From an uncultured Fibrobacter sp. (lineage in GTDB: Bacteria > Fibrobacterota > Fibrobacteria > Fibrobacterales > Fibrobacteraceae), in contig CAMHDS010000015.1 of the NCBI GenBank assembly GCA_946183925.1, positions 1 through 37,230 on the forward strand: a DNA stretch of 37,230 bases, given 5' to 3'. This document shows, piece by piece, positions 1-37,230 of the stretch (position 1 is the stretch's first letter; the number at the start of each line of letters is the position of its first letter). The notes beneath the pieces were generated by a model, which did no database searches, was not told the origin of the DNA, and was given only the letters and a program-made list of their open reading frames with translations. The translations under genes were made by a program, and so were the position numbers.

Positions 1-100
1 CCGCCACCGCAAGGGCCTCCCGGTCCGCGGTCAGCGTTCCCGCACCAACGCCCGTACCCGCAAGGGCCCCAAGAAAACTGTGGCTAACAAGAAGAAGTAA
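1..100 (+). CDS. rpsM: 30S ribosomal protein S13, 3' end (partial)
   Basis: The reading frame starts at base 2 and encodes the last 32 residues of S13, ending at a TAA at 98-100. The visible part contains the basic tail with [19 protein letters not shown] followed by a lysine-rich end. This is the very conserved S13 C-terminus that contacts the head of the small subunit and the P-site tRNA. The gene is cut by the window edge. rpsK follows after 11 bases, as expected for the alpha operon. Confidence 0.95.
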
Positions 101-111
101 GGAGATTCCTC

Positions 112-552
112 GTGGCTGAAGAAGAAATTAAGGAAACTGCTGCCGCTGCCGAAGCTCCGGTTGCTGCCGCTGAAGAAGTCAAGGTCAAGAAGGGCAAGAA
201 GCGTATCGACATCCAGGGTATCGCCTGCGTCAACGCCACCTTCAACAACACAATCGTTTCTATCACCGATGCTCGCGGAAACGTGGTCGCTTGGGGTTCT
301 CCCGGTAATGCCGGTTTCAAGGGTTCCCGCAAGAGCACTCCGTTTGCCGCCCAGCTCGCTGCCGAAGCCGCTGCCCACAAGGCTTTCGATCTCGGCATGC
401 GCAAGGTGGATGTCCGCGTCAAGGGCGCCGGTGGTGGTCGTGAATCCGCCGTCCGCGCTATCAAGAATGCGGGCCTCGAAGTCCTCTCTATTCGGGACGT
501 GACGGGCATTCCTCACAACGGTTGCCGTCCTAAAAAGAAGAGAAGAGTCTAA
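112..552 (+). CDS. rpsK: 30S ribosomal protein S11
   Basis: This encodes a 146-residue S11, a small-subunit platform protein. The start is a GTG at 112, preceded by GGAG at 101-104. The conserved core begins near residue 33 ([20 protein letters not shown]), and the end [15 protein letters not shown] is typical of the family. The first 32 residues are an Ala/Glu/Lys-rich extension, so the protein is longer than the usual length of about 129. The gene lies between rpsM and rpoA. rpsD, which separates rpsK from rpoA in many Proteobacteria, is not here, and the arrangement resembles that of Bacillus. Confidence 0.97.
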
Positions 553-570
553 TCCAAAGAGGTATCGCCA

Positions 571-1545
571 ATGATGTGGAAATCACTTCAAATGCCGCGC
601 AGCTTCCAGAAAGTGGAAACCGGCGAAGACGGCCGCTATGCAAAGTTTGTCGTAGAGGCCTTGGAACGTGGCTGGGGTATCACCCTCGGTAACGCTCTCC
701 GTCGCACGCTCCTTTCCTCCCTGCAGGGTGCGGCCATTGTCTCCGTGAAAATCGAAGGCGTCGAGAAGGAATTTTCGACGATTCCCGGTGTCAAGGAAGA
801 TGTCACCGATATCATCCTGAATCTCAAGAGCATCCGCGTGAAGCTCCTTTCCGATCACGACGAAACTTTGCACCTGGACGTGTCCGGCGATGGCGAAGTT
901 ACTGCCAAGTCCTTTATGGAAAACCCGGGTGTGGTCGTTTTGACCCCCGATGTCCATATCGCTACTCTGAATGGTAACGCATCGCTTTCCATGGACGTGA
1001 AGATCTCCAGTGGCCGCGGTTTTGTCCGTGCCGACGAACTGAAGGACAAGGACGCTCCGATTGGCGTTATCGCTACGGACGCGAACTTCAACCCGGTTCA
1101 GAAAGTTGCAATGCACATCAGCGATACCCGCGTGGGCCAGAAGACAGACTACAACCGTCTGGAACTGGAAATCACCACCGACGGCTCCATCGACCCCGAA
1201 GATGCCTTGGCCTACGCTGCCAAGCTTCTCGTCGACCACCTGGAAATCTTCATCAACTTCGAAGGTGACCTGGTGACCGAAGGTGCTGAAGGCCAGGACG
1301 AAGAACACCAGCGCATCGCGGAACTGCTCCGCACCCGCGTCGATGAACTGGAACTCTCTGTTCGCTCCAGCAACTGCCTGCGTATGGCTAACATCCATAC
1401 GGTCGGTGAACTTGTGCGCAACAAGGAAAACGATATGCTCAAATACAAGAACTTCGGTCGGAAGTCCTTGGTGGAACTTAACGAGGTGTTGACAGCCATG
1501 GGCCTTTCTTTTGGCATGGATGTCGATGAATACTTGAAGGATTAA
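571..1545 (+). CDS. rpoA: DNA-directed RNA polymerase subunit alpha
   Basis: This encodes the 324-residue alpha subunit, whose dimer scaffolds RNA polymerase assembly. The N-terminal domain (about residues 1-230) contains the conserved stretch ERGWGITLGNALRRTLLSS. The C-terminal domain (about 250-320), which binds UP elements and activators, contains LRMANIHTVGELV and the helix-hairpin-helix region ending in GRKSLVELNEVL. Two ATG codons in tandem at 571 and 574 could both start translation, and AGAGG lies at 558-562. The gene is co-transcribed with rpsK and rplQ. Length and domains are normal. Confidence 0.97.
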   Translation: MMWKSLQMPRSFQKVETGEDGRYAKFVVEALERGWGITLGNALRRTLLSSLQGAAIVSVKIEGVEKEFSTIPGVKEDVTDIILNLKSIRVKLLSDHDETLHLDVSGDGEVTAKSFMENPGVVVLTPDVHIATLNGNASLSMDVKISSGRGFVRADELKDKDAPIGVIATDANFNPVQKVAMHISDTRVGQKTDYNRLELEITTDGSIDPEDALAYAAKLLVDHLEIFINFEGDLVTEGAEGQDEEHQRIAELLRTRVDELELSVRSSNCLRMANIHTVGELVRNKENDMLKYKNFGRKSLVELNEVLTAMGLSFGMDVDEYLKD

Positions 1546-1547
1546 AA

Positions 1548-2021
1548 ATGAGACACGGTGTAAAAAACAAGAAACTCGGCGTTAACGCCCAGCACAAGCG
1601 TGCCATCCTCCGCGCCCTTGCCACTTCTATCATCGGAAAGGGCATGGAAACCGAACAGGGCAAGCGTTATGTGCGTACAACCCTCCACAAGGCAAAGCTT
1701 GTCCGTGGCGTGGTAGACCGCATGGTGACCTATGCCAAGAAGGGCGACCTTTCTGCCCGTCGTGAAGCTGCCCGCTTCATCATGGACCCCAAGGTCCTGC
1801 AGGACCTGTTTGCCACAATCGGCCCGCGCTATGCAAGCCGCAACGGTGGTTACACCCGCGTGCTGAAGCTCGGCCCCAACCGCCCCGGTGACGCTTCCGA
1901 AATGGCCCTCGTGGGTCTCGTGGAAGACGAAATCGTGGTGAAGGCCAAGAAGGGCGCTGCTGAGCCTGCCAAGTCTGAAACTGTCAATATGGTCGAAGGC
2001 GAAGGCAAATCTGCTGAGTAA
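1548..2021 (+). CDS. rplQ: 50S ribosomal protein L17
   Basis: This encodes a 157-residue L17, which sits near the peptide exit tunnel. It begins MRHGVKNKKLGVNAQHKRA, the conserved L17 N-terminus, and includes PRYASRNGGYTRVLKL near residue 90. The start codon follows the rpoA stop after two bases, so the ribosome probably re-initiates from within the end of rpoA. The last 35 or so residues form a charged Lys/Glu/Ala tail, making it longer than the 127-residue E. coli protein. Such tails are tolerated in this family. A strong terminator follows. Confidence 0.97.
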   Translation: MRHGVKNKKLGVNAQHKRAILRALATSIIGKGMETEQGKRYVRTTLHKAKLVRGVVDRMVTYAKKGDLSARREAARFIMDPKVLQDLFATIGPRYASRNGGYTRVLKLGPNRPGDASEMALVGLVEDEIVVKAKKGAAEPAKSETVNMVEGEGKSAE

Positions 2022-2039
2022 TTCTGAAGAAATTAAAAA

Positions 2040-2069
2040 CGCCCCGCTTTTCTAGGCGGGGTGTTTTTT
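2040..2069 (+). terminator. Rho-independent terminator of the alpha operon
   Basis: CGCCCCGC at 2040-2047 pairs with GGCGGGGTG (2055-2063) around a short T-rich loop, with one G-T wobble, and six T bases follow at 2064-2069. It lies 18 bases after the rplQ stop and separates the ribosomal operon from the polysaccharide genes. Confidence 0.9.
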
Positions 2070-2070
2070 G

Positions 2071-2078
2071 TATATTTC
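2071..2078 (+). promoter_or_regulatory. Candidate -10/-7 promoter element for the polysaccharide genes
   Basis: TATATTTC lies directly after the terminator and 36 bases before the ATG of the exporter gene. No convincing -35 box is present. The element resembles similarly placed boxes upstream of other genes in this window, which is the main reason for calling it. Confidence 0.45.
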
Positions 2079-2106
2079 TGAAGAGTTTGAATTTTGGTAA
2101 CACGCT

Positions 2107-3291
2107 ATGCACCATGTAATTACATGCGTTTTTTTGATGCTCGTTATTTCGTTGGAATCATTTGCCGCCGAAAAAGAGACCTCCTTTGTGCTGAGCTCCT
2201 CTCCGACGGTAGCGAATCGAAGTGGCGTTGCCTTGAACCCGACATACGCTGACCAGTCTGTTGATTCTAGTTATGTGCTGGGTCCAGGTGATTTCTTGGA
2301 TCTTGTGTTGGAAAATAATTATGTTACCGTGCAAGTTTATCCCGACGGTTCTGTCGCCATAGAAGAATGTGGTGCCGTCAATGTCGGTGGTAAGACGCTC
2401 GCCGAGGCCCGACAACTGATTTTGGATTTGGTATCAAGGCGCTATAAGCGGGAATACTGCTATGTTCAATTGGCAGCATTGAAAAAATTCAAGATTAATG
2501 CCATGGGCGCCGTTTCTCAAGTTGGACAGCATTTGGTAGAATCCCAGACGCGATTGAGTTTCTTTATTAGACAAATTGGAGGCCTTGTATCTAACGCCAA
2601 TAGAGAAGATATTTGGGTGATACGTGGAAACGACACGCTGCATATAGATTACAATGCCATGTCGTCTCGGGGCGATTTCAGTGCTGATATTATGCTAGAA
2701 CAAGGTGATAGAATTTATGTTCCCTTTGTTGCTGTAGGTGATAACGTGGTATTGATTTTTCCGGATTCCAGGACGAGCGTCGCTTATCAAGAAGGCCGGA
2801 CTTTGCAGGATTATTTTAACCTCGCCGGTGGAAGTCGGATGGATAACCTTGGCTACAAGTCTGTTTGTGTTAGGGAACCGGGCAAGCCGACTAGGTGGAT
2901 AACTATGTCAGAAATGAAACTGACAAAAGTGGCACCAAATACAGAGGTGGAATTTTCCATTCAAGAGATGGTTGTTTATGTGGGAGGGGCTGTTACGACA
3001 ATGGGAAAGTTTCCCTATGACCCTACTTGGCATGCTATTGATTACATTTCAGCCGCAGGAATCAACATCACAACCGGAAGCTGGGGACAGGTGAGCGTAT
3101 GGCGTGGTAGCGAACCGGAAGCTATATCTGTTAAGGTGGCTGAAGATGAGATTTTGCCCGGGGACTTGATAGAAATACCCAGAAGCCGTTACGAAAGCTT
3201 CAAGGATTTCACGTTGTTTCTTGCTTCTCTGTTGACTGTGATTTCTTCGGCGCTTATCGTTTACGTAACCTACAACAACAGCAAAAATTAA
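2107..3291 (+). CDS. Wza-like polysaccharide export protein (SLBB domains)
   Basis: This 394-residue protein belongs to the outer-membrane polysaccharide export family, which carries capsule, O-polysaccharide or exopolysaccharide out of the cell. A signal peptide covers residues 1-21 (hydrophobic CVFLMLVISL, then SFAAEK). The family-specific N-terminal export domain starts at about 56 (YVLGPGDFLDLVL) and is followed by SLBB-type repeats around residues 120-350. Residues 365-390 are a hydrophobic segment (FTLFLASLLTVISSALIVYV). There is no lipobox, unlike E. coli Wza. The ATG at 2107 is chosen because it gives a clean signal peptide; the ribosome binding site is weak. The Wzz-like gene follows after 3 bases, so the two are an operon. 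Confidence 0.85.
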   Translation: MHHVITCVFLMLVISLESFAAEKETSFVLSSSPTVANRSGVALNPTYADQSVDSSYVLGPGDFLDLVLENNYVTVQVYPDGSVAIEECGAVNVGGKTLAEARQLILDLVSRRYKREYCYVQLAALKKFKINAMGAVSQVGQHLVESQTRLSFFIRQIGGLVSNANREDIWVIRGNDTLHIDYNAMSSRGDFSADIMLEQGDRIYVPFVAVGDNVVLIFPDSRTSVAYQEGRTLQDYFNLAGGSRMDNLGYKSVCVREPGKPTRWITMSEMKLTKVAPNTEVEFSIQEMVVYVGGAVTTMGKFPYDPTWHAIDYISAAGINITTGSWGQVSVWRGSEPEAISVKVAEDEILPGDLIEIPRSRYESFKDFTLFLASLLTVISSALIVYVTYNNSKN

Positions 3292-3294
3292 CCT

Positions 3295-4515
3295 ATGGAA
3301 CGGCAAGAATCTTTAAGCTTTATAGAAGTCTGTCTCCAGCTGTTGAATAACAACTTGAAGCATTTCAAGGTGTTTAGTAGCATTGTTGTTATTCCGACCA
3401 TTTTTGTTTTTGTTCTGGTTATGTGGGTGATAGACCCTGTTTATAGAGCCTCTGCCATCGTGACACCGCCTTCTAACAGTTCGGGGTCATTGGCAAATGG
3501 AATTAGCAGTATTTTGGGAAATTCATCGAAAGGAGGGTTGGGAAGCTTAAGTTCAATGCTGAACTTTTCAACAGGTGCCGACGATGCAAATGTGGTATGG
3601 ACCATTTTTAACTCTTGGGAGTTGCACAACCAGGTCATTCAGGAGTTTGACTTGGCCAGACATTACAAGTTCAAGGGAAAGTATCCGGCAGATTTATTAA
3701 AGGAATTCAGAGGGAATTTTAATTTCAAGACGAATAAAGAAAATATGTTTGAAATTACGATCGAAGATGCGGATTTTTCCATGGCTGCCCAGATGGTTAG
3801 TTTTATGTTGGAAAAGGCTGATTCGGCATTTAATGATTTCAAGACTTCACAAGCTCGGCAAACTCGGATTTATCTCCAGAGTCGTTTGGATTCCTGTGAA
3901 AGGGCGATGCGAGCCCTGACGAAAAAATTTGCAAAGTTCCAGTCCGACAACGACATCTATAATCCCGAAATACAGATGGAATCGACCATCAAATATTTAA
4001 GTGAACTTCAGGGCCGCAAAGAAGATCTTTCTATGGAAATGGCTTACGAAAAAGAAGATCGCGGTGAAACAAGTAAGCGCTATGAACAGCTTTCAAAACG
4101 TTACCAGACTATCAATACTGCTGTGCGGGGGACTTTGGATGGCAAGGACAAAGGTATGGGAATAGTGTCGTTGAAAAAATCTCCAAAGCTAAATGCAGAA
4201 TACCTTCAGTATGAAACAGAGAGTAAGATTTTGAGTGCGTTGTACCAAATGTTGAGAGTTCAGAGTGAGGAAATGCAGCTGGAAGAGGCCAAGCACTTGA
4301 CCAATTTGCATGTGCTTGAACCCCCTTGGGAAAACAACAAAAAAGTGTTTCCTGTAAGAGGAATTATGCTCATTTTTACAGTTGTCGTTTCCTCAATTAT
4401 TGCGACCTTCTTGTGTAATATAATTGCTTTTTTTGAAGCCGAAGAAGAAAAGGACTCAAGAGTGGCGACCCTATGGAGAAATCTTAGGGGAGTATTTAGA
4501 ACTCGTAAAGGATGA
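3295..4515 (+). CDS. Wzz-like chain-length determinant protein
   Basis: This 406-residue inner-membrane protein of the Wzz/polysaccharide co-polymerase family sets polymer length and links synthesis to export. One membrane helix lies at about residues 26-46 (VFSSIVVIPTIFVFVLVMWV), followed by a large, mainly helical periplasmic part with coiled-coil-like stretches (about 180-350). The family-type proline motif LEPPWENNKKVFPVRG precedes a second helix at about 360-382. There is no cytoplasmic tyrosine-kinase domain, so this is the short type. The gene overlaps the next by 4 bases (ATGA), indicating translational coupling. The periplasmic start is rich in Gly and Ser (SSILGNSSKGGLGSLSSM). Confidence 0.85.
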   Translation: MERQESLSFIEVCLQLLNNNLKHFKVFSSIVVIPTIFVFVLVMWVIDPVYRASAIVTPPSNSSGSLANGISSILGNSSKGGLGSLSSMLNFSTGADDANVVWTIFNSWELHNQVIQEFDLARHYKFKGKYPADLLKEFRGNFNFKTNKENMFEITIEDADFSMAAQMVSFMLEKADSAFNDFKTSQARQTRIYLQSRLDSCERAMRALTKKFAKFQSDNDIYNPEIQMESTIKYLSELQGRKEDLSMEMAYEKEDRGETSKRYEQLSKRYQTINTAVRGTLDGKDKGMGIVSLKKSPKLNAEYLQYETESKILSALYQMLRVQSEEMQLEEAKHLTNLHVLEPPWENNKKVFPVRGIMLIFTVVVSSIIATFLCNIIAFFEAEEEKDSRVATLWRNLRGVFRTRKG

Positions 4516-5843
4516 TGATGATTTCCTGGATTAATGATAATCCGGTAAGTTTCGTGCTGTTTTTGGCATCCTTTTTTTGTTTGTTCCAGGCTTTATTTTT
4601 AAAGAAGGACTTTTTTTCGCCTGCCAATATATACTGTTTTTCCCAGTGTATAACCCTAGCTGTCGCCTACTTGAAGCTGGATTACGCCATGACAGATTTT
4701 AAGCTAAAAACATGGCTTTTATGGATAGGGGCAATGGTCAGTTTTTGTGGGGGGAGCCTTTTTGTACGGCTGGTGGCTAAACAGAAAGCTATCCCTGTGG
4801 GAGTACATCCACCAGTTCTGCAATATGGTTACAACTGGAAGTTGCATGTTCTTTTCTCTTTTGGGGCGTTCTTGTTTTTTTTAGTGGGCGTTGGAGGAAT
4901 TGTACATACGGCAGGGCATTTGTTGGTGTTTGACAATAGTCCAGGAAGTTGGATGACACAGGACTCTAAATTTGGCTATTTCCCGCTATTTTATAGTAGT
5001 AGTCCGTTGGCCGTTTTTTTATTCACTATATCGTCTTACTCAAGGTTTAACCCCATAAAGTCCTTGCGTATTGTTTCTCGCATTATGGTTGTTTTGGTGA
5101 TTGCCCTTGCGTTTATGGCGTATCCGAATAGGACATCGCTTTTTTTTAGTCTTGGTTTTATAATTATTTCGTTTAACTTTTTATCTAAGAGAATATCCCC
5201 AGGTTGGATTATCTTGGGTATATTTTTAGTGACTGCTTCTTTTGTGGCGATAGGTTCTTTGCGAAATCAGTATACAGGAACACTGAAGAATGCGTCTACG
5301 GAATACCTGATGCTGTTGCCATATAGATATGTTGCCAACAATTATTGGAATTTAGATTATGCGTTAAATGCGCCCTCTGATAGAGAGTATCATTCCTTTA
5401 CCTACGGAATAGATTTTTTTAGTGGTTTTTTTGAATATACGGGTATGTCGGGAGCGCTAAAGAGAAGCTACCGATGGGATTCCCCTTTTCAAGAGAGCAT
5501 TCAAAAAATTGCTGGCCTCAACACAGTGAGTTATTTGTGGGAGTTGTATAAGGATTTCGGAGCTTTGGGCGCTATCCTTATTCCGTTGGTGTGTGGGATT
5601 GCGCTTGCCCTTTTGTATTTACAGCTAGGAAGGCCTTTTGGGCCCCGCACGGTGGCTTTATATTCTTTGCTTGCCTATTTTGTTATGTGGTGGTTTTTCT
5701 CACCGAGTTACAAACAGGGGATGTATTGGTTTTGGTTAATAGCCATTTATTTTGTTTGCACTGTTTGCATGAAATATCTGCCTCTACCAGCTAATGCGCC
5801 TGTTCTTGATAAAATAGCAGGTGAGGAAAAGAGTCAAGAATAA
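4512..5843 (+). CDS. Wzy-like oligosaccharide repeat unit polymerase (membrane protein)
   Basis: This 443-residue protein has about ten to twelve hydrophobic segments, Phe/Leu-rich codons and few charged loops. Its size, topology and position between a Wzz-like protein and a Wzx-like flippase fit an O-antigen/exopolysaccharide polymerase, which joins repeat units on the periplasmic face. Polymerases of this type share little sequence, so the call rests on topology and context. A large periplasmic loop lies at about residues 260-345. Three in-frame ATG codons at 4512, 4515 and 4518 are possible starts. The 3' end overlaps the convergent flippase gene by 60 bases. Base composition is visibly more AT-rich than the flanking housekeeping genes. 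Confidence 0.65.
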   Translation: MMMISWINDNPVSFVLFLASFFCLFQALFLKKDFFSPANIYCFSQCITLAVAYLKLDYAMTDFKLKTWLLWIGAMVSFCGGSLFVRLVAKQKAIPVGVHPPVLQYGYNWKLHVLFSFGAFLFFLVGVGGIVHTAGHLLVFDNSPGSWMTQDSKFGYFPLFYSSSPLAVFLFTISSYSRFNPIKSLRIVSRIMVVLVIALAFMAYPNRTSLFFSLGFIIISFNFLSKRISPGWIILGIFLVTASFVAIGSLRNQYTGTLKNASTEYLMLLPYRYVANNYWNLDYALNAPSDREYHSFTYGIDFFSGFFEYTGMSGALKRSYRWDSPFQESIQKIAGLNTVSYLWELYKDFGALGAILIPLVCGIALALLYLQLGRPFGPRTVALYSLLAYFVMWWFFSPSYKQGMYWFWLIAIYFVCTVCMKYLPLPANAPVLDKIAGEEKSQE

Positions 5844-7043
5844 ATCGCCGCTTAGGGTGAGTATGGGGATCCTGTCAGGGTCAAATACTTTTACACCGAC
5901 AACACAGGCGGCGATATTTAACAATCCGCCGATGGTTATAAATAACCCGTATGTAAGGGTTCTTTTTTCTTTTAGCAATGTAGAAATCATACCTAGGCGA
6001 ATTGCCTGAAAGATAAGTGAGAAAGAAAGGATGCGGAGGCAATATGCACTGGTCAAAAGTGAATTTTCTGTCCAGGGAGCGGCAAAGAAAATGATTTTGA
6101 GAACCCAGTTCGGTGCGGCCCAAAAAGGAATCAGGGCGATGGTTACAAAGAGGGTGAATATCCCCTGGTCAAGAATGCGGATTTTTGAACTGTCGGATTG
6201 GTGTAATGTTAACACGCTGGAATAAATGAAATAGACCATAAGGCTTGATGCAAGCAAAGTGATTCTGTGTGCGAAGGTGTAGGCTCCGAGAAAAGCGGGG
6301 GATGCGGCCAGGGAAACGGCATAAAGCCCTACGGGTAAATAGGCGTAACTTGCAATGTTTGTCAAAGCGTAGGGAAAGGCTGACTTAATCATGAGTCGGG
6401 AAAAAAGCCAGAAATGTCGGCCTAGTTTTAACGTCTTTATGGAAAATGCTTGGCTGACTCCAAAGCTAAAGGTGGGCACGGCAGAAATAACCATGGCAAA
6501 CGCGATAGAACGAATGGTATTGAAATTGAAAAGGCAAAGGCATATTTCCATGGTCAGCGCAAGGGATATGGTGTGCAGGACCTTGGAAATGAGCAGCTTT
6601 TTCCAAAATTTTCCGCTGATGAAGTACCAGTCAAAGAAGGAATGCTGGAAGAATAGCCCAAGAACAAGGATTAGCTCTCCAAATAATATGTCGTGGTTTC
6701 TGCGGAATAGAATTGAAAATCCAATCATCAAAGCTGCTGTGGTGGCAGACATGAGGATTCGAAGCTGTAAAATATGGGTAAATAGACTTCCCTCGGTGGC
6801 CCGTTTGCCAAAGTAGGCCAAAATTAGAGCAAGCATTCCAAAGTCGGCAATGGCGCAGAATATGGTATAGTCGTTGAGCAAAATTCCAAAATTGCCAAAA
6901 TTGACAAATCCAAGGTTTCTTGCGATAATATTATGGAAAAGCAGATTAACACCCTGGATGAGGATATTTACCAGAGATATGAAAATGCCGATTTTAATGT
7001 TCTTGAATACCTGCAACGAGGCATAAAATAGATGTTTTGGCAT
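5784..7043 (-). CDS. Wzx-like flippase / polysaccharide biosynthesis membrane protein
   Basis: This 419-residue protein has about twelve hydrophobic helices and resembles the MATE-like polysaccharide transporter (Wzx) family, which flips lipid-linked repeat units across the inner membrane. Typical features are the early IIARNLGFVNFGNFGILL segment (about residues 40-60), with the pattern LG..+FG seen in flippases, and a repeated helix-bundle layout. The start is placed at the ATG at 7041-7043. The frame continues upstream to a TTG at 7079, but that start would run into the tRNA promoter. The gene is convergent with the polymerase and divergent from tRNA-Leu. It could instead belong to another oligosaccharide transporter subgroup. 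Confidence 0.75.
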   Translation of the reverse strand: MPKHLFYASLQVFKNIKIGIFISLVNILIQGVNLLFHNIIARNLGFVNFGNFGILLNDYTIFCAIADFGMLALILAYFGKRATEGSLFTHILQLRILMSATTAALMIGFSILFRRNHDILFGELILVLGLFFQHSFFDWYFISGKFWKKLLISKVLHTISLALTMEICLCLFNFNTIRSIAFAMVISAVPTFSFGVSQAFSIKTLKLGRHFWLFSRLMIKSAFPYALTNIASYAYLPVGLYAVSLAASPAFLGAYTFAHRITLLASSLMVYFIYSSVLTLHQSDSSKIRILDQGIFTLFVTIALIPFWAAPNWVLKIIFFAAPWTENSLLTSAYCLRILSFSLIFQAIRLGMISTLLKEKRTLTYGLFITIGGLLNIAACVVGVKVFDPDRIPILTLSGDLFLTLFLTCYFIKNRRISW

Positions 7044-7064
7044 AAATTGTCTTAAGGATTTTTG

Positions 7065-7072
7065 TATCTTTG
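7065..7072 (+). promoter_or_regulatory. Promoter element for tRNA-Leu (and probably tig)
   Basis: TATCTTTG fits the TAnnTTTG (-7) element known from Bacteroidetes promoters. It ends 10 bases before the mature tRNA 5' end, the right place for transcription to start at about 7079. No clear -33/-35 box is visible. The element lies just inside the 5' side of the divergent flippase gene. Confidence 0.55.
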
Positions 7073-7082
7073 TGCTCAAATC

Positions 7083-7162
7083 GCGAGAGTGGCGGAATTG
7101 GCAGACGCGCCAGACTTAGGATCTGGTACTTCGGTGTGTGGGTTCGACTCCCACCCCTCGCA
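7083..7162 (+). tRNA. tRNA-Leu (anticodon UAG)
   Basis: A full cloverleaf folds: acceptor strand GCGAGAG at 7083-7089 with CCCTCGC at 7155-7161, and anticodon stem CCAGA/TCTGG at 7110-7114 and 7122-7126. The loop is CTTAGGA with anticodon TAG at 7117-7119, and an 11-base variable arm is closed by a TTCG-type loop. The T stem is GTGGG/CCCAC around TTCGACT. The discriminator is A7162 and CCA is not encoded. The acceptor stem contains an A-C mismatch at positions 6:67. The gene sits 36 bases before tig and may be co-transcribed with it. Confidence 0.95.
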
Positions 7163-7198
7163 GAATTTTAAAAAACAAACACGCATATCGGAGTCTAT

Positions 7199-8458
7199 AT
7201 GTCCGTTGAAATTAAAGAAACCAGCGCCACTCTGCGCACCCTCAACATCACTATCCCGCAGGCGGACCTTGCTGAACCTTTCGAAAAGAAGCTTTCCCAG
7301 TACAAGAAGCAGGTGACCTTGAAGGGTTTCCGTCAGGGAATGGTTCCGAAGGCCATGATCCTGAAGCAGTTTGGCGACGCCATTCACCACGAAGTCGTGA
7401 ACGAAATGGTCGACAAGATTATCAACGACGAACTGAAGAAGGCGAACATCATTCCGGTAGGCCAGCTCAAGGTGACGGATTTCAAGGACGACAAGGCTAG
7501 CGACATCACGCTCACCGTCGAAGTGGAAATGGATCCGGAAATCGACATCAAGGGTTATGCCGATACGGGCGTGACCGTTCCCGATACCGCGGTTCACGAA
7601 GAAGAAATCAAGGACGAACTCGACCGCATGAAGCAGATGTGGAGCAAGGACGAACACGTTGATCGCGCCGCTGCCAAGGGCGACGTCGTCGTGGGCAACT
7701 ACGTTGAAGTCGTGATCGACGGCGAAACGCAGGAACTCCCGGCCAACAAGGAATTCCGCAGCCTCCTCGGTGAATCCGCTTCTCCGGGATTCGATGAAGG
7801 CCTCGTGGGCGTGAGCGCCGGCGATAAGAAGGAAATCAACTTCAAGTACCCGGATGACCACAAGGACGAACGCTACCGCGGCAAGACCGCCCAGTTCAAG
7901 GTGGAAGTGACCGACGTGCGCGAAATCGTTCCGCCGACCATGGACGAAGAATTCTGCAAGCAGATTGGCGTGAAGGACGTCGAGGAACTCAAGCAGAACC
8001 TCGCCGAAGGTCTCGCTAACCAGAAGCAGGACGCCGCGAAGAACAAGGCCATCAACGAAGCTCTCGACAAGATTATCGAAGCCAACCCGTTCGAAGTGCC
8101 GAAGTCCCGCGTGTACGACCTCATCAAGTGGACGCTGAACCGCAACGCCCAGAGCGAACAGGACGTGGTGGAACCGACCGAAGAACAGCTGAACGGCCTC
8201 ACTCCGGAAGCTATCCGCGAAATCAAGAAGCATCGCATTCTCGACTTTATTGCAACAAAGGAAAAGATTCGTCCGAACCAGGCTGCCGTTGACGCTCGCC
8301 TGCAGGAAATGGCAAAGGCCTACCATGTGGATTTCGAAACACTGAAGGGCCACTTCCGCCAGTCCGGCCGCATCAACCAGCTGCGTGACGAACTGCGCGT
8401 CCAGATGGCTGCCGACTTTATCGTCGGTATCCGCCCGGCCGCCGAAGAAAACAAGTAA
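7199..8458 (+). CDS. tig: Trigger factor (ribosome-associated chaperone)
   Basis: This encodes a 419-residue trigger factor, which binds the ribosome near the exit tunnel and shields nascent chains. The N-terminal ribosome-binding domain holds the signature GFRQGMVPK (about residues 43-51, the GFRxGxxP loop). The FKBP-like peptidyl-prolyl isomerase domain is at about 155-245, and the C-terminal helical chaperone cradle follows. The ATG at 7199 is preceded by CGGAG at 7189-7193. The gene starts a tig-clpP-clpX-lon proteostasis block. It is rich in G/C-ending codons, as expected for high expression, which also creates a long spurious antisense frame. Confidence 0.97.
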   Translation: MSVEIKETSATLRTLNITIPQADLAEPFEKKLSQYKKQVTLKGFRQGMVPKAMILKQFGDAIHHEVVNEMVDKIINDELKKANIIPVGQLKVTDFKDDKASDITLTVEVEMDPEIDIKGYADTGVTVPDTAVHEEEIKDELDRMKQMWSKDEHVDRAAAKGDVVVGNYVEVVIDGETQELPANKEFRSLLGESASPGFDEGLVGVSAGDKKEINFKYPDDHKDERYRGKTAQFKVEVTDVREIVPPTMDEEFCKQIGVKDVEELKQNLAEGLANQKQDAAKNKAINEALDKIIEANPFEVPKSRVYDLIKWTLNRNAQSEQDVVEPTEEQLNGLTPEAIREIKKHRILDFIATKEKIRPNQAAVDARLQEMAKAYHVDFETLKGHFRQSGRINQLRDELRVQMAADFIVGIRPAAEENK

Positions 8459-8470
8459 GAGGTAAACTGA

Positions 8471-9061
8471 ATGATCATCCCTACCGTCATAGAGACCACC
8501 GGACGCGGTGAACGCGCCTACGATATCTACTCCCGTCTCCTCAAGGAACGCATCATCTTTTTGGGCACGCCTATCAACGACGAAGTGGCCAACAACGTCA
8601 TGGCGCAGCTGATTTTCCTTGAATACGAGAATCCGGAGAAGGATATCACGCTGTACATCAACAGCCCGGGTGGTTATGTGTCGGCGGGGTTGGCCATTTA
8701 CGATACCATGCAGCATGTGCGCCCCAATATTGCCACTATCTGCATCGGTAGTTGTGCCTCCATGGCGGCGGTTTTGTTGGCTGCAGGGACCAAGGGTAAG
8801 CGCTATGCGCTGCCCCATTCCCGTATCATGCTGCACCAGCCCTCTGGTGCCGCCACCGGTCAGTCTACCGATATCCAGATCACCGCCAAGGAAATTATCC
8901 GTACCAAGGACACCCTTGCCGAAATCGTGGCCAAGCATACGGGCAAGTCTATTGACGAAGTCCGTCAAAAGACGGACAGGGATTTCTACATGGGGCCTGA
9001 GGAGGCCAAGGCCTTCGGCGTTATCGACGAAGTCTTTGTGCCCAGGAAAGAGGGAGTCTAG
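8471..9061 (+). CDS. clpP: ATP-dependent Clp protease proteolytic subunit
   Basis: This encodes a 196-residue ClpP, the serine peptidase that forms a 14-subunit chamber. The catalytic triad is visible as Ser97 (GSCASMAA), His122 (MLHQPSG) and Asp171 (DRDFYMG). The stretch YINSPGG (residues 62-68) precedes the oxyanion region. GAGG at 8459-8462 serves as the ribosome binding site, with the tig stop just upstream. The first residues ([20 protein letters not shown]) match the usual mature N-terminus, so there is little or no propeptide. The gene is followed directly by clpX, its ATPase partner. Confidence 0.97.
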
Positions 9062-9066
9062 AATTC

Positions 9067-10359
9067 ATGTACAGGAATGGGAAAAATCGTCCGACGGTAA
9101 CATGTAGTTTCTGTGGAAAGTCCGCTGAGCAGGTGGACAAGATGATCGCTGGCGCAGGCGTGCATATTTGCAGCGACTGCGTTTCCATGTGCTACAGGAT
9201 TATCGAAGAGGACAAGTCCCGTTCCTTGCAAGAGAAGCAGGCTACAGAGACCGCAAGCCAGAAGCCCCTTCCGCTTCCTTCCGAGATAAAGGCTCATTTG
9301 GACGACTTCGTCATCGGTCAGGAACAGGCAAAAATTGCCCTTTCTGTAGCGGTCTACAACCACTACAAGCGTTTGCGCTACAAGCAGGCTCACCCTAACG
9401 GCGACACGGTAGAAGTGGAAAAATCCAATCTGCTTTTGGTGGGGCCCACCGGTTCCGGCAAGACCCTCTTGGCCCAGACCATGGCTCGTTTCCTGGATGT
9501 GCCCTTTACCATTGCCGACGCTACGGTTCTCACCGAGGCTGGCTATGTGGGCGAAGATGTGGACAGCATTATCGTGCGTCTGTTGCAGGCTGCCGACTAC
9601 GATGTGTCCCGTGCCGAACGAGGCATCATCTTCATTGATGAAATCGACAAGATTGCCCGCAAGACGGCAAACCCCTCCATCACCCGCGATGTGAGTGGGG
9701 AAGGTGTACAGCAGGGTCTTCTGAAGCTTTTGGAAGGAACCGTTGCGGCTGTGCCGCCAAAGGGTGGTCGTAAGCATCCGGAACAGCCGCTGGTGCAGGT
9801 GAACACCAAGAACATCCTGTTTATTTGCGGTGGCGCCTTCGAGACTTTGGACAAGATTATTTCCCAGCGTGTGAACAAGGGTGGTATGGGTTTTGGCGCC
9901 GACATCCGCAGCGAATCAGACAATTCCCTGAGCGAACTTTTCAAGCAGCTGGAACCCGATGACCTTATCAAGTTTGGTCTCATTCCCGAAATCGTGGGCC
10001 GCCTGCCTATTGCTGTCGCTCTCGAAGAATTGGATGAGAACGCCTTACTGAACATTTTGACTCAGCCGAAAAACGCCTTGGTCAAGCAGTTCAAGAGCCT
10101 GTTCGCCATGGATGGAATCGAACTTGACTTTACCGACGACGCCCTGAAAGAAATAGTCCGTGAGACCATGAGCCGAAAAACTGGTGCCCGTGGACTTCGT
10201 TCCGTCATGGAAAAGTCCCTGCAGCAGGCCATGTTTGAGATGCCTGGCACGGGAGCCAAGAAGCTTGTTCTTACGGACGAGATAATCCGTAGGGGGCTGA
10301 ACCCCTTGGCGGTTTCTGGAAAGAAATCCTCGAAAAAAGCCGGCAAGAACGTTGCCTAG
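9067..10359 (+). CDS. clpX: ATP-dependent Clp protease ATP-binding subunit ClpX
   Basis: This encodes the 430-residue AAA+ unfoldase that feeds substrates to ClpP. The N-terminal zinc-binding domain has Cys13, Cys16, Cys35 and Cys38. Walker A is GPTGSGKT with Lys132, the pore loop is in GYVGEDVDS, and Walker B is [10 protein letters not shown]. The ClpP-docking IGF-type loop is expected near residues 265-275, but I could not define it with certainty. The start codon lies 5 bases after the clpP stop, and GGAG at 9053-9056 inside clpP is a plausible ribosome binding site. The tail is Lys/Ser-rich. Confidence 0.97.
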
Positions 10360-10393
10360 CGTTTAAACTAGCCCGCTTTACTATTATTGAAAT

Positions 10394-12724
10394 ATGGCTT
10401 TTGACTTTTCTAAGGTTTTCCCCCTCCTTCCGTTGAGGGATGCTATTGTTTTCCCCTATACGACCCGTCGCATTCTGGTGGGCCGAGATATTTCGTTGAA
10501 GGCACTGGAATATGCCGAGGCTCATGATGGCGAAATTATTCTGGTGACCCAGAAGGACATAGAACAGGAAGAAATATCCAATCCCCTTTTGGATTTATAC
10601 TCTGTCGGCGTTGCCGCCCGTGTCTCCAATGTGACGCCGTTCCCCAACGGCTGTGTGAAGGTGGTGCTGGAAGGCGAGCAGATTGTGGATCTGCGTTCCG
10701 TGGTCATGAAAGACGGGTTCTTGCATGTGACGGTATCCCCCCGGAAAGTTCCTGTTGGCAACAAGGACAAGACCGAAAGCTTTGGCGACGTGCTTTCTAA
10801 CTTTAGGGACTATGCCGCCAAGCGAAACATTGCCGAAGGCATGGTAGATGCCTTCTTTGGCATGGACAGCCAGCTGAACGCCTTTTACGGGATTATCCCC
10901 TTCTTGCAGATTTCCTTGGCCGAAAAGCAGAACTTCCTGGAAGCGGAATCTCTGGACGACATGGCCGCGAAGTTGTTGGCCCTCATGTCCATCACCGACG
11001 ACAACGAAAATGTGATGGTCAAGATCCAGCAGAGCGTTCGTCAGAAAATGGCCCAGCAACAGAAGGAATGGTTCATCAGTGAACAGATCCGCCAGCTGCA
11101 AGACGAACTGAACGACGGTGAAAATTCCTCCTCGGAACCGGACCAGCTGCTAAAGAAACTGAAGGCCAAGAATTTCTCCCCGGCCATCATGGAAAAGATG
11201 GAAGAGGAAATCGCCCGCATGCGCCTGATGCACCCCACCACGCCGGAATATGCGGTAGTGCGGAACTACATCGACTGGTTCCTCTCCATGCCCTATGGCG
11301 TTTACAGCGATACGGTGCTGAACCTGAAAAAGGTGAAGGCGGATCTGGATGCCAAGCATTTCGGGCTAGACAAGGTGAAGGACCGCATTCTGGAATACAT
11401 CGCCGTGCTGAAATTGACGGGTACGGAACGTCGCGCTCCCATCCTTTGCCTGGTGGGCCCTCCCGGTGTTGGCAAGACCACCCTGGTGGAATCTATCGCC
11501 GCCTCCATGCAGCGGAACTTTGTGCGCATTACCTTGGGCGGTGTCCGTGACGAGGCTGAAATCCGCGGGCATCGCCGCACCTACATTGGCGCCATGCCTG
11601 GCCGTTTTATCCAGGCGCTTCGCAGGGCCAAATGCATGAACCCAGTGCTTTTGCTGGACGAAATCGACAAGATGGCCGCCGACTTCAGGGGCGACCCTGC
11701 CAGCGCCTTGCTAGAAGTTCTGGACCCGGAACAGAATCACGACTTTACGGACCACTTTATGGAAGTGGGCCTGGACCTTAGCCGAGTGCTGTTCATCGCT
11801 ACCGCCAACTCCGAGGCCGAAATTCCCGACGCCCTGCGGGACCGTTTGGAAGTGGTGCGGCTCCCCGGCTATTACGCCCACGAAAAGAAGCAGATTGCAT
11901 CGAAGTTCCTGATTCCAAAAATCTGCGAGCGCTGCGGTGTTGCCCTGGACAAGGACATTTCTATTTCTGACGCTCTCATCGAAAAGGTCATTCGGGAATG
12001 GACCCGCGAGGCTGGCGTCCGTGAACTGGAACGCTCCCTGGAAAGTATCGTCCGTCACCGTGCCAAAGAAATTGTCATGGGCAAGAAGCTCAAGAAGGAC
12101 CTGACCGAAAAGCAGCTGCAGGAATACCTGGGCGTTCCCCGCTTTACCGAGAACCGCCTGCCCGCTCCTGGACATCACGGTGTGATTACGGGCCTTGCCT
12201 GGACCAGTGTAGGTGGCGAAATTCTCACGCTGGAATGCAAGCTCCTTTCGGGCAAGGGCCACCTGCTGCTCACCGGAAAGCTGGGCGACGTGATGAAGGA
12301 ATCCGCCCAGATTGCTCTCAGCCTCGTGCGTGAACGTTTGCAGCGGTTCGGCATTGACCCCGCCATCGTCAAGAAGACCGATATTCACATCCACGTGCCC
12401 GAGGGTGCCGTGCCCAAGGACGGCCCGTCGGCGGGTATCGCCCTTACGCTGTCCCTGCTTTCTGCCTTTACCCGCAGGCCCGTGTCGCCGGACATCGCCT
12501 TTACAGGCGAGGTGAGCCTTACGGGAGACCTGCTGCCCATCGGCGGGCTCAACGAGAAGGCGCTTGCCGCCCAGGAGGCAGGCGTCAAGACGCTCTACCT
12601 GCCCGAAGGCAACAAGAAGGACGTGACGGAACTTCCGGCCCCTGCAAAGAAGGGCCTGAAAATCCACACGAAAAAGCACATCGACGAAATCATCAAGGAA
12701 CTGTTCCCGAAACCTAAAAAGTAA
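10394..12724 (+). CDS. lon: Lon protease (endopeptidase La)
   Basis: This encodes a 776-residue LonA-type protease. The N-terminal substrate-binding domain (about 1-300) starts FPLLPLRDAIVFPYTTR. The AAA+ domain has Walker A GPPGVGKT (Lys361) and Walker B VLLLDEIDKM. The C-terminal Ser-Lys peptidase domain has Ser679 (KDGPSAGIA) and Lys722 (NEKALAAQEAGV), the same numbers as in E. coli Lon. The role is degradation of misfolded and regulatory proteins in the cytoplasm. The 34-base gap after clpX is AT-rich and contains no clear Shine-Dalgarno sequence. A separate promoter for lon is possible but not shown. Confidence 0.97.
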   Translation: MAFDFSKVFPLLPLRDAIVFPYTTRRILVGRDISLKALEYAEAHDGEIILVTQKDIEQEEISNPLLDLYSVGVAARVSNVTPFPNGCVKVVLEGEQIVDLRSVVMKDGFLHVTVSPRKVPVGNKDKTESFGDVLSNFRDYAAKRNIAEGMVDAFFGMDSQLNAFYGIIPFLQISLAEKQNFLEAESLDDMAAKLLALMSITDDNENVMVKIQQSVRQKMAQQQKEWFISEQIRQLQDELNDGENSSSEPDQLLKKLKAKNFSPAIMEKMEEEIARMRLMHPTTPEYAVVRNYIDWFLSMPYGVYSDTVLNLKKVKADLDAKHFGLDKVKDRILEYIAVLKLTGTERRAPILCLVGPPGVGKTTLVESIAASMQRNFVRITLGGVRDEAEIRGHRRTYIGAMPGRFIQALRRAKCMNPVLLLDEIDKMAADFRGDPASALLEVLDPEQNHDFTDHFMEVGLDLSRVLFIATANSEAEIPDALRDRLEVVRLPGYYAHEKKQIASKFLIPKICERCGVALDKDISISDALIEKVIREWTREAGVRELERSLESIVRHRAKEIVMGKKLKKDLTEKQLQEYLGVPRFTENRLPAPGHHGVITGLAWTSVGGEILTLECKLLSGKGHLLLTGKLGDVMKESAQIALSLVRERLQRFGIDPAIVKKTDIHIHVPEGAVPKDGPSAGIALTLSLLSAFTRRPVSPDIAFTGEVSLTGDLLPIGGLNEKALAAQEAGVKTLYLPEGNKKDVTELPAPAKKGLKIHTKKHIDEIIKELFPKPKK

Positions 12725-12749
12725 GGTTTTAGGACCTGTCGCCCTTGTC

Positions 12750-12769
12750 ATGCCCGCGCAGGCGGGCAT
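12750..12769. repeat. Palindromic repeat element downstream of lon (possible terminator)
   Basis: ATGCCCGC (12750-12757) and GCGGGCAT (12762-12769) form a perfect 8-bp stem with loop GCAG. The T-rich tract CTCCTTTTT follows, so it may terminate the lon transcript. The reverse strand reads as the start of a protein MPACAGMT, the hallmark of an interspersed palindrome seen in many bacterial genomes. Only one copy is present in the window. Confidence 0.7.
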
Positions 12770-12785
12770 CTCCTTTTTGAACTTT

Positions 12786-12793
12786 GCTATATT
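12786..12793 (+). promoter_or_regulatory. Extended -10 promoter element
   Basis: TGCTATATT contains TGnTATATT, an extended -10 box, and lies 38 bases before the ATG of the following small gene (box at 12788). No -35 element is evident. The spacing to the start matches other candidate promoters in the window. Confidence 0.5.
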
Positions 12794-12825
12794 CCCGAGA
12801 AGGAATCAATACACAAGGAGTTCTT

Positions 12826-13188
12826 ATGAAAGCAGGAACCTTTTTAGTCGGTGCGATTGCCGGTGCTGCCGCCGCTGTCGCTTTATCCAAGAAGTTCATG
12901 GGCGGCAAGTGTGCCTGTTCTGAGGCGGCTGGTGCCGATGAAAATCCGGCCTTGAAAGAAGCCGAACAGGCGGTGGACACCCTCCGCGGTTCCGTGGACT
13001 GCCTGCGCAAGGAACTGAACAACCGCATTGAATCGGAACAGACCTACGCCGCCAAGTGCGAAGAACTCAAGGACCAGGTGGCCAAGCAGGGCGTGGAAAT
13101 TGACAACCTGAAAAACATCATCGACGCGAACAACGCCCAGACCAAGAAACTCGAAGATGAGCTGGAGCAGAACAAGGCTGGTAAGTAA
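12826..13188 (+). CDS. Small membrane-anchored coiled-coil protein, YtxH-like architecture
   Basis: The predicted product is 120 residues. A Gly/Ala-rich hydrophobic segment (residues 5-22, TFLVGAIAGAAAAVALSK) is followed by a Cys-containing linker (GGKCACSE). A charged helix with heptad-like spacing then runs from about residue 40 to the end (NRIESEQTYAAKCEELKDQV and onward). This one-helix-plus-coiled-coil plan recalls YtxH-type proteins, but I recognise no catalytic domain. The ATG at 12826 is chosen over an upstream TTG because AAGGAG lies at 12815-12820. It is monocistronic, with its own promoter and terminator. Confidence 0.75.
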   Translation: MKAGTFLVGAIAGAAAAVALSKKFMGGKCACSEAAGADENPALKEAEQAVDTLRGSVDCLRKELNNRIESEQTYAAKCEELKDQVAKQGVEIDNLKNIIDANNAQTKKLEDELEQNKAGK

Positions 13189-13219
13189 CTGCCTTAGGAC
13201 GGTGTGAGAAATTAGCGAG

Positions 13220-13245
13220 ACTCCCGACACCCTCGGGAGTTTTTC
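13220..13245 (+). terminator. Rho-independent terminator
   Basis: ACTCCCGA (13220-13227) and TCGGGAGT (13233-13240) form a perfect 8-bp stem with loop CACCC, followed by a T run. It ends the coiled-coil gene and isolates iorA from it. Confidence 0.9.
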
Positions 13246-13294
13246 TAATTTTGGGTTTGCTTGTTTAAGTTTTTGCAAATAAAAAAGGAACGCT

Positions 13295-14962
13295 ATGCCA
13301 GCTTTTGATCCGAATGCGAAAAAGATGCTGATTTCGGGAAACGAGGCCATCTCGCTTTCCATGCGCCACTGCAACGTGCAGTTTGCCGCAGGTTACCCGG
13401 GTACCCCCTCTACCGAAATCCTCGAGGATTATTCTGAACTCGGCGGGTATGCCCAGTGGGCCCCGAACGAGAAGGTCGCCGCCGAAGTGGCCCTGGGTGC
13501 AGCTTTTGGCCATGCCCGCAGCGTGGTCACCATGAAGATGGTCGGCCTCAACGTGGCTAGCGACGTGCTCTACACTGCGACCTACACGGGCGTGGACGGT
13601 GCCATGGTGTGGATCGTGGCCGACGACCCGGGCCAGGGCAGTTCCCAGAACGAACAGGACACCCGCAACCATGCGAAGGCATCCGTTTGCCCGATGTTCG
13701 AGCCCTCCAACTCCCAGGAGGCTTACGACTTCTTCCGCATTGCGGTGCAGACGAGCGAAAAGTTCAAGATTCCCGTCATTCTCCGCATGACGACCCGCGT
13801 GGACCACTCCAAGTCCATCGTGGTGCCCAAGGAAGAACTCCCGGCCATGGTGCCGAACTTCGAGCGCAATATCGCCCAGCACGTGATGGTGCCCGGTTTC
13901 TCTAAGCCGGCTGGCCGCAAGCTCCGTGCCAAGATGGACGAGATGGAAGCCTGGAACGTGGCCGAAGGCCCGAACAAGGTGGAAATGCGCAGCGCCGACA
14001 TGGGCATCATCGTGAGCGGCATCAGCTACCACCATGTGCGTGAAGCTGCTCCGGAAGCAAGCATCCTCAAGCTCGGCATGACCTACCCGCTGCCGATGCA
14101 GCTCATCAAGGATTTCGCGAAGAAGTTCGAAGGCAAGCGCCTGCTCGTGATCGAAGAAAACGACCCGTGGCTCGCCGAGAACATCAAGGCCGCGGGCATC
14201 CAGTGCGAAAGCAAGTACGACCCGATTTTCCGCTTCGGCGAACTCGACGTGAACCGCGTGCGCCGCATTATCGCTGGCGACAGGAACCCGGATCCGGTTC
14301 CGGTGAAGGGCAAGCCGCCTATGCTCTGCCCGGGCTGCCCGCACCGCAGCTCTTTCGCGGTTCTCAAGGAACTCGACTGCATCGTCTCTGGCGACATCGG
14401 CTGCTACACGCTCGCCGCTCTCCCGCCCATCAGCGCGATGGACTACATGATTGACATGGGTGCCGCTATCGGTATGGGCATTGGTCTGCGCAACGTGCTT
14501 CCGCGCGAACAGGCCAAGAAGGTCGTCTCCGTGATTGGCGACTCCACGTTTGTCCACAGCGGCATCACGGGCCTCGTGGAAGCGGGCTACAATCGCCCCG
14601 ACACCGGCCATGTGGTCGTCATTCTTGACAACAGCATCACCGCCATGACGGGCCAGCAGGAACACCCGGGTACGGGTCGCCACCTGGACCACAGCCCGGC
14701 CTACAAGCTCGACTACGGTGCCATCGCGAAGACCGCCGGTTTCGACAACGTGTACGAAGTGAACCAGGTCAAGGAACCCGAGAAGTTCAAGGAACTCGTG
14801 AAGGAAGCCCTCGAGAAGGACGAGCTCACGCTCATCGTGGCGAAGAGCCCCTGCATCCTCGCTCTCAAGAGCATCCTCGCCTGGGACAAGGCCAACAAGG
14901 AAAAGGCTGAAAAGGCTCTCGCCGAGTCCGAAGCCGCTGCAAAGAAGAACGGCAACTTTTAA
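13295..14962 (+). CDS. iorA: Indolepyruvate:ferredoxin oxidoreductase, alpha subunit (lacks C-terminal ferredoxin domain)
   Basis: This 555-residue protein is the thiamine-diphosphate subunit that oxidatively decarboxylates aryl-pyruvates, such as indolepyruvate, to acyl-CoA with reduction of ferredoxin. The reaction may also run in reverse for aromatic amino acid synthesis in anaerobes. The pyrimidine-binding domain opens with GNEAISLSMRHCNVQFAAGY and PGTPSTE (35-41). The C-terminal TPP-binding domain has CPGCPHR at 345-351, GDIGC at 366-370 and GDS/DNS motifs around 410-445. The usual C-terminal pair of [4Fe-4S] ferredoxin motifs is absent; the protein ends in a Lys/Ala/Glu-rich helix just before iorB. 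Ribosome binding site AAAGGAA lies at 13285-13290. Confidence 0.92.
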   Translation: MPAFDPNAKKMLISGNEAISLSMRHCNVQFAAGYPGTPSTEILEDYSELGGYAQWAPNEKVAAEVALGAAFGHARSVVTMKMVGLNVASDVLYTATYTGVDGAMVWIVADDPGQGSSQNEQDTRNHAKASVCPMFEPSNSQEAYDFFRIAVQTSEKFKIPVILRMTTRVDHSKSIVVPKEELPAMVPNFERNIAQHVMVPGFSKPAGRKLRAKMDEMEAWNVAEGPNKVEMRSADMGIIVSGISYHHVREAAPEASILKLGMTYPLPMQLIKDFAKKFEGKRLLVIEENDPWLAENIKAAGIQCESKYDPIFRFGELDVNRVRRIIAGDRNPDPVPVKGKPPMLCPGCPHRSSFAVLKELDCIVSGDIGCYTLAALPPISAMDYMIDMGAAIGMGIGLRNVLPREQAKKVVSVIGDSTFVHSGITGLVEAGYNRPDTGHVVVILDNSITAMTGQQEHPGTGRHLDHSPAYKLDYGAIAKTAGFDNVYEVNQVKEPEKFKELVKEALEKDELTLIVAKSPCILALKSILAWDKANKEKAEKALAESEAAAKKNGNF

Positions 14963-14974
14963 GGAGAAGTTTTT

Positions 14975-15448
14975 ATGAGCGTAGTTAACGTGAAATTTGC
15001 CGGCCTCGGTGGCACAGGCGTTATCAAGGCGAGCGACGTGATGGCGGAACTCGTGTTCGAACAGGGCTACGACGTGAAGAAGGCCGAAGTGCACGGCATG
15101 AGCCAGCGCGGCGGTTCTATTGCTTCCGATGTCCGCTTTGCGAAGGGCGAAGAAGTTCAGTCCCCGATGATCCCGACGGGCGAAGCCGACTACCTGGTGG
15201 TATTCGACGAGACGCAGGTCGTGGTGAACGAGGCTTTCCTCAAGCAGGGTGGCGTGCTCCTCACTCCGGCCGACATCGATGTCTCGAAGCTCGAGAACGT
15301 GAAGGCCCTGAACGTCGCGATGCTCGGCAAGCTCAGCAAGCATTTCGACTTCACCGTGGACCAGTGGATGGTCGCTTTGAACAAGCTCTTCGCCGAAAAG
15401 TTCCACGAGGGCAACAAGAAGGCCTTCATGCTCGGCCGCGAAGGGTAA
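14975..15448 (+). CDS. iorB: Indolepyruvate:ferredoxin oxidoreductase, beta subunit
   Basis: This 157-residue subunit has the pyruvate-ferredoxin oxidoreductase gamma-type fold and pairs with IorA. The N-terminus holds the GLGGTGVIKASDVMAE glycine motif (residues 10-25) and the conserved HGMSQRGG segment (about 46-53). It is shorter than the usual length of about 190-200, missing mostly C-terminal sequence. AAGGAG at 14961-14966 gives a strong ribosome binding site, and the gap to iorA is 12 bases. The next gene begins on the base after its stop codon. Confidence 0.9.
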   Translation: MSVVNVKFAGLGGTGVIKASDVMAELVFEQGYDVKKAEVHGMSQRGGSIASDVRFAKGEEVQSPMIPTGEADYLVVFDETQVVVNEAFLKQGGVLLTPADIDVSKLENVKALNVAMLGKLSKHFDFTVDQWMVALNKLFAEKFHEGNKKAFMLGREG

Positions 15449-17524
15449 ATGAAGCTTTTCGCCCCCTTTCAGAAGCTTGTCCTGATATCCCTGGCGGTGT
15501 GGGTGGTCCACATCGTCTTGCGGGTCCTGTTGCTGTTCCGCAGCAACCCCTACGGATTCCCCTTCGTCTCTAAGCCGGACTGGTTTATCTTTCATGCGGT
15601 CTGCATCGACTTCATGTGGATTGTGAACGCCTTGGTGGTGTTTGTCGTCTTGGGAGCGTTGGTCGCACTTCTCGTCTCCAAGATCAAACCGGACTCGAAA
15701 ACCGCAATTGTCCATAAAGTTGCGAAAGTCACCGCTGTTCTTTATGCCGTATTCCACAGTGCAATCTTGCTGCTCACCCTTCTGGACAACGAGACCCAGC
15801 GTTTTTTGGGCGGGCACTTGACCTTCGGGCTGGTGGACACCTACAAGGACACCTCGTCCATCATCGTGTTCTACGATTACGTGGCCAACGACCTGTCGGT
15901 GCCTTACCTGCAGTTCGTGGTGCTCCTGCTGATGTTGCCTGCGGCCTACGGCCTGTACCGCCTGTTCTGCAAGTGGTACCGCCCTCGCGCAAACGCTACC
16001 GATGGTTCCTGCGAAAACCGTTTCTATGTGAAAAAGTCCGTCATCGCCATGCTGGTGTTCTACGTCGCCTCTTACCTGTTCGTTTACTTTATCTGGACAG
16101 GCAACGCCCGCATGACAAAGCTCCGTCCGGTGGTATCGCTGATTTATCGAGACCTGTTCGAATCCAAGACGGTGCAGGGCCTTTCCGAAGCGGACCTTGC
16201 CACCTACCGTATGGCTTATCAGAACCTGTGGCAAAAGGTGGAAGGGGATTCGTCGTGGCAGTTTGTGGATAGCGACGCGGGCAACCACCTGCCCTTTTAC
16301 CGCGTGCCGACCCAATCCCTGCTCCAGAGCGAAAAACTGGCGGCCCAGCGCGAAATGCGGCCCAATTTCATTTTGGTGTTGATGGAATCCCAGCGGGGTT
16401 TCAACACGGGCTATATGAATCCGCAAATCCAGCCGTCGCCTACGCCCTTTATGGATTCCCTGGCGGCACATTCCCATGTGTGGATGCGCATGCACACCAG
16501 CGGCGTTCCCACTACCGGCGGCGTGCTTTCCACCCATATCGGCATTCCGCATCATTCCCGCTTGGCACAGGCCACCGACCTTGCCCATGTGACGCTCCCC
16601 AGCTTTGTCTCCGTATTGACCGAGAACGGTTACAGCACCCACTACATGTCCGCCGCCGATCCCGCCTGGGACAATCTGGGTGTATGGATGTCCAAGTGGT
16701 ACACGCAGCAGCATTACAACCGCGAACGTGAAGACGACTCCACCTTCATGGACAATGCCATCGAATATGTACGCGACACGTTGGCCAAGAGCGGAAAGCC
16801 CTTCTTGGCCACTCTCATGACCCGCTCCAACCATTACCCCTTCAACTTTGCGGCGGGCATGACCGACGAAGAAAAGAACCGCCCTCTGCAGGAACGCATC
16901 AATGTGACCATGGGCTATGCCGACCGACAGCTGGCCCGGTTCATCCACGCGGTAGAAAACGAGGAATGGTACAAGAATACCTACGTGATTGTCATGGCGG
17001 ACCACGGATTCCCTCTGGGAGAAAACGGCGTTTCTACCATGAACGGCGGCGGATTTTCCAATGTGAGCTGGATTCCCTTCATGATTCACGGAAAGGGACT
17101 GGACGCTACCTTAGACACCACTACGGCGGCCCAGATAGATATTGCCCCGACGGTGCTGGAACTTGCCGGGTTTGCGGTGCCCAACATATTTATGGGCCAC
17201 AATTTGCTGAGAGGCGGCACCGTTCATACCATCTCTAGTGATACTGTTCAGGCCAACATTGACGGCACGGTTCAATTGGGACTCTCCCTGGGGGCCTATT
17301 CCGGCTACTCCGCCATCGGTCTCGACGGCTACCGCTTTGTGGCCAAGTACCCCTCCTTCGACGAAACCTACCTCTTTGCCGATGGCGACACCCGCCAAGA
17401 ACATGAACTTCTTGTCGGCAGTTCCGCCCCTTCGGACGGTGTACAAAAAGAGGGCGCCTACCTGAAGGCCTCCCTCGATACTCTGATCAAGATTTCGGAC
17501 TACACCCTTGAAAAGGGACTGTAA
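15449..17524 (+). CDS. LTA synthase / phosphoglycerol transferase family membrane protein (sulfatase fold)
   Basis: This 691-residue protein has five N-terminal membrane helices (about residues 9-28, 47-76, 88-113, 147-170 and 193-216) and a large extracytoplasmic alkaline-phosphatase/sulfatase-type domain (about 305-620). Metal-site residues visible are Glu313 (VLMESQRG) and Asp518-His519 (VMADHGFP). The probable nucleophile is Thr355 or Thr356 in SGVPTTGG. The family transfers phosphoglycerol or similar head groups to glycans or lipids at the cell surface, and the acceptor here is unknown. The ATG directly follows the iorB stop, so the gene is probably transcribed with iorAB. It ends 3 bases from the convergent GH5 gene. 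Confidence 0.85.
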   Translation: MKLFAPFQKLVLISLAVWVVHIVLRVLLLFRSNPYGFPFVSKPDWFIFHAVCIDFMWIVNALVVFVVLGALVALLVSKIKPDSKTAIVHKVAKVTAVLYAVFHSAILLLTLLDNETQRFLGGHLTFGLVDTYKDTSSIIVFYDYVANDLSVPYLQFVVLLLMLPAAYGLYRLFCKWYRPRANATDGSCENRFYVKKSVIAMLVFYVASYLFVYFIWTGNARMTKLRPVVSLIYRDLFESKTVQGLSEADLATYRMAYQNLWQKVEGDSSWQFVDSDAGNHLPFYRVPTQSLLQSEKLAAQREMRPNFILVLMESQRGFNTGYMNPQIQPSPTPFMDSLAAHSHVWMRMHTSGVPTTGGVLSTHIGIPHHSRLAQATDLAHVTLPSFVSVLTENGYSTHYMSAADPAWDNLGVWMSKWYTQQHYNREREDDSTFMDNAIEYVRDTLAKSGKPFLATLMTRSNHYPFNFAAGMTDEEKNRPLQERINVTMGYADRQLARFIHAVENEEWYKNTYVIVMADHGFPLGENGVSTMNGGGFSNVSWIPFMIHGKGLDATLDTTTAAQIDIAPTVLELAGFAVPNIFMGHNLLRGGTVHTISSDTVQANIDGTVQLGLSLGAYSGYSAIGLDGYRFVAKYPSFDETYLFADGDTRQEHELLVGSSAPSDGVQKEGAYLKASLDTLIKISDYTLEKGL

Positions 17525-17527
17525 GGT

Positions 17528-18715
17528 CTAGAGGTATTTTTTCAGGGTTTTGATGATGGTGGGGTACCATTCGCCTTTTTTTGTGGCCCAGTTGTAGTTG
17601 TAGGTATCGAAATCTACACCTGTAAATCCCCAGACATGCCATGTAATGTCTAGCTCGTTGGCCACGCTTATGACCGATTCCAGGTAGGTAGCCCTGTTGG
17701 CCTCATCGGCACCTTCGGCTGCACACTTAGAGGAGGCCCCGAATTCACCCATGTTAAGGGGCATATAGGTTCCGTTTTTACCGGGATAAGCCGCTCTTGC
17801 CATGGCTACATATTTCTTCAAATCCGTAACAATTGCGGTTGTTTTTTTGGTGTTGTTTTCGTCCCATACGGAACCACAAGCCGAATTGTGGCCTTGGTGA
17901 GAATAGTAGAATGGTTCGTAGTAATGGCCAGAAATGATGATGTTGCCGTCGTCTTTAGGTAAATTAAGGTCGCCCATCAGTTCAAATTTTCCGTAGTTTC
18001 CCGGGTTGACCATAATGGTTCTCTTGGGGTTGGACTTGCGGATGATTTCGATGGCCTTGTTGGTAAGTTCCGCCAGTTGCTTGTCGGATTCACCCCTTGA
18101 TTCGTTGAGAACCTCGAATACCAGGGAATCGTTGGAAAAATCCTTGAAGGCCTCGGCAATTTGTTCCCACATGGCATAGAACTTTTCCTTTTGACCATTG
18201 GGGTCGTCGTAGAGTTCGTTGTAATGGTGCATGTTAATGATGGCGGGCATTCCCAGGCTGTTGGCGATTTTCACGTCTTCCCGGACCCCTTCGACACGGG
18301 CCTTCTGGATGGTGTAGGGAGGTTCGTTCAGAGCGGTCTGGTTCCAACGCACGGGGATGCGGATAGACTGGAAACCGGCATCTTTCACGATTTGGAACCA
18401 TTCGTCTTGGATGGGGTGGTTCCAACCGTTATCCAGGCAGTCTCCGCTGGCAATGAGGGTATTGGAGCAGCTGGCATCCCAGGAGTTACCGAAGTTGATG
18501 CCGTGGCCCAGCAATTTGTTCATGCGGATGGCGGGGGCGTAGTCGGCCAGGTTTTCGTCGCTTGTCGAAGAGCTGCTTTCTTCTTCGTCTATATCCTCGG
18601 AAGCCGAAGACACTTCCTCCTCGTTTTTTGCAGAAGCTGGGTCGCTATCTTCGGAGCATGCTGCACCAAAAAGCAGGGAAAAAAGGCAAACGTAAACAAA
18701 AAGTTTCTTTTTCAT
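17528..18715 (-). CDS. GH5 family endoglucanase-type lipoprotein
   Basis: This 395-residue lipoprotein has a signal peptide ending in the lipobox FGAAC (Cys20). An acidic/Ser-rich linker (residues 21-58) and a complete GH5 barrel follow. Visible motifs are GINFGNSWD (72-80), IRIPVRW with Arg119, MHHYNE (162-167), the acid/base Glu205 in EVLNES, HYYEPF (264-269) and the nucleophile Glu324 in NMGEFGA. Family enzymes cleave beta-1,4-glucans such as cellulose, and some act on mannan or xyloglucan, so the substrate here is inferred. No carbohydrate-binding module or T9SS-like tail is present. The cysteine is followed by Asp at +4, as in the other lipoproteins of the window. It is divergent from the surface operon. 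Confidence 0.9.
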   Translation of the reverse strand: MKKKLFVYVCLFSLLFGAACSEDSDPASAKNEEEVSSASEDIDEEESSSSTSDENLADYAPAIRMNKLLGHGINFGNSWDASCSNTLIASGDCLDNGWNHPIQDEWFQIVKDAGFQSIRIPVRWNQTALNEPPYTIQKARVEGVREDVKIANSLGMPAIINMHHYNELYDDPNGQKEKFYAMWEQIAEAFKDFSNDSLVFEVLNESRGESDKQLAELTNKAIEIIRKSNPKRTIMVNPGNYGKFELMGDLNLPKDDGNIIISGHYYEPFYYSHQGHNSACGSVWDENNTKKTTAIVTDLKKYVAMARAAYPGKNGTYMPLNMGEFGASSKCAAEGADEANRATYLESVISVANELDITWHVWGFTGVDFDTYNYNWATKKGEWYPTIIKTLKKYL

Positions 18716-18749
18716 GTGTTTTTCCTGGTTTCTGAAATCGTTCTTTGCA

Positions 18750-18757
18750 CAAAAATA
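18750..18757 (-). promoter_or_regulatory. Promoter element for the GH5 lipoprotein gene
   Basis: Read on the minus strand this is TATTTTTG, matching TAnnTTTG, 42 bases before the ATG. It faces away from the nearly identical element driving the divergent operon, about 100 bases apart. No clear -33 partner is seen. Confidence 0.5.
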
Positions 18758-18856
18758 CCTTATTTTATCTCAAAAAATGAGGAAAAAGGCTTCTTTTTTG
18801 TTTACACAGGAAAACTTTTTCTATTTCAATAGGAATAAAACAAATAAAAAAGATTA

Positions 18857-18864
18857 TATTTTTG
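18857..18864 (+). promoter_or_regulatory. Promoter element for the six-gene surface operon
   Basis: TATTTTTG (within GATTATATTTTTGCC) matches TAnnTTTG and lies 36 bases before the chosen ATG at 18893. The surrounding 80 bases are very AT-rich. The same 177-base intergenic region carries the divergent GH5 promoter, so a shared regulator is possible. Confidence 0.5.
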
Positions 18865-18892
18865 CCATCGGTATATGGAGATTCCATACATT

Positions 18893-19633
18893 ATGAAAAA
18901 ATCAAGATTTGCTTCGATAGTTAAGTGTACTTTGTGTATGCTGTTGGCGGTGTCTGCGGCAAACGCCATCTCTTTCAGTGAATACCGTGATAGAGATGCT
19001 GGCAGGTTTGTCCTTAAAGACCCCAAACCTTTTAGACCGGATAAGGATGTGGTGACAGTAGTCATGCGCGAGGCCATTCCTCGTGGTGGTGGATACACCT
19101 ACCAGTATCCTCGTGAAAACCCCGAACCGGTTCTAACAGATAAGTATGCCATGGAAGGCGCTCTTTCTATGGAAATTGAGTTGATTGCAAGCGACTACTC
19201 TGGTGTAGCCATCTGTATCGCCGGCTCCGTGGACCTGACTCCGTATTTGGAAGAGGGCGTTCTGGAATTTTGGATTAAGGGCGAAAAGGGTGGTGAAAAC
19301 GCTCTGTTTGTGCTGGTAGACGATGGTGTCAAGAGCAATGGCGAATCCCTCCAGGTCAAGCTCCGTTCCAAGAGTTTTGGCGAAATCACCACGGAATGGA
19401 AACATTTCAGCATCCCACTAAAGCTTTTTGGCATGACCGGTCTTTACTGGGATGCCAAGAATACCCGCGATGTGATGCTCCCCTTTGCCTGGGACAAATT
19501 CAAGGGCTTCCGTCTAGAGGTTCGTAAAGATGAGAATGAGTCTTTCAAAGTATGGATGGATGATATTGTGATTCGTAAACATGGCAAGCCGTACGAAGGT
19601 CCGGCCTATTATCCGTTCCGCAACGAGATATAA
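18893..19633 (+). CDS. Secreted beta-rich protein, possible carbohydrate-binding module (CBM11-like)
   Basis: The product is 246 residues. A signal peptide (MKKSRF..., cleavage near AANA at about residues 23-26) precedes one domain of about 200 residues. Its predicted beta strands include GVLEFWIKGEKGGENALFVLVDD and FKGFRLEVRKDENESFKVWM, written here as broken pieces of the chain: GVLEFWIKGEKGG, ENALFVLVDD, FKGFRLEVRK. This layout resembles galactose-binding-like jelly rolls such as CBM11, in which a strand carrying FWIKG is typical. I see no catalytic motif and no lipobox. The ATG at 18893 is preferred over ATG 18875 because it gives a normal signal peptide, although GGAG at 18877-18880 is then 12 bases away. 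It is the first gene of the operon, and the next gene starts 9 bases later. CBM identity is inference. Confidence 0.7.
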   Translation: MKKSRFASIVKCTLCMLLAVSAANAISFSEYRDRDAGRFVLKDPKPFRPDKDVVTVVMREAIPRGGGYTYQYPRENPEPVLTDKYAMEGALSMEIELIASDYSGVAICIAGSVDLTPYLEEGVLEFWIKGEKGGENALFVLVDDGVKSNGESLQVKLRSKSFGEITTEWKHFSIPLKLFGMTGLYWDAKNTRDVMLPFAWDKFKGFRLEVRKDENESFKVWMDDIVIRKHGKPYEGPAYYPFRNEI

Positions 19634-19642
19634 GAGGATTTT

Positions 19643-21889
19643 ATGCAGAAGAAACTATTGATACCCTTATTTATTGCGGCGACAACCTCTTTTGCGGCAA
19701 CCTCCGCTGAACAGCTTGATTCCATACAGGCCCATCTAGACACGCTGAGCAACAACATGGAATCTACTCTTCTGGGGAAAGATGACGCTCCCTTGGCGGT
19801 TTCCGGTTATATGGCGTTCCGTGTAAAGAATTTTGATTATACGGATGTTGCTCCCGTTTATGAAGCCGATGCGGCGAGAACATCGGTTGATGCAACCCTC
19901 CGCATGAACATGGTGTTGATGCCCAACTCCTACATGACGTTGTGGACCAACCTGACCTTCCCGTTCGACCTTTCGGGTTTTTACTCCAACGCATTCTCTG
20001 ACCATCCGTCCCGTAGCCCGGGTTACAAGTGGCAGCGTACACCCTTTGACCACAATACCGACTACGTGGGCGCCTCCATTGACGAAGAAATGAACGTAGG
20101 TGTAGATATTCGTTCTTCTGTCTTTGGTGCTTACATTACGGCTGGTGGCGTCATTTGGGCAAACGCTTCTCCCTTGACCATGTGGGAACGTGAGACTATG
20201 CCCCGCTTTGCTTGGCAGTACGAGACCTTCGAAGAAGAAAAGACGGTTAGTACGTATTACAAAGAGAAGTCTTTCAAACCCGTCAAAGAAGGGGGTCGAG
20301 CTTTCTGGACCAACCGTTCTTTCGGTGGTGTGTTCATGAATGTCTACAACATGCCCTTTGGCCTCACGGCTCAGGCAATGATCTCTCAACCCAAGGACAT
20401 GGACGCCGGTACCCGCGATGGTATCCGCCTTTACGGTGGTCAGCCGGGTGAGCAGGAAATGAGCGGTGACTACGATTTCCGCGGTGATGTTTACCACGGC
20501 CGTATTGCCAAGAACAAACTGCTTGGTACAATGACCCTGGGCGCTAACTATATGGGTGTGTTCTATGATAAGGGCCTGGTTGATGAGTACGAGTTTACCG
20601 GGCCTTGGAGAAATGGAAAGGTGGGTAACCCTCATTTCGAAAACAACCAGGTTGTTTCTATGGATGTCAAGGGTAATGTCCTTCCGAAACTCTATGTCAT
20701 GGCTGATGTGGGTGTGAGCTGGGATGATTCTACTACCTTCTATAACGTTGGAAACGATGTGAAGAAAAATTATAGTCGTGATTCCATTTCGAATGAAAAA
20801 TCTGACCCTTCTATTGGTGTGTATGTCAAGATGCAGGACAAACATTTGGAATGGTTGCCTACTACGGTTGAAATGGTCTATTTCAGCGAGAACTTCTTCT
20901 CTCCCTATGGCATGACGGATCCTTCCCGTTTCCGCAGCTGGCGTAAGGATGAGTTCTACCTGGGAGCAGGCGCCATGCGCTATGGGGCCAATATGGCAGG
21001 TGTCAACCTCAAGTTTGAACCGGAATTCAACCGCGGTCGTTTGGGCCTCCAGTATGCCCAGCATCGTCAGATTAAAGAAGGCAATGACGTGTTGCTGTTC
21101 AACTACCGCTTGAATGGTCGTAACATGTGGGAAAGCTCTAATTCTTGGACCAAGTTTAATGCCTACTTCTGGGCGGACTCCGGAAATAGTGTCGCGAGCA
21201 CCTACAAGAATCGTGCAGGTGTAATGACCAATATAACTGAGACCGAAAAGATGGGTCGTCAGCGTGGCGGTCTTTATGGTGGCACCTGGGAACTCTGGGA
21301 ATCTTTCGTGGCCTACGAAAATGCAGACCAGATTAAGGAAGAAAAGATTCCGCAGCATACCAAGTGGGCCTCTTACCTGGCCATTGATGGTGGTTACGAT
21401 ATCGGACACTGGCTCCATACAGACAAGAACGTGATGATGAGCGGTTATGCGGCTCTGTCGGGTATTTCTACTACCTTTGCTCCTGTAGCCTACAGTGAAG
21501 AACAATCCGACATGTTGTTGTGGAGCTTCTATGGCTTGTTCGAACCTACGGTGGGTCTGTTCCCCAGGTTCCATGTGGTGGGCCACCTCGGATTTGAAAA
21601 CTGGAAATCTGAATACGGCTATAGGGTGTCGGATGAATCTATAATCCGTTCTGGAAAGATTCAATCCACCTCTGATTATAGCACCCTTGTTCCTGAGTCT
21701 TACACATATTACGAACAGGCTCCCGTCGATTACTACCAGACCGCTCTCGGTATTGGCTTTGATTGGGACTTCGCCGACCGTGCTGGGTTGCATTTCCGCT
21801 ACAAGTGGGTAACGCATACGGATAATTATGTTTCAGAAAATGATTGGACTGGCCACTACATTACGGCCGAAACCAAGGTTTGGTTCTAG
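19643..21889 (+). CDS. Large outer-membrane beta-barrel protein (surface operon, first paralogue)
   Basis: The product is 748 residues. A signal peptide (about 1-19, IAATTSFA) is followed by a short helical stretch with heptad spacing (QLDSIQAHLDTLSNNM, 24-39). The rest is Tyr/Trp/Phe-rich sequence with many alternating strands and Asp/Asn/Gly-rich turns. The last residue is Phe after AETKVW, the aromatic end that signals beta-barrel assembly. There is no TonB box, plug domain or known porin signature that I recognise. The short helix and entry strand (LAVSGYMAFRVKN) echo the next two proteins, but similarity elsewhere is weak. AGAGG precedes the start and the upstream gene ends 9 bases before. 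Function is unknown; an outer-membrane channel or adhesin scaffold is inferred from context. Confidence 0.75.
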   Translation: MQKKLLIPLFIAATTSFAATSAEQLDSIQAHLDTLSNNMESTLLGKDDAPLAVSGYMAFRVKNFDYTDVAPVYEADAARTSVDATLRMNMVLMPNSYMTLWTNLTFPFDLSGFYSNAFSDHPSRSPGYKWQRTPFDHNTDYVGASIDEEMNVGVDIRSSVFGAYITAGGVIWANASPLTMWERETMPRFAWQYETFEEEKTVSTYYKEKSFKPVKEGGRAFWTNRSFGGVFMNVYNMPFGLTAQAMISQPKDMDAGTRDGIRLYGGQPGEQEMSGDYDFRGDVYHGRIAKNKLLGTMTLGANYMGVFYDKGLVDEYEFTGPWRNGKVGNPHFENNQVVSMDVKGNVLPKLYVMADVGVSWDDSTTFYNVGNDVKKNYSRDSISNEKSDPSIGVYVKMQDKHLEWLPTTVEMVYFSENFFSPYGMTDPSRFRSWRKDEFYLGAGAMRYGANMAGVNLKFEPEFNRGRLGLQYAQHRQIKEGNDVLLFNYRLNGRNMWESSNSWTKFNAYFWADSGNSVASTYKNRAGVMTNITETEKMGRQRGGLYGGTWELWESFVAYENADQIKEEKIPQHTKWASYLAIDGGYDIGHWLHTDKNVMMSGYAALSGISTTFAPVAYSEEQSDMLLWSFYGLFEPTVGLFPRFHVVGHLGFENWKSEYGYRVSDESIIRSGKIQSTSDYSTLVPESYTYYEQAPVDYYQTALGIGFDWDFADRAGLHFRYKWVTHTDNYVSENDWTGHYITAETKVWF

Positions 21890-21908
21890 TAGGGGGTGAG
21901 GTAAGATT

Positions 21909-24140
21909 ATGATTTATAAAACGCTATTATCCCTGCTTGTAGTTGCTTCCACTGCTTTTGCTACAACGGAAATTCAGAACAAGAATGCTCTGACCGCCAA
22001 GCAGGATTCCCTTGAATCCAAGCGAGGCTTGACGATTGACGGAAGCGTCAAGGGCGTGTTGGTCAATTCCTATATGGAATCGGACCAGGAAGAGGAAACT
22101 TCTATCAACAGGATGCCCAATGATGAGCGCTCCCAGTTTGTGTCTGCGGACATCGGTTTCCATTTCCGCCCCTACGAAAGCGTCCGTGCGAATTTGCTAT
22201 TGCGCTTGGAAGCGGGCATGCAGAACTACTTTGCCTCTTCGGCCAAGGAAATATCAGTTCCCTGGTTGAATGTAGAAGGCAATGTTACCAAGGATTTTTA
22301 CTGGGTGGTGGGTGATTTCCGCCAGCAGTACAGCCCCCTTACTCTTTACGCTCCTACGGGCGTCGGCAACTTGCTCTACGAACCCCTGATTTTCTCTCGT
22401 CAGAGAGAAATGGCCCAGAAGGAGGCTTTGATTGAAGGTAACCAGCGCAATCTTCAGGGTGTGAACCTGCAGTACCGCCACAATTTCAACGATGCCGTTG
22501 GTGAGCTGCGTGCAGACGCTATGTTTGCCCGCCTCCGCCGTGTGCAGGTGTTGGATTTCTCCGGTGCAAACGGCAACCTGTTGCCCAACGGCGATGTTCC
22601 GGGTGCCTATCAGTCCGCCAACATGGACAAGTGGTTGGTGGCCGGTAACTTGGAATTGCTGCCCCTGAGCAAGAATGTGTACGTGGGTGCTACGGGCATG
22701 TACGTGTTCGATGACAGCACTTCGTTTACCAGGACATACCGCCATGCCAATATGAAGGGTACGGACATGTCTTCCACTAATTTCACGCTGGATGACTATG
22801 AGGAATCCATAATCAATCCCTACGATGTGGATCCTCAGCAGACAATCGTGGCTAGCGGCCGTGTAGGTGCCGATGTGGCTGGCATCCTCAAGAGCAAGGA
22901 CCTGAAATTGGATGTGGTCTTTGAAGGTGCCATGTCCAACGACAAGGTCTATACCCATGTGATGATAGACGATACAACCGAAACGGTTACAGACGAAAAG
23001 GAAAAGGGGCTTGCGTTCATGGGAACTTTGAATGCAGGCTACAAGCTTTCAATGGGGCTTAGCTTTGACCTGTCGGTCAACGGTGTCATGAATGACAGTG
23101 CCTGGTTCAACAACCTGGCTCAGTCTCCCCAGTTCTTTGCTTCTCGCATTCTCAATATCGACAAGGATGACCAGGTAATCCGCTACGGCGTAAACGCTCC
23201 GCTGTACTCCACCTTTGGCGCCTTGTACTACTTTGATCCCAAGTTCTCTCCGGCTCCGGACCCGAGAAAGTATAATCCTACTTTCATGATGGCCACCACG
23301 GATGACCCCACCTTGGCTGCCCAGAACCCGAGCTATAACCTGGCTCCCTTCGCTAAGAATTCCTGGAGCAATAGGGTCTATACCCGTAGCGAACTCAACC
23401 TGATTTCGGCCCTCACGGACCCGGCTCTCCAGCTTGCCATGCCCAACGGCTACGCCACGGCTAACCGCAAGGGTGGAGACGTGGATTTCAAGGTGGGCTT
23501 CAAGAACTTTGTGGAATTGAACGCCATTGCGTCCATGTACAAGCAGGTCAAGGCCGATATTGGCTTTAAGGAAGCGGAATACATGGAATATGGTGGTGGT
23601 CTTAAGTTTGACGTGTTCAAGATGTTGGGTTTCGACAGGCCCCTGGAGCTCTCCGGTAGCTATAAGCATTCCAGCAAGAAGCAGAGTCTGGACGACTCCT
23701 TTGCCGGTCAGTTCGCTTCTCTAGAGGGTGAACTCAAGCTGGATTACATTTCCGGCGGCCTGTATTTCCAGTATCTGCCCCGTTTGGGACTCGCTGGTGG
23801 AATCCAGATGATCGATATGGAACTGAACGAGGTGGCGTCCGTTACCAAGTCGAGCCCGTTTGCCGGTTATGTAACCCCGCTTATCAAGGGTAAGCAGATG
23901 CAGTGGATGGCCGGTCTGGACTACACCATTGCCAAGGGCGTTTTCTTTGCGCTGAACTTCGGTATCATTACGGTTGAAAATACCTACAACACCTCTACAG
24001 GGGCAATTGGCGCCAACTTGCCAGACTATGCTGAGGTCAAGACCTACGATGCCGATGGGAACGAGACCGGGTTTGTTCCGGAATTCAAGCATAAGTTCTC
24101 CCAAACCGTTGTTGAAGCACTCTTAAATGTGGATTTCTAA
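21909..24140 (+). CDS. Large outer-membrane beta-barrel protein (surface operon, second paralogue)
   Basis: The product is 743 residues, with a signal peptide ending near AFATTE (about residue 18) and a short polar helical stretch (TAKQDSLESKRG). A long beta-rich chain follows, ending in ALLNVDF with a C-terminal Phe. It is clearly related to the third barrel protein. Shared blocks include GVLxSxxxSDQ near residues 43-55, YSPLTLYAP near 145, and LAMPNGYATANRKGG followed by a matching GLDR/GFDR block in the last third. A GGGGTGAGG-like purine tract precedes the ATG. No enzyme motif is visible. Long soluble loops (for instance DDTTETVTDEKEKG) are probably exposed. Function is unknown. Confidence 0.75.
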   Translation: MIYKTLLSLLVVASTAFATTEIQNKNALTAKQDSLESKRGLTIDGSVKGVLVNSYMESDQEEETSINRMPNDERSQFVSADIGFHFRPYESVRANLLLRLEAGMQNYFASSAKEISVPWLNVEGNVTKDFYWVVGDFRQQYSPLTLYAPTGVGNLLYEPLIFSRQREMAQKEALIEGNQRNLQGVNLQYRHNFNDAVGELRADAMFARLRRVQVLDFSGANGNLLPNGDVPGAYQSANMDKWLVAGNLELLPLSKNVYVGATGMYVFDDSTSFTRTYRHANMKGTDMSSTNFTLDDYEESIINPYDVDPQQTIVASGRVGADVAGILKSKDLKLDVVFEGAMSNDKVYTHVMIDDTTETVTDEKEKGLAFMGTLNAGYKLSMGLSFDLSVNGVMNDSAWFNNLAQSPQFFASRILNIDKDDQVIRYGVNAPLYSTFGALYYFDPKFSPAPDPRKYNPTFMMATTDDPTLAAQNPSYNLAPFAKNSWSNRVYTRSELNLISALTDPALQLAMPNGYATANRKGGDVDFKVGFKNFVELNAIASMYKQVKADIGFKEAEYMEYGGGLKFDVFKMLGFDRPLELSGSYKHSSKKQSLDDSFAGQFASLEGELKLDYISGGLYFQYLPRLGLAGGIQMIDMELNEVASVTKSSPFAGYVTPLIKGKQMQWMAGLDYTIAKGVFFALNFGIITVENTYNTSTGAIGANLPDYAEVKTYDADGNETGFVPEFKHKFSQTVVEALLNVDF

Positions 24141-24155
24141 GGGAGGGGGTAGAAG

Positions 24156-26447
24156 ATGAAAAGAGATTTTATGAATATGTTGTCTAAGCTCTCCATAGCC
24201 CTGTGTGTTTCTGCCGGGTTTGCAATGGCTGAAGATTCTACCGTTGTGGAACGCCAGCAAGGGCTTATAGAAACCCTTGATTCCATGAACGCCTCTGTCA
24301 TGGGGCTCCGTCTTGGCGGTACAGCCAAGGCCGGTGTACTTTCTTCTACGGCAAGTTCTGACCAGCTGGCGAACCAGTCCGACCACCGTGAGACTCAGGC
24401 CTATACCGATGTGAACCTGAAGGTGACGGCCCGCCCCAGTTCCGAGACGGAGGCCCGCGTCGAGGTTCGTTTGCATAGGGACTGGCAAAGCGCCTATGAT
24501 GAATCCTGGAACCCAGTTTTGGGTCACTGGTTCTCTTATGATGGCAAAATCCTGAACAAGCATGTGGATTTCAACTTAGGATACATGCGTGTGGGCTACA
24601 CTCCGCTTACGCTATATGTTCCCCAGACCGAAATTCTCCAGGAACCGGATATCTTTGCCCAGAAGCGCATGGAATCCCTGGCTCTCCGCAATCTGGATAC
24701 CAGCTCCAACCGCCTGATGCAGGGCTTGAACGCAAGGTATAACAGTTTTGCCGTGGGTCCGCTTTCTAACATTTACGCCCAGATTACTGGAGCGAGAATG
24801 CGTGCCGTTGGTAAAAAGGCTGACCAGGTGTTCTTTGATTTCGACTGGTCTGACCGCTACTTTGCAGGTGCAAATGCCGGGGTTGAGGCCTTCGGGTTCA
24901 CCTTGGGCGGCAACTTTGTGACCACCTTTGACAGAGAGAAATCTTCAAAGGCGACAAATGGGGGTAGTGATCTGTACTACGAAGAGAACAAGGTCTACAC
25001 GGGTGTTGTCGGATTTAATTCTAAGGAATTGATCCAGCTTCCGGTCCGTTTTGGGGTGAATGCCGAAATGGGTCGTTCCCACTGGAACTACGAAATGGAC
25101 ACCCATGTGCCTGACACAACCCACTCTTACAGCGTGAATCCGTTCTACGCTCCTCACTTCGACGAAAATGGTGCCGTTTACGAAGAGGTGATGGTAAACG
25201 GAAGAAATGAGGTTCTTCTGGTTTCGGACACCTCCTTCTACGTTGCTGATTCAATGACGGTAGGTAAAAAGTGGAAGCATGAATTCCTGGATAAGAAAAA
25301 GGGAAAGGCTTTGACTGTTACGCCTTTTGTCGAAGGCGAATTGGCAGGTTTTGATTTCAATGTCAGGGGTACGTTCACCAAGAACGATGAGGATTTCTGG
25401 TCCGAGCAGGCAGCTACGCCCAATTATCTCGAGAACAGAGCCATCTTCAATGCTGAAGCCTCCATGACGGGTGTGGATGAATCTGTTCTTGAACATTTCC
25501 GCTCCGGTAACTTGGAAAGCATGTATTTCTCCATCTACAACACCAACGTGTTGCAGCAGCAGAATATCATGAACAAGCGTGATGGCGACCAGTTGGTCGC
25601 TGCCAAGGAATCCAAGTACACCTACGGTCGTCTGTTCAACAACTACAAGCTTGGACATTTCTACAGGAATGCTTACCAGCCTTATACCTACAAACTTATG
25701 GAAATGGCTGCCGTTCGCGAATTTTTGGATCCTTCTGTGAACATGGCTATGCCCATGGGACTTGCTACTCCCGACCGTATGGGATTCTCTGTTAGTGGAG
25801 ATGTCGTCTGGAACGACGCTGTGGCTTTGAACCTGAGGTTTGCCAAGTACAACGAAGACGAAATCGACAATGAATATACCCAGATGGGTGCTGGCTTGAT
25901 GGTGGATGTCGCTCCCATTATCGGCCTTGACCGCCGTATCAAGTTGCAGGGTTCTTTTGAAAAAGGTGAAGAAGATGCATACCTGAAGCGTAAGACATCC
26001 CGGATAGTGGGTGGTGCAACCATCGATATTTGGGGTCCCTTTGCTTTGCTGGGCGGAGTTCAACTCTTGAACAAGGAGTATGGCCGCGGTCTTGAAATGA
26101 GCTCTGTTTCGGAAAGTATGATCTCTGTTTCTCTTGAGGACGACAAGGGCAAGACCGTGAATCGCCCGGGTACGGAGGTAACTACCAATACGATCCGCGT
26201 GAAGGAAATCGAAGAAATGCTTGCTTTGGGTGGTCTGCAAATCAAGATGGGTGCAGGAGCCTTCCTGAACTTGCAGGGCGGTCTGCTGACAAACTCCGTA
26301 ACGTACACTCGGCAGATTTCCACGGAAAAGAGCTATAACGACTTGAACAATGAACCCGTTGTCGAAAAAGACGCCGGCAAGAAAGAGTCCTTCAAGATGG
26401 ATGTCGACAAGATGCTCTTGATGGCCGATGTTACGGTCTTGTTCTAG
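24156..26447 (+). CDS. Large outer-membrane beta-barrel protein (surface operon, third paralogue)
   Basis: The product is 763 residues, with a signal peptide ending near GFAMAEDS (about residue 26) and a short helix (LIETLDSMNASVMG). A long strand-rich domain follows, ending in MLLMADVTVLF. It parallels the second barrel protein at several points: GVLSSTASSDQ, YTPLTLYVP, EPDIFAQKRMESLALRN, MAMPMGLATPDRMG and GLDRRIKLQGS. This shows a tandem duplication followed by divergence. A purine-rich site (GGGAGGGGGTAGAAG) precedes the ATG 15 bases after the previous stop. No TonB-dependent receptor features are seen. A structural or transport role at the outer membrane is inferred only from the barrel features and the neighbours. 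Confidence 0.75.
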   Translation: MKRDFMNMLSKLSIALCVSAGFAMAEDSTVVERQQGLIETLDSMNASVMGLRLGGTAKAGVLSSTASSDQLANQSDHRETQAYTDVNLKVTARPSSETEARVEVRLHRDWQSAYDESWNPVLGHWFSYDGKILNKHVDFNLGYMRVGYTPLTLYVPQTEILQEPDIFAQKRMESLALRNLDTSSNRLMQGLNARYNSFAVGPLSNIYAQITGARMRAVGKKADQVFFDFDWSDRYFAGANAGVEAFGFTLGGNFVTTFDREKSSKATNGGSDLYYEENKVYTGVVGFNSKELIQLPVRFGVNAEMGRSHWNYEMDTHVPDTTHSYSVNPFYAPHFDENGAVYEEVMVNGRNEVLLVSDTSFYVADSMTVGKKWKHEFLDKKKGKALTVTPFVEGELAGFDFNVRGTFTKNDEDFWSEQAATPNYLENRAIFNAEASMTGVDESVLEHFRSGNLESMYFSIYNTNVLQQQNIMNKRDGDQLVAAKESKYTYGRLFNNYKLGHFYRNAYQPYTYKLMEMAAVREFLDPSVNMAMPMGLATPDRMGFSVSGDVVWNDAVALNLRFAKYNEDEIDNEYTQMGAGLMVDVAPIIGLDRRIKLQGSFEKGEEDAYLKRKTSRIVGGATIDIWGPFALLGGVQLLNKEYGRGLEMSSVSESMISVSLEDDKGKTVNRPGTEVTTNTIRVKEIEEMLALGGLQIKMGAGAFLNLQGGLLTNSVTYTRQISTEKSYNDLNNEPVVEKDAGKKESFKMDVDKMLLMADVTVLF

Positions 26448-26460
26448 TGGAGGTTAGGTT

Positions 26461-27087
26461 ATGAAGATGATAAAGTATTTGTTCGCTACACTAGCCGTTG
26501 CCGTAATGGCAGGATGTTCTGCTGACGATATCAGCGGTACCGAGTCGGAAAACTGGCCCTCGGATTTTTCTGCCAAGGAATACGCGGAGGTCAACTTTGA
26601 CCTGGTGAAAGTCCAGATGAAAGACTCCATTGCCGCAAGGAACGCCTTGAAAAATAAGACTCCCGATGACATGGATGCGAAGGAACTCAAGTTGTTTTTC
26701 GACAAAGAGGAATCCGTAAAGAAAATCTTCACCAAGTACCAGGGTTTTGCTGATTCTATCTGGCCCGGCTATGAAAAGCTCCGGGACGGAAAGATTTATG
26801 TGGATTTCCGCACTCCCTTGTACGATTATCACATTTGGGGTAATACGGCCACTAAGGATTTGCAGTACCTGGAATCCTTCAAGCCCAATTACGATGTGAT
26901 AAAGATGCAGTATGTAATGATAGGCAAGATCGAAGGTCGCCCTTATCGCTGGTGCAAAGACAAAGAGTCCAAGACTTTAAAGGCTGAAAATGAAAAACAA
27001 GCCGTTGCGGTTAAATCCAAGTGGGATTTTTCGGCGAATTATTATTGTAAAAACAAGAAAGATGACCAGGTCTATCTGATTCCGTAG
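26461..27087 (+). CDS. Small lipoprotein of unknown function (surface operon)
   Basis: The product is 208 residues with a lipobox VMAGC (Cys19) followed by SADD. The mature part starts as a charged helical region (about residues 38-95, ending KIFTKYQGFADSIWPG). The C-terminal half is more mixed and contains two Cys residues (RWCKDKES and NYYCKNKK) that could form a disulfide. I recognise no family. GGAGG precedes the ATG, and the gene sits 13 bases after the third barrel gene and 8 before the GH18-like gene. It is likely an accessory lipoprotein of the same complex. Confidence 0.8.
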   Translation: MKMIKYLFATLAVAVMAGCSADDISGTESENWPSDFSAKEYAEVNFDLVKVQMKDSIAARNALKNKTPDDMDAKELKLFFDKEESVKKIFTKYQGFADSIWPGYEKLRDGKIYVDFRTPLYDYHIWGNTATKDLQYLESFKPNYDVIKMQYVMIGKIEGRPYRWCKDKESKTLKAENEKQAVAVKSKWDFSANYYCKNKKDDQVYLIP

Positions 27088-27095
27088 GGGTTTAT

Positions 27096-28145
27096 ATGAA
27101 AAGGTTTCAATTAGCGTTAATTCTTAGCCTTGCCGTTGCGGCTATTGCTGCTCCCTTCAAGGTAGTCGGCTATTATCCCTACTGGGCCCAGTATAGCCAG
27201 TTTTATCCCAAGGATGTCCGTTACAACACGGTGACCCATATCCATTACACTTCTCTGGCTCCTTCGGAGGATGGTTCCCTGGCCTACGCCGACGAGAACG
27301 ACTCCCAGAACTTTGAGACCTTGGCAAAGACGGCCAAGGAGAACAACGTGTCCCTGGTGGTTTCCATCGGCGGATTCGAAGCCGAGGGTGTGCTGGCCTC
27401 TATCGGTGGGGACCAGGCGCTGCTTTCCAAGTTCTGCGACAATGCCATGGAGTGGGTGAACAAGTACGGTCTTGCAGGTCTGGAGCTGGATTGGCAGAAC
27501 TTTGAATCGGACAATGCGGACGCTCTCAAGGCCATGGCGAAGGCCCTTAAGGCAAAGCTTGGAAGCAAGAGCCTCTCGGTGATGGCCTATGCAGCCTCGG
27601 CTGAAGCCTATGGCGACGCCTTGGCCTCTGGTGACATAGACTATGTAACCGTTTCCATTGGCGACCAGATGGACGAATCCTCGGAATCCGTAAAGCCCAA
27701 CATGTCCAAGCAGGACATCGAGAATGCGGTAAAGGCCTTCACGGACAAGTCCGTGCCGGCGTCTAAACTGGTGCCCGTGGTTTTGCTCTACGGCAAAACC
27801 TTTGCCAAGGCCAAGGGCCTCGGTACAGCCCACCAGGGTATCGGTAGCGGCAACGAAGGCTACATCGCCTATAAGGAACTGATGGGCAAGTTCGACACTC
27901 CTGACTACAAGGTCTCTTTTGATGAGGCTTCTGCCTCCGAAGTGGCGGTAAGTGAAACGGAAACCATCGTTTTTTCGGGAATTCCGTCCATGAAATCCGC
28001 TGCCAGCTTTGTCAAGGAACAGAATCTTGCGGGTATTGCCGTGTACGACCTGAGCCAGGACCACCATGAACCCATCGTGTCCTTGTTGGTGACCATCGGC
28101 CAGGTTTTGCGCCCCGAAGTGGATTATAAGCCGAAAAAAAGGTGA
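27096..28145 (+). CDS. Secreted GH18-fold protein with degenerate active site (probable glycan-binding pseudoenzyme)
   Basis: The product is 349 residues with a signal peptide (1-19, ending AAIAA) and a single GH18-type barrel. Recognisable family features are KVVGYYPYW at the first strand (22-30), VVSIGGF (88-94) and the end-strand GIAVYDLSQD near residue 315. At the catalytic strand, where active enzymes have DGxDxDxE, this protein reads A127-G-L-E130-L-D132-W-Q134. The catalytic Glu is Gln and the first two Asp are Ala and Glu. Chitinase-like lectins with similar losses bind glycans without cleaving them. It is the last gene of the six-gene operon, 8 bases after the lipoprotein gene. No lipobox and no T9SS-like tail are seen, and no clear terminator follows. 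Confidence 0.85.
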   Translation: MKRFQLALILSLAVAAIAAPFKVVGYYPYWAQYSQFYPKDVRYNTVTHIHYTSLAPSEDGSLAYADENDSQNFETLAKTAKENNVSLVVSIGGFEAEGVLASIGGDQALLSKFCDNAMEWVNKYGLAGLELDWQNFESDNADALKAMAKALKAKLGSKSLSVMAYAASAEAYGDALASGDIDYVTVSIGDQMDESSESVKPNMSKQDIENAVKAFTDKSVPASKLVPVVLLYGKTFAKAKGLGTAHQGIGSGNEGYIAYKELMGKFDTPDYKVSFDEASASEVAVSETETIVFSGIPSMKSAASFVKEQNLAGIAVYDLSQDHHEPIVSLLVTIGQVLRPEVDYKPKKR

Positions 28146-28217
28146 TAAAGGTCAAAAATAAGTAGAAGTATTCAAAATTTTACTGATTTTTTAGTCCTTC
28201 CCCCTGTTTTTTTTATA

Positions 28218-28225
28218 TATATTTA
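28218..28225 (+). promoter_or_regulatory. Candidate promoter element in the 28146-28273 gap
   Basis: TATATTTA within a long A/T stretch lies 56 bases before the ATG at 28274. The 128-base gap after the GH18-like gene has no hairpin-plus-T terminator, so read-through from the operon is also possible. Confidence 0.4.
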
Positions 28226-28239
28226 ACACCAAACCAACC

Positions 28240-28253
28240 TCCCCGAAAGGGGA
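28240..28253 (+). other. Small leader hairpin with GAAA tetraloop
   Basis: TCCCC-GAAA-GGGGA forms a 5-bp stem closed by a GNRA tetraloop, between the candidate promoter and the start codon at 28274. No T run follows, so it is not a typical terminator. A role in mRNA stability is possible. Confidence 0.5.
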
Positions 28254-28273
28254 TAACAAAGAGAGAGAACATT

Positions 28274-29320
28274 ATGAAAAAGATCATTACAGCTATTGCA
28301 GCGGGTTCCCTTGCAGTTGCCGCTAATGCGGAAAACAAAGTGGTGAACCCGAACCTGTGGTTCAGCGGAACGGAAGAACAAATCGACACTGGTGGAGATT
28401 TTGTCAACGTTTACGGTGCAACCGAGGCTGAGTCCAAGAAGGGCTCTACCATGGGCTTCTGGTTCGACTACGACGATGCTAACGATCATGGTGGTTCCTA
28501 CATTGGCTTCCCGTTCGAAGAGGATACTTACCACAGCCTTTTCAACCCCATGACCCAGCAGTTGGGATACATTTCTGTGCAGTACAACCTGAAGGATCCT
28601 ACCCTTACTGGTCAGTCTGGCGATTTGTACAACTTCGTCGGTCTCGGTTTCAACCTGGTTAACGCCGACAAGGACTGGATGGACATCAGCTCCATTGGTG
28701 GCCTTTGCGTTACTTACACCAGCGACGACCCCGTGTTGGTTGAAATTGCCTCCCCCGAGGTTCCCGATGCCAAGGCTTGCGGTTCTGCGCTTCTGGCTCA
28801 GAGCAGCCCGGCCACCCCGGCAACGGTTTTATGGTCTTCTTTTGAACAGCCGTCTTGGGTGGCCCAAGCCGAAAAGATTGATTGCTCCATTGCTATTGCG
28901 AAGGCCTCTCAGGTCAAGTTCAAGGTCGACGGCGGTGCTGCCGACATGACCGGTAAGCTTCGTATTTTCGAAGTCGGTCCGCAAGGAACTTGCTCGGGCA
29001 ACAAGTCCGTGAGCTCCAACGAACCCACTTCCTTCGCTTACGGTGATTCCCCGAACCTCCCCGGTGGCGGCACCACTCCTGGCGCCATCAAGGCTGCTAA
29101 GGCTCCCGCTTCTGTGAAGGCTGTTCTTTCTGGCCGTACCCTCTCCTTCAACGGCATTACCTCTGGTGCCACTTACGAAATCGTGAGCCTCCAGGGTCAG
29201 GTCGTGAAGAGCGGTGTTGTTGCCTCTTCCGTGAGCCTCTCCAGCCTCAACGCTGGTATCTACATGGTTCGCGTCTCCGGCAAGTCCGTGAACATGAACC
29301 AGAAGATTATCCTCAAGTAA
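28274..29320 (+). CDS. Secreted beta-rich protein with T9SS-like C-terminal sorting domain
   Basis: The product is 348 residues with a signal peptide (1-19, AVAANA). A beta-sandwich-like region of about 230 residues follows (WFSGTEEQIDTGGDFVNVYG near the start, then GGSYIGFPFE and ISSIGGLCVTYTSDD). It ends with cysteines that could pair (KACGS, KIDCS, GTCSG). A Pro/Gly/Thr linker (about 260-272) leads to a tail of about 75 residues with YEIVSLQGQVVKSG and LNAGIYMVRVSG, ending KIILK. This is the pattern of type A T9SS sorting domains. No catalytic motif is seen. The first domain looks like a carbohydrate-binding module, which is inference. It is separated from the operon by 128 bases and followed by a strong terminator. 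Confidence 0.75.
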   Translation: MKKIITAIAAGSLAVAANAENKVVNPNLWFSGTEEQIDTGGDFVNVYGATEAESKKGSTMGFWFDYDDANDHGGSYIGFPFEEDTYHSLFNPMTQQLGYISVQYNLKDPTLTGQSGDLYNFVGLGFNLVNADKDWMDISSIGGLCVTYTSDDPVLVEIASPEVPDAKACGSALLAQSSPATPATVLWSSFEQPSWVAQAEKIDCSIAIAKASQVKFKVDGGAADMTGKLRIFEVGPQGTCSGNKSVSSNEPTSFAYGDSPNLPGGGTTPGAIKAAKAPASVKAVLSGRTLSFNGITSGATYEIVSLQGQVVKSGVVASSVSLSSLNAGIYMVRVSGKSVNMNQKIILK

Positions 29321-29340
29321 TCTTTATCACGTAGAGTGTA

Positions 29341-29377
29341 AAAAAAAGATTCCAAGGTTACCTTGGAATCTTTTTTT
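29341..29377. terminator. Rho-independent terminator (symmetrical)
   Basis: AAAAAAAGATTCCAAGG (29341-29357) pairs perfectly over 17 bp with the sequence at 29361-29377 around loop TTA. The A and T runs on either side allow termination in both directions. Confidence 0.92.
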
Positions 29378-29380
29378 ATT

Positions 29381-29388
29381 TATATTGT
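29381..29388 (+). promoter_or_regulatory. Candidate promoter element for the GH8 lipoprotein gene
   Basis: TATATTGT lies directly after the terminator and 40 bases before the ATG at 29421, the same geometry as several other genes in the window. No -35 box is apparent. Confidence 0.45.
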
Positions 29389-29420
29389 AGGTGCTTAAGT
29401 TAAAAAAACATGAGGTTTGT

Positions 29421-30809
29421 ATGAAACTCAGTAAAAAATGGCTGATTCTCCCCATGGCCATCCTGGTGGCCTGTAGCAGCGACGATTCCTCTCCTACGAC
29501 GCCAGCCGACAGTGCTGCCTCCCAGGGCGACCCGACGTCCTCTCCCAGCGGAGACGATAATGGTGGCAATGGTGGTGAAAACGGCGGTACGGTAACGGTG
29601 TCCCTGCCGTCTACGGCCAATGCTGCTATTCCCGATGCGCAATACCCCATTTGGAAGAGCCTTTGGGTAGTTTCTATGAAGCAGGAAGTTGATGGTGGCT
29701 CAACTCTGGACTATGCTGCGTTTGCCGATTACCCCAATGCGATGCGCGTATGGTGGGATAACGGCGACAGCAAGTGCGAAGTCACCGGGATGACCAAGCT
29801 TGATGGCAAAGACTTTACCAGCTGGATGAACACACATACGGGCTGTTCCGTATCTGAAGGCATCGGCTATGGAATGCTGATAGCCCTGTTCAATGGCGAC
29901 AGGACCACATTTAACGGCCTTTGGGATTACAACAGGGGTGCTCGTGCCCTTGCCCCAGGCAACAACAAGGGATTGATGCCATGGCAGCTTGTCTCTTTTA
30001 GAAGGACTCTGTCCACAAGCGCCGCGCTTGATGCGGATCTGGATATTGCCTCGTCGTTGATTCTCGCAAGCTATATTTGGGGTGACCAGGCCTATTTGGA
30101 AGATGCCAAGATTATCATCAATGATATTTATGATCGCGGTATAAATCCCGAGAATTATCTGATTTACCCGGCTCCGAACTGGAAAACAAAGAATGTGTAT
30201 AATATGAGCTATTTCTCCCCGGTGGCATTCCGCCTGTTTGCTATGGTTGATGGTGCTCACCCCTGGAATGATGTGCTCAATGCCAATTACGAATACATGA
30301 AGAAGGTTCAAGATGCCGGTGCAACCCAGGCCATTTTCCCGGATTGGAGCAACGCTGCTGGGGAACCGGCAGACCCGTTAAATAATACCGCTACGGAAAC
30401 ATATGTGATGTATTTCAAGGAGTCCGTGCGCATTCCTTGGCGCATAGCTTGGGATTATTACTGGTATGCCGATGAAAGGGCCGGAAATATCCTGAAGAAA
30501 CTGGGGGACTTTGTTGTGCAGAAATCGGGCAATGATCCTGCTAACTATCCCAAGGTTGCCTACAACTACTCGACAGGTGCCGAAGCTTCCGATTGCTCCT
30601 TCTGTGGCACTACCGGGGAACACTACCTGGGTGCAGCCTGCCTGTCTGGTTTCGGAGTGAATACGGCGTGGACAGATGCCTGTACCAGCTATTTTAACAG
30701 CTTTGCGATGTCTACTACAGCAGGCTACAGTGGCACATACTTTAAGCAGATTTTACAGATGATGTATAGTTCCCTGCTAAATGGCAAGTTCGTAAAGCCC
30801 AATTTCTAG
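29421..30809 (+). CDS. GH8 family lipoprotein (endoglucanase/xylanase-type)
   Basis: The product is 462 residues from the ATG at 29421, which has TGAGG 5 bases upstream and creates a good lipoprotein signal (ILVAC, Cys16). A Ser/Asp/Gly linker (about 17-60) precedes the GH8 (alpha/alpha)6 domain. The proton donor Glu146 lies in VSEGIGYGM, and the DADLD region is at 204-208. The later motif before PWR reads KESVRIPWR, with Glu334 where the usual DxSRxPWR catalytic Asp stands. Family enzymes hydrolyse beta-1,4-glucan, xylan or chitosan by inversion. Cysteines in DCSFCGTTG could form a disulfide. It carries no T9SS-like tail and is monocistronic between two terminators. Confidence 0.88.
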   Translation: MKLSKKWLILPMAILVACSSDDSSPTTPADSAASQGDPTSSPSGDDNGGNGGENGGTVTVSLPSTANAAIPDAQYPIWKSLWVVSMKQEVDGGSTLDYAAFADYPNAMRVWWDNGDSKCEVTGMTKLDGKDFTSWMNTHTGCSVSEGIGYGMLIALFNGDRTTFNGLWDYNRGARALAPGNNKGLMPWQLVSFRRTLSTSAALDADLDIASSLILASYIWGDQAYLEDAKIIINDIYDRGINPENYLIYPAPNWKTKNVYNMSYFSPVAFRLFAMVDGAHPWNDVLNANYEYMKKVQDAGATQAIFPDWSNAAGEPADPLNNTATETYVMYFKESVRIPWRIAWDYYWYADERAGNILKKLGDFVVQKSGNDPANYPKVAYNYSTGAEASDCSFCGTTGEHYLGAACLSGFGVNTAWTDACTSYFNSFAMSTTAGYSGTYFKQILQMMYSSLLNGKFVKPNF

Positions 30810-30830
30810 TGTGATTTTTGTCACAAATTC

Positions 30831-30863
30831 AATAAGGTCCGCAATTTGCGGACCTTATTTTTT
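30831..30863. terminator. Rho-independent terminator after the GH8 lipoprotein gene
   Basis: AATAAGGTCCGCA (30831-30843) pairs perfectly over 13 bp with TGCGGACCTTATT (30847-30859) around loop ATT, followed by more T bases. Confidence 0.92.
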
Positions 30864-30898
30864 ACTGATGTAAACAGAAAATTATCTAATCTGGGTTC

Positions 30899-30906
30899 TA
30901 TTTTTA
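30899..30906 (+). promoter_or_regulatory. Candidate promoter element for the GH5/GH8 operon
   Basis: TATTTTTA lies 44 bases before the ATG at 30943 in an AT-rich stretch. The leader then contains CCCGAGAGGA (30926-30935), similar to CCCGAGAAGGA in the leader at 12794. Confidence 0.4.
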
Positions 30907-30942
30907 TCTGGAAAATATAAATTTTCCCGAGAGGACGAGAGT

Positions 30943-33093
30943 ATGAAAAAAATACTTATTTTTTTGGTATCTGCTTTTGCATGGTCATGGTCGGCTTTAG
31001 CTTCAGAAAGTGCTGTTCCTATGAGAATAGGCCCCGTTTCCAATTACGGAGTGCTGGGGACTAGTGGGAGCAAGATTATTAGCCAAAAGACGGGCGAGCA
31101 GGTGATTCTTCGCGGAATGAGCCTTAATTGGGCTGACGCTTTAGGAATTCCCTACTACACCCCTATCGCCATTACTTGGGCTGTGGACAACCTTGGCATT
31201 GACGTTATCCGCTACGCCATGCCAGTGCAGCATTACAAGGCCGACGAAAGTGAACCGGTTGCTGCGAGTTTTGCCTATATGTCTTCGCCTACTTCTGCAG
31301 AAGACCGTATTGACAAGGTGGTGGCTACTGCTATCGAGAATGATATTTACGTGATTATCGACTGGCACTCCCATCGGGCACTTAACTTTAACGAGAAAAG
31401 TTCTGCCAGCGTTTTTTTCAAGAAGATGGCTGAGCGTTACAAGAATGTCCCCAATATCATTTGGGAAGTGTTCAACGAACCTGTGAATGATGGCCAAAGC
31501 CAAATATCCAGCTATGCCAATGAAATTATTGCAGGAATTCGGCAGTATTCCCCGAACCTTGCCCTTGTGGGTACGGAATACTTCTCTCAGTTACGAGGTG
31601 GGTGCACGGGAGTGACGGCGACGAATTCGGCGTATGTGTTCCATTTTTACGCTCATGAGCATCCTTTGTATAAGTTCCAAGACCGGATAGATAATTGTCT
31701 TAAGGATGGTAAGGCGGTCTTTATTTCGGAATGGGGTACAACGGCTGCTGATGGAAAGACGAATGTAAACGCGACTAATACTAACCAGTGGACTAGCTAT
31801 ATGGACCAGAAGATGATTAGCAGTTGTAACTGGTCCTATAGGCATATTGGTTCTGGCGATAATGCCAGTGAGTCTTCTATGTTCAAGGGGACCACGCAGT
31901 TGGTTTCTCTAGAAGACTTTGACAATGCCCAATTCTCTACTTCTGGTGCCCTAGTAAAGAATTACCTAACTAGCAAGAGGCGTAATTGGGACGATGTTTA
32001 CACGGCTGGGGCCCGTAGTGGTTCTTGCGCATTTTCTCATGTGTCCTCTTCTATGGGCGATGGCAACATTTCGGGGAAGGCAAATGCGGCTTGCACTTAC
32101 ACCTCTAGCAATGCGAATGTTGCTACTGTGGAAAGTGGCGTGATCAAGGTCAAGTCTGCCGGTGTAACCATCATGACCGGCAACGACAATACTAAGACAG
32201 TTGTCAGGATTGTGCCTTTGCCCGATCAGACCCTGACGCTCAATGAAATCACATGCTATTTGGACGGCGAATGTATTGGCGAAGGCTATGGAAATATATC
32301 CGATACGGGGCTTAAGAATGAGAAAGTGATATCTCTTGCAACGACAACTCAGGGGGCTCCTGTTACCATCACCTCGGATAATCCCGATGCGATATATGTG
32401 AAGAAGGCGACTTGTTCAAATTCGGGTCGTTGCTACGGGGCCTATAATAAAGCTGAAGTATGGATTGCCGAAATTAGGTCTCTGGGTGTGGTGAACCTGC
32501 GTGTTACTGCTCCTGCCGTCAAGGGATATGCGGCTATGGATATGACTGTCCAGGCGCAGTACTTGAAGATAGTCGTCCCTTTTAAGGGAAGGGTTCCTTC
32601 TTTCAATAATCAGACGGTAGAATACAATTCTGAGATAGAATTGCAGATGGTCAGTTACGATGGTGTTACCCCGGTAACTTATTCTTTGTCGAATAATCTG
32701 GCTACATTGGATGGTTCTATTCTTAGGGCTGGTGATACGCCCGGTGCAGTGTGGCTAATAGCTGATATACCAGAAACGGATAGGTATCAAGCCTATAGGG
32801 ATTCCGTCAGGATTGTTATTGACCATGATCCCCTAGAAGGTATCAAGCAGCAGAGGGTGGCTGGCTCTAGGTTAAACGCCCGGATGTACGGGGATAAACT
32901 GCTGGTGAATGCGGATAGGCATGGAACAATTCGTGTGGGTGTGTTCGACATGCTTGGGCGCCACATGTTGACCAAAGTTGAGAATTTGACTCACGACACG
33001 AATTTTGATTTGAGTTCCCTCGGAAAAGGCAATTACGTTATAAGAATTGAAATGGGCTCGGAGCAGAAACTCTTGAAGTGGAGTAAAAAATGA
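30943..33093 (+). CDS. Secreted multidomain GH5 endoglucanase with T9SS-like tail
   Basis: The product is 716 residues with a signal peptide (1-20, WSALA). The GH5 domain (about 30-345) shows VILRGMSLNW, VIIDWHSH (137-144), the acid/base Glu179 in IWEVFNEP and the nucleophile Glu263 in FISEWGTT, typical of bacterial cellulases. From about 350 to 625 are beta-rich, Ig-like regions with patterns such as YTSSNANVATVESGVIKV (bacterial Ig-like type). The last 65 or so residues (RVGVFDMLGRHMLTK, LGKGNYVIRIEMG) resemble a T9SS sorting domain. It probably cleaves cellulose or related beta-glucan outside the cell. It overlaps the next GH8 gene by 4 bases. Confidence 0.9.
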   Translation: MKKILIFLVSAFAWSWSALASESAVPMRIGPVSNYGVLGTSGSKIISQKTGEQVILRGMSLNWADALGIPYYTPIAITWAVDNLGIDVIRYAMPVQHYKADESEPVAASFAYMSSPTSAEDRIDKVVATAIENDIYVIIDWHSHRALNFNEKSSASVFFKKMAERYKNVPNIIWEVFNEPVNDGQSQISSYANEIIAGIRQYSPNLALVGTEYFSQLRGGCTGVTATNSAYVFHFYAHEHPLYKFQDRIDNCLKDGKAVFISEWGTTAADGKTNVNATNTNQWTSYMDQKMISSCNWSYRHIGSGDNASESSMFKGTTQLVSLEDFDNAQFSTSGALVKNYLTSKRRNWDDVYTAGARSGSCAFSHVSSSMGDGNISGKANAACTYTSSNANVATVESGVIKVKSAGVTIMTGNDNTKTVVRIVPLPDQTLTLNEITCYLDGECIGEGYGNISDTGLKNEKVISLATTTQGAPVTITSDNPDAIYVKKATCSNSGRCYGAYNKAEVWIAEIRSLGVVNLRVTAPAVKGYAAMDMTVQAQYLKIVVPFKGRVPSFNNQTVEYNSEIELQMVSYDGVTPVTYSLSNNLATLDGSILRAGDTPGAVWLIADIPETDRYQAYRDSVRIVIDHDPLEGIKQQRVAGSRLNARMYGDKLLVNADRHGTIRVGVFDMLGRHMLTKVENLTHDTNFDLSSLGKGNYVIRIEMGSEQKLLKWSKK

Positions 33094-34985
33094 AACGAGT
33101 AGCTCTTTTAATCCTTGGCTTGTTGGGAGTAGTGTCGTATGCTACGGTTAATTTCCCGTACCCCCAGGCCCACCCCTATGGCAATAATACCATTATAGCC
33201 ACAAACTGGAATTGTGCTGGGCAGAGTGCCTCGGCAATGTTGAAGGCGAAGTTCAATGATTTTTTGAAGGGGTTTTACGAAGAAAGTTCAGACGGGACTA
33301 TGGCCCGTATTAAGTTCGACAACCCCAATTATACAGTATCTGAGGGTATTGGCTATGGTATGATTATGATGGTGTATTTCAGTGATAACACCACTAGCTA
33401 CCAGGGGCATTTTGACAAGCTCTGGAACTATTACCAGAAATTTAAAAATAATAATGGCTTTATGCACTGGAAAATTAACGGTTTCAACAGTATTGACCAG
33501 TACAATGGGGCTACTGATGCAGATGAAGATGTAGCCTTTGCTTTGGTGATGGCCAGTTATCAGTTTGGAGAATCAAAATACAGAACTGCGGCTGCCAATT
33601 TGATTGCTGCGATGAGGCAACATGAATTTGAAAGCAATGGCATGCATAAGCCTGGAGATGCGTGGAATAATGTAAAAAACCCAAGCTATGTGAGCCCTGC
33701 TGCTTATGAGGTCTTTAAGTCTGTTGATAATAACAATTCAGCTTTTTGGTCAAGTGCTATTTCGGCGAACTATTCGCTGTTGCAGGGCAACGCCCATAGT
33801 TCTACTGGTATTCCGACGGGTTGGAGTAGTTCCAACGGTAGTCCCCAAAATGGGAATGCCGGCTATGTAGCCTACGATTACGATGCCTCCCGCGCACCAT
33901 GGCGCTGGTCCTGGAGCTATGCCTGGTACGGGCATAGCCAGGCTAATACTTTGGTCAGCAGGCTGGCTTCATGGGTCAATTCCAAGTCTACAGGCGATCT
34001 CAAAATCAACATGAATCAGGATGGAACATGTACCAGGAGTGATTGTGAGACCAATGGAACATCTGTAGGGTCTTTGAGCTCTACTCTGATCTACAGCTCC
34101 ACCTACCAGCAGAAGTTAAATGATAACTTTACCGTGCTGATGTCGAAGAATCCGGGCTATTACCATTCGTCCTTGAGATTGCTTACGGGTTTGTTAATGA
34201 CTGGAAATATGCAGAATTTCGCTAATAATTACACGAACCAGCCCTACACATTTACCATGACTTCGGAGATGGAAGAATCTTGCAAGGCCGAAGAAATTGA
34301 ATACCATCAAAATTCGGGTGCCTATGGCTGGAATTCCATCTCGGTGGTCTTGACGGATGAATCTGTTGACGGGGTGCACATGGGTGCCGCAATTAGGGGA
34401 ACCACCCGATCGGTTGAAAAGGAGTTAGGAGAAGTGGTTCAAGGCGAGAAGTACACCTTGAGCTATACACTTACATCTGGCGACAACACTAGCTCATATA
34501 TCTATGCCAAAGTCCATTTATTCTCGAGTATGGAATCTACAGAAACGGATTATTGCAAAGATAATGTCAATATCAAGTTGGTTCCCAATGTAGATACGCA
34601 GGTTATTTGCGAATTCGAGGCTACGGAAACTGCCAATCCGAGGCTTGAAATAAGTTTGAATATAAGGGATGTTCCCGAGGTTACTCTATCTAATTTGAAG
34701 CTGGTTTCAGCATCAGGGGAAGAGATAGAAGCTCCCGAAGGTCTTGTGCGGGAACGTTCTTTGGCAACTAAGGCCGATTTCGCTGTCGTTGGCAAGAATG
34801 TGGCCTACTCTGGAATAAGCGGTCGTGCCGCCATCAATGTGCTTGACCTTCAGGGGCGAGTGATGCTGAAGCGTCAGGTTCAGGGTTCTGGAACTATTGA
34901 AATGAACGGCTTGCGTTCTGGCGTCTATATCGTACAACTGAAGGGTACGGGCATCTTGCAAACGAAGCGGATCCAGATACACTAA
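33090..34985 (+). CDS. Secreted GH8 endoglucanase-type enzyme with accessory domain and T9SS-like tail
   Basis: The product is 631 residues with a signal peptide (about 1-18, GVVSYA). The GH8 domain (about 20-390) has the proton donor Glu85 in VSEGIGYGM, TDADEDVA at 142-149 and the catalytic-base candidate Asp265 in YDYDASRAPWRW, so all expected acidic residues are in place. Residues of about 395-545 form a beta-sandwich that resembles a CBM4/9-type module (YTFTMTSEMEESCKAE, then KYTLSYTLTSGDN), which is inference. The tail (INVLDLQGRVMLKRQ, LRSGVYIVQLKG, ending KRIQIH) is T9SS-like. Translation is coupled to the upstream GH5 gene through ATGA, so the two enzymes are made together. Confidence 0.9.
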   Translation: MKRVALLILGLLGVVSYATVNFPYPQAHPYGNNTIIATNWNCAGQSASAMLKAKFNDFLKGFYEESSDGTMARIKFDNPNYTVSEGIGYGMIMMVYFSDNTTSYQGHFDKLWNYYQKFKNNNGFMHWKINGFNSIDQYNGATDADEDVAFALVMASYQFGESKYRTAAANLIAAMRQHEFESNGMHKPGDAWNNVKNPSYVSPAAYEVFKSVDNNNSAFWSSAISANYSLLQGNAHSSTGIPTGWSSSNGSPQNGNAGYVAYDYDASRAPWRWSWSYAWYGHSQANTLVSRLASWVNSKSTGDLKINMNQDGTCTRSDCETNGTSVGSLSSTLIYSSTYQQKLNDNFTVLMSKNPGYYHSSLRLLTGLLMTGNMQNFANNYTNQPYTFTMTSEMEESCKAEEIEYHQNSGAYGWNSISVVLTDESVDGVHMGAAIRGTTRSVEKELGEVVQGEKYTLSYTLTSGDNTSSYIYAKVHLFSSMESTETDYCKDNVNIKLVPNVDTQVICEFEATETANPRLEISLNIRDVPEVTLSNLKLVSASGEEIEAPEGLVRERSLATKADFAVVGKNVAYSGISGRAAINVLDLQGRVMLKRQVQGSGTIEMNGLRSGVYIVQLKGTGILQTKRIQIH

Positions 34986-35000
34986 GAAAAACAAAGTATA

Positions 35001-35038
35001 AAAAGAAAGAGCGTCGGTTTGCCGATGCTCTTTCTTTT
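35001..35038. terminator. Bidirectional terminator between the GH8 and phosphatase genes
   Basis: AAAAGAAAGAGCGTCGG (35001-35017) pairs over 17 positions with CCGATGCTCTTTCTTTT (35022-35038), with one G-T wobble and loop TTTG. The A- and T-rich ends suit transcripts arriving from both sides. Confidence 0.92.
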
Positions 35039-35050
35039 AGGTTGCAGTTT

Positions 35051-35962
35051 TTAGGTGCCGTACTCCACACCATCGATAGGGATATAGCGGCGTTCGCCAT
35101 TGGGCTTGATGACGATGGCGAGACCCGATACATAATAGACCCATTTCTCGGTTTCCGCAAAGCGCAGGCGATTGACCTTCTTGTTGGTACAGTATACGGT
35201 TAGCGGACCTATGAACATGTCATGGCTGACGAAGATGTTCACGCGGGTAGTCTGGGAAATGTTAGGCAGTATTAATTCTGTGATGGCGCGGACACAGCGT
35301 TCCTTGAGGTCGTAGAAGGCATCGCTATATTCGTTATTGTAGGCCCACTGTGAGTAGACCATAGAGGGCCTGTACAGGGAATCGTAGAGCGCTATTTTCT
35401 CGGAGTCCTTGATGTACCAGTTTTCGGTCAATTCTGGAATTACGATAGAGCCGGGGAATTCTTCACCCCTGCCGATGGCGATATTTTCGGCGGTTTGCTG
35501 GGTTCTTACGAAATCGGTATGTCCGTAGGCAAAGGGCTCGTCGCTAGCAAGTTTTTCACCGACTTTTTGAGATTGGACGATGCCTCCATAAACAAGGGTT
35601 GCTTCTTTTGTAGTTTTTGCGATTCTTTGGGCGTGTCTGATGAGGAACACGACTCGTTCATCGGCGGCGAGATTTTGGTAGACCGATTCGATGGTTGAAA
35701 AACCGGTATCGGCCGAAGCCTGTACAAAGAGGCTGTCCCGGGCCATTTCTTCTTCGAAGGAGAGGATGAGGGCTACGCTTGAAGACGAAACGGTCTCGTC
35801 GGCATCTGCGGAGGAATTCGGCTCTTCGCTGCTGACGGAGGATTCCGGGTCACTGCCGTTGTTGTCGGACGATTGGCTGTTGCTGTCGCTCCCGCAGGCG
35901 CAGAATGCGCATAGGCTGGCGATGACCAGGCTTTCTTTCAGTAGGGCCTTTGCTATGTTCAT
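35051..35962 (-). CDS. Lipoprotein of the histidine phosphatase superfamily
   Basis: The product is 303 residues from the ATG at 35962, which has GGAG at 35969-35972. A signal peptide leads to Cys23 (CAFCACGSD) and a Ser/Asp/Glu-rich linker (24-62). The phosphatase domain shows LIRHAQR with His110, FVRTQQTAEN with Arg153, and FVSHDMF with His247. These match the RHG-type active site (here RHA) of the branch that transfers phosphate through a histidine. The substrate is unknown. Its envelope location suggests an extracytoplasmic phosphate ester, such as a sugar phosphate or phytate. It lies 55 bases downstream of rsmA on the same strand. Confidence 0.85.
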   Translation of the reverse strand: MNIAKALLKESLVIASLCAFCACGSDSNSQSSDNNGSDPESSVSSEEPNSSADADETVSSSSVALILSFEEEMARDSLFVQASADTGFSTIESVYQNLAADERVVFLIRHAQRIAKTTKEATLVYGGIVQSQKVGEKLASDEPFAYGHTDFVRTQQTAENIAIGRGEEFPGSIVIPELTENWYIKDSEKIALYDSLYRPSMVYSQWAYNNEYSDAFYDLKERCVRAITELILPNISQTTRVNIFVSHDMFIGPLTVYCTNKKVNRLRFAETEKWVYYVSGLAIVIKPNGERRYIPIDGVEYGT

Positions 35963-36017
35963 GGAATTCTCCGTTCTTAAACTTGTCTGCAATTAATTTA
36001 GTTATTTCTCGGTCTCG

Positions 36018-36803
36018 TTAACCACGTTCGTTAATGAGCTTGTAGAATTCCAGGAACTGTTCTGGCGAAAGTTCTTCGGCGCGCACCGTGGTGGGGTAGT
36101 CCAGAAGCTCGATAGCCTCCTGGATTTTCTTTTTGTCGTAGGTGCGGCCGAAAGAATTGGCGAGAGTCTTGCGCTTTTGGGTGAAAGCGGCCCGCACAAA
36201 GTCAAAATAGCCTTCGGGGGCCTGCAGGGCATTGGCCTTGGGGGTGAGCAGCATGGTGGCGCTATCCACGTTGGGGCGGGGCGTAAAATGCTCTGGGCCG
36301 ATCTTGCGGAGAATCTGGGTGTCGGCGTAGGCGGACACCAAAACGGAAAGGCTTCCGTAGTTGCTGCTGCAGGGGGCGGCACAGATGCGCTCGGCTACCT
36401 CCAGCTGGACCATGCCCATGAACCCTTTGGTCAGGTGCAGCTTGGGCATGAGTCCTGCGATGATGGCGGTAGAAACGTTGTAGGGGAGGTTCCCTGTGAC
36501 CCAGGGTTTTTCGTGGGCGTCCAGAAAAGCCTGCAGGTCGAATTTCAGAAAGTCGATGTTCTGGATGTGGAAGTTTTCGCGGCCCTGGAATTTTTGTTCC
36601 AAAAATTCAACGCACTGCTCGTCGATTTCGACGGCAGTGAGTTGCACGGCCCGGTCCAGCAGGTGCTCTGTGAGGGCGCCGTGCCCAGGGCCGATTTCCA
36701 GCACGCAGTCGCCTTCATTGGCCGGCAGGTCCCCCGCAATCAGTTTTGCGGTGGGAACATCCAGAAAGTTCTGGCCAAATTTGCGACGTCGTGCTCTGTC
36801 CAT
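36018..36803 (-). CDS. rsmA: 16S rRNA (adenine-N6,N6) dimethyltransferase
   Basis: This encodes a 261-residue KsgA/RsmA, which dimethylates two adjacent adenines near the 3' end of 16S rRNA during small-subunit maturation. Visible motifs are RRRKFGQNFL at the N-terminus, the SAM-binding motif VLEIGPGHGALTE (34-46), the acidic residue in VEIDEQ, and the catalytic motif GNLPYNVS (104-111). The C-terminal domain contains HFTPRPNVDSA and FTQKRKTLANSFG. The frame extends 26 codons upstream to an ATG at 36881, but the family N-terminus begins at the ATG at 36803. The ribosome binding site is weak. Confidence 0.95.
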   Translation of the reverse strand: MDRARRRKFGQNFLDVPTAKLIAGDLPANEGDCVLEIGPGHGALTEHLLDRAVQLTAVEIDEQCVEFLEQKFQGRENFHIQNIDFLKFDLQAFLDAHEKPWVTGNLPYNVSTAIIAGLMPKLHLTKGFMGMVQLEVAERICAAPCSSNYGSLSVLVSAYADTQILRKIGPEHFTPRPNVDSATMLLTPKANALQAPEGYFDFVRAAFTQKRKTLANSFGRTYDKKKIQEAIELLDYPTTVRAEELSPEQFLEFYKLINERG

Positions 36804-36835
36804 GGGGAAAAAGATAAGAAAATGACGGTAGGGGT

Positions 36836-36866
36836 TAGGATCTAGGGGATAGGATCTAGGGTCTAG
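36836..36866. repeat. Short tandem repeat upstream of rsmA
   Basis: TAGGATCTAGGG occurs at 36836-36847 and 36850-36861 with a 14-base period, followed by a partial TCTAG. It lies just outside the rsmA start. Function is unknown. Confidence 0.7.
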
Positions 36867-36907
36867 TAAGGCGGGACTCAAAAATGGAGTTTTGGTTGGG
36901 AGACTAT

Positions 36908-36936
36908 TTGACGGCTAGTATGCATATAACTATATT
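36908..36936 (+). promoter_or_regulatory. Sigma-70-like promoter of ahcY
   Basis: TTGACG (36908-36913) and TATATT (36931-36936) are separated by 17 bases, the best -35/-10 pair in the window. Transcription should start at about 36943. The -10 region is flanked by two ATGCAT palindromes (36920-36925 and 36938-36943) that could serve as an operator. Confidence 0.7.
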
Positions 36937-36943
36937 TATGCAT

Positions 36944-37031
36944 AAATAAGATGCGCGGTAATGGCGATATGTTGATGGTCGTAAGAACCGTGCCTAGAAT
37001 GGTCGCAAAACTCGCGCCAAGAGGAACAATT
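36944..37031 (+). promoter_or_regulatory. Structured 5' leader of ahcY (possible cis-regulatory RNA)
   Basis: The leader of about 88 bases can form three nested stems: GCGCG 36953-36957 with CGCGC 37013-37017, GCGA 36964-36967 with TCGC 37003-37006, and ATGGT 36975-36979 with ACCGT 36987-36991. The outer stem ends 4 bases before the GAGG ribosome binding site at 37021. It does not resemble the SAH or SAM riboswitch cores I know. Regulation is inference. Confidence 0.4.
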
Positions 37032-37230
37032 ATGGAATACAAAATTAAGGATATCAACCTTGCTGTAGAAGGCCGCAAGGAACTCGACCTCGCCGAAACC
37101 GAAATGCCGGGCCTCATGGCTCTCCGCAAGGAATATGCGGGCAAGAAGCCGCTCGCTGGCGCCCGTATTATGGGTAGCCTCCACATGACGGTGCAGACCG
37201 CTATTTTGATTGAAACGCTGGTGGACCTCG
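37032..37230 (+). CDS. ahcY: Adenosylhomocysteinase, 5' part (cut by window end)
   Basis: The first 66 codons are present and no stop is reached. The N-terminus reads [20 protein letters not shown] and then [20 protein letters not shown], followed by [20 protein letters not shown]. The last block is the highly conserved ARIxGxLHMTxQTAVLIETL segment of the family. The enzyme hydrolyses S-adenosylhomocysteine to adenosine and homocysteine and so relieves inhibition of methyltransferases. GAGG at 37021-37024 is the ribosome binding site. Confidence 0.95.

Follow-up and report, generated by a model that had tools for sequence, protein, structure and literature searches.

The window, a 37,230-nucleotide stretch of DNA from an uncultured Fibrobacter sp., contains six genes on one strand (18893–28145) that are separated by gaps of 9, 19, 15, 13, and 8 nt. 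Such a series, with gaps of 8–19 bases, an export signal on every product, and a divergent GH5 gene, had been described in an earlier note on this DNA, and all of these features are present: the open reading frames occupy the interval, the N-termini of all six products are of the export-signal type, and a GH5-type gene lies next to the series on the opposite strand. The features of the locus are:

17528–18715, − strand: GH5-type gene, divergent from the operon; 395 aa, with the lipobox AACS
18893–19633, + strand: gene 1; 246 aa, CBM30-only exported protein
19643–21889, + strand: gene 2; 748 aa, outer-membrane beta-barrel, family A
21909–24140, + strand: gene 3; 743 aa, outer-membrane beta-barrel, family B
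24156–26447, + strand: gene 4; 763 aa, outer-membrane beta-barrel, paralogue of gene 3
26461–27087, + strand: gene 5; 208 aa, fast-evolving lipoprotein with conserved Cys residues
27096–28145, + strand: gene 6; 349 aa, exported GH18 pseudoenzyme
28274–29320, + strand: gene 7; 348 aa, exported protein with a T9SS sorting domain (TIGR04183, 6.7e-08)
29341–29377, + strand: best terminator-like hairpin, 3′ of gene 7; 17 pairs, then a T run

Gene 5 carries the lipobox VMAGC. A C-terminal Phe is typical of outer-membrane barrels, and all three barrels of the series end in one (KVWF, NVDF, and TVLF). The short conserved gaps, in conjunction with the conserved order, point to a putative single transcript of six genes. 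Gene 7, which starts 128 nt 3′ of gene 6 and occurs in only some lineages, may belong to the same transcript, for a total of seven genes, because no terminator-like site is found on the + strand between genes 6 and 7; the terminator-like sites of the region are, in total, no more numerous than in shuffles.

The T9SS C-terminal sorting domain (TIGR04183/PF18962) is found on the products at 28274, 30943, and 33090 and is absent from those of genes 1–6. Profile searches returned nothing above cut-off for genes 1–6 in NCBIfam or for genes 2–5 in Pfam. Elsewhere in the window, a 1274-aa open frame on the − strand (13265–17089) runs antisense to 2-oxoacid oxidoreductase-like and sulfatase-like genes and most likely reflects codon bias.

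Conservation in Fibrobacteraceae and the probable counterpart in S85

Of 80 named Fibrobacteraceae loci, which include those of F. intestinalis ATCC 43854 and Candidatus Fibrimonas termitidis, 68 have the order CBM30–barrel–barrel–barrel–lipoprotein–GH18 without variation. The remaining 12 are accounted for by contig ends, a broken contig (L148), and a locus in which genes 2 and 3 share a single frame (L106). Loci around the GH18 gene (gene 6) have the same six-gene order wherever the contig is long enough, and gene 6 itself is present in all but two sampled Fibrobacteraceae genomes. Median gaps at the first three junctions are 9, 15, and 15 nt across loci. The earlier note had proposed a search for conserved co-occurrence of the six genes in related genomes, and the synteny found is near-perfect; because the order recurs in so many of the named loci, the arrangement is not due to chance. 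The best 80 of 101 genome matches all come from Fibrobacterota.

In most named Fibrobacter loci, the neighbour on the divergent side is a GH5 gene, which is not found in that place in the termite-gut (Fibrimonas) loci; the downstream hydrolases are not constant neighbours across the named loci. Within Fibrobacteraceae, the operon does not adjoin an ABC importer or a GH94 gene; homologues of the importer genes sit at other loci in the window's genome.

The window operon is very probably the counterpart of Fisuc_1525–1530 of Fibrobacter succinogenes S85. Fisuc_1525 (FSU_2007) encodes a 29-kDa protein with a signal peptide and CBM30 only, Fisuc_1530 (FSU_2012) encodes the cellulose-binding GH18 protein CBP-9, and the assignment is made because the numbering leaves exactly four genes between them, which matches the spacing in the window. 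By the same numbering, the divergent GH5-type gene matches Fisuc_1523 (FSU_2005), a GH5 cellulase of 42 kDa (PMC4619616, PMC6851124). S85 lies outside the named loci, and the identification is based on CAZy type, gene numbering, and protein size. The S85 CBM30 and GH18 proteins have been published as envelope or cellulose-binding proteins (PMC3079729, PMC4619616, PMC6851124), and the suggestion of the earlier note that the whole is a candidate for an undescribed system is therefore not supported. The S85 genes that lie between these two, presumably for the barrels and the lipoprotein, find no mention in the literature searched.

Published work on S85 also describes the conditions under which these proteins occur. 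The CBM30 protein, termed a cellulose-binding domain protein, is found together with Cel51A and SBP5 in the envelope on all substrates, including glucose and cellulose (PMC4619616). The genes for the GH18 protein Fisuc_1530, Cel51A, GH94, and the GH5 protein Fisuc_1224 have high, stable expression (PMC6204037). Adhesion to cellulose is required by F. succinogenes (PMC4619616), and the operon could accordingly be read as an adhesion complex in which the barrels merely anchor the CBM30, lipoprotein, and GH18 binders for attachment to cellulose, with no passage of sugar. The reports of the S85 CBM30 protein and CBP-9 as cellulose-binding and envelope proteins agree with this reading, as does the predicted lack of a working catalytic site in any member of the operon in Fibrobacteraceae.

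Barrels and binding proteins

The three barrels belong to two families. Genes 3 and 4 are homologous over their full length (hhalign probability 100, E 9e-77), and gene 2, whose product is referred to here as barrel 2, has no detectable relation to either beyond the general fold. No plug or TonB-receptor match is found in any of the three at E up to 10, and this absence is meaningful because plug-bearing TonB receptors elsewhere in the genus are detected by the same model. AF2 models of genes 2 and 3, built on 33-sequence alignments from the window and named loci, depict barrels without a plug (pLDDT 68 and pTM 0.71 for gene 2; pLDDT 73 and pTM 0.74 for gene 3, which has an additional N-terminal helix), with moderate confidence overall and low confidence in the loops. 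The earlier description of three barrels without TonB-receptor features is thus upheld by profiles for all three and also by models for genes 2 and 3, and identity with a TonB-dependent receptor or SusC is rejected since neither profile nor model has a plug. A match of the barrels to a known unrelated family, which had been named as a refutation, did not appear: no family matches by sequence, and a sequence search of solved structures returned no barrel relative. A Pfam match of barrel 2 to DUF3187 was also set aside, as it is below cut-off and spans 39 residues.

In fold comparison, Z values are much alike for ushers, OprD-type porins, AlgE, and TonB receptors and reach 16, with rmsd of 4–5 Å and 5–13% identity. 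Foldseek and VIA likewise recover nothing more specific than a barrel fold, none of the families being outstanding, and maltoporin and chitoporin types are among the Foldseek matches. Because the models resemble many unrelated barrels, they are uninformative on direction. Ranked by Z, pilus ushers come first (9fxs_D; Z 16.0 / 16.2, rmsd 4.1 / 4.7 Å over 346 / 345 residues), which would suit a secretion or assembly platform whose barrels would serve to export cellulases, or Cel51A, or to display them at the surface; in other families, a Cel51A-type enzyme is itself encoded inside the operon. Such a platform is nevertheless improbable, as many other barrels score nearly the same Z as the ushers, identity is 7–12%, no chaperone or pilin-like partner genes are seen, and a secretion route is already present because nearby enzymes carry T9SS signals.

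Variants of the barrels occur among the loci. In several Fibrobacter loci (e.g., L038:9380–11935), barrel 2 has an N-terminal extension of ~100 residues, rich in Pro, Glu, and Ala, that could span the periplasm and is absent in the window. Barrels 2 and 3 share one open frame in L106 (9638–14542) and in G086:C15 (1638 aa in G086), which is either a real fusion or the result of a stop lost in assembly.

CBM30 is a family of beta-glucan-binding modules. Gene 1 matches the CBM30 profile at 1.2e-17 (64.8 bits, with a cut-off of 27) and the solved CBM30 structures 1wmx and 2c24 at 2e-10. Judged by aligned columns, the CBM30 protein is the most constrained member of the operon because its mean column identity is the highest, at 64%, with 51, 50, and 45% for the barrels of genes 2–4, 19% for gene 5, and 55% for gene 6. 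The invariant residues of gene 5 are the lipobox Cys19, G155, G159, Y162, C165, and C196. Two candidate identities for gene 5 were rejected: it has no match to SusD, and its NCBIfam match to Mfa1 fimbriae (E 1.4e-4) is far below cut-off and covers residues 2–85, which are mostly the lipoprotein N-terminus.

Gene 6 matches the GH18 profile at 3.8e-34 over the full domain, and solved GH18 enzymes are also matched. Active GH18 enzymes contain the motif DGxDxDWE or DxxDxDxE with the catalytic Glu; the corresponding motif of gene 6 is LAGLELDWQ, and the replaced Glu confirms the dead GH18 protein of the earlier note. Across 110 distinct relatives, the catalytic position is Gln in 77, another residue in 32, and Glu in a single distant sequence (L070), and it is replaced in all Fibrobacteraceae gene 6 sequences. 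The motif is also intact in the GH18 protein of L165, which belongs to the same family as L070 (f3). Since Glu is replaced in Fibrobacteraceae and intact in these two f3 members, the predicted loss of GH18 activity is tied to the Fibrobacteraceae form of the operon. For FSU_2012, a supposed chitinase, the operon suggests a non-catalytic binding protein.

This bears on a role in the turnover of cell wall (peptidoglycan or chitin), for which the GH18 protein would be a working endo-N-acetylglucosaminidase, as has been suggested for FSU_2012 (PMC6851124). The family match of gene 6 agrees with such a role, and endo-N-acetylglucosaminidase activity in S85 fell together with the GH18 protein. However, a catalytic Glu that is replaced in 109 of the 110 sequences and kept only in L070 makes wall turnover highly improbable, and a second, distant GH18, present in most clean genomes, could account for the activity.

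The phylum-wide core and a candidate route for glucan uptake

Homologues of barrel 2 extend well beyond Fibrobacteraceae and are found by profile search in 130 of 151 Fibrobacterota genomes, representing 31 of 41 genera. In a set of 41 genomes, the CBM30 protein and barrel 2 are in perfect agreement, with both present in 32 and neither in 9 (Fisher 2.9e-9, the genomes not being independent). In families more distant than f1–f3, the operon consists of barrel 2, a gene-3-type barrel, and then the CBM30 protein. In most of these families, CBM30 is the N-terminal part of a Cel51A-type endoglucanase of ~1060 residues, often with a lipobox, which also comprises CBM11 and a GH51-like end (motifs EIGNE and LTEWN). 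Over 1037 aa, 45% of its residues are identical to those of the Cel51A-like protein encoded elsewhere in the window's genome. As the CBM30 proteins of families f7 and f14 (635–654 residues) are without the catalytic part, the constant feature of the core CBM30 protein, as read from its domains, is binding and not catalysis. The Cel51A-like gene of the window's genome (L183:6680–9865) encodes a 1061-aa CBM30-CBM11 protein of the kind found as third operon gene in other families, and it lies apart from the barrels; a search for barrels near Fibrobacter Cel51A found none.

At many distant loci, genes for SBP_bac_5, two permeases, and two oligopeptide-type ATPases lie upstream of or divergent from the operon, and GH94 lies downstream. 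The full series, SBP5-permease-permease-ATPase-ATPase-barrel-barrel-CBM30/CBM11 protein-GH94, is seen in L151. Among 14 other-family genomes, nine have an SBP_bac_5 gene within 10 kb of barrel 2 (0.26 expected, P 4e-13), and at least six have a GH94 gene within that distance (0.22 expected, P 3e-8); these P values ignore relatedness, and the linked genomes span several families. In three distant genomes (L155, L156, and L159), a GT35 carbohydrate phosphorylase adjoins the barrel operon. Family f3 has a different type of carbohydrate ABC importer upstream (SBP_bac_1, MalK-like ATPase, and permease), and in L070 and L165 of this family, a second paralogous copy (CBM30 and barrels 2–4) adjoins a GH18 gene with an intact DGIDxDWE and a GH20 gene. 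The f3 CBM30 proteins at L070:7930–8835 and L165:8003–8971 have ELPTKTVIGK and RLPDRAVTGQ, respectively, after the signal peptide, resembling the starts of TonB-dependent receptors.

It is moderately probable that the products of the operon form an outer-membrane complex, by which beta-1,4-glucan chains or oligosaccharides are captured at the cell surface and delivered to the periplasm. The CBM30 protein, or Cel51A elsewhere, would hold a glucan chain next to barrel 2, and one or more of the plug-less barrels would conduct glucan chains or oligosaccharides into the periplasm. An Opp/Dpp-type (SBP5) ABC importer would then move oligosaccharides from the periplasm to the cytoplasm, where they would undergo phosphorolysis by GH94. 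The lipoprotein and the GH18 pseudoenzyme may have been added in Fibrobacteraceae as further surface or periplasmic binding parts, and the paralogous copy of family f3 may have turned to chitin, with chitin oligosaccharides probably its substrate. In F. succinogenes, the mechanism of cellodextrin transport is stated as unknown, the ABC genes FSU_1687–1688 are proposed cellodextrin importers, and no MalA-like outer-membrane protein was found (PMC6851124).

The six-gene set is a strong candidate for the entry of cellulose fragments through the outer membrane because its order is kept in nearly all Fibrobacteraceae genomes and because, in other parts of the phylum, its core has genes for sugar import and sugar cleavage as neighbours. 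In Fibrobacteraceae, where the ABC importer and GH94 are not its neighbours, the function is carried over from the distant families. Adhesion without transport is the main and a serious rival, secretion and wall turnover being weaker, yet we regard it as unlikely. The ABC importers and phosphorylases that neighbour the barrel/CBM30 core in other families are expected if it serves uptake and not if it serves adhesion, and an anchor needs no two conserved families of ~750-residue barrels in 31 genera. Against uptake, three barrels per complex exceed the needs of an uptake pore, and more of the S85 GH18 protein is present in the extracellular medium than in the outer membrane (PMC4668043), with a decrease on cellulose (PMC6851124).

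A bolder form of the uptake proposal, offered tentatively and with less than even expectation, is a phylum-wide, plug-free import machine of two new barrel families and the CBM30 protein; it would thread entire beta-1,4-glucan chains, or long oligosaccharides, into the periplasm, would have a chitin-directed paralogue, and would be built from parts unrelated to SusCD or known sugar porins. Fibrobacter is one of the chief cellulose degraders of the herbivore gut, and the operon provides specific, conserved outer-membrane candidates that are linked to an inner-membrane importer and a phosphorylase. If the uptake proposal is true, glycan uptake by this route does not depend on SusCD, and the operon is a concrete target for understanding how insoluble cellulose feeds the cell.

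Relation to known glycan capture systems

The earlier note had proposed a glycan-binding surface complex with a role like that of SusC/D and built from different parts. Gene order, CBM30 content, and the linkage to ABC importers and GH94 elsewhere favour this proposal, whereas we infer the existence of one complex, transport beyond binding, its direction, its substrate, and the membrane face of each part. Outer-membrane glycan capture loci are not new as a kind, SusCD and the cellulose PUL of Cytophaga hutchinsonii (PMC12016534) being earlier examples, and it is the parts that differ. The operon is SusCD-like in its predicted role and is not filed as a SusCD member because two defining SusCD features, SusD and the plug, were searched for and are absent; genes 1–6 have no SusD match at E up to 10. 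A search of 25 other Fibrobacteraceae genomes found no SusD_RagB either. One contig of the window's assembly (G000:C62, L186, ~1897–6506) carries SusC-like (1098 aa) and SusD-like (435 aa) genes; it was rejected as a Fibrobacter system and is probably a contaminant because SusD occurs in no other sampled Fibrobacteraceae genome, its G+C of 0.53 not being telling.

Like SusC/SusD of Bacteroidota, the operon combines one or more barrels with putative surface glycan binders beside glycoside hydrolases, in a presumed process of glycan capture and import. In contrast to SusC/SusD, the Fibrobacter barrels have no plug, there is no SusD-family lipoprotein, CBM30 stands in the place of SusD, two unrelated barrel families occur in tandem, and an ABC importer and GH94 are neighbours in other families. 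The cellulose PUL of C. hutchinsonii (chu_1276–chu_1280) is similar in that CHU_1279 is also a CBM-like cellulose-binding protein (PMC12016534). Cel51A, the endoglucanase F of F. succinogenes (Fisuc_3111; CBM30-CBM30-CBM11-GH51), shares its architecture with the CBM30-bearing operon protein of most other families; in Fibrobacteraceae, by contrast, Cel51A is not beside the barrels, and a CBM30-only protein is kept in the operon.

The TonB-free sugar porins maltoporin and chitoporin, which work with periplasmic binding proteins, likewise place a plug-less barrel in the path of oligosaccharides. They differ from the Fibrobacter barrels in size (~430 residues as compared with ~700), share no sequence similarity with them, and contrast with an operon that has two to three barrels together with dedicated binders. 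The Opp/Dpp-type cello-oligosaccharide ABC importers and GH94 are direct neighbours of the core in other families and occupy separate loci in the window's genome.
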